Positions 1 through 64,000 of a stretch of DNA of 64,000 nucleotides are shown here, one piece after another. Under the pieces are notes generated by a model. It worked only from the letters and a program-made list of their open reading frames with translations, was not told where the DNA came from and did no database searches. Within the stretch, counting starts at the first letter, position 1. Every line of letters starts with the position of its first letter. Both the position numbers and the translations under genes were made by a program. The stretch is from Pseudidiomarina marina (lineage in GTDB: Bacteria; Pseudomonadota; Gammaproteobacteria; Enterobacterales; Alteromonadaceae): NCBI RefSeq assembly GCF_003987045.1, contig NZ_PIPZ01000002.1, forward strand, positions 1-64,000, written 5' to 3'.

Positions 1-56
1 TCGTTTTGTTTCAGAATCGCTAAGATCTGACTGTCTGTGTATCGTGATTTGCGCAT
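1..56 (-). CDS. IS3-family transposase OrfA, N-terminal fragment cut by the window edge
   Basis: Only the first 18 codons are visible, reading MRKSRYTDSQILAILKQN. This is the typical start of the helix-turn-helix OrfA of IS3-family elements, of the MKKSRFTESQIV type. OrfA binds the element ends, and with OrfB (normally joined by ribosomal frameshifting) forms the transposase. A purine-rich AAGGAG lies just upstream of the ATG. The terminal inverted repeat at 105-127 supports the call. Confidence 0.75.
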   Translation of the reverse strand, partial: MRKSRYTDSQILAILKQN

Positions 57-127
57 AGAAAACTCCTTCGTTTTAGTTTAACGGAATTTTCTACTTATAA
101 CTGCTCCGATTTTTCGGGGGGATTACA
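1..127 (-). mobile_element. Right-hand end of an IS3-type insertion sequence (partial)
   Basis: The end of the element is the terminal sequence TGTAATCCCCCCG, read on the minus strand from position 127. Such TGT...CCCCC ends are usual in IS3-family elements. A transposase OrfA start follows 70 nt inside. The rest of the element, including the other inverted repeat and any target duplication, lies outside the window. It is inserted downstream of the ops element at 240-251, between that element and whatever operon it served. Confidence 0.75.
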
Positions 128-472
128 ATTTGTTGTTGTCCCTAAAAGAATTTGAATGTTGTGAAAAGGATAGCAGGCTGTAGGAAATTAGCAAAACAAA
201 TTGTGCGATATTTATGCAGTGTTTTGCACGAAATTCAGACACGCTACCGCCCTTGGGTTACAGCTCCCACTTTGCTCCCTGCTCAAAAGCTCTTCGTTAT
301 TGTGTTATTTAGCGCTTTGAATTGTTGTATTTTTATTAGCGATATTGGAGCATTTTAATTAAATTTTTACAACTGGAAAATTAAATTAAATTTCTGTGAA
401 TGGCTTATGCGGTGCGGGCTTCGGGGGTGGGGAGTCGTTTAAAATGTAAGCGTTAAATGATTAAAAATAACG
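128..472. other. Non-coding leader between rfaH and the insertion sequence
   Basis: This 345-nt stretch has no convincing gene; a 68-codon plus-strand reading frame at 152-358 lies antisense to the ops element and has no recognisable features. On the minus strand the region looks like the promoter-distal leader of a polysaccharide operon: an AT-rich stretch at about 340-400 that could hold a promoter (TTTCCA, 16 nt, TAAAAT is one option, weak), followed by the JUMPstart/ops sequence. The downstream operon is presumably beyond the insertion sequence, outside the window. Confidence 0.5.
240..279 (-). promoter_or_regulatory. ops: JUMPstart sequence with exact ops element (RfaH recruitment site)
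   Basis: On the minus strand positions 251-240 read GGCGGTAGCGTG, identical to the enterobacterial ops core. It is preceded by AGCTGTAACCCAAG, which matches the 5' part of the JUMPstart consensus. RfaH binds ops in the non-template DNA of a paused elongation complex and suppresses termination in long surface-polysaccharide operons. Here rfaH is the gene immediately upstream on the same strand, so factor and target are adjacent. The insertion sequence ending at 127 separates the site from its original downstream genes. Confidence 0.88.
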
Positions 473-474
473 CT
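449..474 (-). terminator. Possible weak terminator after rfaH
   Basis: A 7-bp stem (AGCGTTA/TAACGCT) with a loop of about 12 nt overlaps the rfaH stop codon. The downstream tract on the minus strand (TACATTTTAAA) is only modestly T-rich. It could end the rfaH transcript before the ops leader, but the stem is short and AT-rich. Confidence 0.3.
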
Positions 475-973
475 AAACCTTCTTCACTTCAGTGTACGAA
501 AACGATGCTTGTACGTCTTTCTGAAGCCAATCAAGTAGAACGATACAACGAGAATCACCATCTAAATCAATGATCTTCGCGATAAATCCGGCAAACGGGC
601 CACTTGCAATTTCAACTTGATCACCAACTTGCGGCGATGACTGATGTTCCGCTGTCGCCTGCGTGATCGGGTCGTGTTCAAGCGTCTTTAACTCATCAAT
701 TAGTGCGTCAGGAATTGTCGCAGGCTTGTCACCAAACATTAACAACTTCTGTACGCCAAACGTGCTACGAATTTTATGGAAGCGTCCAGCAAAATCGTCT
801 AACTGCGCAAAGATATAGCCAGGAAACAACGCCTCGGTCACCGGCACACGCTTGCCGCGACGCACTTTGCCGACAGTAATTTGCGGCAAATAGGTCGCAA
901 TATCCTGATTCTGGAGATTCACCAACGCGCGTTGTTCTTGCCGCGGTTTGGTGCGGATTACGTACCATTTCAT
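473..973 (-). CDS. rfaH: Transcription antitermination protein RfaH
   Basis: This 166-residue protein is a NusG paralogue that joins RNA polymerase at ops sites and promotes elongation through polysaccharide, LPS or conjugation operons. It has an N-terminal NGN domain (about residues 1-100) that starts MKWYVIRTKPRQE and contains the family signature FPGYIFAQ. A short acidic linker leads to a C-terminal KOW domain (about 115-166). The length matches E. coli RfaH (162). The gene follows the polysaccharide operon by about 200 nt and precedes an exact ops element, which separates it from general NusG. It probably has its own promoter in the 974-1172 gap. Confidence 0.93.
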   Translation of the reverse strand: MKWYVIRTKPRQEQRALVNLQNQDIATYLPQITVGKVRRGKRVPVTEALFPGYIFAQLDDFAGRFHKIRSTFGVQKLLMFGDKPATIPDALIDELKTLEHDPITQATAEHQSSPQVGDQVEIASGPFAGFIAKIIDLDGDSRCIVLLDWLQKDVQASFSYTEVKKV

Positions 974-1172
974 ATTGGATGCAACCTATTGTCTAGTTCG
1001 CAGGGCTTACGTTAACTCTACAAAAAAAGCAAATACCAAAATAATCGTTGTTTTAAATGTTAGAACTCAGCAGCACGTTATTCCCACCGAGCTCTATCTT
1101 TTTGTTTTTATTACTAAACGACAGTCTCACGGCACTTGAATTTAGCTCCGTCAATCAATTTGATACGCGAAG

Positions 1173-1589
1173 TTATTTATTTCTCAGCGACTCAAGCGTT
1201 TGATTGATTAATGTACTGGACGTTCCTTGACTGTATGGGAAATATATAACCTGACACCCCACTTCGGCGAGCTCAGTTTCGTATTCACGCCATTTATCGG
1301 TGTTGTACCAATCGTCCCCAACAAAAATAAAATTTGCTTTATATTTCTTTGCCGCTCCAACTTTGTCCATATTATACTGCGGTACAACCACATCGGTATA
1401 CTGACAAGCTCGAACAACCTCGATTCTCTCGTGAAACGGAATTACAGATCGCTTTCCCTTATATTGGACGAGCTCATCCACAGTAACTCCAACAATTAGC
1501 TTGTCGCACATCGCCTTGGCGTTGCGCAGAACGTTGACGTGACCAATATGAAAAAGATCAAATACTCCAGTGGTATAGCCAATTATCAT
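1173..1589 (-). CDS. Glycerol-3-phosphate cytidylyltransferase-like protein (TagD/GCT family)
   Basis: The 138-residue protein belongs to the cytidylyltransferase superfamily. It has the nucleotide-binding HIGH motif at residues 14-17, GDDW at 91-94 and the C-terminal substrate loop QGTSST at 121-126, matching TagD-type glycerol-3-phosphate cytidylyltransferases in layout and length. The expected reaction is CTP plus glycerol 3-phosphate to CDP-glycerol. It overlaps the upstream amidotransferase gene by 4 nt and lies two genes from a CDP-glycerol glycerophosphotransferase-like gene, so a glycerol-phosphate decoration of the polysaccharide is likely. Related enzymes act on other phosphates (ethanolamine, FAD synthesis), so the exact substrate is inferred. 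Confidence 0.8.
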   Translation of the reverse strand: MIIGYTTGVFDLFHIGHVNVLRNAKAMCDKLIVGVTVDELVQYKGKRSVIPFHERIEVVRACQYTDVVVPQYNMDKVGAAKKYKANFIFVGDDWYNTDKWREYETELAEVGCQVIYFPYSQGTSSTLINQTLESLRNK

Positions 1590-3112
1590 TTATTTAATAT
1601 CTCCAAATTTTTCGAAAACCAGATGTCATAAGATGTTTGATCAGATATCTCAGGAAAAACCTTTGTTAAATCAACTGGAAAGCCAACTTTATCCATATAT
1701 GCGAAGTTCTCCGTAGTTAAATCAGCTAGTAATCTGCGGAGAGGAATTTTACCAAGTTTGTTCCCGATTAAAGTCTTCGCTGCTAACTTTTTCGCTAAAT
1801 TAAAAGTATGACGATTCGCTAAAGGTTCTCGCCCTTCTACTCCCGCCGCCATCATTGCAAAATCCAGTCGTCTAAATAGAACCGGCATGTGATACTTAAC
1901 GAAGAACCAGCGAACCTTTTCAAAGGGCTCAAGGTCAATACTTAAAAAAATACTCTCAAACTTTTTGTATACACTAGAGTACTTGGCGGGTTTTTCATAG
2001 CAGTATAAGTCTATGAAAAGATCTATGTCGAATGCGTTCAGATTCGAAAAAGCTTTAAAGATTCTATCGTAACCAGCAAAGAACTCATCGGCTCCTTCTC
2101 CTGACAAGAGTACCTTGACGCCGTCAGCTTTAGCCTTTTTCGCAAGCTGAAATAGTAAAACTTCATTGGGAACAGATAGCGGTTCCCCTCTTAATTTAAG
2201 TAGAAAGTCTAAATCAGATGCATACTGAGAATGCTCTGCCTTTATTAAGTTAAGCTTCGCCGGACCATTCTTCCTTAAATATTCAAAGTCTGGATCACCT
2301 TCAAAACCGATCGAATATAACTTATCAAAATCTGCTAAATTATAAATTAAATTACTATCGACTCCCATACTCAGGCACAAGCCCACTGGAACATCTGCGA
2401 CCAGCCGCGACTCTATTGCTGTTTTTAAAACACAATGAAGATCAGACTGGTCACATTCTCGAGACTTTTCAAATTCAAGTTCGTCTTTTAAATTAAAGTA
2501 CTCTCCGTTAATCAAACAACATCCTGGCGCTAAAGACTCTACGCCATCAAAATAACTACTTGAAAAAATGGGACTCCTAGCCGCCCTATACTCTTCTATA
2601 GCTTCATTATTAACTGGTAAATTGAAAATAAGAGCAAGAGGTTTAGGTTCTGAAGATATCGTTAAAGCTCCTGAGAGATCACGATGATAATACAATGGCT
2701 TTACACCAAATTGATCTCTCACTAACCATTTTAAAGTACCGGTTACATCAACATATGCAAAGGAGAAAAACCCATCTAATTCAGACAACTCAAGACGTTC
2801 ATCGACAATTAATCGACTTAGTAGCGCTGTATCACTATAGAAATCCTCATCATAATATCTTTCTGCTAACTCACTGTAATTCAAAATTTCACCATTAAAT
2901 AAAAGCACTCCGCCGCTCTCATCGAAGAATGGTTGATTTGAATTATCGTTCTCAGGATCGATTATGGATAATCTAGCGTGGTATAACTTCCAGCCTTTAA
3001 AGTCAATAATTCCAGATTGATAATCCGGGCCACGAAAATCAATATATTTCCTAATTCTATTTATGGCTGCATTATCTACAAGAGTTGAGTTGGTTAAAAA
3101 ATACCCACACAT
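1586..3112 (-). CDS. Asparagine synthase-like glutamine amidotransferase of the polysaccharide cluster
   Basis: This 508-residue protein has an N-terminal class II glutamine amidotransferase domain. The catalytic cysteine follows the initiator Met (MCGYF), with HARLSI near residue 45 and FNGE at 72-75. A C-terminal synthetase domain carries a PP-loop variant SMGVDS at 248-253, where the family usually has SGGxDS. It is shorter than E. coli AsnB (554). Such proteins in O-antigen and capsule clusters amidate sugar acids. Here the acceptor could be a uronate (ugd is nearby) or a glycerate unit, but that is a guess. The gene sits between the glycerophosphotransferase-like gene and the TagD-like gene and overlaps the latter by 4 nt. 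Confidence 0.78.
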   Translation of the reverse strand: MCGYFLTNSTLVDNAAINRIRKYIDFRGPDYQSGIIDFKGWKLYHARLSIIDPENDNSNQPFFDESGGVLLFNGEILNYSELAERYYDEDFYSDTALLSRLIVDERLELSELDGFFSFAYVDVTGTLKWLVRDQFGVKPLYYHRDLSGALTISSEPKPLALIFNLPVNNEAIEEYRAARSPIFSSSYFDGVESLAPGCCLINGEYFNLKDELEFEKSRECDQSDLHCVLKTAIESRLVADVPVGLCLSMGVDSNLIYNLADFDKLYSIGFEGDPDFEYLRKNGPAKLNLIKAEHSQYASDLDFLLKLRGEPLSVPNEVLLFQLAKKAKADGVKVLLSGEGADEFFAGYDRIFKAFSNLNAFDIDLFIDLYCYEKPAKYSSVYKKFESIFLSIDLEPFEKVRWFFVKYHMPVLFRRLDFAMMAAGVEGREPLANRHTFNLAKKLAAKTLIGNKLGKIPLRRLLADLTTENFAYMDKVGFPVDLTKVFPEISDQTSYDIWFSKNLEILNK

Positions 3113-3171
3113 TAGATTCCCTTTCTATCGCTAATATAATCACTAAATGGAAATTAATATTTCCAACCGAT

Positions 3172-4467
3172 TTATTTAATCCTACATTCAGATTTAATGA
3201 TATTGATTATTTTTTCACTAGGCATTTCATTTACAAAATATGGATTCACATGATTAATATAGAACTTGTCATCGTGCATCAAATCACCTGCGAGCAATGA
3301 TTCTATAAATTTAATAATATCGTTGATATCGTATCCCTTCTTACACGAACGTAACGCCGATATTCCAAAGGGATTGAGAAACTGCTCGACATTCGCGTTA
3401 CACAAATATAGTACTGGCTTCTTTACATAATGATATTCGGCCAAAAATGAGCCTGAATCATGTATCATTCCATCTGACCACCTGAATAAATCTTCATAGT
3501 CTCCATCCTCTAGCTGAGTATTTTTTTCTTCTTCCCAAAATTTATAATAATCATCTGTTTTTTTTCTGCCCCATCCTGGCAAATTATATAGTTTCGACTT
3601 CAGAATGGGGTGTGGCTTAAATGCGAATTGAACTTTGTCCTCATAAGACTTAACGATGTTCATGAAATGCTCTGCATAGTGAAGAAAAGTCGACAACATT
3701 AAATCTCCCCCATCAATAGTATGATGAGGAGCCCAAATAATTTTGAGCTTCGATTTCTCTTGCTCTTTCCATGGATTATTTCCCAACTTTAAGAAAAACC
3801 CTTCGCCAGCCGGATAACCTGTTACAACAACATTACTTGCTTTTGCTTGTGAGTATTCTCTAAATATTTCTAAATCCTCGTGATGTGGAGCAAATATTTT
3901 CCACATTGCATTATGAAAAAATTGGTTATATTGAGTCTGGTAATTATTGTACCTAGAGATATCATGAGAATATGGAACGTAGCAAGTTAAGTAATTAAAG
4001 TAAGCAGACTCGTAATACTCCCTCCTAGTTAAATTATGGGGATTTGTAAAGAAGACAATGTCGGTATTTAAATCCTCTAAACTCAACCAATTACCTTCTT
4101 TATAATTGTAGCTAGATACCACCGGATATCCTTTTGAACTAAAAAAAGAAAATGCGTCTTCCATTGATTCAAACGCATTCTCTGTGCCATAAGATACATA
4201 AGGACAAATCAATATGATTGGTTCAAAAAAATCATCTTTGAGCATTCTTTTGAAAATAGAATCAACTTTCCAAACGCTTTTATGTATGACAATGAAAACT
4301 ACCGTAATACTTTCCTTATTTTTTAGCTTCGTAAGGAGCTGAAAATGCTTAGCTCGCATCTTTAATGCAAGGTTTCGCTTTCGCCAATTGTTAATTGTCG
4401 TTGTTTTCAATCGAACTAGGCCTTCCTTAATTGACGCCGGCACAATTCGTTTTAAAATTGTAATCAT
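3172..4467 (-). CDS. CDP-glycerol:polysaccharide glycerophosphotransferase-like protein
   Basis: The 431-residue protein resembles the TagF/TagB (Glyphos_transf) family. It has WAPHH at residues 245-249, FKPHP at 283-287 and HDSGSFLAEY at 336-345; the last corresponds to the conserved D-S-S/G segment that binds the activated donor. The N-terminal 80 residues are basic and partly hydrophobic. It probably transfers a glycerophosphoryl group from CDP-glycerol, made by the TagD-like protein, onto the repeat unit. Its ATG directly abuts the stop of the upstream transferase. A broken paralogue of its N-terminus lies at 7821-8168. Transfer of another CDP-activated alcohol cannot be excluded. Confidence 0.75.
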   Translation of the reverse strand: MITILKRIVPASIKEGLVRLKTTTINNWRKRNLALKMRAKHFQLLTKLKNKESITVVFIVIHKSVWKVDSIFKRMLKDDFFEPIILICPYVSYGTENAFESMEDAFSFFSSKGYPVVSSYNYKEGNWLSLEDLNTDIVFFTNPHNLTRREYYESAYFNYLTCYVPYSHDISRYNNYQTQYNQFFHNAMWKIFAPHHEDLEIFREYSQAKASNVVVTGYPAGEGFFLKLGNNPWKEQEKSKLKIIWAPHHTIDGGDLMLSTFLHYAEHFMNIVKSYEDKVQFAFKPHPILKSKLYNLPGWGRKKTDDYYKFWEEEKNTQLEDGDYEDLFRWSDGMIHDSGSFLAEYHYVKKPVLYLCNANVEQFLNPFGISALRSCKKGYDINDIIKFIESLLAGDLMHDDKFYINHVNPYFVNEMPSEKIINIIKSECRIK

Positions 4468-5454
4468 CTATCTACTTACCCTATTTCTATTGTTCCGTAA
4501 TTCCAGAGTTAACCTAGCGAGCTGAGGTAAATACCAAAATAATCGCTGCTTTAAGCGCCAGTGCATAACAGTCTCTGACAATCCGCTATCCTTCACCGAT
4601 GAAACCCACCGTATGCTTTCATTGTGTGATGGTAATTTCAAGGCGCTTGTAAACGCTTGCCACAAACAGTCTGCAGTTAATAGCTCAATCGTTTTGCGAC
4701 GCGTTCTATCGTTCGAGTTTTGAAGCTCTCTGAAAATCGCTTTGCTAGATTCTAGATAGCCGTTTACGTTTTTATCCGAGATAGTTGTACTCATGATAGA
4801 GCCAGGTCTAACTCTTCGACAGTAAAGTTGTTCATTCAAGCTAACGACTCGTCGCGAAGCTAAAGTGATGAGGGCGGTAAAGTGATTATCTTCATGAATT
4901 ATGCCCGGGATAAAGCGCAATTCCGGTGCACTTGTTCGATTAAATACATAGAGGCACGCTGACTTTATATATCCAACATGTTGGCTCAGTGCTTGCGATA
5001 AAAATTCGACACCTGAGATGTTCTTCGCAAACAGGCTCGAATGACGACAATACATGTCGTCAAGTCGTTGGATTTCTCTTGCGTCGACTCCCTCGCCAAA
5101 GCTCGCAGCACTGAACAATACCAAGTCAGAGTTGTGTTTTTGAATAGCTGACTTCAGTACTTCAATGCTATCTGTTCTGAGAAAGTCATCCGAGTCTAAG
5201 AACATCACATAATCATTGCTTACATGAGCAAGCCCGGTGTTTCTTGCAACCGATAACCCACCATTTGTCTGATCAATAAACTTATATTGCTTTAATGCAG
5301 CAGCGCTAATTTTTGCACGATCGAGCGATAAATCAGTAGAGCCATCATTGACAAAAATCACTTCGAAATCTGGATCGGTTTGAGATACCAGTGACGCTAT
5401 ACATTCTTCGATATAGTCTTCAACGTTGTATATAGGAACTATAACTGAAATCAT
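4468..5454 (-). CDS. Family 2 glycosyltransferase
   Basis: This 328-residue protein has a GT-A fold. The N-terminus is MISVIVPIYNVEDYIEECI, the first aspartate region is VNDGSTD (about residues 35-41), and the metal-binding DXD-type motif is DSDD (about 87-90). The C-terminal third is variable and probably holds the acceptor-binding part. Proteins of this type add one sugar of the repeat unit to a lipid-linked intermediate on the cytoplasmic face. The donor sugar cannot be read from sequence. The start overlaps the preceding transferase gene by 4 nt, indicating translational coupling. Confidence 0.85.
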   Translation of the reverse strand: MISVIVPIYNVEDYIEECIASLVSQTDPDFEVIFVNDGSTDLSLDRAKISAAALKQYKFIDQTNGGLSVARNTGLAHVSNDYVMFLDSDDFLRTDSIEVLKSAIQKHNSDLVLFSAASFGEGVDAREIQRLDDMYCRHSSLFAKNISGVEFLSQALSQHVGYIKSACLYVFNRTSAPELRFIPGIIHEDNHFTALITLASRRVVSLNEQLYCRRVRPGSIMSTTISDKNVNGYLESSKAIFRELQNSNDRTRRKTIELLTADCLWQAFTSALKLPSHNESIRWVSSVKDSGLSETVMHWRLKQRLFWYLPQLARLTLELRNNRNRVSR

Positions 5455-6368
5455 TTAGATAACTTCTTTTGTGATTTTCTGTCTGAAAACAAGATCGACT
5501 TCAAAATACTGAACGTTTTTTTCTTCGTCAGCACCAACGGATACAGTTTGATGGCCTCTGCAAATAAGCGATATGCCTTTGCTGAATCAATGTCACAAAC
5601 TTCTTTTGCACTGGTTAAATAAGCCCATGCTTTAGCTGCTTTTTGTAGCTTGCCTAATTCAAATCTTTCAAGCACATCTAGCCGGCCTTTATGCATCACA
5701 TCGATTCTTGCCGATGTATTGCTGGCGTGCCGTCGATACCCGGCTAAAACTTCATTCAATCGATGTACTTGCATACCCTGATTGGTGAGCGCCAGCCACA
5801 TATACCAATCTTCTATTTTGAGATCTTCAGGATACCCACCCTGCTCTTTCAAAATATTCGTTCGGATGAGTTGTGATACAGCCGGCAGATAGTGCTTATG
5901 CAACGCGACCTCTTCGAATGAATAAGTCTTTGCTTCAGGGCTATAAGTTCGAGTTACTTTTCCGTTGTCATCAACCACATCAACATTCGAAAAAACAGCC
6001 GCCACACTTGGTTGCCGTTCAAGGTACTCAACTTGAGCTGAAATTTTCTCATTGTAGATAAAATCGTCTGAGGCTAAACAGGCAAAGTAATCACCTTGCG
6101 CCCACTCGATAGCTTCGTTTAACGACGCACATAACCCTTTATTTTGATTCTTGCGGTATTCAAAACGCGTCAATTTCTGGCGACAATCATCAAGTAACTT
6201 TTCAATTTCAAGTCGAGATCCATCTGTTGAGCCATCGTCGATAATAATTAGTTCAATGTTTGCGTAGGTTTGCGAGATGATGCTCTGAATGGCTTGCGCT
6301 ACAAAACTTTCGTGGTTGTAGCAGCTAATCGCGTATGTGACTAATGGGAGTGCTTTGTTGGTGTTCAT
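5451..6368 (-). CDS. Family 2 glycosyltransferase
   Basis: This 305-residue GT-A protein has the nucleotide-sugar fold starting VTYAISCYNHESFV, the motif IDDGSTDGS near residue 42 and the DXD-type ASDDF near residue 100. It is closest in style to the transferases that begin with an SCYNHE motif in O-antigen clusters. It lies 4 nt downstream of the flippase gene and overlaps the next transferase by 4 nt. The linkage formed is unknown. Confidence 0.85.
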   Translation of the reverse strand: MNTNKALPLVTYAISCYNHESFVAQAIQSIISQTYANIELIIIDDGSTDGSRLEIEKLLDDCRQKLTRFEYRKNQNKGLCASLNEAIEWAQGDYFACLASDDFIYNEKISAQVEYLERQPSVAAVFSNVDVVDDNGKVTRTYSPEAKTYSFEEVALHKHYLPAVSQLIRTNILKEQGGYPEDLKIEDWYMWLALTNQGMQVHRLNEVLAGYRRHASNTSARIDVMHKGRLDVLERFELGKLQKAAKAWAYLTSAKEVCDIDSAKAYRLFAEAIKLYPLVLTKKKTFSILKSILFSDRKSQKKLSK

Positions 6369-6372
6369 TGCA

Positions 6373-7824
6373 TTAAATATCCGCTAGGGGCTTCTTGTCG
6401 TGCGCGCGTTTGAGAAGGCTCACGACTTGTTTCATGCTTGGCTCGCTCATAAAGAAACAAGAAGCAAAGTAGATGAGAGCACCTATGGTAACTTGCAGAA
6501 TTAAAGTCAACACTTCATTTTCTAATGAAATGAGAGACACCGAGCCATACATTATTGCGCCGGATAACAATATTCTCCAGGTCGCTTTAAACTGGGCAAT
6601 TGCACCAAACTTAAAAAACTTTCCTGGATAATAAGCGTTAATAAAGTAGGCAACAATCGACGTCGTTAATATTGCCATGGCCACAGCATTAACACCTAAA
6701 GGAGCTGAGATTATAACGGCAGTTAATGTCAGTGGCAGTTTCATTAAGTCGATTTTAAGATAAAGATCAGAACGTCCAATTGCGTTCAACAAGTTCATGT
6801 TTACCGCGCTAATCGGGGTGATTAATCGCGCTAAAGCGAGGAGCGTTAAAATTGGAACAATAGGCGCCCACTCTTCGGATAAAAATACATCTGTAAAACT
6901 TGGTGACACTGCTGCTAATCCCGCCATCACCGGCACTGTAACAAAAAACGTCAACTGAATCAGTTGCTTATATATGGAAATCATACGCTCTTCGTCGTCG
7001 TTTACAGATGTCATAATTGGGTACGTCACACCCTGTAGCAACGAAGTTATTAATTTAGACACCGTGTTCGTCAAATTCGTGGCCTGAGTCAGATATCCAA
7101 CTCTGGTGGAATCAAAGAATCGCCCAATTAAAACAACATATAAATTGTTGACGATAGTCGCGACTAAACCTGCAGCTAGTATTTTCGAACCAAACGAGAA
7201 TAGCGTTTTTAGCGATTGTATTGAAAAGGCTAACCGAGGCCTCCAGGCAGCAAAATATAGCAACAAAGACGTATCTAACAAGCATCTAGTTAGCGTCAAG
7301 GCAACAATTGACCAATACCCAAAGTCCATTAAAGCCATCGAGATACCAACAATAGACGCTACAATGGTCGCAAAGGTATTGGAAAACATTTGGCTTTTGA
7401 AGTTGATTTCTATTGTCAGTGTCGCTCGAGCTACAACAGAGAACGCGTTGATAACAATAGAGAGAAAGAGCACTTGTGCAGCGAATGTCAGTCTCTCGTC
7501 ACCATAGAACTGAGCAATATAGGGAGCGCTAAAAAACAGAATTAAATAAAGCACTACACTAATCGCAATATTGACGTAAAAAATGGTATTAAAATCGTCG
7601 TCTGTTGCGCGCTTACTTCTTTGTATAAGTGCTTGCGAGAATCCACTGTTTACTAAACTATCGGCAACAGCAACAAATACAGCCAGCATTCCAACTAAAC
7701 CAAATGCTTCAGGCCCAAGTACATTAGCTAAGAATAGAAGTACGCAGAAGTGGATAACATTGTTGCCAACCTTATCGAAAAAGCTCCAAAAAAATCCACT
7801 AACTGCTTTATTCTTCAAGCTCAT
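6373..7824 (-). CDS. wzx: Polysaccharide flippase (Wzx/WzxC-like)
   Basis: The 483-residue protein is almost entirely hydrophobic, with about 12-14 predicted membrane helices. Its N-terminus (LKNKAVSGFFWSFFDK...) and the segment LGPEAFGLVGML are typical of the WzxC-type branch of the MOP flippase superfamily. It would move undecaprenyl-diphosphate-linked repeat units across the inner membrane to the periplasm for Wzy polymerisation. The start overlaps the end of the upstream gene fragment by 4 nt. The low GC content is similar to the neighbouring transferases. Confidence 0.88.
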   Translation of the reverse strand: MSLKNKAVSGFFWSFFDKVGNNVIHFCVLLFLANVLGPEAFGLVGMLAVFVAVADSLVNSGFSQALIQRSKRATDDDFNTIFYVNIAISVVLYLILFFSAPYIAQFYGDERLTFAAQVLFLSIVINAFSVVARATLTIEINFKSQMFSNTFATIVASIVGISMALMDFGYWSIVALTLTRCLLDTSLLLYFAAWRPRLAFSIQSLKTLFSFGSKILAAGLVATIVNNLYVVLIGRFFDSTRVGYLTQATNLTNTVSKLITSLLQGVTYPIMTSVNDDEERMISIYKQLIQLTFFVTVPVMAGLAAVSPSFTDVFLSEEWAPIVPILTLLALARLITPISAVNMNLLNAIGRSDLYLKIDLMKLPLTLTAVIISAPLGVNAVAMAILTTSIVAYFINAYYPGKFFKFGAIAQFKATWRILLSGAIMYGSVSLISLENEVLTLILQVTIGALIYFASCFFMSEPSMKQVVSLLKRAHDKKPLADI

Positions 7825-8168
7825 AATTTACAATCTATGAAACGCCTATAAAACGCTTCCCTCATTATTTTTTGACATATGCAATTAGTAAATAATCTAA
7901 TAGCTCGTGTTTGTTCAAAATCCCGATAAGACAATAACTGCTGAAATATATTATCGACCTTCCAAACACTTCGCTGAATAACCCCAAAAACTACTTTTAT
8001 TATTTTCTTATTCTTTTTTTCATTGATGAGTAACTCGAACTCTTGCTGTATCTTCCAAATCTGTTTTCTCATTCTATGAGGCATTAGTACTCGTGAGCGA
8101 AATGCTCGCAACATATTCTTGAGAAAGTTCGGCAGATATTTTTTTATTGAATCCTTACTAATAAGCAT
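7821..8168 (-). pseudogene. Truncated paralogue of the glycerophosphotransferase-like gene
   Basis: This 115-codon frame matches the N-terminus of the 431-residue protein at 3172-4467. The shared core is VVFGVIQRSVWKVDNIF here against VVFIVIHKSVWKVDSIF there, at a comparable position (about residues 59-75). Homology stops soon after, near the DFE sequence. None of the catalytic motifs (WAPHH, FKPHP, HDSGS) is present, so it cannot be an active transferase. Just past the break another minus-strand frame reads HELLDYLLIAYVKK then stop, which looks like the end of a different protein. A deletion joining two gene remnants is the simplest reading. A short functional protein is unlikely but not excluded. 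Confidence 0.7.
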
Positions 8169-8170
8169 AA

Positions 8171-9277
8171 TTAGTTCCGGAACGAATTGACCATTTTCAT
8201 GACATGGTCGATCTCTGCCTCAGACATTGCACTGCTAATTGGGAGACTCACAACGCTTCGATGAATTTCTTCAGTAATTGGTAAGTTAAGGTGATTGTAC
8301 TGTTTATATCCCTCCTGCTTATGTGGAGGAATTGGATAATGTACAACGGTTTGAACACCATGCTCAGCCAAATATTGTTGGAACGCATCCCTTTCTCTAA
8401 CTCTAACTACGAATAAATGAAATACATGGCTCTCATCAAGTTGCCAAGTAGGCTTCATTATTAGGCTATTAGTGATGCCACGAGAATAAGCATGTGCAAC
8501 TTCCCGACGCTTCTCTATTTCTGTATTAAGATGGTTAAGCTTTACACGCAGCATAGCTGCCTGAATTTCATCAAGACGACTATTTACACCTGTATACTTA
8601 TTTTTATACTTCGCTTCGCTGCCATAATTGCGAAGTGCACTTAGAACTTCAAATAATTTTGTGTCACTTGTTGTAATGACACCGCCATCGCCAAGTGCAC
8701 CTAAGTTTTTACCCGGGTAGAAGCTGAATGCTCCCGCATCTCCCCAAGTTCCTGCTGGTTTCCCATCTATTGCAGCACCATGAGACTGCGCACAATCTTC
8801 AAGAACAAGAAGCCCGTGCTCATCTGCCAGAGCTTTAATTTCATCCATTGGTGATATTAGTCCGTATAAATGGACAGGTAAAATAACCTTCGTTCGTGCG
8901 GTTAAGGCAGCTTCAATATTTGTAGTATCAAGATTAAATGTAACCTCTGATGGCTCCACAAATACTGGTTTTAGATTATTCTCAGTAATGGCTAGAACCG
9001 ACGCAATATAAGTATTTGCCGGCACAATGACTTCATCACCATCGGCTATTAATCCTAGCTCTTTCCATGCGCGAAGCGTCAACGTCAATGCGTCTAAACC
9101 GTTAGCAACACCAATACAGTATTTTGTTCCACAATAATCAGCAAACTCTCTCTCAAAGGCTGAAACTTCCTCCCCAAGAATATACCACCCAGAGTCAATT
9201 ACACGAGCTGCCGCAGCTTTCAATTCATCTGCGTATTGGGCATTTAATTTTTTCAGATCAAGAAAAGGAACTTGCAT
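8171..9277 (-). CDS. fdtB: dTDP-3-oxo-6-deoxyhexose aminotransferase (FdtB/QdtB-like, DegT/DnrJ/EryC1 family)
   Basis: This 368-residue PLP enzyme has the sugar aminotransferase fold. The Schiff-base lysine lies in [14 protein letters not shown] (about residue 184), with the PLP-contacting ANTYIASV and EDCAQSHGA segments upstream. Together with the adjacent ketoisomerase and acetyltransferase genes it should transaminate dTDP-3-keto-6-deoxyhexose at C3 with glutamate. That gives the 3-amino-3,6-dideoxy sugar (Fuc3N or Qui3N). Sequence alone does not separate the galacto and gluco configurations, so the gene symbol is provisional. Confidence 0.87.
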
Positions 9278-9304
9278 TTATGCTTCCTAAAATTAGTTTG
9301 TCTT

Positions 9305-9775
9305 TTAAACGTCAATGTAACGAACGATGCGCGCAGGGTTTCCCACAACAACTGCATAGTCTGGCACCGATTTAGTGACGACGGCACCAGCCCCAACCAT
9401 GGCTCCTGTGCCAATTTCTACACCAGGTAATATTGTTGCGTTAGCACCGATGGATGCGTTCGCCTTGACTAACGTTTTTGGAAAAGACTCAGGATAGACT
9501 TTTGAACGAGGTGATTTGTCATTGGTAAAGGTTGCATTTGGCCCAACAAAAACATTGTTCTCAAGGGTAATACCATCCCATAGATAGACGCCCGATTTAA
9601 TTGTGCAGTTGTCGCCTATGAACACGTCATTCTCAATAAACGTATGTGCGCAAATGTTACAGTTATCACCAATGATTGCGTTTTTAAGAATGACGCAAAA
9701 CTGCCAAACTTGGGTATTTTCGCCAATATTTTCCGATTGAACATCCGCTAATGCATGGATTTTAGCCATGTTCAC
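9305..9775 (-). CDS. Sugar N-acetyltransferase with left-handed beta-helix (FdtC/QdtC-like)
   Basis: The 156-residue protein consists of hexapeptide repeats ([39 protein letters not shown] and so on) forming a left-handed beta-helix. It ends in the typical [13 protein letters not shown]. It would use acetyl-CoA to acetylate the 3-amino group of the dTDP-linked sugar made by its neighbours. It overlaps the upstream ketoisomerase gene by 14 nt and is followed by the aminotransferase, the same set found in Fuc3NAc and Qui3NAc loci. Confidence 0.85.
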
Positions 9776-10175
9776 CTCTACGAATCGTTAAAAACTCTTC
9801 ATAATCACGAATATAATCAGCTTCATCAAATTGTTCACTCGCGAGTACTAACAACACGCAATCTTCACTGAAATCGTGCATTTCTCGCCAAACCATATCG
9901 CCGATATATAGCCCTTTATTAATTTCGTTCAGCTCGTATGATTCTTTGCGAAAACCGTCATCAAGAACAAAACGACATTTCCCCGCTACACAAATTGCAA
10001 CCTGTTCTAATTGCTTATGCGCATGAAAACCACGAGGTGTGTCGGGATTCATGCCTGTCATAAAGTAGACACGTTTGATTGAAAACGGAATGTTTTTGTT
10101 TTCTTCAAGAGCGACTAAGAAACCTCTTTCATCGCCGACCAAATCAAAGTCGAAAGTTTTAATTAACGGTTCCAT
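9762..10175 (-). CDS. fdtA: dTDP-4-oxo-6-deoxyglucose 3,4-ketoisomerase (FdtA/QdtA-like)
   Basis: This 137-residue cupin shows the WxcM/FdtA signature [12 protein letters not shown] near residues 46-57, whose two histidines are the catalytic pair. It also has the strands [12 protein letters not shown] and [12 protein letters not shown] of the double-stranded beta-helix. It converts dTDP-4-keto-6-deoxyglucose, the RmlB product, to the 3-keto isomer for transamination. No rmlC or rmlD is present in the window, consistent with the pathway being diverted away from rhamnose. Whether it makes the galacto (FdtA) or gluco (QdtA) isomer is not resolved. Confidence 0.87.
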
Positions 10176-10184
10176 AGCTTGCCA

Positions 10185-11051
10185 TTAATCTTTAACGAGT
10201 GAACGAAGGTATTGACCATAAGAATTCTTGCTCATGGTATTGGCTGTTTCTAAAAGCTTATCTTTCGATAGCCAGCCTTGGTTATAGGCAATTTCTTCTA
10301 AACAAGCGATTTTGAAACCTTGTCGATGCTCAATGGTTTGTACAAAATGACCGGCTTCATTCAAACTATCGAATGTGCCGGTATCTAGCCAAGCAAAGCC
10401 GCGCCCGAGTATCTCGACATTGAGAGTGCCTTGTTCAAGATACATTTGATTAATTGACGTAATTTCGAGTTCGCCGCGCTCAGACGGCTGAACGGCTTTG
10501 GCCATATCAATCACTTGGTTGTCGTAAAAATACAAGCCGGTTACTGCAAAATTTGACTTAGGCTTGCTCGGCTTCTCTTCAATGCTTAATGCTCTAAAGT
10601 TATCGTCAAACTCCACTACGCCAAACCGCTCAGGATCTTTCACCTGATAGCCGAATACGGTTGCGCCTTTTGAGCGTTGAGCTGCGTTACGGAGTTTCGG
10701 CGTGAAACCTTGACCATAGAAAATGTTATCGCCAAGAACTAAACAAACACTATCGCTACCGATAAAATCTTCACCGATAATAAACGCCTGTGCTAAGCCA
10801 TCAGGACTCGGTTGTTCAGCATAGTGCAGGTCAATACCAAACTGAGAGCCATCACCAAGCAAGTTGCGGAAGTTTGGTAAGTCGTCCGGCGTTGAAATAA
10901 TCAGCACTTCTCGAATACCAGCCAGCATCAAAGCCGACAGTGGATAGTAAATCATTGGTTTATCATAAACAGGCAGTAACTGTTTCGAAACACCCTTTGT
11001 AATTGGGTACAAACGCGTTCCTGAACCGCCCGCTAAAATAATACCTTTCAT
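10185..11051 (-). CDS. rmlA: Glucose-1-phosphate thymidylyltransferase RmlA
   Basis: The 288-residue enzyme makes dTDP-glucose from dTTP and glucose 1-phosphate. The N-terminal signature [11 protein letters not shown] (residues 8-18), [15 protein letters not shown] and LGDNIFYG are those of RmlA/RfbA, and the length matches the family (about 290). It overlaps rmlB by 4 nt. It is the first committed step of the dTDP-sugar branch, fed by glucose phosphates linked to the co-transcribed pgi. Confidence 0.95.
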
Positions 11052-12112
11052 GAATTTACTCCCAATCGCTCACGTTGATAACTTCCGTCTAGTACGCGCT
11101 GCCACCATCCGGCATTTGATAAATACCATTCAATTGTCTTACGCAGTCCGCTTTCGAAACTTTCTTCTGGTACCCACCCCAACTCGCGTTGGATTTTAGA
11201 TGCATCGATTGCGTAACGAACATCATGACCCGGGCGATCGGTTACGAAACTAATTAAATCGCGGTAATGCGATACCCCAGATGGTTTTTGCGGTACGAGT
11301 TCTTCTAACAAGTCACAAATACTCTCAACAACCGTTAGGTTTTGTTTCTCGTTATGGCCACCGATGTTATATGTTTCGCCTACTGAGCCCTCTGTGATGA
11401 CCTTGTATAAAGCTTTTGCATGATCTTCAACATAAAGCCAATCTCGAATTTGATTTCCTTTTCCATAAACCGGTAACGGCTTCCCTTCGAGCGCATTTAG
11501 TATCATCAACGGAATTAACTTTTCCGGAAAGTGAAAAGGACCATAGTTATTAGAACAGTTCGTCACAATAGTCGGTAACCCGTAGGTTCTTCGCCACGCT
11601 CGAACAAGATGATCTGAGCTTGCTTTGCTTGCCGAGTAAGGTGAACTTGGTGCATAAGGCGTCGTTTCGGTAAATAACTCGTCGGTACCTTCTAGGTCAC
11701 CAAACACCTCGTCGGTGGAGATATGGTGGAAACGGAAACTTTCCTTCTTATCATCACTAAGTTGCGCCCAATACTTTCGCGTGCATTCAAGTAGTGTGTA
11801 AGTACCAATAATGTTTGTTTCTATAAACGCAGCCGGCCCATCAATTGAACGGTCAACATGGCTTTCGGCCGCTAGATGCATCACGGCATCTGGTTGGTAT
11901 TGTGAAAACACTCGTTCGAGTTCTTGTGCGTTACATACGTCAACTTGCTCGAATTTATAGCGGTTGCTATCAGATACCTCTGAAAGACTTTCTAAATTGC
12001 CGGCGTAAGTTAACTTGTCGACATTTACAACTTCATCGTTAGTGTTCTTAATAATGTGGCGAACAACAGCCGAGCCAATAAAGCCGGCACCACCAGTTAT
12101 TAAAATTCGCAT
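11048..12112 (-). CDS. rmlB: dTDP-glucose 4,6-dehydratase RmlB
   Basis: The 354-residue extended short-chain dehydrogenase has the NAD-binding [10 protein letters not shown] at residues 7-16, the active-site STDEVFGD and [10 protein letters not shown] (Tyr and Lys), and the C-terminal [12 protein letters not shown]. It converts dTDP-glucose to dTDP-4-keto-6-deoxyglucose, the branch point for FdtA. It begins at the last base of pgi and overlaps rmlA by 4 nt. Confidence 0.95.
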
Positions 12113-13578
12113 TATTTAAGCCTTTTCACTATTGCATCGGTTGATGCGTCAAATTCTGTCGCAGATTGGCCATCGAGAACCTTCAGAACTTCTTGTGCAA
12201 GTTTCTTACCCTTCTCAACACCCGGCTGATCAAAGCTATTTAAGTTCCAAATCACGCCTTGGGTAAACACTTTATGCTCATACGCTGCGATCAAGGCACC
12301 AAAGCTTTGCGGCGTGAGCTCATCCACAAACAATAAGTTTGACGGATGGTTACCAATATAGTGGTTACGCGCTTCACCGTTTTCAGCACCGAACCACATA
12401 AGGCGTCGGTGCGCCAAACAGTTTGCAACCGCTAAGCGTTGTTGTTCGGCTAAGCCCTCTTGAACTGCTGGCTCGAAGTCTGGTGCCGCACGTTTTAATA
12501 CAGCCACGAAGTCAGCGCAGAACTTGTCGTAACCTTGGTGCAAATGTTGGAAAAACGCATGTTGCCCGTTTGGTCCAAAGCCGCCCCAAATAATTGGGCC
12601 GGTCGGGTAATCTATGGCATTGCCTTCAAAGTCGCACTGTTTACCATTACTTTCCATATCTAATTGTTGTAAATAGTTAGGTAGGTAACGTAAACGGCCA
12701 TCGTACGGCAAAACAGCAAGGTTATTAATCTCTCGCACTTCACGGTTATAAACGCCCAGTAGCGCCATTTGCATTGGGATGTTTTGCTCTAGCGGAGCGT
12801 TGGCAAAATGTTCATCCATCGCCTTGGCACCGTCAAGCATGCGTCCAAACTGGTTCGAGCCAATGGTGAGCGCAATAGGCAAGCCAATCGCTGACCATAA
12901 CGAGAAACGCCCACCAACTGATTCTGCAAAACTGAGTTGCTGCGCTGGAGGGATGCCGAAATCGGTCATCGCTTGGTTGTTAGCTGAAACACCAATGACA
13001 TGTCGGCTAAGCCACTGTTCTTGCGTAAGCGTTGATTCAATCCACTTTCTCACGGTATCGACATTGGCCAAGGTATCAATGGTACCGAAGCTTTTTGATG
13101 CAATGATGAATAACGTGGTTTCAGGGTCAACAATTGGCAGTACCGCGTACAACTGGCCACCATCCATTGAGCTCACGAAGTGTACGCTCAAGTGATGAAG
13201 GCTGTTATCGTCAGCAAATTCTTTCAGCGCAAAGCTACCCATCATTGGGCCTAGGTCTGAACCGCCAACACCAATGTTCACTACATCTTTAATGGGTTTA
13301 CCAGTCGCTCCGAGCCATTTCCCTGCGCGCAGTTCACGTACAATGGTGCAAAAACGATTCTTACCGTTACCCGCGGTTACCACGTTATGAATGGAACGAT
13401 TCAAACAGTGACTGACATGTCTATCTTCGGTTGCGTTATAAAACTCGCCACGCAGTAATTGCGTACGCAACTTGTCGAAATTTTCCGGCAAACGCTTCGC
13501 AGCAAAGTCACGCAAGGCGTCGATATCGACGCCTTGGTAAGTGGTATCCAAGTTTAGAAAATCACTTTCTATAATCAT
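12112..13578 (-). CDS. pgi: Glucose-6-phosphate isomerase
   Basis: The 488-residue protein interconverts glucose 6-phosphate and fructose 6-phosphate. The family motifs are visible: [12 protein letters not shown], the catalytic Arg in [13 protein letters not shown], Glu in QLDMESNGK, His in [13 protein letters not shown] and Lys in [11 protein letters not shown]. It is shorter than E. coli Pgi (549). The usual RAVLHVALR segment reads [10 protein letters not shown] here, a divergent form. Its place inside a polysaccharide operon suggests it supplies hexose phosphates for nucleotide sugars. Confidence 0.93.
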
Positions 13579-13594
13579 TGTTCATCCATGTCTA

Positions 13595-16327
13595 CTAGAT
13601 AGCAGTCAGTGCAGCTAGTGCTACGCCAATCTGATACAGAATCTGCGTTGCATCACGCCATAGTTCCATGTTGTTGGTGTACTCGGTATCGAGTGGTACC
13701 ACAATGGTATCACCTGGCTCAAGACGGTTGTCTGAGGCTAAACTAAACCATCCACCCAATTCAACCATTTCAACAGCGCCGTTGGCTTTCACAATAAATA
13801 TGCGTTCTTCATCCGCTTTCTTACGCGTACCGCCGGCGCGACGTAGATAATCTTCAACATTCAAGCTTCCGTCATACAAGAACGAGCTTGCCAACTGAAC
13901 TTCACCAATCACATTGACTGTGTTGCGCTGTGCAGGAATAACCAAGCGGTCACCGTCTTTCAACTGAATATCGGCATTCATACTGCCGCTCATCACGTAC
14001 GGCAAATCAATAACTAAACGACCAACTGGCTCAACAGCCATTAAGTCTTGAAGTAACTGACGGGTTTCTTGGTAACCCATACGGCTTGGGTTATTGCCCG
14101 TGATGCTGTTGGTTGCTACTTCATGCTGAAGCTCTCGAGCCAAGGCTTGCATACGCTGACGCTCAAGCTCTTTCAGTTCTTCACGCGTAAAAATAGCACC
14201 TCGAGGGAACGCATATTGCGTAAGCCCGCCCGCACGTTCAATCAATGCGGTTAGCGTTTCGCCACGGCGAATGGTGTATTTGCCAGGGAATCGAACCTCA
14301 CCTTCAAGGGTTACTTCTAACGTATTTTGCCAATCTGGAATCGCGAAGATATTTAAACTATCGCGACCTTTTACTGGCACGTTTTGCTTACCCATTAAGG
14401 CATCAAACAAATTAAAGCTTAAGTAATCCGTGACCGTTTCACCGCCTTTTACTTGCGTACGCGTGATTTCAGCGCGAGCCAAGTAGGCCGATTCTTTCAA
14501 GCCACCGGCTGCTGCGACAAGATCTGACGCATCCGCATTTTCAACTAACGGGTAGACGCCAGGATACTTCACTTCACCAGCCACATACACCAATGGCAGG
14601 TTACCGCTTTCACTGAATTGATGACGCAATTTGGTCAGAATTGGCTCAAGCAGATTATTACGCGAATATTCAGCATATTCCTGAATTTTCATCGCATTCA
14701 TTTCATCGTCTAACGTGCGCTGGATAAACAAACCTTGCAGCTCTTGCTGTGCTTCAGATTCACCCGTTTCAGCGTCTTCATCAGCGAAGTCGCGCTGCTG
14801 TTGAATTACTAAACCACGTAGATAATTCTGACGATAATCTTTCAGCAATTGCTCACGTTCTTTGCGTTGCTTCTCGGTTTCGCTCACAATCCAGTCTGTT
14901 AACTGCAGCTCTTGCAGTTTTTTATCTTCATAGCGCGAAAAAATAACCAATTGGTCATGCGCTTTTAGTTGTTTGTTATGTTCAGCGTCACCCTCAACCG
15001 CAGCCGCCACATCAAATTGGTGTAACTCGATATTGCCGCGGTTATCACGTTCACGCACAATCAGGCCGTAGCCTAAATCGGCATAACTCAGTAGGCTGGT
15101 TTTAACGTCAGTGATAATATCTGACACCGTCATGCCGGCATTGAATTCATAGTAGCCAGGGCGTGCAACAGCACCAACTAACATGATTGAATCGACAATT
15201 TCGTTCGATACTCGTGGCACTTCAACCACGTCGCCGTTGCCCACGTTGAGCGATTTTGCGTTGGCAAGATCAACCGTGCTGACTAAACGACGTCCATCGC
15301 GTACGCGTTCAATGCGCGTTGCTTTTTTATAGGCCGTTGGTAACACACCACCGGCCAACTCAAGCACTTCGGCTAAGCTATCTTCATCTTTTAATTCGTA
15401 AATAGCCGGACGAACGACTTCGCCCTGTACCGTCACCATGTCACCGCGCGATGGAATGAATACCATATCGCCCGACTGCAACAAGCGGTCGTTACCCATG
15501 TTGCCATGAATGAGGAAATCGTAGAGGTCGAGCGTCGCAATGGTTTCGCCATCACGTTTCAACTGTACGTTACGCAACGAGGCGATATCTGAAACACCGC
15601 CACTGACAAACAACGATTGAGTAATGGTGGTCAGCGAGCTAACCGTATAAGCACCTGGTTTATGCGCTTCACCCATTACAAAAATTTGAATCGAGCGCAG
15701 TTCGCCCATGCTTACCGCTGCCTGCATACCAATGAGGCGTTGCGATACTTCTTGTTGAACCAGTTCGCGCATTTTGTCGAACGTTAAACCTGCGACCTGA
15801 ATAGGGCCGAGATCAGGAACAGTGATTAGGCCTTGGCGGTCGACTTTTAACTGATGTGATTTAGATTCTTTGCCATACAGCTGCACCGAAATCGTATCAC
15901 CAACACCAATAATATAGTTGCTTGGAACAGGCGCTCCGGTCACTTGTGCGAACGTACTCGGCTCACCGGCAAATAGTTTATAACCGAATGGCTTCGGTAC
16001 GCCTTCATCTTCAGCAAACTGGGCACGAATGTCTTCAGGAATAATCGGGTCACCGTTTTCATCAAACGTGGTACCCCGCGGAAATACCGTTTGCGGTTCT
16101 TCGTTCGTACGACTGCCCGTGGAACTACCTTGTGAGTCGAGTAGCGACAGGTCGAAGCCGTACTGGCGCGCCAGCATTTCCTGCTGCGCTCGCGGTAACT
16201 TTTTGAATTGTTCGAGCTGTTGCGGAGTCACGCCGGCAACTTGTGCCTGCGCAGAATAAGAAAATGCGAAAAGGCCTGTCCATAGCATGACCATGGCTAG
16301 GCCAGTAATTGAGAGAATGCGGCGCAC
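13595..16327 (-). CDS. Large SLBB-domain polysaccharide export protein (Wza-like)
   Basis: This 910-residue protein has a signal peptide (about residues 1-29, ending SAQAQ) with no lipobox cysteine. A poly-export domain (about 138-215, starting SNYIIGVGDTISVQLYG) and several SLBB repeats follow, for example at VMGEAHKPGAY, VQGEVVRPAIY, LVGAVARPGYY, VAGEVKYPGVY and LEGEVRFPGKY. It would form the periplasmic/outer-membrane channel for the polymer. It is about 2.4 times longer than E. coli Wza (379) because of extra SLBB repeats and coiled-coil-like segments near 480-560. No Wzc-type kinase accompanies it. It lies downstream of wecA in the main operon. Confidence 0.88.
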   Translation of the reverse strand: MRRILSITGLAMVMLWTGLFAFSYSAQAQVAGVTPQQLEQFKKLPRAQQEMLARQYGFDLSLLDSQGSSTGSRTNEEPQTVFPRGTTFDENGDPIIPEDIRAQFAEDEGVPKPFGYKLFAGEPSTFAQVTGAPVPSNYIIGVGDTISVQLYGKESKSHQLKVDRQGLITVPDLGPIQVAGLTFDKMRELVQQEVSQRLIGMQAAVSMGELRSIQIFVMGEAHKPGAYTVSSLTTITQSLFVSGGVSDIASLRNVQLKRDGETIATLDLYDFLIHGNMGNDRLLQSGDMVFIPSRGDMVTVQGEVVRPAIYELKDEDSLAEVLELAGGVLPTAYKKATRIERVRDGRRLVSTVDLANAKSLNVGNGDVVEVPRVSNEIVDSIMLVGAVARPGYYEFNAGMTVSDIITDVKTSLLSYADLGYGLIVRERDNRGNIELHQFDVAAAVEGDAEHNKQLKAHDQLVIFSRYEDKKLQELQLTDWIVSETEKQRKEREQLLKDYRQNYLRGLVIQQQRDFADEDAETGESEAQQELQGLFIQRTLDDEMNAMKIQEYAEYSRNNLLEPILTKLRHQFSESGNLPLVYVAGEVKYPGVYPLVENADASDLVAAAGGLKESAYLARAEITRTQVKGGETVTDYLSFNLFDALMGKQNVPVKGRDSLNIFAIPDWQNTLEVTLEGEVRFPGKYTIRRGETLTALIERAGGLTQYAFPRGAIFTREELKELERQRMQALARELQHEVATNSITGNNPSRMGYQETRQLLQDLMAVEPVGRLVIDLPYVMSGSMNADIQLKDGDRLVIPAQRNTVNVIGEVQLASSFLYDGSLNVEDYLRRAGGTRKKADEERIFIVKANGAVEMVELGGWFSLASDNRLEPGDTIVVPLDTEYTNNMELWRDATQILYQIGVALAALTAI

Positions 16328-16359
16328 TACCGTCTCCTTCCTATATGTTTGTACTGCGA

Positions 16360-17421
16360 TTATTTTTCTAGTTGAGCTTCGCTTAATGCGCGGGCTTTGC
16401 GTTTTAACATCTTAAACTGACGACAATATACCGTATATGCGCCTAAGAACAAGAGTAATGACGCCCATTCTGGGGTCTGAAGTTGGTTCAACACCAATCC
16501 CCAAAAGGCCAAAATTAGCGCCTGACTTGAAAGAATGACTAATGTTTGCAGACTTGTAAATCCAGCTCTTAGATAAAAGTGATGAATATGATCTCTGTCT
16601 GGCGACGTCGGATTTTTACCGTTTTTCATTCGACGGAACATGATTGTAACCATGTCCATGATTGGAATTGCAACCAACCACAATGAAGTAACTGGACTTA
16701 TTAGTTCTCCGCCCGAGAAACGTGGTTGTGTAGACATAGTTAATAACCAAACGATCGCTAACCCAACAAACATTGAGCCAGCATCACCCATAAAGATTTT
16801 ACGATAGCGTGGAGATAAAGATAAATTACACAACATAAAAGGAATTAACGCGCAGCCAGCAAGAAGTGCTATTAATTGTACTTCTTCTAACCCATTTAAA
16901 GCGGCAATCACTCCAAGCGTAAAGAAGGAAATCATACCCATCGCCCCTAATAGGCCGTCGATACCATCTATCATGTTGTAAGCGTTCATTGCAGCTAAAA
17001 TTGCTAGATAGGTAAATAGAACCCCACCCAACCCCAATTCAACACTTCCAAAACCGAGTAAGTTACCTAAGTTAGAAATATATAGATCACCACCGAATAT
17101 AATCACACTTGCAGCGATAACTTGTCCTACCAGACGCAACCTCACACTCAAATCATATTTATCATCAAGCATACCGATAAATACCATCATCGCCGCGCTG
17201 ATTAGAAATAGTCGACTATGAAGTTCTAGCTCCGACGATACCATCAAAGAAATTGCTAGACCGAAAAATACAGCCACACCGCCGATTAGTGGAACGGCCC
17301 CGTTATGCTGTTTTCGATTGCATGGTTTATCAAAAAGCTCCATGAATTCTGCAACTGGATGCATAATCCGCAGCGCTATCGCTGTACCCAGTAATGCTAC
17401 GATAGGTAAAATTATTGACAT
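16360..17421 (-). CDS. wecA: Undecaprenyl-phosphate N-acetylglucosaminyl 1-phosphate transferase (WecA-like)
   Basis: The 353-residue integral membrane protein has about 10-11 helices and the MraY/WecA motifs. These are the Mg-binding LDDKYDLS, NMIDGIDGL, the catalytic MGDAGSMF and the cytoplasmic DRDHIHHFYLRAG. It transfers a HexNAc-1-phosphate, probably GlcNAc, from UDP-sugar to undecaprenyl phosphate to start each repeat unit. It is the first gene of the minus-strand operon. Its promoter should lie in the 17422-17779 gap; TAGAAT at about 17510-17515 (minus strand) is a possible -10. Confidence 0.92.
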   Translation of the reverse strand: MSIILPIVALLGTAIALRIMHPVAEFMELFDKPCNRKQHNGAVPLIGGVAVFFGLAISLMVSSELELHSRLFLISAAMMVFIGMLDDKYDLSVRLRLVGQVIAASVIIFGGDLYISNLGNLLGFGSVELGLGGVLFTYLAILAAMNAYNMIDGIDGLLGAMGMISFFTLGVIAALNGLEEVQLIALLAGCALIPFMLCNLSLSPRYRKIFMGDAGSMFVGLAIVWLLTMSTQPRFSGGELISPVTSLWLVAIPIMDMVTIMFRRMKNGKNPTSPDRDHIHHFYLRAGFTSLQTLVILSSQALILAFWGLVLNQLQTPEWASLLLFLGAYTVYCRQFKMLKRKARALSEAQLEK

Positions 17422-17779
17422 ACCTTACAGTCTAACTCCCGAATTCAGTCTGAGATTCTTCACAATATCAGTAGTGAGCTTAAGTAACCGAAATGTTAAG
17501 CTTGATAAATTCTATCTGAAAGCCACAGTGTGTTGAAGCAGCAAATTAACAATACCCGCCACTTTTACATTTCACCGTCTGTTTTATACTAGTTAACTAT
17601 AGTCTACCTTTGCATTGACGTGCAGTTTAGCACTGGTAGAATCAAGGCTTCTTAGCACACGATAGAAGACATCGAAGCTAAATTAATCAAATAAATGTTG
17701 CGCATTTGCTAACCTCAATTTGATGGGTGGATATGAATTTTGACATATCCCAAGTTCTAAACGACACCTTCGAGACATT
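17422..17779. other. Divergent promoter region between wecA and wzz
   Basis: This 358-nt AT-rich gap lies between two outward-facing polysaccharide transcription units and holds no gene that I can support. It contains the plus-strand promoter candidate listed separately and weaker minus-strand boxes. No ops-like GGCGGTAG is present on either strand, so the main operon does not appear to carry an RfaH site at its own start. Confidence 0.6.
17615..17642 (+). promoter_or_regulatory. Candidate sigma-70 promoter for wzz-wzy-GT operon
   Basis: TTGACG at 17615-17620, a 16-nt spacer and TAGAAT at 17637-17642 form a good sigma-70-type promoter. It is about 130 nt upstream of the wzz start and directed toward it. 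Nothing else in the gap is as strong on this strand. Confidence 0.5.
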
Positions 17780-18718
17780 GTGAATATGAATATGAATCAT
17801 AGCCAAGACCAGTACTCCGGATTTTCATTGCTCGAAATCTTAGTAGTATTGCGAACAAACTGGATATTCCTGACAGTTTCCGTTTTTGTTTTTGCTCTTG
17901 GATTTGGGATTTATGCATTCTCACAGCCAAATATCTATAAGTCAGAAGTGATTGTTGCTCCGGCAGAATCTGGTGATTCTAATTCGCTATCAAGCATGGC
18001 GTCCCCACTCTCCAGTGTTGTTTCGCTTACAGGATTAAATTTAGGAACGAGCAAAGTTGACGAACTAACCATTGCTATTGAAACGCTAACTTCGCGTAAA
18101 TTTTTAACACAGTTCGTTGAAAAGCACGATATTCTTCCAGAGTTGGTAGCTGTTGAAAGTTGGAATCCGCAGACAGGGCTGCTCGAATATAATCATGATA
18201 TTTTCGATCCTGACACAAGAGAATGGGCGGTTAACAAAGTCACCGGTCAATCACTCGCTCCCTCAAGTTGGAACTATATACCAAAACTACGAGAAAGAAT
18301 TGAGATCACTAAAAACCCTGAAACTGGGCTTATCGATATTGCTGTAACGCATATTTCTCCGATGATAGCTCACCAATGGGTGACAGCGTTGATTAACGAT
18401 ATTAATGACTATATGCGTGTAAGAGATATCCAAGAAGCAAATCGCAGCATTGAATATCTTCAAAATGAGATTGCAGAGAGCTCATTGACGGAAATGCGCA
18501 GTGTTTTCTATAACTTGATCGAACAGCAAACAAGAAAAAGAATGTTTGCGAATGTTCGACCTGATTATGTACTAAAGGTTATTGATCCCGCTGTTACTCC
18601 GGAAAGTAAAGACTCTCCTAAGCGAGGATTAATTATTATTTTCGGAGCTTTCTTAGGCGGTTTTGTTTCCGTGTTTTTGATCGTTTTCAAGCAGATTTTG
18701 ATGCCGTCAACCAAATAG
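17780..18718 (+). CDS. wzz: Chain-length determinant protein (Wzz family, no kinase domain)
   Basis: This 312-residue polysaccharide co-polymerase has membrane helices at about residues 29-50 and 284-304. A periplasmic domain lies between them, and the proline-rich PAVTPESKDSPKRGL segment typical of Wzz precedes the second helix. It sets the modal length of the Wzy product. No Walker-type kinase is attached. The frame opens with GTG at 17780 and has in-frame ATG codons 6 and 12 nt later, so the exact start is uncertain; none has a strong ribosome-binding site. It heads a four-gene plus-strand operon. Confidence 0.85.
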   Translation: MNMNMNHSQDQYSGFSLLEILVVLRTNWIFLTVSVFVFALGFGIYAFSQPNIYKSEVIVAPAESGDSNSLSSMASPLSSVVSLTGLNLGTSKVDELTIAIETLTSRKFLTQFVEKHDILPELVAVESWNPQTGLLEYNHDIFDPDTREWAVNKVTGQSLAPSSWNYIPKLRERIEITKNPETGLIDIAVTHISPMIAHQWVTALINDINDYMRVRDIQEANRSIEYLQNEIAESSLTEMRSVFYNLIEQQTRKRMFANVRPDYVLKVIDPAVTPESKDSPKRGLIIIFGAFLGGFVSVFLIVFKQILMPSTK

Positions 18719-18735
18719 CTGAGTGACAAACAATT

Positions 18736-19971
18736 ATGTTCGAAGCATGGCTATTCCTTCTGTTGACATTATCAAGTTTGATAGTTGCTTTGTGGGCTGA
18801 TCCATCAGAAGGAAAAGTTCTCTTTATATTCTCTGCTCCGTTTGTCTTTTTTCTCGGGCTATTCCCAGCACACTTTTTAACAGGAATCGGAGCCGAGAAA
18901 GGATGGTTAGCCCTAGACTCATATACCTTAACTTGGCGCTCTTGGTTGTGGTTAACAATTATTAGTCTATCCTATTCACTTGCATTTTTGATGACGCGAT
19001 ACTTAGTTGAGTCTAGAGGTGAAGCAGTTGGACAACATAGATTGAGCACGTCCCTCATTAATACGTACTCACCTGCAAAAATTAAATTATTTTTCTATCT
19101 GCTATCAGTTCTAGCTTTTACCGCATTTCTTCTAAACTTTAGTCGCGTTGGGTTTTCTGTAGCAATGATGTTTACTGCGCCGCGAAAGTATGAAGTTCTG
19201 TTCGGTCAATATTGGTATATTAACTATTTATACTTTTTACATGTTCCAGCTTTGATCATGTATGCATTAAGAATTTATATTGGAAACAATAAATTTTTCG
19301 ATCATATAATTGCAATAGGGTTAGTCCTGATATCCGCATTTCACGGTATAAAATACACAGTTTTTGATGCGTTATTTTTCCCGCTTACGTTTTACATAGC
19401 ATTAGTTGGATTCGAAAAAATTCGTGGCGTATTTTATTTTTCGGTTCTTTTATTTTTAAGCTTTTTCACTGTTTTTTCATTTTTCGTTAGAGGGTCCGAT
19501 AGCGAAGGCCTAGACCTTGCTCTGGCGTTCCTAAATTATCTTATTCCCAATTACTACAATTTATTCTATCAGCTTGAATTGAATACGTTTCCAATGACTC
19601 TATCAATCGACATATTCTTCGGTCATTTGAGTGGAATTTTTGCTGAACATAGACTCGCTGGCGGTTTCATTTTAAACGAAAAATACAATATGATAACCGG
19701 TGCTGCCACTGTTTTAGCATCGCTTTCTATCTTTGGATTCGTAATTTTTTACACGTTATTTAATACGATATATATTTCAATTAGAAAATCGTCGATTACT
19801 CTCTTATATTTGAAGTCCTACATATTAATTTCGTATCTAATGTTCTTTTATTCCTATTATATTGGGAGCAAATATAAATATATTTACTTCTTTTTGGTAT
19901 TTATAATTTTGGATATTTTATTACGAAACCCTTCTTACTCTGTTGGCAACGAAAAAAAAGATGAAAGTTAG
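18736..19971 (+). CDS. wzy: O-antigen/capsule polymerase (Wzy-like)
   Basis: The 411-residue protein is highly hydrophobic with about 10-12 membrane helices. The large loop near residues 245-310 (RGSDSEGLDLALAF..., HRLAGG) is a usual feature of Wzy and of OAG polymerases. Sequence conservation in this family is poor; the call rests on topology and on its place between wzz and two transferases. It would join flipped repeat units in the periplasm. The coding region is very AT-rich, like other serotype-specific genes. Confidence 0.72.
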   Translation: MFEAWLFLLLTLSSLIVALWADPSEGKVLFIFSAPFVFFLGLFPAHFLTGIGAEKGWLALDSYTLTWRSWLWLTIISLSYSLAFLMTRYLVESRGEAVGQHRLSTSLINTYSPAKIKLFFYLLSVLAFTAFLLNFSRVGFSVAMMFTAPRKYEVLFGQYWYINYLYFLHVPALIMYALRIYIGNNKFFDHIIAIGLVLISAFHGIKYTVFDALFFPLTFYIALVGFEKIRGVFYFSVLLFLSFFTVFSFFVRGSDSEGLDLALAFLNYLIPNYYNLFYQLELNTFPMTLSIDIFFGHLSGIFAEHRLAGGFILNEKYNMITGAATVLASLSIFGFVIFYTLFNTIYISIRKSSITLLYLKSYILISYLMFFYSYYIGSKYKYIYFFLVFIILDILLRNPSYSVGNEKKDES

Positions 19972-20824
19972 CGTCGTAATACCCACATACAATGCATCAA
20001 AAACCGTCAAACATGCACTTGAATGCTTGATGTCACAAACAATTAAACCATACGAAATCATTATTGTTGACGATGGTTCTAAGGATGTTTTTGATCTACA
20101 TCAGATTCTTCAAAGTTTTAACATGTCGGAAATTAAGCTTATCGAAAAGCATGAGAACACTAATGCTGCCGATAGTCGTAATATCGGTGCTCGGAATGCT
20201 TCGGGAGATGTCTTGTGTTTTTTAGATGCTGACGATTATTGGTACCCTCAAAAATTGGAAAAACAACTACATGCTCTTGAATTATCCAGCATCGTTAGCT
20301 GTCGAGTACGTGCTGTTGCATCGGATCGAATAACCGCTCTTAGGGTTGCAAGTGAATTTGATGTTAGAAAAACATTTTGTGAGAACTTATTTGGCTCATT
20401 ATTTCACAACTTAGCGTTCCAAACCTCAACACTAATGATGCGACAAGAAGATTTTCTTCGTATTGGCGGTTTTGATAGCTCTTTGCCACGACATCAAGAT
20501 TATCAATTCATAATTAACGCCGAAGCAACCGGTCTCAAATTGAAGTTTGTCGATGATGTCCTCGTTGATTATGTCAAATCGGGCAAGATAGCCAAAATTA
20601 AACATAACTGGTCGCTTGAGAAGTCGCTTCATTTTTTCGACAGATATTTATTTACGGAGGCTAGGAATATACGCGAGAATTTCATGATTGTTCAACTTCT
20701 CGGTCCAAGCCTTCAAGCGGGTGTTTTTAACGAATGGTATAAAGCGGCAAGCAACAGAAGTCTTGTCTCATTTAGCTTTCTTTCGAAAGCGCTTTACTAC
20801 ACCGCTAAACGAGTAATTTCATGA
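19961..20824 (+). CDS. Family 2 glycosyltransferase
   Basis: This GT-A protein starts MKVSVVIPTYNASKT at the ATG at 19961 (287 residues). A TTG 18 nt upstream is possible but less likely. The motif VDDGSKD lies near residue 38 and the DXD-type LDADDYW near 91. LPRHQDYQF fits the catalytic aspartate region. It overlaps the end of wzy by 11 nt and is followed with a 4-nt overlap by a GT4 gene. It should add one sugar of the repeat unit; donor and acceptor are unknown. Confidence 0.85.
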   Translation: MKVSVVIPTYNASKTVKHALECLMSQTIKPYEIIIVDDGSKDVFDLHQILQSFNMSEIKLIEKHENTNAADSRNIGARNASGDVLCFLDADDYWYPQKLEKQLHALELSSIVSCRVRAVASDRITALRVASEFDVRKTFCENLFGSLFHNLAFQTSTLMMRQEDFLRIGGFDSSLPRHQDYQFIINAEATGLKLKFVDDVLVDYVKSGKIAKIKHNWSLEKSLHFFDRYLFTEARNIRENFMIVQLLGPSLQAGVFNEWYKAASNRSLVSFSFLSKALYYTAKRVIS

Positions 20825-21927
20825 ACGATATTTGTATAGTTCAAAACTCAATTAGAACAACCTATATCTTCCGTCAAGAATACATCGCTCGATTTATTGC
20901 CGATGGCAGGCGCGTGTTTGTTATAGCTCCAGCAGACTGTATTAAGTCAGAGCAAGCCTTGAAAAATCTAGGATGTGAGATCGTTTCAGTTAAAAAGTTC
21001 AACAAGGGGATTGGTCTGCTGTGGAGCGTTCTCGCCTTTAATTGGACAATTACAAAATTCAGATTTAGACGCAAAAACACAACCTATCTTTGTTTTTTTC
21101 TAACTACATTTATTTTCTCGCTTCCAACATTGGCACTATTTAATAAGCGTCTATTGTTATCGGTTGAAGGATTAGGTAGTTTTTTTACAAAACGGAAATT
21201 TGCTAAGACAATTCTCCGAACGCTAATAAAACGTTTCACCGAAGCAAGAGTTTTCTGTAATACGGACGAGCGAGAGCAAATTGGCCAACCATCTGATATA
21301 GTCACAAATGGTATTGGAATAAGCTTGGAACGGTTCCAAAGTCAACAGACTGTACCTCATAACGGTTTAACACTTGTTTATGTCGGTCGTCTAATTGAAG
21401 ATAAAGGAATCAAGGATTCTTTTGCGGTGCTAGAAAGATGCCTCTCGCAGGGACTGAATGTGAAGCTAAAGGTTATTGGAGATTATTATCCCAATAATCC
21501 TTCCTCTCTGACTCACAACGATATTGAATGTATCAAGAAAAAATTCGGTGAGCACATCGAATTTCTGGGATTCGTTCAAAATATCGAAGAATTATATACC
21601 GATGCTGATGTATTGTTATTACCGTCGGTACGCGAGGGTTTTCCTGTATGTGTTATGGAAGCAAGCGCCATGGGAATACCAACGTTGACCTACGATGTTC
21701 CGGGTTGCCAAGATGCTGTTGAGAATGGTGCAAATGGTTACGTTTTAAAGTTCAAGGACATCGACAGTATCGTTAGAAATATTCAGAAATTGACTGATAG
21801 TTCGGAACTTCGCGCTAGTTTACGAGAAAGTTCTATACGATACGCTAAAGAAAATTTTGACGTTAAAATTAAAATAGATCAGCTAATCACGATTATAGAA
21901 CAGGTGGAACTGCAAGCTTCTTCTTGA
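20821..21927 (+). CDS. Family 4 (GT-B) glycosyltransferase
   Basis: The 368-residue protein has a two-domain GT-B architecture. The C-terminal domain contains the GT4 hallmarks VYVGRLIEDKGI and LPSVREGFPVCVMEASAMGIP (the EX7E motif). A retaining transfer from a nucleotide sugar is expected, completing or extending the repeat unit. It is the last gene of the plus-strand operon, and its stop codon lies in the stem of a terminator. Confidence 0.88.
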   Translation: MNDICIVQNSIRTTYIFRQEYIARFIADGRRVFVIAPADCIKSEQALKNLGCEIVSVKKFNKGIGLLWSVLAFNWTITKFRFRRKNTTYLCFFLTTFIFSLPTLALFNKRLLLSVEGLGSFFTKRKFAKTILRTLIKRFTEARVFCNTDEREQIGQPSDIVTNGIGISLERFQSQQTVPHNGLTLVYVGRLIEDKGIKDSFAVLERCLSQGLNVKLKVIGDYYPNNPSSLTHNDIECIKKKFGEHIEFLGFVQNIEELYTDADVLLLPSVREGFPVCVMEASAMGIPTLTYDVPGCQDAVENGANGYVLKFKDIDSIVRNIQKLTDSSELRASLRESSIRYAKENFDVKIKIDQLITIIEQVELQASS

Positions 21928-21943
21928 GCTTGCTGATTTTTTA
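21912..21943 (+). terminator. Rho-independent terminator of the wzz-wzy-GT operon
   Basis: The stem GCAAGCT/AGCTTGC (21912-21918 with 21927-21933) is followed by TGATTTTTTAT. The 5' arm lies inside the last codons of the GT4 gene. The convergent ugd gene ends 8 nt downstream. Confidence 0.75.
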
Positions 21944-21950
21944 TAGTGGA

Positions 21951-23117
21951 TTAGTCACTACCAAACAAATCACGCGTATACACTTTATCCGCAACATCGC
22001 TAAGCACGTCTTGGTGGCGATTACTCACAATCACATCGCTCACCCGCTTAAACTCGTCTAAGTCACGAATCACACGCGAGTTAAAAAATGATTCTTCTTT
22101 TAATACCGGTTCGTACACTACCACTTCAATGCCTTTGGCTTTCAGGCGTTTCATCACGCCCTGCACCGCCGAAGCACGGAAGTTGTCTGAGCCTTGCTTC
22201 ATTACCAATCGGTATACACCAACAACTTTCGGGCTGCGGCGCAGAATATCTTCGGCAATAAAGTCTTTGCGCGTGCGGTTGGCATCTACCACGGCACGAA
22301 TCATATTCTGCGGCACTTCATCGTAGTTTGCCAGTAACTGCTTGGTGTCTTTCGGTAAGCAGTAACCACCATAGCCGAAACTCGGGTTATTGTAATGGTT
22401 ACCAATGCGCGGATCTAAGCATACGCCTTCAATGACTTGACGGCTATCTAAGCCGTGCACCGCTGAGTAGGTGTCGAGCTCGTTAAAGTACGCCACGCGC
22501 ATGGCTAAGAAGGTATTCGCGAATAGTTTAATGGCTTCGGCTTCAGTGGCATCGGTGAATAACACCGGTACGTCTTGCTTGATGGCTCCTTGCTTCAGCA
22601 TAGTGGCAAAAGCCTCAGCGCGTGGTGAGCGCTCACCAACAATAATGCGCGACGGATACAAGTTGTCGTGCAACGCTTTCCCTTCACGCAAGAACTCTGG
22701 CGAGAATATAATATTGTCGGTTTTGAATTTTGCTCTGAGTTCGTTGGTGTAGCCCACTGGAATGGTTGATTTAATTACCATCACTGCTTGCGGGTTATGC
22801 TGCAGTACGGTTTCAATTACGGCCTCGACCGAACGCGTGTTGAAGTAGTTGGTTTGTGCATCGTAATCGGTTGGCGTCGCAATGATTACCCACTCGGCTT
22901 CTGCATAGACGCTTGGGTCAGTTGTCGCCGTTAAATTGAGTTCTTTTTCGGCTAAAAACGCGCTGATTTCTTTATCTTCAATGGGGCTTTTGCCTGCGTT
23001 AATCAGGTCAACTTTTTCTTGCACAATATCGAGCGCATGCACTTGGTTGTGCTGCGCAAGTAAGACGGCATTTGACAGGCCAACGTATCCGGTGCCGGCG
23101 ACAACTACTTTTGCCAT
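21951..23117 (-). CDS. ugd: UDP-glucose 6-dehydrogenase
   Basis: The 388-residue enzyme oxidises UDP-glucose to UDP-glucuronate with NAD. It shows the Rossmann motif [13 protein letters not shown] at residues 8-20, [15 protein letters not shown], and the catalytic cysteine in [14 protein letters not shown] (about residue 253). The length matches the short-form bacterial enzymes (388 in E. coli). It follows the GfcCD-like gene by 12 nt and is probably co-transcribed with it, so glucuronate is likely part of the exported polymer. Confidence 0.95.
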
Positions 23118-23129
23118 TTAAATTCCCTC

Positions 23130-26100
23130 TTAATCAACGTAATACGGGCTACGTTTATCGGTTGCGCCAAACAGACTAAATTCGCGACCTAGCATTTGGC
23201 CGCCATCGCGTGTCAATGGACTCCAGCCGATTGTGCCGCGGCCCGGGCTATAACGTAGCTGCAGTATGTCAAACGGAATGCTGATATAGAACCCTTTGGT
23301 GAAGCTACCTTCACCATATTCTTCCGCTGAGACATTGGTTTTCGCTGCATAGGCACCGACAATGATGCCGCTGTCGAACTTGTGATCAAATGCGACGAGC
23401 GCACCACGGTCACCGGCTAAGAATTGACCTGCTGCTACACGCACCAAGCTATTTGGCATAAAGTTCGGACGCCAGTAACCGGTTAAATGGCCGGTAATCA
23501 CGTCATAATCACGGAAACCGAAGTGGTTTTCCCAGTCACGTTGCTTGGCATAGTTAATATCTAAGCCCACCGCCCAATTACTGTCTAATTCACGATAAAG
23601 CAATTCGCCACCAAAGCCACCAAACATTTGTTCTTGGTACCCGACGTAACCCGCGGCGAACCAATTGTCGGCTAGCTGGCGACGATGGATTACTTGCAGG
23701 TTGCGCAAGAACACATCGCTGCCTGTCACATATTCACGTACATAGGTACGTACGCGCGGCAATGCACCGGTTTCCGTGCCGGTTGTGTAATTGAACTTAT
23801 CGTAGTTATCGATAACGCGTAAACTGGCGGTACCGGCGACGAACGTGTTACGGCTTAATGAGTAACGCACGCGCGCATCAACGCCGAGCTGATACAAATA
23901 AAAGTCTTCTGGCCCGCCAAAGCTTTGGTCTAGGTATGGCTTCATGCTCACCGTTGGTAGATCGGCGAACTCAAAATCTTTCTTGTAAATCATGTCGCCT
24001 GGATTATCGGTCACCTCGCTACGGCTGTATGCCTGCTGCGTGGTGGCATTGATAGTTCGGCGGCCCATGGCGTCTTTGAATATCTCAGCATCAATGTTGT
24101 TTTGTGCCAAGTTCATGGTGCCTGATTGATCAATGAACTGATACGTTTTAATGGAATCAGGTACTTCGGTTGCGAGTATGCGGCTGATTTTTTCAAGGCC
24201 AAGTTCACTGTCTCGATAGCGATATTGGCTACCATATAACGTGAGCGTTTGCTCGTCTTCGCTAAGCGCCAACTCACGTACCCACGTGCTCGCTTCAGCG
24301 TTCATTGTTGTGCGTAGTTTATTGAGCTCATCTTGTTGCTTGAGCTGTTCGACACTTTGCAGCCGCGGTGGCGCTGGTGGGCGCTTCCGATGGCTATCTA
24401 TTTTTGGCTGTTTTGCATTCGCCAAGTTGGTGCGCAGAGTAAAACCAAACATGATGGTGTTGCCGCGTTCGTAGCTGGCTTTCAGGCTCATGTTATTGCC
24501 GAGATCATACTCTAAGCCGTAGTTCCAACGTGAGTCTTGCGGCATAGCAACAGTCGACGGCTCATTTTTATAGTTGTTACTGTCGTATTCAACTTTGATG
24601 CTAAGCGGATCCCACGGCGTTTGGTATTCAAGCCCCGCGAACCAGGCGGTGTTGCCTTTGAACCATTTATCCACTTCAAAGCTTCCACCTCGGCCGCTGA
24701 AACCACCTGTGCGATTGCAGAATTCGTCGGTGAGTTCGCAAAACGGATTGTTAATGTTGTTATTTTTACCGAGGTAGCCCCAGCCGATACCCGCAGTAAA
24801 ATCAAAGTTACCTAAACGCTTGCTGGCAGCTACGTACTCACCAGCAAATAAACCGGTACCAGCAAGGTCTCGAATACCCACACTGGTTTCGGGTATCCAG
24901 CGCGTTTCTTCGGTAAGACGAAGTTTTAAATCGACACCGCGGTCTTTATAGGTTTGATCGCCTGAGAACTCTTCGAATTGGCTATACTTGCGGGTACGAA
25001 TATCGTTGTATCGCAGTGTTGCTTCTAACCACGGAAACAGTTGTAGATTCAATGCCCAACGACGGTACTCTTCCTGATCGGAATAGGTAAAACTAAATTC
25101 ACCCTGTTCGGCATGACGTCCACTTGGCATTTGCAACAGACCCACGCTGCCATAATCACTCGTGCTTGGGCGTGGCTTCTTGTCCGCTTCGCCGAAGATA
25201 AGCATTGGTGGCTGCTGCTCTTTTTCGCTTTGGGTGTACTTGCCCAGCGTAGTGAAATGACTGGTTTCTTGCAGAGTTGGCTGCAATGGGTTCCAGTATT
25301 TCGCCAGCTCTGCCATTTGCGTGTTTATGTTTTTGAATTCTTTTGGCAGTTTTTTGGTGTTGAACAACGCTAGTATTTTTGCGCCAGCTGAAAATTTCTG
25401 GCTGTGAGCGTTATATGGATCGATTGCGATTTCTTGAATGTCGCCTTGAGCGGTTACTTGTAGCACTTTGTCTTTATGCGTGATCGCTTCAAGGCGCTGC
25501 TTGAAGTTCTCTTTGTGCGCGGTTTCACGTGCGGTGAAATGCGGGTGGTAGCTCATGGTGAACGGCATCCACACAGCGCCAATTACTTGCAGGTGCTTTG
25601 TTTGGTGTTTCTCGATTGTTGGCATGAGCAACTGATACCGCGCCGGCTGCTCTTTGGAGCCCTGCGGTAGCTGCGGGTTCGCATTGATGTTGAGGCGCGC
25701 TTCGTCGTAATAGCTGGTAAGGCTGCTCTTTTTGTTGATATCGACGCCTAGCGTGACATCTTTCGGACCCTGCTCAACATGGCCACGACCAATTGGCTCA
25801 GCGCCCACTACCGGCCAATTTGAGATTTGGCTGGCGATGCGGTTGGCTAGTTGCGCATAACTACGTTGGCCTTCTTGCTGAAAGTAGCGTTCGAGTTTGT
25901 AGAGTTGCTGGGTAAGCTGCTTTTGCTTTTGAATGATCTCATTGTGCTTTTCTGCGCTGACAAGACGCACGCCCGGCCAGAAGATTTCTTCTGGTTTAAT
26001 TTGCGCGTTCTCGTACACCTGGTGTAGACGCGGGCTGCCGGCAAATTGCAACTCTGGGGTCTTTTCTGGGCCTTGAATTTTGACGGCGACCGTTACTTGT

Positions 26101-26180
26101 TGGTTCTGGGCATAAGCGCTTGTTGCAGCCGTTGCTACAGCGAATGCGATGGCTGTGAGTTTAAGAGTGCGCGTGATCAT
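23130..26180 (-). CDS. GfcC-GfcD (YjbG-YjbH) fusion, polysaccharide export protein
   Basis: This 1016-residue secreted protein has a signal peptide (about 1-25, ending AYAQN). Residues about 30-300 resemble GfcC/YjbG: two adjacent ubiquitin-like folds, with the segments GAVWMPFTMSYHPHFTAR and GAKILALFNTKKLPKEF. Residues about 330-1016 resemble YjbH/GfcD, an outer-membrane beta-barrel family, with PMLIFGEADKKPRPSTSDYG, SVGLLQMPSGR and many alternating strands to the end. In E. coli these are separate proteins of about 245 and 698 residues, and their sum is close to this length. It overlaps the upstream YjbF-like gene by 4 nt. Role: secretion or surface release of a group-4-capsule-like polysaccharide. 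Confidence 0.82.
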   Translation of the reverse strand: MITRTLKLTAIAFAVATAATSAYAQNQQVTVAVKIQGPEKTPELQFAGSPRLHQVYENAQIKPEEIFWPGVRLVSAEKHNEIIQKQKQLTQQLYKLERYFQQEGQRSYAQLANRIASQISNWPVVGAEPIGRGHVEQGPKDVTLGVDINKKSSLTSYYDEARLNINANPQLPQGSKEQPARYQLLMPTIEKHQTKHLQVIGAVWMPFTMSYHPHFTARETAHKENFKQRLEAITHKDKVLQVTAQGDIQEIAIDPYNAHSQKFSAGAKILALFNTKKLPKEFKNINTQMAELAKYWNPLQPTLQETSHFTTLGKYTQSEKEQQPPMLIFGEADKKPRPSTSDYGSVGLLQMPSGRHAEQGEFSFTYSDQEEYRRWALNLQLFPWLEATLRYNDIRTRKYSQFEEFSGDQTYKDRGVDLKLRLTEETRWIPETSVGIRDLAGTGLFAGEYVAASKRLGNFDFTAGIGWGYLGKNNNINNPFCELTDEFCNRTGGFSGRGGSFEVDKWFKGNTAWFAGLEYQTPWDPLSIKVEYDSNNYKNEPSTVAMPQDSRWNYGLEYDLGNNMSLKASYERGNTIMFGFTLRTNLANAKQPKIDSHRKRPPAPPRLQSVEQLKQQDELNKLRTTMNAEASTWVRELALSEDEQTLTLYGSQYRYRDSELGLEKISRILATEVPDSIKTYQFIDQSGTMNLAQNNIDAEIFKDAMGRRTINATTQQAYSRSEVTDNPGDMIYKKDFEFADLPTVSMKPYLDQSFGGPEDFYLYQLGVDARVRYSLSRNTFVAGTASLRVIDNYDKFNYTTGTETGALPRVRTYVREYVTGSDVFLRNLQVIHRRQLADNWFAAGYVGYQEQMFGGFGGELLYRELDSNWAVGLDINYAKQRDWENHFGFRDYDVITGHLTGYWRPNFMPNSLVRVAAGQFLAGDRGALVAFDHKFDSGIIVGAYAAKTNVSAEEYGEGSFTKGFYISIPFDILQLRYSPGRGTIGWSPLTRDGGQMLGREFSLFGATDKRSPYYVD

Positions 26181-26920
26181 CCGTTATTCTTCACTTTTTC
26201 TAGGGTGTACGGCTTCACTTCTTCAATGGTTGCGAAGGTACTTTCGGAGTTACTTTGGGGCGCGATGAGCTGGTGCGACTTCACAATGCGACCGTTGTCG
26301 GTGCTGATGTAGAAAGTGTTGGTGATGTGGTGGTCGCTTGTGCCAGTGCTTACGCGTTCTTCAATTTTGATGACTTGGTGCTCGCTGCCGTTAGCCAAAC
26401 TGACTTGCTCGGTAGCGCCTACTTTAAATTCAGAGGTATAGGTGTACGCCTGATCTTCGATTTTTTCTGGCGTAGCGGTGGTGACCCAGATCTCACGCTG
26501 CCAGGTTGTTGGGCAGGCCTCGAGATCGTTGTCATCAATAATAGCCACACGGAAACACTGCAGGGGGTCGTTTTTCAAGTTACTGGTATGTGCGATAGCG
26601 CCGCTCATATTATTGGTCGCGGTAATTCGACCGTGCTTGGTGTGGATAATTTCTTCACCGCCGGTGCGCCATTTAAGTACGCCATTATCATCGAATGCCA
26701 ATGCCATAAATGCGCGCGGTCGCTTATCAACTTGAATGTAGCTACCGGCGTACGGGAATTCTTCAATTTCTTGCTGGCTGAGCGTCACGTCTTCCGGTGT
26801 GCTGAAGAGTTCGGTGACAATTTCTTGATAATTTTGGAGGCGAGCGCTACAGCCACTAATCAGCGTGCTGATGAGAGCCAAAATGATGACTTGGATGTAA
26901 AAGATTTGTTTGGCTTTCAT
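26177..26920 (-). CDS. YjbF/GfcB-family lipoprotein
   Basis: The 247-residue protein has a lipoprotein signal (lipobox LISGC, cysteine at about residue 24) and the body of the YjbF (GfcB) family: PYAGSYIQVDKRPRAFMALAF, LKWRTGGEEIIHTKHGRI and NTFYISTDNGRIVKS. It is probably a periplasmic-facing outer-membrane lipoprotein that works with the GfcC/GfcD partner encoded next. It follows a terminator-like hairpin at 27001-27032, so its expression may depend on read-through from the small upstream gene. Confidence 0.85.
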   Translation of the reverse strand: MKAKQIFYIQVIILALISTLISGCSARLQNYQEIVTELFSTPEDVTLSQQEIEEFPYAGSYIQVDKRPRAFMALAFDDNGVLKWRTGGEEIIHTKHGRITATNNMSGAIAHTSNLKNDPLQCFRVAIIDDNDLEACPTTWQREIWVTTATPEKIEDQAYTYTSEFKVGATEQVSLANGSEHQVIKIEERVSTGTSDHHITNTFYISTDNGRIVKSHQLIAPQSNSESTFATIEEVKPYTLEKVKNNG

Positions 26921-27000
26921 GATTTTGTTTTGGGTTCTGTTTGCTGGGGCTTTTGTGTTCTATTTATTCCGGCGATATTAACATAATTATCACCTTCACA

Positions 27001-27032
27001 AAATAAAAAAGCCGCAAGCTTGCGCTTGCGAC
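27001..27032 (-). terminator. Terminator or attenuator between the small acidic gene and the yjbF-like gene
   Basis: A 9-bp GC-rich stem (GTCGCAAGC/GCTTGCGGC, one G-T pair) with a GCAA tetraloop is followed on the minus strand by TTTTTTATTTT. This is a strong intrinsic terminator in form. It lies inside the presumed yjbE-F-GH-ugd unit, so it could let the small upstream gene be made in excess. Confidence 0.85.
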
Positions 27033-27055
27033 TTTTATGTTTACTTCAAACTAGA

Positions 27056-27346
27056 TTACATACCTACAGTTGAGGTAGTTGTGCTAGTTGAAGTAACGGT
27101 ACCGTTGCCGTTATCGTCGTCATCATCGTCGTCGTTGTCGTTGTTTTCTGGCATGACGTAATCGTCGTCATCGTCAGTTGCAACAACTAAAACAGCTACG
27201 CCAGCAACACCAGCGGCTACCATTGCGCCAGTAGAGAATGCTGCACCTGAACCAGATGCATCAGCGCCACCAGCTTGACCAGATGCCATTGCAGTTGGCG
27301 CTAACGCCATAAGTGCAGCAGCAAATAATGCTGATAAAGTTTTCAT
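27056..27346 (-). CDS. Small secreted acidic low-complexity protein (GfcA/YjbE-like position)
   Basis: The 96-residue protein has a signal peptide (cleavage near MASGQA), a Gly/Ala-rich hydrophobic stretch that could be a membrane helix (about 40-57), an Asp/Asn run of about 18 residues, and a Thr/Ser tail. The position upstream of YjbF and GfcC/D genes and the Thr-rich end match YjbE/GfcA of E. coli in arrangement. Sequence similarity is limited by low complexity. A ribosome-binding site GAGGAAATATT precedes the ATG. Function unknown; the acidic run might bind cations. Confidence 0.65.
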   Translation of the reverse strand: MKTLSALFAAALMALAPTAMASGQAGGADASGSGAAFSTGAMVAAGVAGVAVLVVATDDDDDYVMPENNDNDDDDDDDNGNGTVTSTSTTTSTVGM

Positions 27347-27370
27347 AATATTTCCTCTTCCTTACTTCTT

Positions 27371-27384
27371 TGATTGGCCAATCA
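27371..27384. promoter_or_regulatory. Perfect 14-bp palindrome upstream of the small acidic gene
   Basis: TGATTGGCCAATCA is a perfect inverted repeat between the candidate promoter (27414-27442) and the gene start at 27346. The position suits an operator for a dimeric regulator. No regulator is named from the sequence. Confidence 0.35.
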
Positions 27385-27413
27385 GCTCACGTCTATGTGA
27401 GTGATCACTTGTA

Positions 27414-27442
27414 AATCTATCAGGTAGTTAGAGGTCTGTAAA
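27414..27442 (-). promoter_or_regulatory. Candidate promoter of the yjbE-like/yjbF/gfcCD/ugd unit
   Basis: On the minus strand TTTACA (27442-27437), a 17-nt spacer and TAGATT (27419-27414) lie about 70 nt upstream of the first gene. The boxes match sigma-70 consensus in 5 and 4 of 6 positions. Confidence 0.45.
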
Positions 27443-27460
27443 GGTGAAAATTGTAAATGA

Positions 27461-27492
27461 GAGGTGGGGTGCAGTCCAAGGACTGCACCCTC
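27461..27492. repeat. P-element copy 1 (GGGTGCAGTCC palindrome), intergenic
   Basis: Arms GGGTGCAGTCC (27467-27477) and GGACTGCACCC (27480-27490) flank a central AA, with GAGGTG/CTC extensions. It lies 5 nt after the stop of the beta-barrel gene. This is the short form of a 13-copy family in the window. Confidence 0.9.
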
Positions 27493-27496
27493 TTTA

Positions 27497-28111
27497 TCAG
27501 AAGTGGAAGTTGCCGCTTAGCGCGACGTAGCTGTTATCGGAGTCAACAAGTGTGTAACCAAGGCCTAAGCTGAATTCATTAGTGATGTAGTACTGGCCGC
27601 TAATGCTCCATTCTTGGTCGCTGTCGTCGTAGATATCGACGTGACGTACGTTTGCGTCGACTTCAAAAACGTCGGTGATACGGGTGCGCATACCAATTTG
27701 TGCGTTCCAACCGGTGTCGTCTTCGTTGAAGCTACCAACACCGCTGTCGACGTCAATTTCGCTGTACACCAAGCCAGCGCTGGCGTAGGCCACCATGTTA
27801 TTCATTTGATAGAACTTGAAGGCAAGGTTGCCGTACAGCGTGTTTGCGGTGGCATCGACGTCAACGCCGCTAACGGTGTAATCGTCGGTGGCATAGATGT
27901 AATTTACGTCGAAGAACCAGTCTTGATTAATGTGGCGGTTAAACTGCAGGCCGGCGCCGTTCAAGGTTTCGCCTTCGAGGTCGTAGTTGATATAGCTGAC
28001 GCCGAGCTTGTCGAAGCTAGGCTGTTGTAGCGTTTGTTGCGCTTGCGCGGTTGTTGTTAATGCGGCGATTGCTACCGCAGCAACTGACATTTTTGTTACG
28101 AAAGGTTTCAT
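27497..28111 (-). CDS. Outer-membrane beta-barrel protein (OmpA-type 8-stranded barrel)
   Basis: The 204-residue protein has a clear signal peptide (about 1-24, ending AQAQQ). It then shows alternating amphipathic strands rich in Tyr, Gly and Asp, with a terminal Phe (GNFHF) that is the usual barrel-assembly signal. About eight strands fit the small porin-like/OmpA-beta family. No peptidoglycan-binding domain follows. Its role could be adhesion, stress or transport; nothing in the context decides. P-element copies flank it on both sides. Confidence 0.75.
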   Translation of the reverse strand: MKPFVTKMSVAAVAIAALTTTAQAQQTLQQPSFDKLGVSYINYDLEGETLNGAGLQFNRHINQDWFFDVNYIYATDDYTVSGVDVDATANTLYGNLAFKFYQMNNMVAYASAGLVYSEIDVDSGVGSFNEDDTGWNAQIGMRTRITDVFEVDANVRHVDIYDDSDQEWSISGQYYITNEFSLGLGYTLVDSDNSYVALSGNFHF

Positions 28112-28154
28112 TGCTCTCTTCCTTTTGTTGAAGTCCTGCTTTCAGCATAGGCGA

Positions 28155-28187
28155 GAGGTGGGGTGCAGTCCAAGGACTGCACCCTTC
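28155..28187. repeat. P-element copy 2, intergenic
   Basis: A short-form copy, GGGGTGCAGTCC, AA, GGACTGCACCC with flanking GAGGT and TTC, lies between the beta-barrel gene start and the end of mscS. Confidence 0.9.
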
Positions 28188-28200
28188 TTTTGCTCAGAAT

Positions 28201-29013
28201 TTACTTGTGCAGATGCACATCCATTTGTGGGTAAGGAATGCCAATATCGTTCTTATCAAGCGCAATTTTAATTTCGCGCATCAAGTCCCAATACACCGCC
28301 CAATAGTCAGTGCTTTTCACCCAAGGACGGACGATAAAGTCGACTGAAGAACTATTCAGTGCATGAACTTGAATGTTCCAAGCTGGATCTTTCAATAAGC
28401 GTTCATCTGCTTTCAATACACTTTCAAGCACTTCTTTGGTTTTGTGCAAGTCGGCGTCGTATGACACGCCAATGAGCAGATCGACGCGGCGCGTATCCTC
28501 GCGATTGTAGTTCGTAATTGGTGAGCCGGTAATCTGCGCGTTTGGCACGAATACCACTTTGTTGTCTGGTGTTTTCAGGATGGTTTGGAAGATGTTTACT
28601 TCTTCAACGGTACCCGAAACGCCACCCGCATCAACGTACTCACCGGCACGGAACGGACGGAACAAGATAATCAGCACGCCAGACGCCATGTTTGACAGCG
28701 AGCCTTGCAATGACAAGCCAATCGCCAAGCCGGCGGCACCTAAAATGGCAATAAACGAGGTGGTTTCAACGCCAACTTGCGACAATGCCATCAGCACGGC
28801 AGCAATGAAAATAACCGAACGAACAATGGCGCCAAGGAAGCTAATCACGGCTTTATCGGTGCCGCGCTTTTCCATGCCTTTGCCCATTATTTTGGCAACT
28901 GAGTTCGCCACAATCTTACCGACAATTAAGATGATAATTGCGACGATGAATTTCACAGTGTAGCTAAGAATTAGCTCTTGGTTTTCGCTAATCCAAGTCA
29001 TTACTTGTTCCAT
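28201..29013 (-). CDS. mscS: Small-conductance mechanosensitive channel (MscS)
   Basis: The 270-residue protein has three N-terminal membrane helices. The pore helix GAAGLAIGLSLQGSLSNMASG carries the alternating Gly/Ala packing of MscS TM3. The cytoplasmic vestibule domain (about 120-270) includes RPFRAGEYVDAGG and the NREDTRRVDL strand region. The length is close to E. coli MscS (286). It releases solutes on hypo-osmotic shock. It starts 12 nt after gspN and may be read through from the gsp operon. Confidence 0.93.
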   Translation of the reverse strand: MEQVMTWISENQELILSYTVKFIVAIIILIVGKIVANSVAKIMGKGMEKRGTDKAVISFLGAIVRSVIFIAAVLMALSQVGVETTSFIAILGAAGLAIGLSLQGSLSNMASGVLIILFRPFRAGEYVDAGGVSGTVEEVNIFQTILKTPDNKVVFVPNAQITGSPITNYNREDTRRVDLLIGVSYDADLHKTKEVLESVLKADERLLKDPAWNIQVHALNSSSVDFIVRPWVKSTDYWAVYWDLMREIKIALDKNDIGIPYPQMDVHLHK

Positions 29014-29025
29014 AAGTACTCCTTT

Positions 29026-29799
29026 TTACCATTTAAAGTTGTATCGGCCTTGAGCGTCCGGTTTTCCGATGAAAACTAACAGCTCTGAGATTGGCTGTGG
29101 CGTTTGCAACGTTGGTTTCATGCTGCCGGTTAAGCTGACTTGCGGCGCATCAATACGCCCGTTAACTTGTGCGTTTAATCGCAAACCAACAACGTTATTA
29201 TCGTCAATCACAACATTAATGCCGTTTTGAGCGTTGCATGAAAGCGTCGCTAAATAGTCGCCCAACTCATGCCATTGCTGGTTGATGCGCATTTCAGTGC
29301 GCTGCGCATTGATTGTAGCAGCTAACGCATCACATATCTTTCCGCTGTTAAAATCAGAAACTTGATAGTCAGTGATATCAAGTTCGAAGTTGCCAGCCAT
29401 GGTGATGGGTACGGGCAGTTTCAGTTGTTGGATCGCCGGCTGCATTGAACCTTGGAGATTACCTTTGAGCTGAGCCTGCGACATGCTCGCGTTGATGGTC
29501 GCGGTGCCGTACAGATAATTCTTCGACGGAATATCAAGTGCAATTTCAGCTTCTGCCATGAATAACTTCCACGGATTCAATCGCCATTGCACATCTTCCA
29601 GAATCAACGTGCCACCTGTTGGTAACTTCGCGCTAACGTTCGCGCGCCCGTTCCATATCGTACCTGCGGTGGAGGAGACGTGCAGTCCCTGCTCCGGAGC
29701 TAGGCCTGCCCCCCACTTAATCACTGAAGCTGGCGTTAGTGCCACCAACGCAATCAAATACAACGGAATTAACCACAACAACCAACGCCACGACATCAT
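29026..29799 (-). CDS. gspN: Type II secretion system protein N
   Basis: The 257-residue protein has one N-terminal membrane helix and a periplasmic domain containing GTIWNGRANV and repeats of short amphipathic strands, as in GspN. Its role in the T2SS is accessory and present only in some systems. It is the last gene of the twelve-gene operon and overlaps gspM by 4 nt. Codons near residues 29-40 (GLAPEQGLHV) derive from a degenerate long-form P-element (29676-29713), still in frame. Confidence 0.88.
   Translation of the reverse strand: MMSWRWLLWLIPLYLIALVALTPASVIKWGAGLAPEQGLHVSSTAGTIWNGRANVSAKLPTGGTLILEDVQWRLNPWKLFMAEAEIALDIPSKNYLYGTATINASMSQAQLKGNLQGSMQPAIQQLKLPVPITMAGNFELDITDYQVSDFNSGKICDALAATINAQRTEMRINQQWHELGDYLATLSCNAQNGINVVIDDNNVVGLRLNAQVNGRIDAPQVSLTGSMKPTLQTPQPISELLVFIGKPDAQGRYNFKW
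29676..29713. repeat. P-element copy 3, long form, inside gspN
   Basis: The left arm GTGCAGTCC, the central CTGCTCCGGAGC and a degenerate right part (GGCCTGCCCCCCAC) identify a decayed long-form copy. It encodes part of the gspN N-terminal region without shifting the frame. Confidence 0.75.
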
Positions 29800-30323
29800 T
29801 CGGCCACCTGCAAGCGACGGACGCGAACGATGCCAGGCTCACCGCCTTCGGTTGCATCGAGGTGTTCGATAACTAAACCGGCCTCGGTTTCGAGGTTTTC
29901 GATGAATTGCAGCAATGCATTAAAAGGCACTTGGTCGATGACCACCACTAAGCTGTCGGACTGCGGCTGCATGCGGGTGACTTCAATTTTGGCAGCGGTT
30001 GCGAGACGCGTCACACGCTCGCTCATACTGCCGCTCATGGCTGAGGTGGGGGTGCTGTCCTTGGACTGCACCCCACCTTGTTGTGACAAATAGCGGCCGG
30101 TATTTTCGCGCACCCACTGCAACAACTCTTGCTGCGCAGCAACTTTCGTTTCACGCTCGGCAATGCCATCGGCTAACGGCTTCCACGCAATGAAATACGC
30201 CAGGGTGATCACCAGTAACACCGCGGCGACGCTCACGAGCAGCTTTTCGCGCTGGTTCATTTGATTCACGCGCGCTTCTAAACCCGGAACACGTTGCATC
30301 AACTGTTGCAATAAACTCGCCAT
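29796..30323 (-). CDS. gspM: Type II secretion system protein M
   Basis: This 175-residue bitopic protein has a cytoplasmic tail, a membrane helix (about residues 28-45) and a periplasmic ferredoxin-like domain (about 98-175, ending VRVRRLQVAE). GspM pairs with GspL in the inner-membrane platform. The linker segment GGVQSKDSTPTS (about 82-93) is coded by an in-frame P-element. It overlaps gspN by 4 nt, and its first base is the last base of gspL. Confidence 0.9.
   Translation of the reverse strand: MASLLQQLMQRVPGLEARVNQMNQREKLLVSVAAVLLVITLAYFIAWKPLADGIAERETKVAAQQELLQWVRENTGRYLSQQGGVQSKDSTPTSAMSGSMSERVTRLATAAKIEVTRMQPQSDSLVVVIDQVPFNALLQFIENLETEAGLVIEHLDATEGGEPGIVRVRRLQVAE
30043..30080. repeat. 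P-element copy 4, short form, inside gspM
   Basis: The element GGGGGTGCTGTCC, TT, GGACTGCACCCC with GAGGT/ACCTTG ends lies in the linker between the GspM membrane helix and its periplasmic domain. On the gene strand it reads as Q-G-G-V-Q-S-K-D-S-T-P-T-S. Confidence 0.9.
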
Positions 30324-31537
30324 TACACATCCTTCTTCACAGTTAATGCGCCGCTGACTGCACCGCTTTGGTTATTCACAGGCCCCTGCTCCACAATCAC
30401 TTGGCCACCTTGATTCGCTACTTTACGGAAATTCTCTAAGCTTGCGAAACTCGTGGCGGTGACTTGCATGCGCAGGGTCTTGTCATCATATCGAATCAGC
30501 TCAAGTCTGATGTCGCGATTGGCTTGAAACGCACCTTCTAAATGCGCCAATAACTCAAGCGGCGATGACTTGGTGCCTTGCATGCCCAAGCTTTCAAGAT
30601 GGCGATTCAATTGCGAGCGCACATTCACAATGCGCTTCTCATTCGGAAACGCATCACGGTAGGTTTGCTCAATGGCTTGCTCAAGTTGCGCGCTTTGACT
30701 GCCGAGTTGCACATACTCAATGATCTGCGAGCTATACGCCACAGCCAGCAATACGCCAGCCGCGATAGCTGCTGGTTTGTAAGTGCTTGCTTTCACGCCT
30801 TTCCGCTTTTTGTGCTGCACGCGGAAATCTTGCTGACGTAGATTGATCATTGGCGGCGTTGATTTGCGCGCGTTATAAGTGGTTGCCACCACGCTCAATG
30901 GCACCTCGATGTCCATCTGCTCCACCGCCTGCAACTGCATGCCCTCGGTGACCACCGGCGCTAATGCAGTGTCCGTGGTGAAGCCGGTGTATTGCCCTGT
31001 GCGCACAATCACTGTGTCGCCTAGGGTGAGCGAGGTGGGGTGCAGTCCTTGCTCCGGAGCAGGGTCTGCACCCTCCTCTTCTGGTTTTGTCGGCGGTGCT
31101 GGCACCATAAAAATATCCGGGTAAATTTCGTCGCAGGAGATGTCCGCATGCTCAAGCGCCGACAGCCATGTCTGCATGGCATCGCGAGCAACAACAGCAA
31201 CGTGCAGTCCAAGGACTGCACCCCCCTTCTTCGCCGGCGGCCATGCGAAGTGCAACTCGGCGATATCCTGCGCCAATTCATCTTCCAAAGCGTTCGGCAC
31301 CACCTGCGGCAGCATGCGAATGGCGCTGCTTGGCAGCTCTACTTGCGTGAGCAACACATCGGTACCCGGCGCATAACAAATCACCTCGCGGCTACGCGCG
31401 TGATCGGTCAGTTGGCTTAACTCAGACAAATCATTCAGCGTTCCGCTTGCAATCAATTCGCTTTGCGCTGGGCTCCAAATCAGCCAGTGCAGCGGCTCGC
31501 GCTCAGCCGAGCTCAAGCGGATAAATAGTTGTTCCAT
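30323..31537 (-). CDS. gspL: Type II secretion system protein L
   Basis: The 404-residue protein has an actin-like cytoplasmic domain (about 1-245) that binds the GspE ATPase, a membrane helix (about 253-270) and a periplasmic ferredoxin-like domain (about 325-404). It anchors GspE to the platform. Two P-elements lie in frame: codons GGAVLGLHV near residues 106-114 and EEEGADPAPEQGLHPTS near 153-169. Both fall in loops of the cytoplasmic domain by their surroundings. Confidence 0.9.
   Translation of the reverse strand: MEQLFIRLSSAEREPLHWLIWSPAQSELIASGTLNDLSELSQLTDHARSREVICYAPGTDVLLTQVELPSSAIRMLPQVVPNALEDELAQDIAELHFAWPPAKKGGAVLGLHVAVVARDAMQTWLSALEHADISCDEIYPDIFMVPAPPTKPEEEGADPAPEQGLHPTSLTLGDTVIVRTGQYTGFTTDTALAPVVTEGMQLQAVEQMDIEVPLSVVATTYNARKSTPPMINLRQQDFRVQHKKRKGVKASTYKPAAIAAGVLLAVAYSSQIIEYVQLGSQSAQLEQAIEQTYRDAFPNEKRIVNVRSQLNRHLESLGMQGTKSSPLELLAHLEGAFQANRDIRLELIRYDDKTLRMQVTATSFASLENFRKVANQGGQVIVEQGPVNNQSGAVSGALTVKKDV
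31032..31078. repeat. P-element copy 5, long form, inside gspL
   Basis: This is a full long copy: GGGGTGCAGTCCTTG, central CTCCGGAG, CAGGGTCTGCACCC. It is flanked by GAGGT and TCCTC. On the gene strand it encodes E-E-G-A-D-P-A-P-E-Q-G-L-H-P-T-S. Confidence 0.9.
31202..31232. repeat. P-element copy 6, short form, inside gspL
   Basis: GTGCAGTCC, AA, GGACTGCAC with a C-rich extension lies 124 nt from copy 5 in the same gene. On the gene strand it encodes K-K-G-G-A-V-L-G-L-H-V. Confidence 0.9.
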
Positions 31538-31540
31538 AAT

Positions 31541-32779
31541 CTAGGGTTCTCCTGCGCCGCGATACAAAACTTCTGCGGTCTCGCTGGTGATTAAAAACTG
31601 GCTCTCAGTTGCCATGGTCAGGTCACCGTAGCCAATTTTTGCGTTTAATTGGAAATACTTACTTTTCACATCTAAATCGTCAAGTGCGCCACCGATGGTT
31701 TGTGCGGTCACGCCGTTTGGTGGCACGTTACCGACAAATTTAGGTTGTACGCCGCGCGTTGCGGCATCATTGATTGCCCCATTATTACGCGCATCGTCCA
31801 TACTTTCATAGCCACTTTCACGACGCGACGCCAAGTAGCTCGCGGCATCGCCCATCGACATCGCACCGACAGTCACCGCATGCAACAGCGCAGGCTGCTC
31901 TTTGCTCACGGTATTTATATTTAATTTCAATGTGTTATCACGCGGAATCACACAAACGTACGGTTTTATCTGCTGATAAATACGCGCTGTCACACCGCGA
32001 ACAAGGCGTAATTCACTCACGTGAACCAGCCAACTGTTTGCGGCGCGATACGGAAACTGCAAGCTTTGGTAATCGACCGACTCGGCACCATAACTGCCAT
32101 CAATGTTGTCATCGCTATCGAGCCAATCGGCGAGCGAATCGACAATCACATCCACCGCATACGACTCTATATTTTCGTCTGCCGCCATAAACAGCATGCG
32201 GAGCTGCGCTTTGCGGCGTTCGCGTAAAACGTCAGGAGCCAGTGAGCCACCGGTATTGGTACCTGTGTTCGCACCGGTGTTAGCATTGTTGCCCGTGGTA
32301 CCGGTGTTGGTACCGGTGTTGGTACCGCTTTGGTTGCCTTGCGGCGCAGTTGAAGGGGGTGCAGTCCCTGCTCCGGAGCCGGAGCTGACCCCGTCTTCAA
32401 CCCGCAACGCGTTCAGATTAAAGCAACTCTGCAAATCTTGTATCTCGCCTTTAATGGCGCCACCATCAACCGGGTAGATGCTGCCGCTCTTGGTTTGCTG
32501 ATACCACATTTGTTGCTGGTGCACGACACCGTCACTTTCGCTGATTTCGCGCTGCAGCAATTCTCGTACAATTTCTTCCGCGCTCAACCAATACCAATAG
32601 GCTTGTTCGGCTTGTTGAAAGTTGGCAGTTCGCAACACCGTGGTTTGTAAGCGCCCACTTAGCGTGACGGCCATGACCGAGACCAGCGCGACAACTAGTA
32701 GCACCATGAGTAATGCCACACCGCGCTGGCGTTGCGGCTGGGCAGCGCATGCTTGCAGATTACGGCGACGGTTGTTCAT
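31541..32779 (-). CDS. gspK: Type II secretion minor pseudopilin GspK
   Basis: The 412-residue prepilin-like protein has the processing site RQRG/VALLMVLLVV near residue 20. The large globular domain shows CFNLNAL near 118 and later DNTLKLNINTV. GspK caps the pseudopilus tip with GspI and GspJ. An in-frame long-form P-element gives DGVSSGSGAGTAPPSTAP (about 128-145). It is followed by a Thr/Gly/Asn repeat (NTGTNTGTTGNNANTGANTG, about 152-171), so the loop is much enlarged compared with usual GspK (about 320). It overlaps gspJ by 20 nt. Confidence 0.9.
   Translation of the reverse strand: MNNRRRNLQACAAQPQRQRGVALLMVLLVVALVSVMAVTLSGRLQTTVLRTANFQQAEQAYWYWLSAEEIVRELLQREISESDGVVHQQQMWYQQTKSGSIYPVDGGAIKGEIQDLQSCFNLNALRVEDGVSSGSGAGTAPPSTAPQGNQSGTNTGTNTGTTGNNANTGANTGTNTGGSLAPDVLRERRKAQLRMLFMAADENIESYAVDVIVDSLADWLDSDDNIDGSYGAESVDYQSLQFPYRAANSWLVHVSELRLVRGVTARIYQQIKPYVCVIPRDNTLKLNINTVSKEQPALLHAVTVGAMSMGDAASYLASRRESGYESMDDARNNGAINDAATRGVQPKFVGNVPPNGVTAQTIGGALDDLDVKSKYFQLNAKIGYGDLTMATESQFLITSETAEVLYRGAGEP
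32230..32335. repeat. Short tandem repeat coding the Asn-Thr-Gly-rich loop of GspK
   Basis: Tandem copies of a 12-nt unit (GGTACCGGTGTT and variants) in the coding strand give repeated N-T-G-T peptides. The tract ends 17 nt from P-element copy 7. Copy number could change by slippage. Confidence 0.75.
32352..32395. repeat. P-element copy 7, long form, inside gspK
   Basis: GGGGGTGCAGTCCCTG, central CTCCGGAG, then a diverged right arm CCGGAGCTGACCCC. It is in frame with gspK. Confidence 0.85.
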
Positions 32780-33365
32780 TTAAACCTCCGTCATTAATCA
32801 AAAACACCCGTGTAATGGTGCCCCAGCTTTCCGTTTCAATGGTAATTTCGAGCGCTGGCGGTAAACCTTCAATGTCGTTGTTGTCACGCGAGGTGGGGGT
32901 CTGTCCTTGGACTGCACCCCTCTTAAGCGGTTTGGCGGTGAAGGCGGTGACGCCTTCAAGCACCACGCGCGATTTCGGCTCTGACGATTCGGTCACATCA
33001 ACAAAGTTGAAATGCTCACGTACCAGGTTACCTTCGCGCACCAAATAGGCGACAGGCTGCAACTCACTGCGCGGAAATAGGCCAAGCGGATTAAACCAAC
33101 CCGAGCGAACAAAACCCAAGCGTCCTTCCTCGATGAAAATATAACGCCCGGTAGGATTATCTCGCGCGACAATTTGGCGAATATCTTGCTCTAAAATCAG
33201 CATACTGTACTGGAGCTTTTCGAGCCGTGCGATAGCGGTTTCACTCTGTTCGCTGGTGCGCATAATGGCATTAATCACCGATGCGGACGCCAATCCAATC
33301 ACCGCCATGATCACAACCGTGACCAACACTTCTACGAGAGTAAAACCGCGGCGCTGCTGCATCAT
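32760..33365 (-). CDS. gspJ: Type II secretion minor pseudopilin GspJ
   Basis: The 201-residue protein has the prepilin site RRG/FTLVEVLV (residues 4-12), a hydrophobic helix and a globular domain with RYIFIEEGRLGFVRSGW typical of GspJ. It joins GspI and GspK at the tip of the pseudopilus. Codons RGAVQGQTPTS (about 149-159) come from an in-frame P-element placed between two strands. It overlaps gspI by 4 nt. Confidence 0.92.
   Translation of the reverse strand: MMQQRRGFTLVEVLVTVVIMAVIGLASASVINAIMRTSEQSETAIARLEKLQYSMLILEQDIRQIVARDNPTGRYIFIEEGRLGFVRSGWFNPLGLFPRSELQPVAYLVREGNLVREHFNFVDVTESSEPKSRVVLEGVTAFTAKPLKRGAVQGQTPTSRDNNDIEGLPPALEITIETESWGTITRVFLINDGGLNEQPSP
32890..32925. repeat. P-element copy 8, short form, inside gspJ
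   Basis: GGGGGTCTGTCC, TT, GGACTGCACCCC with GAGGT and TCTT ends. It carries two changes in the left arm and is in frame with gspJ. Confidence 0.88.
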
Positions 33366-33769
33366 GGGCGCGCACCGTCATCATTAGATTCGGCGTCAGG
33401 GCCTAAGTATCGGCTCAACGTCACCAACGAGCCATCGGTGGCGTCAGGCGAATTGGGCTGCTCGGCGAACACACGTACCGTGACATAAAACACATCGTCG
33501 GTTTGGGTTTTAACCACTTGCGAGCGCCAATACCACTGGCGCGAACCGACCAATTCCGTGCCGCTTGCGCCGTTTTTCGGTGGATACTCAAGACTCACAC
33601 GCGCCATCGCATTCGCTGCCGCATATTGCGCCATCGACTTGTCTTGCATGTAGTTTAAGTCGTTTAAGTGTTGACTGGTGGCGGCCACGGCAGCGAGTGC
33701 TGCTAAGGCGAAAATGCCCAGCGCAAACATCACTTCAACCAGGGTGAATCCGCGGCTATTTCTATACAT
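33362..33769 (-). CDS. gspI: Type II secretion minor pseudopilin GspI
   Basis: The 135-residue prepilin-like protein has the cleavage site SRG/FTLVEVMFALGIFALA. Its short globular domain contains the conserved ANAMARV segment. It initiates assembly of the pseudopilus tip. It overlaps gspJ by 4 nt, and its first base is the last base of gspH. No repeat lies inside it. Confidence 0.93.
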   Translation of the reverse strand: MYRNSRGFTLVEVMFALGIFALAALAAVAATSQHLNDLNYMQDKSMAQYAAANAMARVSLEYPPKNGASGTELVGSRQWYWRSQVVKTQTDDVFYVTVRVFAEQPNSPDATDGSLVTLSRYLGPDAESNDDGARP

Positions 33770-34392
33770 CAGTCGTCACGCCCCAGATCACGTTTGAGTT
33801 CGATATCGATGCCATCGGTGCTGGCGATACGCCAACTGACGGGTTCGCCAACAAGACCCACGTTGCGAACAAATAATTCAAACGGTGGGAGATCGCCGCT
33901 ACCAAAAATAAATAATTGGGGTGTGGGTTCACTCGGCGGTTCATCGTCATCGGAACGCGTGCCGAGATCGTCATCGTCCACCGCGAATACGTCGTTTAAA
34001 TCGGTGTCGTCTTGTTGCAAGAGTTCGAGATCGCCAGCTTCAACCGACAACTCAATATCGGTACTGAGTTCGGTTTGCCGCAAGCCTCGGTGGGTAAGAT
34101 TTTGCCAGCGTCCGTCAGAAAACTCTAAAAAACGATACGTGTTGGCATCGTCAATCCGTAAGCCGAGAATGGCGTGGCGCACTAGGGCGTACTCACGCGC
34201 ATAACGGATGCGTTCGTACAATACCCGCGCGTTATCGGCAGTTTCGTCGTCCTTGCTGTCGGGTACGACAAAGCTGACGGTGAGCGCCAGCATGCCGATA
34301 ACCGCCATGGTGACCATGACTTCGACGAGGGTGAAGCCTTGGTGACTCGTTCGGCTTCTGCGATTAGCGGCATGATTCGTGGGTAGCATCAT
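33769..34392 (-). CDS. gspH: Type II secretion minor pseudopilin GspH
   Basis: The 207-residue prepilin-like protein has the site HQG/FTLVEVMVTM near residue 20 and the usual GspH globular fold (YERIRYAREYALVRHAILGLR). An acidic insertion of about 25 residues (about 130-155, rich in Asp) makes it longer than most GspH (about 165-195). The gene is separated from gspG by a REP hairpin (34396-34431). Confidence 0.9.
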   Translation of the reverse strand: MMLPTNHAANRRSRTSHQGFTLVEVMVTMAVIGMLALTVSFVVPDSKDDETADNARVLYERIRYAREYALVRHAILGLRIDDANTYRFLEFSDGRWQNLTHRGLRQTELSTDIELSVEAGDLELLQQDDTDLNDVFAVDDDDLGTRSDDDEPPSEPTPQLFIFGSGDLPPFELFVRNVGLVGEPVSWRIASTDGIDIELKRDLGRDD

Positions 34393-34395
34393 TAG

Positions 34396-34431
34396 CGGCC
34401 TTCGGCCACCCGTCGTGGAACGACGGGTTAC
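34396..34431 (-). repeat. REP element copy A; supplies the stop codon of gspG
   Basis: On the minus strand the element begins GTAACCCGTCGTTCCACGACGGG, followed by a second hairpin GGCCGAAGGCC. The TAA of GTAA is the gspG stop codon. It is a variant of the GTAGCCCGGCG family and sits in the gspG-gspH gap, where it may limit downstream translation or stabilise the gspG message. Confidence 0.85.
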
Positions 34432-34844
34432 TCGATGTTCCAGTTGCCGATGTCGTCGTCAGTGCCGGTTTGACCGTCAGGGCCGGCAGAGAAGATGTCG
34501 ATATCGCCGAATTCACCTGGGCTTAATAACAGGTATTCGTTGCCCCATGGGTCGGCTGGTAAACGTTGAATGTAGCCGCCGCGACGGTAGTTACGTGGGC
34601 GCGGGTCAACGTTTGGCTCTTCGGTTAGAGCTTCGAGGCCTTGTTCGGTGGTTGGAAAGCTGCCGTTATCGAGGCGATATTGCGCCAAGGCGTTTTCGAG
34701 CGCGATGATATCGGTGCGCGCTTTTTGGCGGTTGGCTTGGTCAGCTGAGCCGAGCACGTTTGGCAAAATTAATGACGCGAGTAAGCCGAGAATGGCGATA
34801 ACGACCATTACTTCGATAAGGCTGAATGCGGATTGTTTTTTCAT
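34428..34844 (-). CDS. gspG: Type II secretion major pseudopilin GspG
   Basis: The 138-residue protein has the prepilin helix FSLIEVMVVIAILGLLASL and the GspG body (LDNGSFPTTEQGLEAL, ADPWGNEY, SAGPDGQTGTDDDIGNW with calcium-binding aspartates). It polymerises into the pseudopilus. The residue before the cleavage site is Ala (QSA/FSLIE) rather than the usual Gly. The stop codon is formed by a REP element. Confidence 0.95.
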   Translation of the reverse strand: MKKQSAFSLIEVMVVIAILGLLASLILPNVLGSADQANRQKARTDIIALENALAQYRLDNGSFPTTEQGLEALTEEPNVDPRPRNYRRGGYIQRLPADPWGNEYLLLSPGEFGDIDIFSAGPDGQTGTDDDIGNWNIE

Positions 34845-34853
34845 GGTGTTCCC

Positions 34854-36095
34854 TTAAAGTCCTACGCTTTGGTTGAGCTCAAGTATTGGTTGAATGATGG
34901 CGAGCACGATGAGTAAGACCACGCCCGCCATGACAACGATCAGTGCTGGCTCAAATATTTTGAGTGCGACGTTCATGGTGGTTTCGAAATCGCGGTCTTG
35001 GTTATCGGCGGCGCGGCCGAGTAACTGCTCGAGTTCGCCTGATTTTTCGCCGGCGGCAATCATATGCAGCATCATTGGCGGAAATAATTTCGTTTGTGCT
35101 AGCGCGGCGCGCAGCGATGAGCCTTCCCGCACCCGGTCACAGGCATCTTCCACGGCAATTTGCATCGCACGATTCGTCAGCACACGGCCGGTAATTCGTA
35201 AGCCATCGAGCAACGGCACTGCCGACGCCGACAAAATACTTAACGTGCGGGCAAAACGGGCGGTATTCACGCCTTTAATCACGCGCCCAAATAGGGGCAC
35301 TTTCAATACCCAGGCATCGAATTTGTCGCGTCGCGATGGTTTTCGTAATAGTTGTGCGCCAACCACTAACCCCACTAAAATTATCCCCAGCAAAAATAGG
35401 CCATAATTTTGTAAGAATTGACTGACAGCGAGTAAGAACGTGGTGGTTGGCGGTAAGTCTTGGTCCAAGCCGCTAAATTGCTCGACAATTTGTGGCACCA
35501 CACTCACTAACAAGAAAATGATCACGCCAATGGCAACGAGCGTCAAAATGGTTGGATACACCAACGCCTGCACCAATTGGCCTTTCAACCGGTTGCGTTG
35601 CTCGGTGTAGTCTGCGAGGCGGCTTAACACTTCATCCAAATGACCTGAGCGCTCGCCCGCAGCCACCATCGCGGTGAATAATTTATCGAATACGTGCGGA
35701 TACTCTGCCATGGCTTCGGCCAACGAATAGCCTTCCACCACTTTTGAGCGTACGGCCATGATCAACTTCTGCAGGCGCGGCTTGTCGGTTTGCTCCGATA
35801 CGGCAAACAAGGCTTGTTCAATCGGCAGCGCAGCCGCAACTAACGTAGCCAGCTGACGGGTAATCAACGCTAAATCGGCAGCGCCAACACCGCGGGTTTG
35901 CAAGCGCTTGAGGAGGGGTGCAGACCCTGCTCCGGAGCTGGGACTGCTCCCCCCCTCCTCTGCCAATTCGACAGCAACAGGTATCAGCCCCTGCTCGCGC
36001 AACTGCGCGCGCACTTGGCGTTCGGTGTCCGCTTCAATGACGCCTTTGGTTTTGCGGCCGCTGGCGTTTAACGCCTGAAATGCATACGCTGCCAC
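34854..36095 (-). CDS. gspF: Type II secretion inner-membrane protein GspF
   Basis: The 413-residue protein carries two T2SSF repeats (about 77-200 and 280-402) with three membrane helices in the usual arrangement. It forms the core of the inner-membrane platform. The start is GTG at 36095, and the gspE stop lies within its ribosome-binding region (GAGGAGTAA). The linker before the first domain (EEGGSSPSSGAGSAPLLKR, about 46-64) is coded by an in-frame long-form P-element. Confidence 0.94.
   Translation of the reverse strand: MAAYAFQALNASGRKTKGVIEADTERQVRAQLREQGLIPVAVELAEEGGSSPSSGAGSAPLLKRLQTRGVGAADLALITRQLATLVAAALPIEQALFAVSEQTDKPRLQKLIMAVRSKVVEGYSLAEAMAEYPHVFDKLFTAMVAAGERSGHLDEVLSRLADYTEQRNRLKGQLVQALVYPTILTLVAIGVIIFLLVSVVPQIVEQFSGLDQDLPPTTTFLLAVSQFLQNYGLFLLGIILVGLVVGAQLLRKPSRRDKFDAWVLKVPLFGRVIKGVNTARFARTLSILSASAVPLLDGLRITGRVLTNRAMQIAVEDACDRVREGSSLRAALAQTKLFPPMMLHMIAAGEKSGELEQLLGRAADNQDRDFETTMNVALKIFEPALIVVMAGVVLLIVLAIIQPILELNQSVGL
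35910..35960. repeat. P-element copy 9, long form, inside gspF
   Basis: GAGGAGGGGTGCAGACCCTG, central CTCCGGAG, CTGGGACTGCTCCCC and CTCCTC ends make this the longest copy (51 nt, 17 codons). It lies in the linker between the N-terminal segment and the first T2SSF domain. Confidence 0.9.
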
Positions 36096-36098
36096 CGG

Positions 36099-37628
36099 TT
36101 ACTCCTCGCGCGTCACGCGCAGCACTTCTTCTAAGGTGGTGACGCCGGCAATGACTTTCGCCAAACCGTCATCACGAATGGACGGTGCCAACGCACGCAC
36201 ATATTTTTCAATGGCTTGCTCGCCGTGACCGTTGTGAATGAGTTCACGTACGCGCTCATCCACCACTAATAATTCATGAATACCGGTACGGCCGCGATAG
36301 CCGGTGTGGTTACATTTCTCACAGCCAACGGCACGATACAATTGCGCACCGCCATCCACGGCAGCGTCGGCAACATACGACAGCTCGTCAGCAGATGCCT
36401 GATACGGTTCTTTGCAGTCATCGCACAAGGTACGCACCAAGCGCTGTGCCAGCACACCCAATAACGACGACGATAATAAAAACGGCTCGACGCCCATATC
36501 TTCTAAACGGGTAATTGCGCCAGCGGCGGTGTTGGTGTGCAACGTAGATAGCACCAAGTGACCAGTCAATGACGCCTGCACACCAATTTGTGCGGTTTCA
36601 ACGTCACGGATCTCACCCACCATCACCACATCAGGGTCTTGGCGCAAAATGGCACGTAAACCGCGGGCAAACGTCATGTTCACCTTCGGATTCACCTGCA
36701 TCTGCCCGATGCCTTCGATAGAATACTCAATCGGGTCTTCCACCGTCAAAATATTACGGTCGCGCGAGTTAATTTCCATCAAGCCAGCATACAAGGTGGT
36801 GGATTTACCGGAGCCCGTCGGGCCGGTCACCAAAATGATGCCATGCGGCTTTTTAATCAGTTGCGAGAAAATACGGCGATTGGCTTCGGTCATGCCAAGT
36901 TGTTCAAGGTTCAAACGTGCGTTGTTCTTATCGAGCAAACGCAGCACCACGCGCTCGCCGTGGTTCGATGGCATGGTGGATACCCGCACATCAACCGCGC
37001 GACCGGCAATCAGCAAGCTGATGCGCCCATCTTGCGGCACTCTTTTCTCAGCGATGTCCAACTGTGCCATAACCTTAATGCGCGACACCAGCAACGAACT
37101 CAGCTTGCGGTTCGGGCGAATCACTTCACGCAACACGCCGTCGATGCGAAACCGCACCAACAGATCTTTTTCAAAGGTTTCAATGTGAATATCAGAAGCG
37201 CCTTCTTTGATGGCTTCTGAAAGCATGGCGTTAATCAGTTTGATAATTGGCGCGTCGTCTTCGCTTTCCAGTAGGTCTTCGGTTTGCGGCAACTCATCGG
37301 CGAGCGAAAATAGGTTACTTTCGTTGCCAATGTCTTCCATCAACTGCTTCGCTTCGGACGAGTCGCGTTGATAGGCTTGCGTTAAAATGGCTTCGAATTC
37401 GTCGGCACTGTGCTCTTGCAATACGAACGGGGCACCCAAAACGCGGCGCACTTCAAGCAAGGCTTGCGGGCTCACGCCATGGCGCGCATGCACCACGGCA
37501 TCATTTGCGGCGCCATCATCCGAGGCACCGGCGTACGCCACTACCACGCCGTGGCGTTTCGCAAACGCAAATGGCAACCGTCGCGGTGCCACTTGCGCGG
37601 CCACATTCGCGATATCAGTCATTGCCAC
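36099..37628 (-). CDS. gspE: Type II secretion ATPase GspE
   Basis: The 509-residue secretion ATPase has an N-terminal GspL-binding part, Walker [10 protein letters not shown] (about 270-278), the Asp box [10 protein letters not shown], Walker [13 protein letters not shown], the His box and a zinc-binding pair CDDC/CEKC (about 405-450). It powers pseudopilus assembly. The start is GTG at 37628 or ATG 6 nt later; the former overlaps gspD by 14 nt. Confidence 0.95.
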
Positions 37629-39723
37629 TGCCCTTTTTCTCTTCTTCCATGTATTTCTCGAATGACGGTGGCAACGTCAACGGGCCATCCCACTCTGGTA
37701 ACACCGGCTGGTCAGTCAGCGGCATCAACGAGATGCCATCTTCGTCCGCTTTGATTTGTTCGGCGCGAATGTAGTTGTATTTGCGCGACGAAATCTGCGT
37801 TGCTGAAGTACCATCGCGCACAATGGTTGGGCGTAAAAACACCATCAAATTACGCTTTTGACGCGAGGTTGAGGTGCTCTTAAACAAATGACCTAAGAAC
37901 GGAATGTCACCCAAAATTGGAACCTTTGATTCCGATTCTTGTACGTCTTCGTCAATCAAACCGCCGAGCACAATCGTTTGCCCATCGTCCGCCATCACCA
38001 CGGTTTTCAGTTCACGTTTGTTGATGGTGATATCCACTGCCGTCGCGCCACTAATGCTCGACACTTCCTGCTCAATTACCAACTGCACGCCGCTGCCTTC
38101 GTTAATTTGCGGGGTGACTTTCAATTTAATACCCACGTCTTCACGTTCTACGGTTTGGAACGGGTTATCGTTGTTTGAACCGGTGGTTGCGCCAGTGATG
38201 GTCGGCACCGACTGCCCCACCAAGAACGAAGCTTCTTCGTTATCCACGGTCATAATTGACGGCGTCGCCAAAATGTTCGAGTTAGTGTTGGTAGTGACCG
38301 CTTGCAAAATCGCACCCCAGTCGTTTTTCACCACGCCAACCATCATGCCGTTGACGTTTTGCAAAACCTGCGCCAATAGCGACACATCGCCTGGACGGTC
38401 GGGTTCACGGGTGGTCACAAAATTACCATCAACCACAGTAGTGGTTTCGGTACCCGGCTGCTCACGCGCTAAATACGCACCTGCTGCAATCTGACCGATT
38501 GGCGCCTGACGACCGTTGTTATATTGCACCATGCCGCCGTCTTCGCTAATCCATTGCAGGCCGAAATCGACGCCATCGCCTTCCATAATTTCAACAATAA
38601 TCGCTTCAACGTGCACCTGTGCACGACGAATATCGAGCTGACGAATGACGCTTTCTAAACTCGTCAATAAATCGGGGGCGGCAGTAATCACCAGTGAGTT
38701 CGATGCATCATGCGCGCTAATTGAAATTTCACCGCTTGAAGCGCTCGAACGGCGCGCTGCGGCTGTTGTGCCTGCTGCCGCCGAAGCAGACTCTTTTTCA
38801 GCCTGCAAACTCTGGCTCACGCCCTGCAATACTTCCACTAACTCTTCGGCTTTAGCGTATTTGAGATAATAAACACGCGTGTTGCCTTCACTTTTTAAAT
38901 CTTGGTCAAGCTGATTGATGAGTTTGATCACGCGATCGCGTGCACGCGGCTCGCCACTAATGACGACACTGTTGGTGCGCTCATCGGCCACAATTTTTGG
39001 AATCAATAACGGTGGTGTGCCGTCGTTGGCTTTCTCAAACAAACTTAACGCAATGCGCACCACTTCTGATGCCGAGGCATATTCCAATTTGACCACGGTG
39101 ACATCTTGGTCACCGGCGCGGTCCACGCGCTCAATAATTTCGACGAGTCGCTGCACAGTTTCGCTGCGACCGGTAATCATGATCACGTTTGACGGGTCAT
39201 AGCTCACCACGTTGCCGCCGCCACTTTGATCATTCAGCAAGCGTAATAGCGGTGCCAATTCACGCACGCTGACGTTCGCCACAGGTACAACACGCGTCAC
39301 CAGTGTGTCGCCACCCAATGAGTTGTCATCGACCACCGGAATGGCGCCGTTGCGGGCGTCTTTATCGCGCATGACTTTAATCACGCCCGATTCCATTTCA
39401 ATGGTTGCGAAACCGTATACGTCCAACACGTTTAAGAAGAACTGCCAGTACTGGCTTTCGTTCATCACATCGTAGCTGCGCACATCAATGCGACCGCGCA
39501 CGTCTGGGTCAATAATGATGGTACGGCCTAGGTTGCGCCCCACCACCTGAATAAATTCGGTGATGTCCGTGTTCTTAAAGCTGGCGGCGTATTCAACCGG
39601 CTCGTCGGCGGTTTGGCGTTGCTGCTGCGTCGCTTGGCGTGATTGCTGCGCGCTAACATCGTGGAAGGTTCCCGAGAGCGCGGCGCCGAGTGTGATGGCC
39701 AATGCCAATGAGGTTTTACGCAT
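37615..39723 (-). CDS. gspD: Type II secretion secretin GspD
   Basis: The 702-residue outer-membrane channel has a signal peptide (about 1-25), N0 to N3 domains (about 45-340) and a C-terminal secretin domain (about 430-630). The secretin domain shows [15 protein letters not shown] and [16 protein letters not shown]. It forms the exit pore for folded exoproteins. The extreme C-terminus ([20 protein letters not shown]) fits an S-domain. No gspS pilotin gene is seen nearby. Confidence 0.95.
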
Positions 39724-39732
39724 ACTTGTCCC

Positions 39733-40635
39733 TTAATTCCTTTGATCTTGGTCTTGCACAACTTCACTAGGAAGGTCTCGAATATCGAGTTGCAAGTCGA
39801 CCGATTCATTGCCGCGCAGCACGGTAACCGTGGCTTGTGTCATATCACCCAGCTCGCTGGTAATTTTCATCGCGGTACTTATATTGGTTAAATCTTGGCC
39901 ATTAATCGCCACCGCTAAATCGCCGTCACGAAAGCCGGCTTGGCGGAATAATTCTGGATTTTTGCCAGCGCTTAAGCGGTAACCACGAATACCGTCACCA
40001 CCGCGCACTGGGGTAATTTGAATAAACTCGAGAAGGCTTTCAGGATTCACGTCGGCGGCTGTTATTTGTGAGTCGGTGTCATCGCGACGCGGGCTAGAGC
40101 CACCTTCACGCACGGCGCGACTGGAGGTGCGGACATCGCTGGTCATGTTTGCCATGGTGAGCGACAGCCCTTCGCTCAACTCACCAATGCCTTCGAGTTC
40201 GAGGGTTTCAAGGCGACCGTTATTGTCGAGAATCACGCGGTCGGCGTAGATTTCTTTAATCGTCACCTGTGTGCCTTCAAGCTTGTCGCCCATCACGTAC
40301 ACTTCTTGCTTGCCGCTACGCTCAATAATGGCAGCCGAGCGCTCCGGCACATTCGATGCCGAGACGCCTAATAAGCGAATGTTCAACGAAGTTTTCGGCG
40401 CATTCGACGACGCTTGGGGCGTTCCAGCGCTTGCGGCACCGAATAAATCGAGCGCCACAATAGAGCGCGCCGAGTACGACGACTCAGCACTTTGTGTGGT
40501 GATTTGAAGCGGCCCCGAAGGTACCTCGCTAGCTGGCGTAATAAGCTGCCAGGTTAGTTGCGCGCCAAACCATACTGCGGCTACTGCGCAAACCGCAGTA
40601 ATCAATGCGTTGACGTGCGAGTTCTGTATCTGCAT
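39733..40635 (-). CDS. gspC: Type II secretion protein GspC
   Basis: The 300-residue inner-membrane protein has an N-terminal helix (about 9-28), an HR domain (about 85-150, including IRLLGVSASNVPERSAAIIE) and a C-terminal PDZ domain (about 200-290). It connects the platform to the secretin and helps choose substrates. It is the first gene of the gspC-N operon. Its promoter should lie in the 150-nt gap shared with divergent hslO; I could not pick a clear minus-strand promoter there. Confidence 0.93.
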   Translation of the reverse strand: MQIQNSHVNALITAVCAVAAVWFGAQLTWQLITPASEVPSGPLQITTQSAESSYSARSIVALDLFGAASAGTPQASSNAPKTSLNIRLLGVSASNVPERSAAIIERSGKQEVYVMGDKLEGTQVTIKEIYADRVILDNNGRLETLELEGIGELSEGLSLTMANMTSDVRTSSRAVREGGSSPRRDDTDSQITAADVNPESLLEFIQITPVRGGDGIRGYRLSAGKNPELFRQAGFRDGDLAVAINGQDLTNISTAMKITSELGDMTQATVTVLRGNESVDLQLDIRDLPSEVVQDQDQRN

Positions 40636-40734
40636 GGGTTAATACTACGCTTTCGTTATAATTATGTGGCATTTGTGCCTTTTGGTCATTCTAGCCCTAC
40701 TATACACAAGAGAACAGATCAAATTCGAGGATTC

Positions 40735-40743
40735 TGCTATACT
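40735..40743 (+). promoter_or_regulatory. Extended -10 promoter of hslO
   Basis: TGCTATACT at 40735-40743 is an extended -10 element about 43 nt upstream of the hslO start. No good -35 is present, as is usual with extended -10 promoters. A heat-shock promoter was looked for and not recognised. Confidence 0.45.
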
Positions 40744-40785
40744 GCCGCCACTTTTTTACACAAGTATGACAGACGCATAATTACC

Positions 40786-41634
40786 ATGAGCAAAAACGAT
40801 ACCCATTACCCGACCGATAAACTGTTGCGCTATACGTTTTTAGAGCAAGACGTGCGTGGCGAACTGGTTCAATTGAGCACCAGTTATCAACGCATGATTC
40901 TAGGACACGATTACCCGGCGCCAGTTCAACGTTTGTTGGGTGAATTAATGGCGGCCACGTCGTTGTTAACGGCAACGTTGAAGTTTGAAGGGCAAATTTC
41001 GATTCAAGTTCAAGGCAGTGGCCCGGTCAATTTCGTGGCGGTGAATGGCTCGCATCATCAAGAGCTACGCGGCATTGCGCGCGTTCGAGCAGACATCGCT
41101 GACGACATGAACGACTTGCGTACCTTGATGGGCGCTAAAGCCGTGATGGTGATTACCTTAACCCCGCTTGAAGGCGAGCGTTATCAGGGTGTGGTGAGTG
41201 CGGATAATGTTTCGATTGCTGGGGTTGTGGAAGATTACTTCTTGCAATCGGAGCAATTGCGTACGCGCATTTGGCTGCATGCCGATGGTGAACATGCTGC
41301 GGGCATGATGTTGCAGGTGATGCCTGCCGCTGGTACCACGTTAGAGGCGTTTGAGCATCTTGAACACCTCACCGACACCATTACGGCGGCAGAGCTATTC
41401 ACCTTGCCAGGCGAACAAGTGCTGCATCGCTTGTATCACGAAGAGCACGTTGAGCTGTACCCTGCGCAACCGGTGAGCTTCAAGTGCGGCTGTTCACGCG
41501 AGGGCACATTGGAAGCCCTAGCGTCTGTGTCACCGGAAGAACTGCGCGAGATTCTCGCCGAAGAAGGTGCCGTTGTCATGACCTGCGACTACTGCCAAAC
41601 CCAGTACCGCTTCACCGAGCAGGACCTCGTCTGA
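40786..41634 (+). CDS. hslO: 33-kDa redox-regulated chaperonin Hsp33
   Basis: The 282-residue holdase protects proteins under oxidative heat stress. The start ATG at 40786 (MSKNDTHYPTDKLLRYTF) aligns with the family N-terminus; an in-frame extension to 40558 would run through the gspC region and is rejected. The C-terminal zinc site has CGC (KCGCSREG) and CDYC, the four cysteines that sense oxidation. hslR follows 3 nt downstream. Confidence 0.95.
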   Translation: MSKNDTHYPTDKLLRYTFLEQDVRGELVQLSTSYQRMILGHDYPAPVQRLLGELMAATSLLTATLKFEGQISIQVQGSGPVNFVAVNGSHHQELRGIARVRADIADDMNDLRTLMGAKAVMVITLTPLEGERYQGVVSADNVSIAGVVEDYFLQSEQLRTRIWLHADGEHAAGMMLQVMPAAGTTLEAFEHLEHLTDTITAAELFTLPGEQVLHRLYHEEHVELYPAQPVSFKCGCSREGTLEALASVSPEELREILAEEGAVVMTCDYCQTQYRFTEQDLV

Positions 41635-41637
41635 CCC

Positions 41638-42015
41638 ATGGACGCCGTACGTATCGACAAATGGCTTTGGGCTGCACGCTTTTATAAAACGCGTTCGCTT
41701 GCGCGCCAAGTCGTGCAAGCGGGTAAAGTGTCCGTTGATGGCCAGCGTTGCAAACCTTCAAAGACTATTACCATCGGGCAAATTGTCAAAGCACCACGCG
41801 GCCATGATATCTACGAAGTCGAAGTTTTAGGCTTAAGTGAAAATCGTCTGAGTGCACCGTTAGCCCAAGAACTTTACCGTGAAACGGCCGACTCCATCGC
41901 ACGCCGCGAAAAAGAGGCCGAGCTACGCAAAATGAATGCGTTGTATAACCCTCACCCCGATCACAAACCCGACAAAAAAGAACGCCGCGAGCTCATCAAA
42001 TTCAAAAACCGTTAG
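41638..42015 (+). CDS. hslR: Heat-shock ribosome-associated protein Hsp15
   Basis: The 125-residue protein has an S4 RNA-binding domain at the N-terminus (RIDKWLWAARFYKTRSLARQ, with VSVDGQRCKPSKTI) and a basic C-terminal helix. It binds stalled 50S subunits carrying peptidyl-tRNA. It forms an operon with hslO, an arrangement common in gammaproteobacteria. Confidence 0.94.
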   Translation: MDAVRIDKWLWAARFYKTRSLARQVVQAGKVSVDGQRCKPSKTITIGQIVKAPRGHDIYEVEVLGLSENRLSAPLAQELYRETADSIARREKEAELRKMNALYNPHPDHKPDKKERRELIKFKNR

Positions 42016-42148
42016 AGTCACGCGCTCGCCGTGTCGGCGTTCCGAATATTCCCAGTATCCTGCGAAAGTCGCCGCATCACCAACCTCCCCAGCATCCCAA
42101 GTAACAGTAAATTTACTCCCGTTACTATGGCAACCCTATTTTTTTTGA

Positions 42149-42219
42149 GTGTTCAGTTGCATCAAAAAAGTTACAAAAATAGCCCCTCTAAATGTAACTT
42201 TTTTGATGCAACTGAACAC
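42149..42219. repeat. Perfect 27-bp inverted repeat between hslR and der
   Basis: Arms at 42149-42175 and 42193-42219 are exact reverse complements, starting GTGTTCAGTTGCATC, around a 17-nt loop. It lies between the converging hslR and der genes. The stem is AT-rich, has internal A6/T6 tracts and no external T-run. A bidirectional terminator or a small non-autonomous transposable element are both possible. Confidence 0.9.
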
Positions 42220-42286
42220 ATGTTTTAAAGATGGGTAACACATACATAGTCCACAAAACTCAGGGGTTCTATGTATGCTATTCGGG

Positions 42287-43885
42287 CTACTTTTTCTTCT
42301 TTAGGAACTTCATGAGGCGCTTGCGCTTGCGGGTTTGCGAGAGCGTGAGCTGGTTTTTGCGACCGGCGTATGGGTTGACGGACTCGCGGAACTCGATTTT
42401 GATGGGGGTGCCCATCACGCCTAATGATTTACGGAAGTAATTCATCAGATAGCGTTTGTACGAGCCTGGTAGCGAGTCAACTTGGTTGCCGTGAATGATG
42501 ACGCGTGGCGGGTTGTAGCCGCCGGCGTGGGCGTACTTGAGTTTGACGCGGCGTCCGCTCACCAATGGTGGTTGATGATCTTCCACTGCGGTTTCCAAAA
42601 TACGCGTTAATTTGGCGGTGCCAACACGCGCCGATGCTGAGGCATAAGCTTCAAGTACCGATTCGAACAAGTTACCGACGCCACTACCGTGTAGTGCCGA
42701 GATAAAATGCACGCGGGCAAAATCGACGAAGCCTAGGCGACGGTCGAGTTCACGCTTGATTTCTTCACGGTGATCATGCGACAAGCCATCCCATTTATTG
42801 ACGGCAATCACGATTGAGCGGCCAGCGTTCAGGGCGAAGCCAATCAAGTTTAAGTCTTGATCAGAGACGGTTTCGCGCGCGTCGATCACAGCGATAACTA
42901 CGTTTGCGTCTTCAATCGCCTGCAAGGTTTTAATTACTGAGAACTTTTCAACGGTCTCGTCAATACGGCCACGACGGCGTACACCGGCGGTATCGATTAA
43001 GATATATTGGCGGCCTTCACGCTCCATCGGAATATAAATTGAGTCACGGGTGGTGCCTGGCATGTCGTATACCACTACCCGTTCTTCACCAAGAATGCGG
43101 TTGGTCAGTGTTGACTTGCCCACGTTCGGACGGCCGACAATGGCGAGTTTTAATGGCAGTGCATCGTAGTCGATTTCGTCGTGACTGCGGTCGCCCAACT
43201 GGCCAATGATATTACCTTCGTGATCGATGATATTGCCATCGGCATCGACAATATTACCGTCGGCGTCGTAAACGTTGCCGTCTTCGTCGGGTTCGACGAT
43301 ATTACCATCAGAATCAATTGGATTGCCGTCGTCGTCGAGGTTGACCGCCACGTCGTCGGAGCCGGCGTTGCGCACGCGCACGTCCGGATATTCATCCAGC
43401 AGCGGATCAAAGCATTCCTGTAGGAGTTGCTCAACGCCACGACCGTGTGCAGCAGCAATGCCATGCACATCACCTAAACCGAGTTCGAAAAAGTCGGCGC
43501 GAGCAGCATTGGCGTCAATGCCATCGATTTTGTTAGCAACCACGTAGGCCTTTTTGCCAAGACGGCGCAAATGCGTCGCAATGCCCATGTCAGCCGCCGT
43601 GATACCGTCACGTGCGTCAACCATGAATAGCACCACGTCTGCTTCATCAATAGCGCGCAATGACTGTGATGCCATTTCAGCATCGATACCTTCTTCGTCA
43701 CCATGAACACCTGCGGTGTCGATGACAATAAATTGGTAACCGTCGTAGTTGGCCTGGCCGTATTTTCTGTCTCGCGTTAAGCCAGGAAAGTCTGCAACCA
43801 AGGCGTCCCGAGTACGGGTAAGCCGATTAAATAAGGTTGATTTGCCCACATTTGGGCGCCCTACCAGGGCAACTACGGGTAACAT
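42287..43885 (-). CDS. der: Ribosome assembly GTPase Der (EngA) with an acidic heptapeptide-repeat linker
   Basis: The 532-residue protein has two G domains: G1 P-loop GRPNVGKST at residues 9-17 with NKID at 118-121, and a second P-loop GRPNVGKST at about 251-259 with NKWD. A KH-like C-terminal domain follows ([17 protein letters not shown]). It acts in 50S assembly. Der usually has about 490 residues; the extra length is in the linker. Six tandem repeats of D-x-D-G-N-x-x lie at residues 184-227. It is 6 nt downstream of bamB, in the standard order. Confidence 0.95.
43205..43336. repeat. Tandem 21-nt repeat coding the DxDGN linker of Der
   Basis: About six units encode D-x-D-G-N-x-x (for example [21 protein letters not shown]), one with two extra residues. 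They lie between the two GTPase domains. The units differ at synonymous and non-synonymous positions, so the array is not a fresh expansion. Confidence 0.85.
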
Positions 43886-43891
43886 ATAACG

Positions 43892-45079
43892 TTAAATCCT
43901 TACCGCGAGTAAACTGCCGTCGCGTAACTGAACATAAAGGGTATCGCCGACCACAATCGGTGCTGTGTACACGTCTTCACCCACTTCTAAACGGCCTTCG
44001 GTTACGCCGCTCAGTAAATTAATAAAATGCAGATAGCCGAATCGATCGCCGACCACAATGTAGTCACCAAAACGCACTGGCGCCGTAACGTTACGGCCGG
44101 TGTAGTCATTATTCGACCACATTTCGACACCACCTTGGGCATCTAACGCTGAAATAGCGTCATCCGCATCGGTAACAAACAAACGACCGCCGGCAAACAA
44201 GACGTTTTGATAGGACGAGTAATCTCGACGCCATGCGATTTCACCGGTGTTGGCTTCAATGGCCGCTAACGCACCATTGTACGCCACGTTGTAGACGAAA
44301 CGACCAGCAAGAACTGGACGTGAATCGACATCAACAAGACGTTGTAATTCCGTGGTACCACTCGGAATTGCTAAGCGCGCTTCCCAAGCGGGTTGACCAT
44401 TTTCAGCAATTAATACAATCACTTTACCGGTCGAGGTGCCTACGAAAATACCGCCTTGTTCGTAAACAGGCGACGACGTGCCACGCAGTGACAATGGAGG
44501 GGTTTCGGAGGTGTGCTTCCACAACTCTTCGCCGGTTTCTTCATTCAATGCGATGACTTCACCCGTCGAACCTTTCACCACCACAAAACCACCGCCGATG
44601 GCCGGATCAGACATGATTTCAGAGCGCACAACTTGATGCCATTTGACGCTACCGTCAGCGGCATTCATGGCGACCACATCACCGTTTTCACTGCCGAGAT
44701 AAACCACACCATTGAGTGCTGATAAACCGCCTGCGATACGCATCGGTTCACCTGCGCTCCACCATGAGCTCTTCTCTAAATCTAAAACGTTGCGTAAATC
44801 AATGCGCCACAAGCTGTCGCCGGTTTCACGGTTGAACGCCTCGACCACACCGCGACGATCAGCGGCGATAATGCTGTCGCCCACCACCACTGGATTTAAG
44901 TGTGAGAAATAGTTATCGATACCATCGCCGACACTTGAGTCCCAAACGACGCGCGGGTTAATTTGTGCATCAAATGGTTGCAACTCTTTGTAGGTGATCT
45001 CTTCGGTACTAAATAGCGAACAACCGCTGACAAATAGGGTTGCAAGCGCTGCTAGACCTAAGGTTTTTACTTGTTTCAT
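43892..45079 (-). CDS. bamB: Outer-membrane protein assembly factor BamB
   Basis: The 395-residue lipoprotein has a lipobox VSGCSLF (cysteine at about residue 20) and an eight-bladed beta-propeller of PQQ-type repeats (for example GVVYLGSENGDVVAMNAADGSV, GIFVGTSTGKVIVL). It is an accessory of the Bam complex. It overlaps yfgM by 4 nt and precedes der. Confidence 0.95.
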   Translation of the reverse strand: MKQVKTLGLAALATLFVSGCSLFSTEEITYKELQPFDAQINPRVVWDSSVGDGIDNYFSHLNPVVVGDSIIAADRRGVVEAFNRETGDSLWRIDLRNVLDLEKSSWWSAGEPMRIAGGLSALNGVVYLGSENGDVVAMNAADGSVKWHQVVRSEIMSDPAIGGGFVVVKGSTGEVIALNEETGEELWKHTSETPPLSLRGTSSPVYEQGGIFVGTSTGKVIVLIAENGQPAWEARLAIPSGTTELQRLVDVDSRPVLAGRFVYNVAYNGALAAIEANTGEIAWRRDYSSYQNVLFAGGRLFVTDADDAISALDAQGGVEMWSNNDYTGRNVTAPVRFGDYIVVGDRFGYLHFINLLSGVTEGRLEVGEDVYTAPIVVGDTLYVQLRDGSLLAVRI

Positions 45080-45681
45080 GAACCCGCCACAATGCTGTTG
45101 AGTTTGATCTCGGCGATGCCTTGCGCACCAGCGTCGAGAGCGGCTTGATATGCGGCACGTGCGCCAGCGTTGTCACCTTTGGCTAACAAGATATCGCCTT
45201 TTAATTCGGCGGCTTGTGCTTTGAAAGCTTCAACTGATTCAGCTGCTTGGGCTGCCGCTAATGCGGCGTCGTACTGCTCTTGTGCGAGCAAGACGCGAGC
45301 TTGACGAATATCTGCAACAGCGCGCAATGCTGGTTGTGCGTTATCGCGTACGGTTTGCAACGCACTGACTGCAGTTGCTAAGTCGTTGTTGTCTACGGCG
45401 TGTTTGGCGAGTTCAAGTGCAGCTAACATGGCATAGGTGCTGGTACTTGAGCTCACAAACTCTTGCGCTGCGGCTGTGCTATTTTCTTGGTCAGCTTCGA
45501 GTTGCACTAAAATGCTCTCGAACTTTTCAGAAGCGGCTTCTTGGTCGGCGCGCACTTGCGCGTCGTAGTAACGCCAGCCGTAGAAAAGCGCAAAACCTAC
45601 CACGAGGCCGGCAACGATGCCTTTGCCGTGTTCGTTCCAAAACTGTTTAATTCGTTCGACTTGTTGTTCTTCAGTTTCCAT
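45076..45681 (-). CDS. yfgM: YfgM, ancillary SecYEG translocon subunit
   Basis: The 201-residue protein has one N-terminal membrane helix (GIVAGLVVGFALFYGWRYY, about residues 20-38) and a periplasmic TPR-like domain. With PpiD it assists protein transfer from SecYEG to periplasmic chaperones. The ATG at 45681 is chosen because GGAG lies 6 nt upstream; a TTG 12 nt earlier overlaps that site. Confidence 0.93.
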   Translation of the reverse strand: METEEQQVERIKQFWNEHGKGIVAGLVVGFALFYGWRYYDAQVRADQEAASEKFESILVQLEADQENSTAAAQEFVSSSTSTYAMLAALELAKHAVDNNDLATAVSALQTVRDNAQPALRAVADIRQARVLLAQEQYDAALAAAQAAESVEAFKAQAAELKGDILLAKGDNAGARAAYQAALDAGAQGIAEIKLNSIVAGS

Positions 45682-45708
45682 TTTTAACTCCAAAAACGAT
45701 ATTAGCTA

Positions 45709-45775
45709 TTAGCTATTGGATATTAGCTGATAGCGAGAACGGTTCTTCTAATATCTAATATCAAATATCTAATAG
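45709..45775. repeat. ATATTAG-type heptamer hairpin 1, overlapping the hisS 3' end
   Basis: The left arm is built of ATTAGCT/ATATTAG units (45709-45743) and the right arm of CTAATAT units (45748-45775), separated by a short spacer. The right arm runs into hisS: the last codons L-L-D-I and the stop are read from repeat units (CTATTAGATATTTGA on the gene strand). Confidence 0.85.
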
Positions 45776-47008
45776 CGCCGTTGCACTTTCCGCCACTGCA
45801 GGGGCGGTGGTGCGGTCGCGCAGGTGCTTTAACTCGAAATCGGTGTCGCGAACGAGCAAGGCATAGGTGGCGCCTGACTTGTCGGCTTTCGCCAATTTCT
45901 TTTTCATGTTCTGGGTGCCGCTGTGCAACTGAACTTTCAGCTGTGGCTTGGCACTTCGAATTTGTTCGGCAACGGCTGGGGCGATTAGTTCCGCCGCTTC
46001 AGTTGCTGCAATCACGTAAATATCAATGGCTTGTTCCGCTGGAATTTTGCCTTGCGACTCCAGCAACAAGACCAAGCGTTCCATACCCATGGCAAAGCCA
46101 ACGGCTGGCGTTGGTTTACCGCCAAGTTGTTCCACTAAACCATCGTAACGGCCGCCAGCACACACGGTGCCTTGTGCCCCAAGCTCAGTGGTCACCCACT
46201 CAAACACGGTACGGTTGTAATAATCGAGGCCACGCACCAAACGCTCATTCAACACATATTGAATGCCTGCAGCATCAAGACGCTTGCACAGACCGTCAAA
46301 ATGCTCACGCGATTCGTCGTCCCAATACTCTGACAACTTCGGGGCATCTGCAAGTACCGCTTGAGTTTCTGGCGATTTGCTATCGAGAACACGCAGCACG
46401 TTGGTGTCTAAACGACGCTTCGAATCTTCATCCAATTTGTCTTCATGAGCACGTAAAAACTCTCGCAACGCCTCGCGATAACGCGCACGCGCTTCATTTG
46501 ATGCCAACGAGTTCATTTGCAATTCGACTTGCTCACTAATGCCAAACGCTTGCCACAGGCGCGCCGATAACAAAATCACTTCGGCGTCAATATCGGGGCC
46601 ATCCATACCGAAGGCTTCAATACCGAACTGGTGAAACTGGCGATAGCGGCCTTTTTGTGGACGTTCGTGACGGAACATTGGGCCGAGATACCACAATCGC
46701 TGCGTTTGGTTATACAGCAAGCCATGTTCATTGCCCGCACGCACACAACTTGCGGTGCCCTCTGGACGCAACGTTAAGCTGTCACCGTTGCGATCATCGA
46801 AAGTGTACATTTCTTTTTCGACAATATCGGTCACTTCGCCAATGGAGCGCTTGAAAAGATCGGTGCTCTCGAGCACCGGCATGCGGATTTCTTGGTAAGT
46901 ATATTGGGCTGCAACCTGACGGATCACGCCTTCAACGTATTGCCACGCTGGCGATTGATCCGGCAGGATGTCGTTCATGCCGCGAATTGCTTGAATATTT
47001 TTTGCCAC
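45761..47008 (-). CDS. hisS: Histidyl-tRNA synthetase
   Basis: The 415-residue class II synthetase starts at GTG ([15 protein letters not shown]). It shows motif 2 ([25 protein letters not shown] region), the histidine-specific signature [15 protein letters not shown] and motif 3 ([13 protein letters not shown]). The C-terminal anticodon-binding domain is present. The final residues (LLDI) are coded by a heptamer repeat. Confidence 0.96.
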
Positions 47009-47071
47009 GTTCGAGTTCTTTTCTGCTTAGGGTCTACTTAAGACGGAAATTTATTACGAAAAATGGCGCAT

Positions 47072-47077
47072 AGTATA
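47072..47077 (-). promoter_or_regulatory. Possible -10 of a hisS promoter
   Basis: TATACT on the minus strand lies about 65 nt upstream of hisS, just after the ispG stop. The -35 region overlaps ispG and is weak. hisS may also be reached by read-through from ispG. Confidence 0.35.
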
Positions 47078-47085
47078 CCGCAGCT

Positions 47086-48195
47086 TTACGCTTGCTTCAC
47101 GGGAATCTGTTCAGCTTCTAGACGTTTTACTTGTTCACGAATACGTTTTTCGAGTTCATCGACCAAATCAGCGTTGTCGAGACGGTCCTTTTGACGCTCT
47201 CCGTTCAGGTAAAAACCGCTTTTGTTCTTCGCGCCAGCCAAGCCTACATGCGAAATCAACGCTTCACCTGGGCCGTTCACCACACAACCGATAATCGAGA
47301 CATCCATCGGAATAGTGACGTCTTCAAGACGTTGCTCCAGTGCATTGACGGTGCCAATCACATCAAATTCTTGGCGTGAGCAGCTGGGGCAGGCAATAAA
47401 GTTGATGCCGCGGCTGCGAATACGCAGTGATTTTAAAATATCAAAGCCAACTTTCACTTCTTCAACTGGGTCGGCTGCCAGTGAAATACGCAACGTATCG
47501 CCGATACCTTCGGCTAACAGCATGCCAAGACCAATCGATGATTTCACTGAGCCGCTACGCAAGCCACCGGCTTCGGTGATACCTAAGTGCAACGGCTGTT
47601 CAATTTGTTTCGCTAATAAACGATACGATTCAACCGCCAAAAATACGTCGGAGGCTTTGACGCTCACTTTGAAATCTTGAAAATTCAAACGATCCAGAAT
47701 ATCGACATGACGCATCGCTGATTCCACCAACGCCGCTGGCGTGGGTTCGCCGTACTTTTCTTGCAAGTCTTTCTCGAGCGAGCCGCCGTTGACGCCAATG
47801 CGAATGGGTATGCCTCGGTCTCGCGCCGCATCAACTACTGCACGAATGCGTTGTTCGTTACCGATGTTGCCTGGGTTAATGCGCAAACAATCCACCCCGT
47901 ACTCAGCCACTTTCAAAGCGATACGATAATCAAAATGAATATCGGCGACGACCGGGATCGGACTCTGTTGTTTAATCAACTTAAACGCTTCTGCGGCGTC
48001 CATGGTCGGTACACTTACCCGCACCAAGTCCGCGCCGGCGTTGGCAATCGCTTGAATCTGTTTGACGGTTGCCGCGACATCGGTGGTCTCGGTATTGGTC
48101 ATCGATTGCACGGCAATGGGTGCGCCATCGCCAATCGGCACGTTACCAACGTAAATACGGCGTGAAGGTCGACGTTTGATGGGGTTTAAATGCAT
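47086..48195 (-). CDS. ispG: 4-hydroxy-3-methylbut-2-en-1-yl diphosphate synthase IspG
   Basis: The 369-residue enzyme makes HMBPP from MEcPP in the non-mevalonate isoprenoid pathway. The N-terminal TIM-barrel contains [12 protein letters not shown]. The C-terminal [4Fe-4S] domain has [10 protein letters not shown] and GCVVNGPGE, which carry the three cluster cysteines. The length matches E. coli IspG (372). Confidence 0.96.
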
Positions 48196-48200
48196 AAATT

Positions 48201-48281
48201 CGTTACTCGTTATTCGTTAATCGTTATTCGTGGTTGGTTTTATGCTTTTTCGAGTAACCAATAACGAATAACCATTAACGC
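48201..48281. repeat. TTATTCG-type heptamer hairpin 1, between rodZ and ispG
   Basis: The left arm of CGTTACT/CGTTATT units (48201-48239) and the right arm of AATAACG units (48251-48281) can pair into a long imperfect hairpin. It fills almost all of the 91-nt gap. Confidence 0.85.
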
Positions 48282-48286
48282 TTTTA

Positions 48287-49339
48287 TCAATTTAGGGTCA
48301 TGGTGACGCTGCGGTTGCGACGATAACTGCTCAAATCAACCGGCTCACCATTATACGTCATTTCGACGAATTCTGGTTTGCATAAAATGATATCAAATGG
48401 TGGCTCGCCCGTCAGCGGCATTCTATAGCCGGCCTCTTTGACGCCAATCGCAATATCGGTGCCGGTGCCATCGGTGACTTTGATCCAGCAGGCGCCGCTA
48501 AATTCCATCACAAGGTTCGCTTGATTCGCTGCCACATTTTCGGTGACGACTGGCGCTTCGCGGCTAGTGTCGGCAACGACCTCTGGTTCATCTTGATCAT
48601 TTGAGGTTGTGGTCGAGCGCTTGGTTGGTTCGGGCTGTTCGGTGACAACTGGGGATTCTTGTTGATTGTCTTCCGCGGTGACCACCGGGCTATCAGTGTC
48701 GGCGGTTTCAGGTGGTGCGCTGTTTGCGTCATCGGCACTTGTGTCCTGCTGCGCTTCTGCGGGGTTCTGCAGTTGCTCGCGCACTTGCGCCTCGGTACGA
48801 CGCAGTGGCTCACGCTCGGTGATCTGCTGGCTCGCACCATTATTACCATTACCCGAGCTGTTACCGTTCGCGAACATGTCGCCAGCGTTGCTATCTTGCC
48901 ACCACCACACAACCGCCATCGCAATCACAATCGCGATAATCAGATAGCTAATGAGCATCAAGCGATTGTCGTTGCGTTCACGCACTTTACGCTTCGAAAA
49001 GCTTTGCATGGTAATGGTGCTTGGCGCGACTTCGCCAAAACCCATTTTAGTGTAGGCCTCAAACACCCGCGCTTCGTCAACATCGAGTGCTTTGCTGAGC
49101 GAGCGCAAGTAGCCGCGCACGTAGGTCGGCGACGACAATTTGTCGTATTCGTCGGCTTCCATAAATTCGACCACGACCTTGCGTAAACGCAGATTATCAG
49201 CCACCTGCTGCGTGGTTAAGCCTTTGGCTTCGCGCGCCTCACGAAATATCTGCCCAGGTGTTTCGCCGGTATATGGCTCCGGTTGCGGTGCAGCCTGCTC
49301 TTCGCTATTTTCGTCAAATAAGTCTTTATCTTGTGCCAT
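48287..49339 (-). CDS. rodZ: Cytoskeleton protein RodZ
   Basis: The 350-residue bitopic protein has an N-terminal helix-turn-helix domain (about 25-100, with GLTTQQVADNLRLRKVVVEFME). A membrane helix follows (about 127-146), then a Ser/Thr/Gln-rich periplasmic linker and a C-terminal DUF4115-like domain (about 270-350, CWIKVTDGTGTDIAIG). It binds MreB and keeps rod shape. It lies between pilW and ispG as in E. coli. Confidence 0.93.
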   Translation of the reverse strand: MAQDKDLFDENSEEQAAPQPEPYTGETPGQIFREAREAKGLTTQQVADNLRLRKVVVEFMEADEYDKLSSPTYVRGYLRSLSKALDVDEARVFEAYTKMGFGEVAPSTITMQSFSKRKVRERNDNRLMLISYLIIAIVIAMAVVWWWQDSNAGDMFANGNSSGNGNNGASQQITEREPLRRTEAQVREQLQNPAEAQQDTSADDANSAPPETADTDSPVVTAEDNQQESPVVTEQPEPTKRSTTTSNDQDEPEVVADTSREAPVVTENVAANQANLVMEFSGACWIKVTDGTGTDIAIGVKEAGYRMPLTGEPPFDIILCKPEFVEMTYNGEPVDLSSYRRNRSVTMTLN

Positions 49340-49348
49340 AGGGAATCG

Positions 49349-50116
49349 CTATTTAATAAGTTTCAGATAATCAGTCGCTTGCTGCGATGCAGGAAAGCGC
49401 TGCACAAGCAGATCGCCGAACTGTTGTCGTTTATTCTTATGGTTCTGGACATGGGCTAACTGCACTTCTAGCCACAGATATTGCGCCGATAATTGGGGGT
49501 AATTACTGCGACGCGCAATCATGGTTGCCGCCTTGTCGTAGCGCTTTTGCTGCATTAACAAGGTAGCGTAATTTTCTAAAATGGCGACGCCACCACCGCT
49601 GTGATTGAGCGCCAATTCATAATATCTATCCGCATTGGCCATATCGCCTTGTTCAGCGGCACAGCGTGCGGCGTTCTCGTAGGTGCTGGCAACCTTCACA
49701 TAACCAGGTTGCGCAACCGCTTTACGGAACATTTGGTCGGCATCATTGTAGCGCTGCTGACCACACAACAAGACACCCAGATTATTGTAGTTATCGCCAT
49801 CATTCGGCTTTAACTCAATGGCCTTGCGGTAGTACGCCTCGGCGCTTTTGAAGTCGCGAACCTGCTGATAATAGTACGCGAGGCCAGTATAAACATCAGC
49901 GTTATCGGGGGTATATTCGCGGGCGCGCTCTAAGTTGGCTTTCGCTTGTTCAAAATTACCGCTACGTAAATATTGCAAACCGAGCGCAAGCCGGGTTCGT
50001 GACGCTTCTTCGGCATTGAACTGTTGAGCTGGTTGTTGCTTGCCGTCGACGGTGCGCTGACTGACGCAACCGGTTGTTGCGAGCACAGTAAACAGCACAA
50101 GCAGTAGTATCCGCAT
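49349..50116 (-). CDS. pilW: Type IV pilus biogenesis/stability protein PilW (PilF)
   Basis: The 255-residue lipoprotein has the lipobox ATTGC (cysteine at about 17) and about six TPR repeats (for example ADVYTGLAYYYQQVRDFKSAEAYYRKA without gaps across residues 74-100). It is the pilotin for the PilQ secretin in type IV pili. No other pilus genes lie in the window. It lies 9 nt upstream of rodZ. Confidence 0.92.
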   Translation of the reverse strand: MRILLLVLFTVLATTGCVSQRTVDGKQQPAQQFNAEEASRTRLALGLQYLRSGNFEQAKANLERAREYTPDNADVYTGLAYYYQQVRDFKSAEAYYRKAIELKPNDGDNYNNLGVLLCGQQRYNDADQMFRKAVAQPGYVKVASTYENAARCAAEQGDMANADRYYELALNHSGGGVAILENYATLLMQQKRYDKAATMIARRSNYPQLSAQYLWLEVQLAHVQNHKNKRQQFGDLLVQRFPASQQATDYLKLIK

Positions 50117-50223
50117 GTAATTCCCCCTGTAAAGAAAGCTATCTTAACCTTTATCAGCGGCAGATCAAGCTGTGCGGCGTCAAAGGCGTGTTAAGTTTGT
50201 CTTAAGCAGGGTTTTGCGGACGT

Positions 50224-51357
50224 TTATACGGCTTTGACTTGAATCCCGTCACCACCACGCTGCGCTTGCTGCTTTTTCAAAATGCGCTTGGTGCGGTCAA
50301 TGACATCACCCACTAACTGACCACAAGCGGCGTCAATGTCGTCGCCACGAGTACGACGAACCACCACAATGTAGCCCTTTTCCATCAGTACTTTGGCGAA
50401 GCGGTCAATACGTGAATTACTCGAACGACCGTAATCTGAACCGGGGAATGGATTAAACGGAATCAGGTTGATCTTGCACGGTGTATCTTTGAGAAGCTCT
50501 GCAAGTTCGGCCGCTTGTTCCATTGAGTCATTAATATGATCGAGCATCACGTACTCAATGGTGATGTTTTTATTGGCTTTGCTGCCTTCAATATAATCGC
50601 GGCTGGCTTTTAAGAACTCTTGGATGTTGTACTTTTTATTGATGGGTACAATTTCGTTACGCAACTCATCGTTTGGTGCGTGGAGTGAAATGGCGAGGGC
50701 CACATCAATTTCTTCTTTCAGCTTGTAAAGCGCAGGCACCACACCTGAGGTACTGAGCGTGACGCGACGTTTGGATAAACCAAAGGCGTTGTCGTCTAGC
50801 ATCAAGTCCATGGCTGGTACCACGTTGTTCAGGTTGAGCAACGGTTCGCCCATACCCATCATCACCACGTTGGTAACGGCTTTCACGCCGGTGTCGCCAA
50901 AGGCGCCGAGCAATTTATTCACGCGCCATACTTGGCCGATAATTTCCGCAACTTTCAGGTTACGGTTAAAGCCTTGCTGCGCGGTTGAACAGAACGTGCA
51001 CTCGAGTGCACAACCCACCTGCGAACTCACGCACAAGGTGGCACGATCACGATCGGGAATCCAGACGGTTTCCACATCCTGACCATCAAATAAAGTCATT
51101 GCGAACTTAATCGTGCCGTCTGATGATTGCTGCTGCATACGTACTTCAGGCGCCCGAATTTCGGCCACCTGCTTGAGCTTCTCTCGTAAGACCTTGTTGA
51201 GGTTGGTCATTTGATCGAAGTCATCGACGCAATAGTGATACACCCACTTCATCACTTGGTCAGCGCGAAATGGTTTTTCACCCAACTCTTTGAAGAACGC
51301 GCGCATACCTTCGCGGTTCAAGTCGAGTAAATTCACTTTTTTGTCTACAGCATTCAT
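50224..51357 (-). CDS. rlmN: 23S rRNA/tRNA adenine C2-methyltransferase RlmN
   Basis: The 377-residue radical SAM enzyme methylates A2503 of 23S rRNA and A37 of some tRNAs. The cluster motif is in [15 protein letters not shown] (CxxxCxxC), followed by [10 protein letters not shown]. The C-terminal cysteine that forms the methyl adduct is in DIDAACGQL. The length is that of the family. Confidence 0.96.
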
Positions 51358-51373
51358 GGAGAAAACCTTAGTG

Positions 51374-51449
51374 CGATATTAGATATTGGATATTAGATAT
51401 TAGAAAAACCAGCCTTGTTTTAATATCTAATATCTAATAGCTAATATCT
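51374..51449. repeat. ATATTAG-type heptamer hairpin 2, between rlmN and ndk
   Basis: The left arm of GATATTA units (51374-51403) and the right arm of TAATATC units (51420-51449) flank a short non-repeat loop. It lies immediately upstream of rlmN. Confidence 0.87.
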
Positions 51450-51484
51450 CAAAGGCTCGGTCTGCCGAGCCTTTGAGCTTTTTG
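51448..51484 (+). terminator. Strong hairpin next to the ndk 3' end
   Basis: A perfect 13-bp stem (CTCAAAGGCTCGG with its complement, 51448-51460 and 51465-51477) with a TCTG loop is followed by CTTTTT on the plus strand. On the minus strand, where ndk is read, there is no T-run. It probably still marks the end of ndk, but direction is uncertain. Confidence 0.6.
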
Positions 51485-51487
51485 CTC

Positions 51488-51919
51488 TTAGCGAGTGCGG
51501 GCGCAGAGTTCTTCTTCAGTGAAGAAGTATGCGATTTCGCGAGCCGCTGATTCTAACGCGTCAGAACCGTGTACCGCATTTTCATCGATAGATACAGCAT
51601 AGTCCGCGCGCAAAGTTCCTGCCAATGCATCAGCTGGGTTGGTTGCACCCATGATGTCACGGTGACGTTTTACTGCGTCTTCGCCTTCCAATACTTGCAC
51701 CATGATTGGGCCAGAAGTCATGAAGTCAACCAACGCGCGGAAGAAAGGACGCTCTTTGTGTTCAGCGTAGAAGCCTTCTGCTTGCTCGGTGCTCAAGTGC
51801 ATCATTTTCGCTGCAACAATGCGGAAACCCGCGGTTTCGAAGCGGTTGTAGATAGCGCCGATGACGTTTTTGCCAACTGCGTCTGGCTTGATGATTGATA
51901 AGGTGCGCTCTAAAGCCAT
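51488..51919 (-). CDS. ndk: Nucleoside diphosphate kinase
   Basis: The 143-residue kinase balances NTP and dNTP pools. The start ATG at 51919 gives [22 protein letters not shown] lies 8 nt upstream, so the earlier in-frame TTG is rejected. The active-site histidine is in [17 protein letters not shown] (about residue 117). The length equals E. coli Ndk. Confidence 0.96.
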
Positions 51920-51971
51920 GATTTTCTCCAATCGAAGTTAAGTATAAAGGGTCAAAATTTTAGTCGCGCGG

Positions 51972-52000
51972 ATTATACATAAAACCTATGACAAGCGAAA
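51972..52000 (-). promoter_or_regulatory. Promoter of ndk
   Basis: On the minus strand TTTCGC (52000-51995), a 17-nt spacer and a consensus TATAAT (51977-51972) are followed by a GC-rich CCGCGC. P-element copy 10 begins at the next base beyond the -35 box. Confidence 0.6.
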
Positions 52001-52032
52001 GGAGGGGTGCAGTCCAAGGACTGCACCCTCCT
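52001..52032. repeat. P-element copy 10, short form, abutting the ndk promoter
   Basis: GGAGGGGTGCAGTCC, AA, GGACTGCACCCTCC: a 15-nt arm with one bulge. It touches the ndk -35 box. Confidence 0.9.
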
Positions 52033-52160
52033 TTTACTTTTTCGAACAAGGTAATCGAATTTTCGAGGTATCCAGACCCTTACATACATTCGTGTATGTA
52101 TGTAAAATAGCGTGGTATGTTTCACTAGATTTTTAGCGCTTGTTGTAAGGATGTAGGCGT

Positions 52161-52718
52161 ATGAAAAAAATACAAAATATTGCGTTTGGGTTGTTGTTTT
52201 TTGGGATTGTGTTGATGGCAGCGATTGTTCCCAAGGCGCAAGCCGATGAGGCGCATCTTGCGGTGAGTTACTCAACAGAGCACTTAAATGGTTTACGGGC
52301 TGGGTATCGCTGGACCGATGGGCCGAAAATTCTGCCGCAACGTTGGTTCGACTTGATCGGCTCACCGCGCGTACACTGGGAAGCGGCCGTGAATACATGG
52401 GTGAATTCGCGCAACTCGCATGATCGTATCAATGCGATTACTTTTAGTCCGGTTTTGCAATGGTCGTTGACGGGAGGTTCACAGCCTCTGCTGTTGGAAG
52501 CTGGCATAGGTGTTTCACTGCTTGATGATCAGCAAATATCGGACCGTGAGCTGTCGATTTCATTCCAATTTGAAGATCGTATCGCCTTAAGCTGGCAATA
52601 TGATCCGATAAGCCAAGCGCGTTTGAGCTTTGGTTATTCACATTACTCCCAGGCTGACCTCAAGCGTCCCAACGATGGTTTAGATTTGTGGGTTCTCACC
52701 TGGCATGTGCCGATATAG
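52161..52718 (+). CDS. Lipid A 3-O-deacylase (PagL-like)
   Basis: The 185-residue protein has a signal peptide (about 1-28, ending AQADE) and eight beta-strands with a terminal aromatic-rich strand. The PagL catalytic segment is visible as FGYSHYSQADLKRPNDGLD (about 154-172), where the His-x-Ser pair is conserved. It should remove the 3-linked acyl chain of lipid A in the outer membrane. It stands alone, followed by a P-element and msrA. Confidence 0.82.
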   Translation: MKKIQNIAFGLLFFGIVLMAAIVPKAQADEAHLAVSYSTEHLNGLRAGYRWTDGPKILPQRWFDLIGSPRVHWEAAVNTWVNSRNSHDRINAITFSPVLQWSLTGGSQPLLLEAGIGVSLLDDQQISDRELSISFQFEDRIALSWQYDPISQARLSFGYSHYSQADLKRPNDGLDLWVLTWHVPI

Positions 52719-52722
52719 CAAT

Positions 52723-52756
52723 AGGAGGGGTGCAGTCCAAGGACTGCACCCCTCCT
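52723..52756. repeat. P-element copy 11, short form, perfect
   Basis: A perfect 16-bp inverted repeat (AGGAGGGGTGCAGTCC and its complement) around AA, 4 nt after the PagL-like stop codon. As RNA it would be a strong hairpin followed by TTCCCCCCTC, not a clean T-run. Confidence 0.93.
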
Positions 52757-52834
52757 TTCCCCCCTCTTGCGCTTTGGGTGGAACGAGCGTAAAGTGTGGG
52801 CATCTAGACGTCCATATAATTTAATGAGGTAATT

Positions 52835-53368
52835 ATGACGCAGCAAATTACATTAGGTGGCGGTTGCTTTTGGTGTCTTGAAGGCGCCTTTAAGCAAGTT
52901 CGTGGCGTACTAAAAGTTCAGTCCGGTTATGCTGGTGGTCATAAAGCCGAACCGACTTACGAAGAAGTCTGCAAGGGGGATACGGGTCACGCTGAAGTGG
53001 TTCAGATTACGTTTGATCCGGCTGCTCTGAGTGTGCGTGAAATTTACGAGATCTATTTTGCGCTGCATGATCCAACTCAGGTGAATCGTCAAGGAAACGA
53101 CGTAGGTACGCAATATCGCACATCAATTTTCTATCAAACTGACGAGCAAAAACGTTTAGCGGAAGAAATTATTGCCGAGATGGAGCGCGAGCAAACGTGG
53201 GAGGCGCCGATTGTGACGACTATTGAGGCGCTCGAGAAATTCTGGCCAGCTGAGGAATATCACGAGAATTACGTGGAACGTAATCCTGAAAACGCCTATT
53301 GCCAGGCGGTAGTACACCCGAAATTGGCAAAATTTAAACGTACATTTGCCGAGAAACTCGACGGCTAA
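52835..53368 (+). CDS. msrA: Peptide methionine (S)-S-oxide reductase MsrA
   Basis: The 177-residue repair enzyme has the catalytic motif GGGCFWCLEGAF (Cys at about residue 10) and the family segments GYAGGHKAEPTYEEVC and TGHAEVVQITFDP. The His-rich EYHENYVERNP follows near residue 147. It belongs to the MsrA1 type. GAGG precedes the start by 7 nt. Confidence 0.96.
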   Translation: MTQQITLGGGCFWCLEGAFKQVRGVLKVQSGYAGGHKAEPTYEEVCKGDTGHAEVVQITFDPAALSVREIYEIYFALHDPTQVNRQGNDVGTQYRTSIFYQTDEQKRLAEEIIAEMEREQTWEAPIVTTIEALEKFWPAEEYHENYVERNPENAYCQAVVHPKLAKFKRTFAEKLDG

Positions 53369-53370
53369 AA

Positions 53371-53404
53371 AAGAGGGGTGCAGTCCTTGGACTGCACCCC
53401 TCTT
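53371..53404. repeat. P-element copy 12, short form, perfect
   Basis: A perfect 16-bp inverted repeat (AAGAGGGGTGCAGTCC and its complement) around TT, starting 2 nt after the msrA stop. It might act as a 3' hairpin for msrA and, from the other side, for hipA. Confidence 0.93.
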
Positions 53405-53413
53405 ATTCCCTGT

Positions 53414-54616
53414 TTATGCAATAATACTACGAAGGATTTCAATGTCACCATCACCGACACCGTGGCGTCGGAAGTAAATCGGCCATTCTGCTATTAGCTC
53501 TTGTACTTCGTTTATGACTGCTCTCGCTTTGTATGGCTGCAGCCCAAATCGACGTGATTGTGATACGAGGTTTTCCACAGATCCAGCGCGCCCGTCATCG
53601 CCAATTCCTAATCCATGCTCCTTGCTATTACTAATCGGCAGCACGTCATAAGCAGGTGCTAATCGCCAATACCGTTCATGTAAATGCCACAACATGGCGT
53701 GATTTCGGGCATGATCATCGGTATTACCAATCAGTACGTTAAACACCATGCGTTTGAACAACTCGGGTGCATCTTCGGCCGAAGCACTGTGTTTACGCAA
53801 TAACTCTGCCAGTGCGCCATAAGAGTACCAACTTCGCAGCGCTGTCTCGTTCACATGGTCATTCATCAAGAGTGAGTTTGCACTGATAAAATGATGCGAT
53901 ACCGATTCGATAACACCGTCGAAATGCCTGTCGAAACGTTTCACCATCAACGCATCTTCTTCACCTTCGAGCAAGCGCACATCAGCGGTGCGTACCCCCT
54001 CGAGCTCGTTTAGCATCTGCATGGTGGCGTATTCGACGCGAGCGACATTATACAGATCGTCGGCTCGGTTAAACTTCAATAAATACGTTTGATGGTTATC
54101 AACTAACAAGGTTTTCGGACGCGCCCCACCCATTGAGTCACCGAACTGGAAGGCTTTTTTAACCTCGACACTGACATTCTCTGAGTTGAGAATGGCTCTT
54201 TTCCCACGTAGTAATAAGTTCAAATCATCTAGCGTATTTCGCGATTGTTTTGCCTTAGCTTTGGTGCGCGACAAACTAAAGCTAATAGCACCAACGCCCA
54301 TGGTGGCGCCAGCAATCAAAAACTCAAGTTCGTTTTGCGGTTTGGTTTTACGCAATTGCAGAATAAGTTTACGACCCCAAGCATCGGCTCCGGCATCGCT
54401 TAACACCCCGAAGATGCCCTTATTGAGTTTGGTAGTAAAAATTTCTTGGCTAAGTGGTAGGTGTATCGGATCGAGCGGAAAGGCATCATCACGCGATAGA
54501 TAGGATTTCCCGTAACGCAACTGACCAACTTTGCGCGCGATATCGTAACGAAACTTGGCGCAAATAACTGGCTCATCTTCTAAGCCTTCAATGAATATAT
54601 AGGCTTCAGAAATCAT
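53414..54616 (-). CDS. hipA: HipA-family Ser/Thr kinase toxin
   Basis: The 400-residue protein has the HipA N-terminal subdomain (about 1-110, with LPLSQEIFTTKLNKGIFGVLSDAGADAWGR) and the kinase core (LVDNHQTYLLKFNRADD for ATP binding, NVLIGNTDDHARNHAM as the catalytic loop, LAPAYDVLP for metal binding). HipA kinases phosphorylate aminoacyl-tRNA synthetases and slow growth. The start ATG at 54616 overlaps hipB by 11 nt. The E. coli-type autophosphorylation serine loop is present in outline (FGDSMGGARPKTLL). Confidence 0.88.
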   Translation of the reverse strand: MISEAYIFIEGLEDEPVICAKFRYDIARKVGQLRYGKSYLSRDDAFPLDPIHLPLSQEIFTTKLNKGIFGVLSDAGADAWGRKLILQLRKTKPQNELEFLIAGATMGVGAISFSLSRTKAKAKQSRNTLDDLNLLLRGKRAILNSENVSVEVKKAFQFGDSMGGARPKTLLVDNHQTYLLKFNRADDLYNVARVEYATMQMLNELEGVRTADVRLLEGEEDALMVKRFDRHFDGVIESVSHHFISANSLLMNDHVNETALRSWYSYGALAELLRKHSASAEDAPELFKRMVFNVLIGNTDDHARNHAMLWHLHERYWRLAPAYDVLPISNSKEHGLGIGDDGRAGSVENLVSQSRRFGLQPYKARAVINEVQELIAEWPIYFRRHGVGDGDIEILRSIIA

Positions 54617-54893
54617 TGGAGAAATCCTCAACCGGTTTTCGGCGCTTGCGCTCTGGTGCATCGGCAACTTGAGCAAGCTGCTCATCAACAACACTGGTAA
54701 ACTCACCCAACAAGCCCAGTAATTCAAGTGCAGACACAAGGGTCATCGCATTCACCCCCTGCCCGTTTTCCATCCGGTACACGGTATTCACACCACAGCC
54801 CAAACGCTTCGCGAACTCTTCTTGATCCATGGTCTGCGTGCGGTGCTTCTTGATCAACTCACCGACTGATTGCAAAAATTGCTCGGAATTCAT
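54606..54893 (-). CDS. hipB: HipB-family antitoxin, XRE-type DNA-binding protein
   Basis: The 95-residue protein has a helix-turn-helix of the XRE family (about 20-60: DQEEFAKRLGCGVNTVYRMENGQG). A C-terminal tail rich in charged residues follows. It would neutralise HipA and repress the operon. It overlaps hipA by 11 nt. An inverted-repeat operator starts at its ATG. Confidence 0.88.
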   Translation of the reverse strand: MNSEQFLQSVGELIKKHRTQTMDQEEFAKRLGCGVNTVYRMENGQGVNAMTLVSALELLGLLGEFTSVVDEQLAQVADAPERKRRKPVEDFSNDF

Positions 54894-54945
54894 AATCCAC
54901 CATATATCATCAATAAAACGCTAATGGATGAATTATGGTGGATTA
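54893..54945. promoter_or_regulatory. Candidate HipB operator pair
   Basis: Two perfect inverted 12-nt half-sites, TAATCCACCATA (54893-54904) and TATGGTGGATTA (54934-54945), have centres 41 bp apart. That puts them on the same face of the helix. The first touches the hipB start codon. The layout fits autoregulation of hipBA by a HipB dimer pair. Confidence 0.7.
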
Positions 54946-54970
54946 ATTTGATTTGTGCAAGTTTTAAGCA

Positions 54971-55004
54971 GGAGGCGGGGTGCAGTCCTTGGACTGCCCC
55001 CCAC
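54971..55004. repeat. P-element copy 13, short form, after fdx
   Basis: GGAGGCGGGGTGCAGTCC, TT, GGACTGCCCCCC with one change in the right arm, followed by CACTTTTTT on the plus strand. It lies 5 nt beyond the fdx stop. Confidence 0.9.
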
Positions 55005-55008
55005 TTTT

Positions 55009-55347
55009 TTAATGATTTTCTTTGGCGTGGTTAATGCTGTACTTCGGTATTTCAACTACGAGATCTTCGCCATCCACACGAGCTTGACAGCTCAGGCGTG
55101 AATCTGGGTCAAGGCCCCAGGCTTTGTCGAGCATGTCGTCTTCGTTTTCTTCAATTTCGTTTAACGAATCCATGCCTTCGCGGATATATACGTGACACGT
55201 CGTGCAAGCACACACTTTCTCGCAAGCATGTTCAATGCCGATGCCGTTGCGCAACGCGACGTCTAATACGGTTTCACCATCGGCGGCCTCAATGGCTGCG
55301 CCCTCTGGACATAATTCTTCGTGCGGTAAAAAAATAATCTTCGGCAT
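55009..55347 (-). CDS. fdx: ISC-system [2Fe-2S] ferredoxin
   Basis: The 112-residue adrenodoxin-type ferredoxin has the cluster ligands CEKVCACTTC (Cys-x5-Cys-x2-Cys, with the first at about 40) and a fourth Cys in RLSCQ near residue 85. It supplies electrons for cluster assembly on IscU. It is the last gene of the isc operon, separated from hscA by a heptamer hairpin and a REP. Confidence 0.95.
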   Translation of the reverse strand: MPKIIFLPHEELCPEGAAIEAADGETVLDVALRNGIGIEHACEKVCACTTCHVYIREGMDSLNEIEENEDDMLDKAWGLDPDSRLSCQARVDGEDLVVEIPKYSINHAKENH

Positions 55348-55356
55348 ATAAAACCT

Positions 55357-55427
55357 CGTTACTCGTTATTTGTTACTCGTTATTGGTGGGCATTTTCGAA
55401 TCACGAATAACCAATAACGAAAAACGA
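55357..55427. repeat. TTATTCG-type heptamer hairpin 2, between fdx and hscA
   Basis: The left arm of CGTTACT/CGTTATT units (55357-55390) and the right arm of AATAACC/AATAACG units (55397-55427) pair over a short loop. A REP follows directly. Confidence 0.85.
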
Positions 55428-55431
55428 TTTA

Positions 55432-55469
55432 CGGCGCTTTGCGCCACCCGGCGTAGAACGCCGGGCTAC
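55432..55469 (-). repeat. REP element copy B; supplies the stop codon of hscA
   Basis: On the minus strand the element reads GTAGCCCGGCGTTCTACGCCGGG, then a second hairpin GGCGCAAAGCGCC. The TAG of its GTAG is the hscA stop codon. Confidence 0.9.
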
Positions 55470-57448
55470 AATTCGTCGACTTTGCTGCCGGAGAGGGCTT
55501 TGCGAATGCTCTCATCCATGCGGCGGGCTGCGAAATCATCGCTGGCTTTATCGACAGCTTCAATAGCTTTTTCTATGGCATCAGTGTCGGTACCGTTGCG
55601 GGCAATACGTAACGCTTCCATCGCAGTATCCAAGGTCTCGCGCTCGTTTTCGCTCAACAACGCGCCATCTGCGGCTAACGCACTACTCAATGCTTCCAAC
55701 ACGCGGTCGGCTTCTACTTGTTGCTCACGCAACATGCGTGCGGCCATGTCTTCTTTGGCGTTAGTCATCGACGACTGAATCATTTTGGTGATGTCGTCAT
55801 CGCCTAGACCGTACGACGGTTTCACTTGCACCGAGGCAGTGACACCACTCGATTTTTCCATGGCGGTGACGCTGAGTAAGCCATCGGCATCGACTTGGAA
55901 GGTTACGCGAATGTGCGCTGCACCAGCGGCCATCGGTGGAATGTCGGTTAAAACGAAACGAGCTAAGCTGCGGCAATCATCCACTAACTCACGCTCACCT
56001 TGCACCACGTGGATCATCATGGCGGTTTGACCATCTTTGAAGGTGGTAAATTCCTGTGCTTTTGCCACAGGAATAGTGGTGTTCCGCGCGATAACTTTTT
56101 CGACCAAGCCACCCATTGTTTCAAGGCCTAGCGACAATGGAATGACATCGAGCAATAGCATGTCAGAATCTGGCTTATTACCGGCCAAGATATCGGCTTG
56201 TACGGCGGCACCAATCGCCACAACTTGATCTGGGTCGATTGAGGTGAGTGGCTCACGTCCAAAAAACTCGCCTACGGCTTCGCGGATGCGTGGGACGCGG
56301 GTTGAACCGCCAACCATTACCACATCGAGAATTTCATCGGCACTAACGTCAGCGTCTTTTAAAGCGCGGCGGCAGGCTGAGAGCGTACGGCGCACTAGAG
56401 GTTCGATGAGCTCATTAAGCTTGTCTCGGGTAAGTACACTGTAGCCCGGCGTTGCACGCCGGGAATCGGTGATCGGTTCAGCATCGCTGCAGGGTTCTAT
56501 AACAATGGTTTCGCCATCTAGAGAACTTTGTGCATCAATTCGAGATTCACGGTGCTGCGCACCACCCGGCGTGGAACGCCGGGCTACTACGCTATTGACG
56601 TCCGTCAATAGCTCTTTGGCGGCTTTGGCGGCGTTGACGAGGTCGCGCTCAGTGCGGGCGTCGACATTGTCGGGTAGTTGCCACTCTTGCTTAAGCCAAT
56701 TGACAATGAGTTGGTCAAAGTCGTCGCCGCCAAGAGCACTGTCCCCGCCGGTTGCCAGAACTTCAAACACCCCACCTTGCAGGCGCAGAATCGAAATATC
56801 GAAGGTGCCGCCACCTAAATCGTACACAGCAATCAGGCCTTCGCGGCCAGAATCTAAACCATAAGCAACGGCCGCTGCGGTCGGTTCATTCAACAAGCGT
56901 AAAACTTTCAAGCCCGCTAATTGTGCTGCATCTTTTGTGCTCTGGCGCTGTGCTTCATCGAAATATGCCGGCACGGTGATCACCACACCAGTCAGCTCAC
57001 CACCCAACGAAGCTTCAGCGCGAGCTGCTAACGTGCGCAGAATATCTGCGGAAACTTCCACGGCGTTCTTTTCGCCTGCTGCGGTATGGAATACCGGCAC
57101 GCCGTTGTCCGTTTCGCTCATGCGATACGGTAAATTCGAGAAATTCTTCTGTACATCGGCAATGGTGCGACCAATAAATCGCTTCACCGATACAATGGTG
57201 TTCTCGGTATCGATGCTTTTATCGGCGTGCTTAGCCAGCGCTTCGTGGCCGGTTAGCACCTCATTAGCACCGTAATAAACAACCGATGGCAAAATGGCGC
57301 GGTCTTGCTCGTCACGCAACACCTGCGCTTCGCCGCTCCGCACGCTGGCTACCAATGAGTTGGTGGTGCCTAAGTCGATACCGGCTGCAAGTCGATGTTG
57401 GTGGGGCGCGGTGCTTTGGCCCGGCTCCGCAATTTGTAGTAAAGCCAT
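55466..57448 (-). CDS. hscA: Fe-S cluster chaperone HscA with an in-frame REP insertion
   Basis: The 660-residue Hsp70 helps transfer clusters from IscU. It shows [14 protein letters not shown] at residues 22-35, [14 protein letters not shown], and the substrate domain with MGGLVEKVI and [13 protein letters not shown]. coli HscA has 616 residues. About 41 residues of the surplus lie between LLTDVNSV and [14 protein letters not shown]. This stretch (about 288-336) begins [13 protein letters not shown] and ends SRRATPGYS, both coded by inverted REP copies. The insert is in frame and falls in the ATPase domain near the subdomain IIB surface, by comparison with E. coli. Confidence 0.95.
56441..56463 (+). 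repeat. REP element copy C, inside hscA
   Basis: GTAGCCCGGCGTTGCACGCCGGG on the plus strand; only the first hairpin is kept. It pairs with copy D in inverted orientation, 87 nt apart, and both are read as hscA codons. Confidence 0.88.
56551..56587 (-). repeat. REP element copy D, inside hscA
   Basis: On the minus strand GTAGCCCGGCGTTCCACGCCGGG is followed by the second hairpin GGTGCGCAGCACC. In hscA it reads [12 protein letters not shown], so the TAG inside GTAG is out of frame. Confidence 0.9.
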
Positions 57449-57474
57449 TTAAATCCTCTTTTTAAATACGAGAG

Positions 57475-57555
57475 CGATATTAGCCGTTAGATATTAGATA
57501 TTAGATCTGATGTTTCTAGCTCTTGCTAATATCTAATATCTAATAGCTAATATCG
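57475..57555. repeat. ATATTAG-type heptamer hairpin 3, between hscB and hscA
   Basis: The left arm of GATATTA units (57475-57506) and the right arm of TAATATC units (57526-57555) almost fill the 98-nt gap in the isc operon. The right arm overlaps hscB; its ATATTAG unit gives the last Tyr codon and the TAG stop. Confidence 0.87.
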
Positions 57556-58050
57556 TACTCGCTCTTCAAGCTGTTCGAGTTCGTGGTGCAGCTTGTGCAT
57601 AAACTTCAGCTTACGCACCGTATTCGCCGCATCGTCATTGGCATCGCTATTCAATTGCCGTTCTAACTCATCCTGCAAATCGCGCATCTGTTCTTGCAAG
57701 TCTTTGTAGGCGCCATCAAGCGAATCAACATCGTCTACTTCGGCAATGCGTTCGCGCCATTCCATTTGCGCCATGAGAAATTCAGGATCTTGCAGGGTGG
57801 TTTGTTCATGGGCAAGATCAATACCGCGCAGTTCGAGTAAGTACTCGGCGCGTGACAGCGGTGATCGCAAGGTTTGATAGGCATCGTTGAGTTGTGCGGT
57901 ACGTTGCACCGCCATCAGCTTATCGCGCTCGCTACCACTGGCAAAGCGATCGGGATGCATGGTTTGTTGTAATTTTCGGTAGCGCTGTTGTAGTTCCGCC
58001 GCATCCAAATTGAATGCGGCGGATAGACCAAACAGTTCAAAATGATTCAT
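57547..58050 (-). CDS. hscB: J-domain co-chaperone HscB
   Basis: The 167-residue protein has an N-terminal J domain with the HPD motif (MHPDRF, about residues 32-37). A C-terminal three-helix domain (about 90-167) binds IscU. It stimulates HscA ATPase activity. It ends RVRY, with the stop contributed by a heptamer repeat. The length matches E. coli HscB (171). Confidence 0.95.
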   Translation of the reverse strand: MNHFELFGLSAAFNLDAAELQQRYRKLQQTMHPDRFASGSERDKLMAVQRTAQLNDAYQTLRSPLSRAEYLLELRGIDLAHEQTTLQDPEFLMAQMEWRERIAEVDDVDSLDGAYKDLQEQMRDLQDELERQLNSDANDDAANTVRKLKFMHKLHHELEQLEERVRY

Positions 58051-58060
58051 TTTTTACCTG

Positions 58061-58384
58061 TTAAACATTAAAGCTTTCGCCGCAACCACACTCACCTTTG
58101 GCGTTCGGGTTACGGAACTCGAAGCCCTCGTTCAGGCCTTCTTTGACAAAGTCGATTTCGGTGCCATCGAGGTACACGAGGCTCTTGCCATCGATAATGA
58201 TGCTTACACCTTTGTCTTCAATAACCGTGTCGGTATCGTCGACTTCATCAACGAATTCCATCACATAGGCAAGGCCCGAACATCCGGTGGTTTTCACACC
58301 TAAACGGATGCCAACACCTTTACCGCGTTGTTCCAGAAACGAGCGCGCACGTTGTGCCGCCGCTTCAGTCATGGTAATTGCCAT
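58061..58384 (-). CDS. iscA: Iron-sulfur assembly protein IscA
   Basis: The 107-residue A-type carrier has the three conserved cysteines: TTGCSGLAY (Cys35) and GECGCGESF (Cys99 and Cys101). It receives or delivers clusters or iron. It lies 12 nt after iscU and 10 nt before hscB. Confidence 0.96.
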
Positions 58385-58396
58385 TTGCTAACCTAA

Positions 58397-58780
58397 TTAA
58401 CCTGCGTGTTTCTTTTTGTAGTCTGCAATTGCTGCTTTAATTGCGTCTTCAGCCAAAATTGAACAGTGAATTTTCACTGGTGGCAACGCTAATTCTTCAG
58501 CAATTTGAGTATTCTTCAGTTGCTCAGCTTCGGCAATTGACTTGCCTTTCACCCATTCGGTGACGAGCGAGCTTGAAGCAATAGCAGAACCACAACCGTA
58601 GGTTTTAAATTTCGCATCTTCGATAATGCCGTCGTCAGTGATTTTTAATTGCAACTTCATCACGTCACCACATGCTGGTGCGCCGACCATGCCGGTTGCA
58701 ATAGACGGATCGTTTTTATCGAAAGCGCCTACGTTGCGCGGGTTTTCATAATGGTCGATTACTTTTTCGCTGTATGCCAT
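58397..58780 (-). CDS. iscU: Iron-sulfur scaffold protein IscU
   Basis: The 127-residue scaffold builds [2Fe-2S] clusters. Its ligands are GAPACGDVM (Cys37), YGCGSAIASSS (Cys63) and KIHCSILA (Cys106). The LPPVK motif that HscA recognises is just before the last one. The length equals that of the family. Confidence 0.97.
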   Translation of the reverse strand: MAYSEKVIDHYENPRNVGAFDKNDPSIATGMVGAPACGDVMKLQLKITDDGIIEDAKFKTYGCGSAIASSSLVTEWVKGKSIAEAEQLKNTQIAEELALPPVKIHCSILAEDAIKAAIADYKKKHAG

Positions 58781-58795
58781 ACCGTGTTACCTCTC

Positions 58796-60010
58796 TTAGT
58801 GTGCCACCCATTCGACCTTGGAAAGATCGACGCCGTCTTTGTACATTTCCCAAAGGGGTGACATGTCGCGTAGACGACCAATTGAATTATTAATTTGCTT
58901 AATGGCGTAATCCACTTCTTCTTCGGTAGTAAAACGACCGAAGCTAAAGCGAATTGAGCTGTGCGCTAATTCATCATTGCGGCCTAATGCACGCAATACG
59001 TATGACGGCTCAAGACTTGCTGATGTACAGGCTGAACCTGAGGATACGGCCAAGTCTTTCAGTGCCATAATCAAGCTTTCGCCTTCGACGAAGTTAAAGC
59101 TGATATTAAAAATGTGCGGTACCGCATGCTCTTGATTACCGTTCACATACACTTCTTCGATGTCTTTTACGCCGTTCCATAAACGGTCATGCAACATTTT
59201 AAAGCGCTCGCGTTCAGCGCCCATTTCTTCTTTCGCGATACGTGCGGCTTCACCGAAACCTGCAATTTGGTGCGTCGCCAAGGTACCTGAACGCATGCCA
59301 CGCTCGTGACCGCCACCGTGCATTTGTGCATTCAAGCGTACACGCGGCTTACGGCGTACATACAAGGCACCGATACCTTTCGGGCCGTACATTTTGTGGG
59401 CTGAGATGCTAAACAAATCAACCGGAAGCTTTTCCATATCAACTTCAATTTTACCGCAGCTTTGCGCGCCATCGACGTGGAAAATCGTCTTGTTCGCACG
59501 ACACAAGTTACCGATGGTTTCGATATCTTGAATCACGCCGATTTCGTTGTTCACGTGCATCACGCTAACTAATACGGTGTCTTCACGCAGTGCTGCTTTG
59601 AATGCGTCGATGTCGATTAAGCCATCTTCTTTGACATCAAGATAAGTAACTTCGAAGCCTTCACGCTCCATTTGACGGCAAGTATCTAGCACCGCTTTGT
59701 GCTCAGTTTTCACCGTAATGATGTGCTTACCTTTTTTGCTGTAAAACTCAGCTGCACCTTTAATAGCCAGGTTGTCTGACTCGGTTGCACCTGAGGTGAA
59801 TACGATTTCACGCGGGTCAGCGTTGATGAGTTCAGCCACTTGATTACGGGCAATATCAACCGCTTCTTCGGCTTGCCAGCCAAAGCGATGCGAGCGTGAC
59901 GCAGGGTTACCGAACTGACCATCTGGGGTCAGAAACTGCATCATTTTTTCAGCAACACGCGGGTCAACCGGTGTGGTTGCTGCATAATCGAAATAAATCG
60001 GTAATTTCAT
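58796..60010 (-). CDS. iscS: Cysteine desulfurase IscS
   Basis: The 404-residue PLP enzyme provides sulfur for clusters and tRNA thiolation. The start ATG at 60010 ([19 protein letters not shown]) has AGGAG upstream and gives exactly the E. coli length; an earlier in-frame codon is rejected. The PLP lysine is in [12 protein letters not shown], and the loop cysteine in [19 protein letters not shown]. Confidence 0.97.
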
Positions 60011-60036
60011 CAAGCTACTCCTCATGCCAGACTGCT

Positions 60037-60519
60037 TTACTGGCTCAATGCAATTTGGTTTTCGCGTTTTTTCTGGTCAGAAATAATCTTGTTTTGGCGT
60101 AATGCCACTTGTGCAATGTCTTCTTGCTTGACCAGTTCGGCTAACGTGATGCCAGCCAGAAAATCTTCAATACGTTCACTTAAGTCGGTCCACAGCGAAT
60201 GTGTTAAGCACCGACTTCCGCCTTGACAGCCGCCCTTACCTTGGCAGCGTGTGGCGTCAATGCTCTCATCCACCGCCTGAATGACCGCACTAATTGAAAT
60301 TTGATGGGCTTCTAAGCCTAATCGATAACCGCCACCTGGCCCGCGCACACTGCTTACCAGACCTTGTTTACGCAAACGCGCAAATAATTGTTCAAGATAA
60401 CTTAGGGAAATACCTTGGCGTTCAGAAATGTCTGCCAATGGCACCGGACCCTGTTCTGTATGCAACGCAACGTCAATCATTGCGGTTACGGCGTAGCGGC
60501 CTTTTGAGGTTAAACGCAT
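60037..60519 (-). CDS. iscR: Iron-sulfur cluster regulator IscR
   Basis: The 160-residue Rrf2-family regulator has an N-terminal winged helix and a cluster-binding stretch [13 protein letters not shown] (three Cys at about 92, 98 and 104, as in E. coli). Its holo-form represses the isc operon through a type 1 site, and a matching site overlaps its own promoter. It is the first gene of the operon. Confidence 0.97.
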
Positions 60520-60550
60520 AGCGGTGTTGCCTCCATTTAGTTAGGCCTCA

Positions 60551-60583
60551 ATTTTGCCATTCCCGACTATTTTAGTCAAGTAT
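60551..60583 (-). promoter_or_regulatory. iscR promoter overlapped by a type 1 IscR-binding site
   Basis: On the minus strand TTGACT (60579-60574), a 17-nt spacer and CAAAAT (60556-60551) form the promoter. Positions 60583-60559 match the 25-nt type 1 consensus (ATASYYGACT, then RWWWY, then AGTCRRSTAT) in 24 of 25 positions. The site covers the -35 box, so [2Fe-2S]-IscR would block transcription of the whole operon. Confidence 0.88.
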
Positions 60584-60603
60584 TAGCGACAAAGTCGCTA
60601 ATA
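60581..60603. repeat. Perfect 10-bp hairpin upstream of the iscR promoter
   Basis: TATTAGCGAC and GTCGCTAATA flank AAA. It overlaps the outer edge of the IscR site and abuts REP copy E. It could be a second regulator site. Confidence 0.5.
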
Positions 60604-60605
60604 CC

Positions 60606-60642
60606 GTAGCCCGGCGTTCTACGCCGGGTGGTGCGCAGCACC
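60606..60642 (+). repeat. REP element copy E, left end of cassette 1
   Basis: GTAGCCCGGCGTTCTACGCCGGG then GGTGCGCAGCACC: a full two-hairpin REP. It is the only intergenic copy whose TAG is not a stop codon of a gene. Confidence 0.92.
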
Positions 60643-60793
60643 GTTATTGCCTGTTATCAGGTAATGTTTATAAGTTATTGCCTGTTATCAGGTAATGTTT
60701 ATAAGTTATTGCCTGTTATCAGGAAATGTTTATAAGTTACTGCCTGTTATCAGGTAATGTTTATAAGTTATTGCCTGTTATCAAGCGATGTCT
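60643..60793 (+). repeat. Tandem array 1: five 31-bp units with core CCTGTTATCAGG
   Basis: The cores start at 60650, 60681, 60712, 60743 and 60774, exactly 31 bp apart. The unit is near ATTGCCTGTTATCAGGTAAT with ATGTTTATAAGTT between; each core is a short palindrome. The last unit ends CAAGCGAT instead. It is flanked by inverted REPs E and F. Confidence 0.95.
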
Positions 60794-60810
60794 ACTAGTC
60801 AACAATAACC

Positions 60811-60844
60811 GCCTGCGGCGTCCCGGCGTGGAACGCCGGGCTAC
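60811..60844 (-). repeat. REP element copy F; supplies the stop codon of trmJ
   Basis: On the minus strand GTAGCCCGGCGTTCCACGCCGGG then a remnant second hairpin (GACGCCGCAGGC). The TAG of GTAG is the trmJ stop. It closes cassette 1. Confidence 0.9.
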
Positions 60845-61557
60845 TTCATTTTCTTGTCGATTGAGGTCAGGATGCCGCGCAGGATATTCAGCTCGGCCGA
60901 TTCCGGGCGCGCCCGATTAAACAAGCGGCGTAGCTTCGCCATCACTTGGCCTGGATGGTTCTTGATGATGAAGCCGGTTTCGCCCAAGGTTTCTTCTAGG
61001 TGCACGTAGAAGCGCTCGAGATCTTCAGCAAGTGGGTACTCACTTTGCTCGCGCTCAGGGTGAGCGTCCGCTTCTAAGAATTGCATACGTACTTCGTAGG
61101 CCAAGGTCTGCACAGCCATTGCTAAATTCAATGAGCTGTAATCCGGATTCGAAGGTATATGCACATGATGCGTGCATTGCTGCAATTCTTCGTTAGTAAG
61201 ACCGCTGCTTTCACGGCCAAATACCATTGCAACTGGGTAATTTGGCGCTTCCGCCAACACTTTCACAGCCGCCTCACGCGGGCCGAGTAACGGCCAATCG
61301 AGGGTGCGATTGCGCGCACTGGTGCCAACCACGAGGCCACAATCACCGATGGCTTCACTTAACGTCGATACAATCTTCGCGTTATATAGCACGTCGGTGG
61401 CACCCGCTGCTAAAGCTGACGCATGGCTGTCTGGTTCTTGCACAGGATCAACCAGATACAGCTCACTGAGCCCCATGGTTTTCATGGCGCGCGCCACTGA
61501 GCCGATGTTACCGGTGTGGCTGGTGTTGACTAAAACAATTCGGATTCTTTCCAGCAT
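60841..61557 (-). CDS. trmJ: tRNA (cytidine/uridine-32-2'-O-)-methyltransferase TrmJ
   Basis: The 238-residue SpoU-family methyltransferase has the SPOUT knot motifs [22 protein letters not shown] (residues 8-29 in part), [16 protein letters not shown] and [16 protein letters not shown]. It methylates the ribose at position 32 of tRNAs. It lies upstream of iscR, as in E. coli. Its stop codon is formed by a REP. Confidence 0.95.
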
Positions 61558-61575
61558 GGTATAAACCTTTAACGG

Positions 61576-61716
61576 CGTTGTTCGTTATTGGTTATTCGTT
61601 ATTCGTGATTGCTTTCGCTGTTACGCACGGCTCCGAATTTTACTCCGGTGCTGCGCGGAATTCTTGGTTATTCGCTAACACCATCATCGAATAACCAACA
61701 ACGAATAACGAGTAAC
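61576..61716. repeat. TTATTCG-type heptamer hairpin 3, between trmJ and suhB
   Basis: The left arm of CGTTATT units (61576-61610) and the right arm of AATAACG units (61687-61716) enclose a longer middle of about 76 nt with its own short inverted repeats (CTCCG, GCGC). It fills the 162-nt gap. Confidence 0.85.
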
Positions 61717-61719
61717 GTC

Positions 61720-62520
61720 TTACTTCAAGCTTTCAGGTAAGTGCGGGCGAGCCTTGGTGAGTAGGTGCTGCACCACCTTCGGATTGCCTGCAACCACATG
61801 ACCACTGCGCATAAAACCGTGACCACCGGCGAAGTCAGCCACAATACCGCCAGCTTCACGTACAATCAATTGACCGGCCGCGATGTCCCAAGGTTTTAGG
61901 CTAAATTCCCAAAAACCGTCGATACGACCGTTGGCGACATAGGCTAAATCAAGTGCGGCAGAGCCGTCACGACGCATATCAGCTGTGTGTTCGAATAACG
62001 CTGCAAACACCGCGAGATAATCTTTGGTCATGTCTTTGCGTTTGAATGGAAAACCGGTTGCTAATAGAGCGCCGTTGAGGTCACGCTGTTTGGTGACACG
62101 TAAACGCTTGCCGTTTAGCTGCGCGCCTTGGCCTTTGGTTGCGGTAAATAGTTCTTCACGCAGCGGGTCATAAACCACGGCAGCGTGAACGGCGCCTTTG
62201 AATAAGTAGGCGATAGAAACGGCGAAATGGGGGATACCGCGCAGGTAATTGGTGGTACCGTCGAGTGGGTCAATGATCCACTGATGGTCGCTTTCTTTGC
62301 CCACTACTTCACCACTTTCTTCTGCTAAGAAAGAGTGATCGGGGTAAGCTTTTTGAATGGTGCGAATGATGGCACTTTCAGCCGCTTTATCGAGTTCGGT
62401 GACGAAATCGTTTTGGCTTTTCGTTTGAACATTAAGGTCAACTTCTACGCCAAAGTTTTTGACTAAAATTTTGCCGGCCGCACGCGCTGCGCGCACCGCT
62501 ATGTTTAACATCGGATGCAT
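61720..62520 (-). CDS. suhB: Inositol-1-monophosphatase SuhB (Nus factor)
   Basis: The 266-residue protein has the IMPase motifs WIIDPLDGTTNYLRG (about 81-95), EESGE and KPWDIAAGQLIVREAGG (about 215-231). It hydrolyses inositol phosphates and, in E. coli, joins the rRNA antitermination complex. The length matches E. coli SuhB (267). Confidence 0.96.
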   Translation of the reverse strand: MHPMLNIAVRAARAAGKILVKNFGVEVDLNVQTKSQNDFVTELDKAAESAIIRTIQKAYPDHSFLAEESGEVVGKESDHQWIIDPLDGTTNYLRGIPHFAVSIAYLFKGAVHAAVVYDPLREELFTATKGQGAQLNGKRLRVTKQRDLNGALLATGFPFKRKDMTKDYLAVFAALFEHTADMRRDGSAALDLAYVANGRIDGFWEFSLKPWDIAAGQLIVREAGGIVADFAGGHGFMRSGHVVAGNPKVVQHLLTKARPHLPESLK

Positions 62521-62562
62521 ACCAATTACCTGTGCTGTGAAAGAACAATTTTGTGGGCGCGG

Positions 62563-62591
62563 ATTATACGGAGAATGAAGCAGTTAAGCAA
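62563..62591 (-). promoter_or_regulatory. Promoter of suhB
   Basis: On the minus strand TTGCTT (62591-62586), a 17-nt spacer and a consensus TATAAT (62568-62563) are followed by the GC-rich CCGCGC. The 13-nt core GTATAATCCGCGC is identical in the ndk promoter. Confidence 0.7.
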
Positions 62592-62594
62592 GTG

Positions 62595-62623
62595 TTCACT
62601 TTTCAAACAGCTCGTGCTATAAG
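62595..62623 (+). promoter_or_regulatory. Promoter of the DUF3545 gene
   Basis: TTCACT (62595-62600), a 17-nt spacer and TATAAG (62618-62623) with an extended TGC. It is back-to-back with the suhB promoter and about 68 nt upstream of the gene. Confidence 0.55.
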
Positions 62624-62690
62624 ATTGTTGCGCTATGCAAAAAATCAGGCATTAAATTAGAACAACAACACAAAAAAGCCGGAGGGTCCG

Positions 62691-62858
62691 ATGGATCATT
62701 CACAAGAGCTAAAGCAAGTTGAATCTAAGTCTAGCAAGAAAGCAGCCCCTCGTAAGTGGCGTGAAATTGAGGTGCTTAAGGAAAAGTATCGGTTACGCGA
62801 CGAACTCCAAGATATCGATTTTGAATTCGATGCCGAACTCGACGAATTAGACCTGTAG
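62691..62858 (+). CDS. Small DUF3545-family protein
   Basis: The 55-residue protein starts MDHSQELKQVESKSSK and contains the basic stretch APRKWREIEVLKEKYRLRDELQ without gaps in about residues 19-40, then an acidic tail DIDFEFDAELDELDL. This matches the short DUF3545 proteins of Vibrio, Shewanella and Alteromonadales. GGAGG lies 5 nt before the ATG. The stop codon TAG is the last three bases of the GTAG that opens REP copy G. Function unknown. Confidence 0.85.
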   Translation: MDHSQELKQVESKSSKKAAPRKWREIEVLKEKYRLRDELQDIDFEFDAELDELDL

Positions 62859-62890
62859 CCCGGCGTTTCACGCCGGGTAGTGCGCAGCAC
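62855..62890 (+). repeat. REP element copy G, left end of cassette 2; supplies a stop codon
   Basis: GTAGCCCGGCGTTTCACGCCGGG then GTAGTGCGCAGCACT. The TAG in GTAG ends the DUF3545 gene. Confidence 0.92.
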
Positions 62891-62972
62891 TGTTATTGCC
62901 TGTTATCAGGTGATGTACCTTGAATTGCCTGTTATCAGGTGATGTACCTAGAGTTGCCTGTTATCAAGCGAT
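62891..62972 (+). repeat. Tandem array 2: three 29-bp units with core CCTGTTATCAGG
   Basis: The cores start at 62899, 62928 and 62957, exactly 29 bp apart, with TGATGTACCTTGAA-type spacers. The last unit ends CAAGCGAT as in array 1. REPs G and H flank it in inverted orientation. Confidence 0.94.
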
Positions 62973-62993
62973 CCTAGTGATTTTCGAAGTATC

Positions 62994-63032
62994 ACGGCGC
63001 TTCGCGCCACCCGGCGTAGAACGCCGGGCTAC
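62994..63032 (-). repeat. REP element copy H; supplies the stop codon of ung
   Basis: On the minus strand GTAGCCCGGCGTTCTACGCCGGG then GGCGCGAAGCGCC. The TAG of GTAG is the ung stop. It closes cassette 2. Confidence 0.92.
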
Positions 63033-63682
63033 CAGCTTATCCGTGTGTCCAGCAGCTCGTTAGTGCGGCGAAAGTGGCCAGCGGTGATGAAACCACGATG
63101 CGCCGATAACGGCGACGGGTGCACCGTTTCTAATACATAATGGCGCTGGCGGTCAATTAAAGCGCCCTTCTTTTGTGCGTGCGCTCCCCACAGCAAAAAC
63201 ACGATACCTTCGCAATGTCGATTAATTTGCTCCACCACTTTGTCAGTAAAGGTCTCCCATCCCCAGCTAGCATGCGAATGCGCTTTACCCTGCTCTACCG
63301 TCAACACCGTGTTCAATAACAGCACGCCCTGTCGCGCCCAACGCTCTAGATTGCCTGATTCCGGTATTTGATAATCAGGGTAATCGTGTTGAATGGCTTT
63401 AAAGATATTGCGCAATGACGGCGGGTGTTTCACCCCATCGGGTACAGAAAAACACAAGCCATGTGCTTGTCCAGGCCCGTGATATGGGTCTTGCCCGAGT
63501 ATCACAACCTTTAAATTGGCCAATGTAGTAAGCTTAAACGCTTGAAATACTTGGTCGCTCGGTGGATAAATCTGTTTACCGGCATCGCGCTCAGCCTGCA
63601 CGCGCTGCATCAGCTCAAGAAAGTATGGTTGTTGTTTTTCTTCGCCGAGCAAGTCGCTCCAGCTTAACGCCTGTGCTGTCAT
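63029..63682 (-). CDS. ung: Uracil-DNA glycosylase
   Basis: The 217-residue repair enzyme removes uracil from DNA. It shows the water-activating loop [13 protein letters not shown] (about 61-73), [10 protein letters not shown], and the minor-groove loop [11 protein letters not shown] (about 186-196). The length is close to E. coli Ung (229). The stop codon belongs to a REP element. Confidence 0.97.
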
Positions 63683-63772
63683 TTATAGACTAACCTTTGT
63701 ATTATTGTGCCAATATCTGTTCGATATCCTAACATCGAGACGAATCGTGATACCAACAAAAGAGAGCATTTG

Positions 63773-64000
63773 ATGAGTAAGCCCTACCCGCCAATAAGTG
63801 TATTTGTCATTACCCTCAATGAAGCCGAGCATTTAGACGAAGTTCTTGAGAGTGTGCGCGGTGTCGAAGAGATCGTCATCATCGATTCAGGTTCTACAGA
63901 CGCTACCTTAGAAATTGCGAAGAAGCACGGTGCGCGCATTGTACATAACGATTGGCCGGGTTATGCGAAACAAAAGGCTTTCGGTATTGAGCAGTGCACG
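63773..64000 (+). CDS. Family 2 glycosyltransferase, WaaE/KdtX-like (partial, runs off the window)
   Basis: The first 76 codons start MSKPYPPISVFVITLNEAEH, followed by VEEIVIIDSGSTDATLEIA and HNDWPGYAKQKAFG. This N-terminus is typical of WaaE-type beta-1,4-glucosyltransferases that modify the LPS inner core, and of related lipopolysaccharide transferases. It is divergent from ung. The rest lies outside the window. Confidence 0.85.
   Translation, partial: MSKPYPPISVFVITLNEAEHLDEVLESVRGVEEIVIIDSGSTDATLEIAKKHGARIVHNDWPGYAKQKAFGIEQCT

Follow-up and report, generated by a model that had tools for sequence, protein, structure and literature searches.

Putative REP elements of a Y1 transposase, apparently translated within linkers of type II secretion proteins in Pseudidiomarina marina

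We predict, with a probability of about 0.84, that the palindromes inside the type II secretion system (T2SS) genes of Pseudidiomarina marina (G000) belong to the REP elements, non-autonomous repeats that rely on a RAYT/TIRYT-like Y1 (HUH-tyrosine) transposase, and that they were seeded near the transposase gene, are translated in linkers of the Gsp proteins and have outlasted the gene, since lost in this genome. The transposase would cut and join the folded single strand, sowing further copies chiefly in the neighborhood of its own gene. Those that came to lie between genes would have settled mostly just behind stop codons, where a strong hairpin may be harmless or provide a 3′ end. As the T2SS genes abut or overlap, the survivors in this operon would be in-frame copies in tolerant linkers, and these genic copies would be translated, with no element Cys codon left and the remainder largely kept. 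It is a natural case, in T2SS linkers, of selfish DNA turned protein-coding sequence.

The window, a contiguous stretch of 64,000 nt of this genome, carries the gspC-N operon of the T2SS on the minus strand (29026..40635), with the F, J, K, L, M and N genes recognized by Pfam and the others by gene order and sequence. As the earlier note had proposed, seven copies, all in frame, lie within gspN (29026-29799), gspM (29796-30323), gspL (30323-31537; two copies), gspK (31541-32779), gspJ (32760-33365) and gspF (34854-36095). Three copies are of a short type, namely those in gspM (30049..30074; peptide GVQSKDST), where a Ser replaces the Cys codon, at gspL site 1 (31199..31224; peptide GGAVLGLH) and in gspJ (32895..32920), where one arm has three mismatches. 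Copies of a long type are found in gspN (29679..29712; peptide GAGLAPEQGLHV), with partly degenerate arms, at gspL site 2 (31037..31074; peptide GADPAPEQGLHP), in gspK (32356..32394), where a copy with one degenerate arm opens a 62-residue low-complexity segment, and in gspF (35915..35952), in the linker before the first T2SSF domain, with Ser codons in place of the two Cys codons that an ideal element has. The gspM copy is one base off the ideal, and the copies in gspN, gspK, gspJ and gspF have degenerate arms. Domain positions in the Gsp proteins, GspN excluded, were taken from alignments with PDB sequences. We dropped as apparent chance one-mismatch arms those of family B in GspC, at GspL nt 1173 (G000) and at GspF nt 530 (G024), and likewise, as apparent chance arms, nearly all entries of G008, G019, G003 and G021.

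Across the 2.41-Mb genome, 29 copies were located, with 21 in intergenic positions, seven in gsp genes and one inside a DUF294 nucleotidyltransferase gene (L027:7793). The claimed concentration of protein-coding palindromes in linkers of the T2SS operon is borne out, with seven of the eight located genic copies sitting in gsp genes within 11.6 kb, and the located copies are spread unevenly over the genome, with no even distribution among its genes. The copies have the traits of REPs, i.e., they are multicopy stem-loop palindromes of ~20–40 nt (22–51 nt by the arm scan) and mainly extragenic near gene 3′ ends, with 16 of the 21 intergenic copies at most 20 nt from a stop codon. Of the 21 intergenic copies, 18 have perfect 10-nt arms, whereas the arms of several genic copies are degenerate. 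A GT[AG]G foot directly precedes the GGTGCAG arm in 19 of the 29 copies (at the remaining five of the six offsets examined, the count was 0 or 1), and in 7/17 copies of G011, 11/14 of G024 and 1/4 of G023, but it is nearly absent (1/71) from a sister family described below. Six intergenic copies of the window (starting at 27468, 28162, 52006, 52729, 53377 and 54979 in the arm scan) had been left out of the earlier list. Its statement that the other genes of the window are free of copies agrees with the arm scan and gene calls, where none was seen, although other degenerate copies in window genes could have been missed, as the scan overlooked the degenerate gspK copy. Further clusters lie beyond the window: one at C1:351-358 kb holds 6/29 copies, in a genome with no Y1 transposase gene to explain it, and another at C1:1158-1171 kb probably forms one region with the window, because 37 kb separate cysD from gspF in G024, and in G000, cysD is found close to the end of contig C1 and gspF 35 kb into C3.

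Such clustering could also be produced if the gsp genes had been imported from a palindrome-rich donor genome, or if the matches had arisen by chance, both of which we hold to be next to negligible. The scan counted 15 arm pairs in the window against 0 (19 runs) or 1 (one run) in 20 first-order Markov simulations, and 30 arm matches with at most two mismatches against a shuffle mean of 10.0; in a one-genome-per-species collection, only 2 of the 12 stretches with the exact pattern fall outside the group. The gsp, mscS, msrA, ndk and fdx-like genes lie in the same surroundings in many members of the genus, and operon import was set aside as improbable on these gene surroundings. No Rfam family matched in 26000-56000.

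A RAYT-like Y1 transposase gene, which we term type-1, is present in 11 related genomes, and in 10 of these a palindrome of the species' own kind lies beside it, with none seen on either side in G017. The sorting of PF01797 genes into types is our own; score and place alone decided that the second gene in G012 and in G020 is type 2 and the G015 gene type 1, and a partial G016 gene was left unsorted. The sister family (arms GGGGTGCAGACC), near-identical to that of G000, lies on both sides of the PF01797 gene in G018, G012 and G020, and other palindrome families flank the type-1 gene in G025, G014, G015, G004, G013, G006 and G002. A whole-genome search of G000 returned no Y1 transposase or PF01797 match, so its palindrome copies look orphaned; the type-1 gene was likewise not found in G011 and G024, which share the G000 family, and the link of this family to the transposase runs through the sister family. 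A weak match in G000 (L028:13552-13698), considered as a transposase remnant, covers a palindrome and is probably the palindrome itself. The spacer between the omp and mscS-like genes is 89–102 nt long and holds one palindrome in G000, G011 and G024; in G025 it measures 1018 nt and reads palindrome-transposase-palindrome, adjoining the mscS-like gene that follows gspN. Given the single palindrome where G025 has this triplet, the transposase gene was probably lost from the G000 lineage.

The presence of palindromes in T2SS genes depends on how near the transposase gene lies. We counted the core GGGCWGCCC in 23 T2SS loci together with the transposase distances. Where the type-1 gene lies 7.2–13.1 kb from gspF (G025, G014, G018, G020, G012 and G015), the gsp genes hold palindromes in 6/6 species, against none of the five species in which it lies 102–140 kb away (G004, G006 and G017) or on another contig than gspF (G002 and G013), a contrast that does not come from independent species, in that G012, G018 and G020 form one clade and a single family is common to the five distant species. 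The only core match in G010 is in gspL. The idea of palindromes concentrated in a secretion machine is therefore right in that the T2SS is hit, but nearness to the transposase rather than an aim at secretion explains it. In G015, assembled as one contig, 10/21 palindrome places are at most 30 kb and 15/21 at most 120 kb from the gene (expected, 0.4 and 1.7), and 21/26 places in G004 are on the contig of the transposase gene. For three marine gammaproteobacteria, REPs are described as accumulating around rayt genes, up to 200 kb from them (PMC2817692). We propose that the type-1 transposase mobilized the palindromes.

The earlier note held that every copy adds 10–17 residues. Linker lengths measured between anchors in 23 genomes do not sustain this, with a clear gain at two of the seven sites only, namely in GspK (62 aa in G000 vs 11–17 in species without a recognized copy, and 28 in G015) and at GspL site 2 (21 aa vs 5–8, and 11 in G015). 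The linker of GspF has 18 aa in G000 vs 17–20 in 14 of the 15 species without a recognized copy (29 in G014), the segment at GspL site 1 has eight residues, as in 21/23 genomes, and the linkers of GspM (20 aa vs 17–24), GspN (15 vs 12–18) and GspJ (20 vs 15–31) are also of ordinary length. The same gsp linkers hold different repeats in different species, and the peptide was not found without the DNA palindrome in relatives, those free of the palindrome also lacking the peptide. The ordinary length at five sites is an observation unlike what plain insertion would predict. One could conceive that the palindromes overwrite linker codons at near-constant length and that the genic copies are kept at the nucleotide level in step with the family by concerted evolution, the linkers being species-specific text written by an enzyme that edits single-stranded DNA and whose gene lies next door; we consider this doubtful.

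The genic copies bear a mark of translation in their Cys codons. Among the 42 copies (84 arms) of six genomes that are at least 70% identical to ideal elements, none of the 22 arms in which TGC would be an in-frame Cys codon is intact, against 49/62 of the other genic arms (Fisher 1.6e-11); because orthologous copies are not independent, we use the count collapsed by family, gene and arm (0/7 vs 15/19, p 5e-4). Intergenic arms are intact in 41/42 cases. Synonymous positions are conserved as well: between G000 and G011 (P. tainanensis), residues that are identical use the same codon at 56/63 element positions and 2048/3353 others (Fisher 2.4e-6), and between G000 and G024 at 31/41 and 711/1369, respectively. 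Over 75/75 nt, G000 and G011 agree in the elements of gspJ, gspL site 1 and gspM, in a comparison that took only the better arm for gspF, gspK and gspN, and for family B only the arms exact in G018, two of which have no G020 counterpart; the G000-G011 codon test was repeated on whole elements. In gspF and gspK, where one arm is degraded, codon identity is not clearly raised (5/8 and 6/8). Judged from these patterns, the genic copies appear to be translated and kept.

The intergenic copies of the window lie 7 nt after the stop codon of an OMP_b-brl gene (27466..27491), 17 nt after that of the mscS-like gene (28160..28185; the matching spacer of G025 being the one with the transposase gene between two palindromes), between the divergent ndk-like and pagL genes (52004..52029), 10 nt after the pagL stop codon (52727..52752), between convergent genes 8 nt after the msrA-like stop codon (53375..53400) and 8 nt after the stop codon of a ferredoxin-like gene (54977..55002). 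These positions raise the possibility, which we regard as real if unlikely, that selection keeps the copies within and near the T2SS as functional sites at the DNA or RNA level, such as 3′ ends, mRNA-stability hairpins or binding sites, with the transposase as a remote origin only. The raised codon identity and the three identical elements would fit such a role, as would the folding energies of the 21 intergenic copies (-16.5 to -58.0 kcal/mol), their frequent position behind stop codons and the ordinary-looking hairpins that stand in G008 and G025 at the place of the G000 copy, in the spacer that separates msrA from the following gene. Conversely, the degraded arms of gspF and gspK show no clear rise in codon identity, the strong stems of intergenic copies are followed mostly by weak U tracts (0–6 T in 8), and the 8 terminator-like sites in 50000-56000, only one of them a palindrome copy, equal chance (7.3). 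Species also differ in where their copies lie. We favor REP elements of the Y1 transposase, some of which may act as 3′ ends.

Several palindrome families of one genus in the proteins of the same operon form a natural series with built-in controls, namely species without copies and species with the transposase elsewhere. With this series, one can examine by what route REPs get into coding sequence, whether they do so by insertion or overwriting and whether the transposase confines most of its action to the neighborhood of its own gene, and the Cys-codon test offers a simple sign, read from sequence only, that REP-derived peptides are made and selected.

Rickettsia palindromic elements (RPE) are palindromes that lie in frame inside protein genes, and the earlier note took them as the best precedent. 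The in-frame palindromes in linkers of several proteins share this feature and could suggest an element of the RPE kind, specialized for positions in protein-coding sequence and needing no Y1 transposase. We deem this very improbable and set RPE membership aside: 21/29 located copies are intergenic, related families flank a Y1 transposase gene in relatives and the gsp genes are reached only where that gene is near. Moreover, RPE-4 and RPE-6 are said to match intragenic repeats of R. conorii that were counted as CGTC REPs (PMC3733652). The closest kind is instead that of REP elements with a Y1 transposase.

Among these, the REP and RAYT pair (REPtron) of the GT[AG]G type resembles the present case in its short, multicopy, species-specific palindromes, mostly intergenic behind genes, in the apparent tie to an IS200-like Y1 transposase and in the GT[AG]G before the arm of 19 of the 29 copies. 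It differs in that the relatives' type-1 proteins reach 69–74 bits where the NCBIfam model of REP-associated transposases (NF047646) requires 80, that the sister family has GAGG instead and that there are only tens of copies here, several of them in the genes of one operon, in a genome without the transposase gene. The TIRtron/TIRYT (TnpA-Y1 subclass 2.1, Bertels group 1) is approached by the type-1 proteins, which match PF01797 above its cut-off, in their Y1_Tnp core, N-H-u-H form of the HUH motif, Y motif YIELNP and length near 240 aa, as set against the table of PMC6006769, although NHIH itself is absent from the motif list printed there and one protein reads YIEMNP. Pfam found no HTH in three type-1 proteins, and the terminal repeats read GGGGTGCAG, GGGGCAGCC and similar, with GGGGWSAS not seen; for these two reasons, we do not file type-1 as a TIRYT member. 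Some TIRYTs are reported with multicopy terminal repeats (PMC3733652), and the survey in PMC6006769 gives no REP-like sequences for subclass 2.1. The repeats here differ in being palindromic, dispersed by tens and present inside genes, and with them a kind of transposase that had none in that survey gains dispersed palindromes.

Finally, intragenic REPs are described in frame in genes of several species, where they are thought to be tolerated in linkers or loops (PMC3733652). A search of the main text of that paper for 'secretion' gave no T2SS case, and we found no paper on REPs in T2SS genes of Idiomarina or Pseudidiomarina in the literature searched. Many of the intragenic REPs described there are in DNA repair genes, whereas here one operon holds most genic copies and its gsp genes are hit in several species with different families. 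Both intragenic REPs and the accumulation of REPs near rayt genes are already published, and the gsp case is a new variant.

The seven in-frame palindrome copies that the earlier note had claimed are present in gspN, gspM, gspL (two), gspK, gspJ and gspF of the type II secretion system (T2SS) operon, and belong to a family (family A) with 13 copies in the window, the remaining six of which are intergenic. Its arms are GGTGCAGTCC/GGACTGCACC, and it comes in two forms, short and long, the long one having CTGCTCCGGAGCAG as its core; 15 arm pairs were counted in the window, as against 0 or 1 in window simulations. Across the Pseudidiomarina marina genome (2.41 Mb, 10 contigs) we located 29 copies: the 13 in the window, six at C1:351-358 kb, eight at C1:1158-1171 kb, one at C1:1131.8 kb inside a DUF294 gene and one at C4:165 kb (C1 and C4 being contigs). 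A covariance model derived from 23 copies, many of them among these 29, gave at least 54 matches over both strands, at about 27 places. The search of the rest of the genome proposed in the same note bore out the concentration in the operon, with eight of the 29 copies being genic and seven of these eight lying in gsp genes. Among the 21 intergenic copies, 16 are at most 20 nt from a stop codon, and the flanking genes are convergent at six, unidirectional at 11 and divergent at four; the placement is similar to that of published REPs (PMC3733652). Outer-membrane, pagL and msrA-like genes with copies on both sides occur at window 27497-28111, 52161-52718 and 52835-53368 and at L026:8215-10134.

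The 22-nt core of family A (at most one mismatch) was found in three of 58 relatives, namely P. tainanensis PIN1 (G011), P. gelatinasegens R04H25 (G024) and the MAG Idiomarina sp. 34-48-12 (G023), and a looser arm search recovered a sister palindrome, family B (GGGGTGCAGACC), in the related genomes G012, G018 and G020, where it lies inside gspD, E, F, J, K, L and N. A hairpin search over 15 T2SS loci added ACTTGCGGNCCCAGCT in G015, GGGGCWGCCCC in G025, CTAAGGGGCAGGCACTTAAG in G014 and GTAGCCCG in G007; the G025 hairpins occupy gspD, E, F and H, with more cores in gspC, J, K, L and N. A palindrome occupies the GspF linker in P. marina, G011, G024, the family B species, G015 and G025, and families A and B share their reading phase at GspF, J, K and the second GspL site and differ at GspN. 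The exact 22-nt pattern also occurs at one place each in a Halobacteriales MAG and Marinobacterium nitratireducens (L022, L023). The DUF294/CBS nucleotidyltransferase gene that contains a copy in P. marina (L027:7793-7814) also has one in G024 (L067:6152-6242), and further copies (L063:8860-8893, L066:16365-16446, L068:4835-4856, L060:11332-11376) lie in beta-CASP metallo-hydrolase genes (G012, G018, G024) and near a histidine kinase C-terminus (G012).

Mapping on structures, likewise proposed earlier, places the GspF and GspK copies between folded parts in PDB alignments; by the same means the GspM copy precedes the matched domain, the GspJ copy is at a loop that a solved GspJ also has, and of the GspL copies one falls at a short cytoplasmic-domain indel and the other where the matched stretch ends. 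The claim that every copy adds residues did not survive, with clear linker growth in P. marina only at GspK and the second GspL site; the GspF linker is clearly longer in family B and G015. The copies may have been inserted and the old linker then lost under selection for length, or they may have replaced linker sequence.

Codon content suggests that the genic copies are translated. Across 42 genic copies from six genomes, none of the 22 arms in which TGC would read in frame as Cys is intact, compared with 49 of the 62 other genic arms (0 of 7 versus 15 of 19 when collapsed) and 41 of 42 intergenic arms. Where P. marina and G011 have identical residues, the same codon is used at 56 of 63 element positions versus 2048 of 3353 others, an excess owed to gspJ, L, M and N, with 45 of 47, and not to gspF and K, where the count is 11 of 16. 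Right arms of family B keep third positions at 20 of 20, versus 1512 of 1998 in the genes.

Y1 transposase genes (PF01797) are present in 19 of 26 genus members, a search that gave no match in P. marina. We sorted them into IS200 proper (G015, G022), a RAYT-like type 1 with RGNNRQ or RGNNKQ, N-H-u-H and YIELNP or YIEMNP motifs (G013, G025, G006, G017, G014, G004, G002, G018, G020, G012 and, assigned from place and score, G015), and a type 2 with DH-H-C and NPVKHG (G011, G021, G019, G008, G007, G003, probably G012 and G020). The NCBIfam model REP_Tyr_transpos has a cut-off of 80; scores against it were 69-74 bits for four type-1 proteins and 150 bits for two of type 2. A separate hairpin search of ten type-1 loci found the gene flanked by a palindrome on one or both sides at nine of them and none flanking that of G017; the G015 gene has matches on both sides. 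In G020, the longest frame of a PF01797 gene has a family B copy in its 5' portion, probably preceding the true start, and a second copy is 7 nt 3' of the stop. The type-1 gene of G025 lies between an omp gene and mscS, a spacer that in P. marina, G011 and G024 measures 89-102 nt and contains a single palindrome. Searching at the protein level revealed no type-1 gene in P. marina, G011, G024, G023, G010 or G022, one weak match in G011 being that genome's type-2 gene.

The type-1 gene is 7.2-13.1 kb from gspF in G025, G015, G018, G020, G012 and G014, and in all six species gsp genes contain the species' own palindrome, which in G014 occupies the opening codons of gspK and forms a half site in gspM. 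The distance is 102-140 kb in G006, G004 and G017, and the gene is on a different contig in G013 and G002, 17-63 kb from cysD; the GGGCWGCCC core of their family is in none of these five T2SS loci, the species in this near/far comparison not being independent. By our own reading of the loci, GGGCWGCCC copies adjoin msrA in G002, G006, G013 and G017.

Other repeats share the window. A second, GTAG-type palindrome family (GTAGCCCGGCGTTCTACGCCGGGCTAC) is at 34393-34431, 55431-55469, 56439-56463, 56549-56587, 60604-60644, 60806-60844, 62853-62893 and 62994-63032; in G007, GTAG-type repeats give the peptide RGRTTGY in four Gsp proteins (GspC, E, I and J), and gspF has a type-2 transposase at a distance of about 6 kb. 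Two AT-rich inverted-repeat families, CTAATATCTAATATC and CGTTATTCGTTATTCG, apparently intergenic, occur at 45681-45788, 51358-51460 and 57459-57566 and at 48183-48294, 55339-55433 and 61558-61717. A repeat search found five tandem 31-bp units at 60643-60797, and 21-bp repeats (43208-43338) lie within a der/engA-looking gene (42287-43885).

On the best reading, the palindromes are REP elements that belong to a RAYT/TIRYT-like unit and have been left as orphans in P. marina. Such a unit would formerly have adjoined the T2SS operon of this lineage, and REP copies would be tolerated in T2SS linkers because it once sat beside the operon. The REP literature searched, in the parts available, yielded no case of different families recurrently occupying one operon's linkers, nor of dependence on the transposase's place, missing Cys codons or synonymous conservation. 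In-frame intragenic REPs and local REP accumulation are already known. REPs accumulate near rayt genes in marine gammaproteobacteria according to PMC2817692, and the spread of copies agrees with this in G015 (a single contig, whose 32 arm matches make up 21 places, 10 of them no more than 30 kb and 15 no more than 120 kb from the type-1 gene), in G004 (21 of 26 places on the 318-kb contig carrying the type-1 gene) and in G025 (61 places; among the matches listed, all on contigs C7, with the type-1 gene, and C6).
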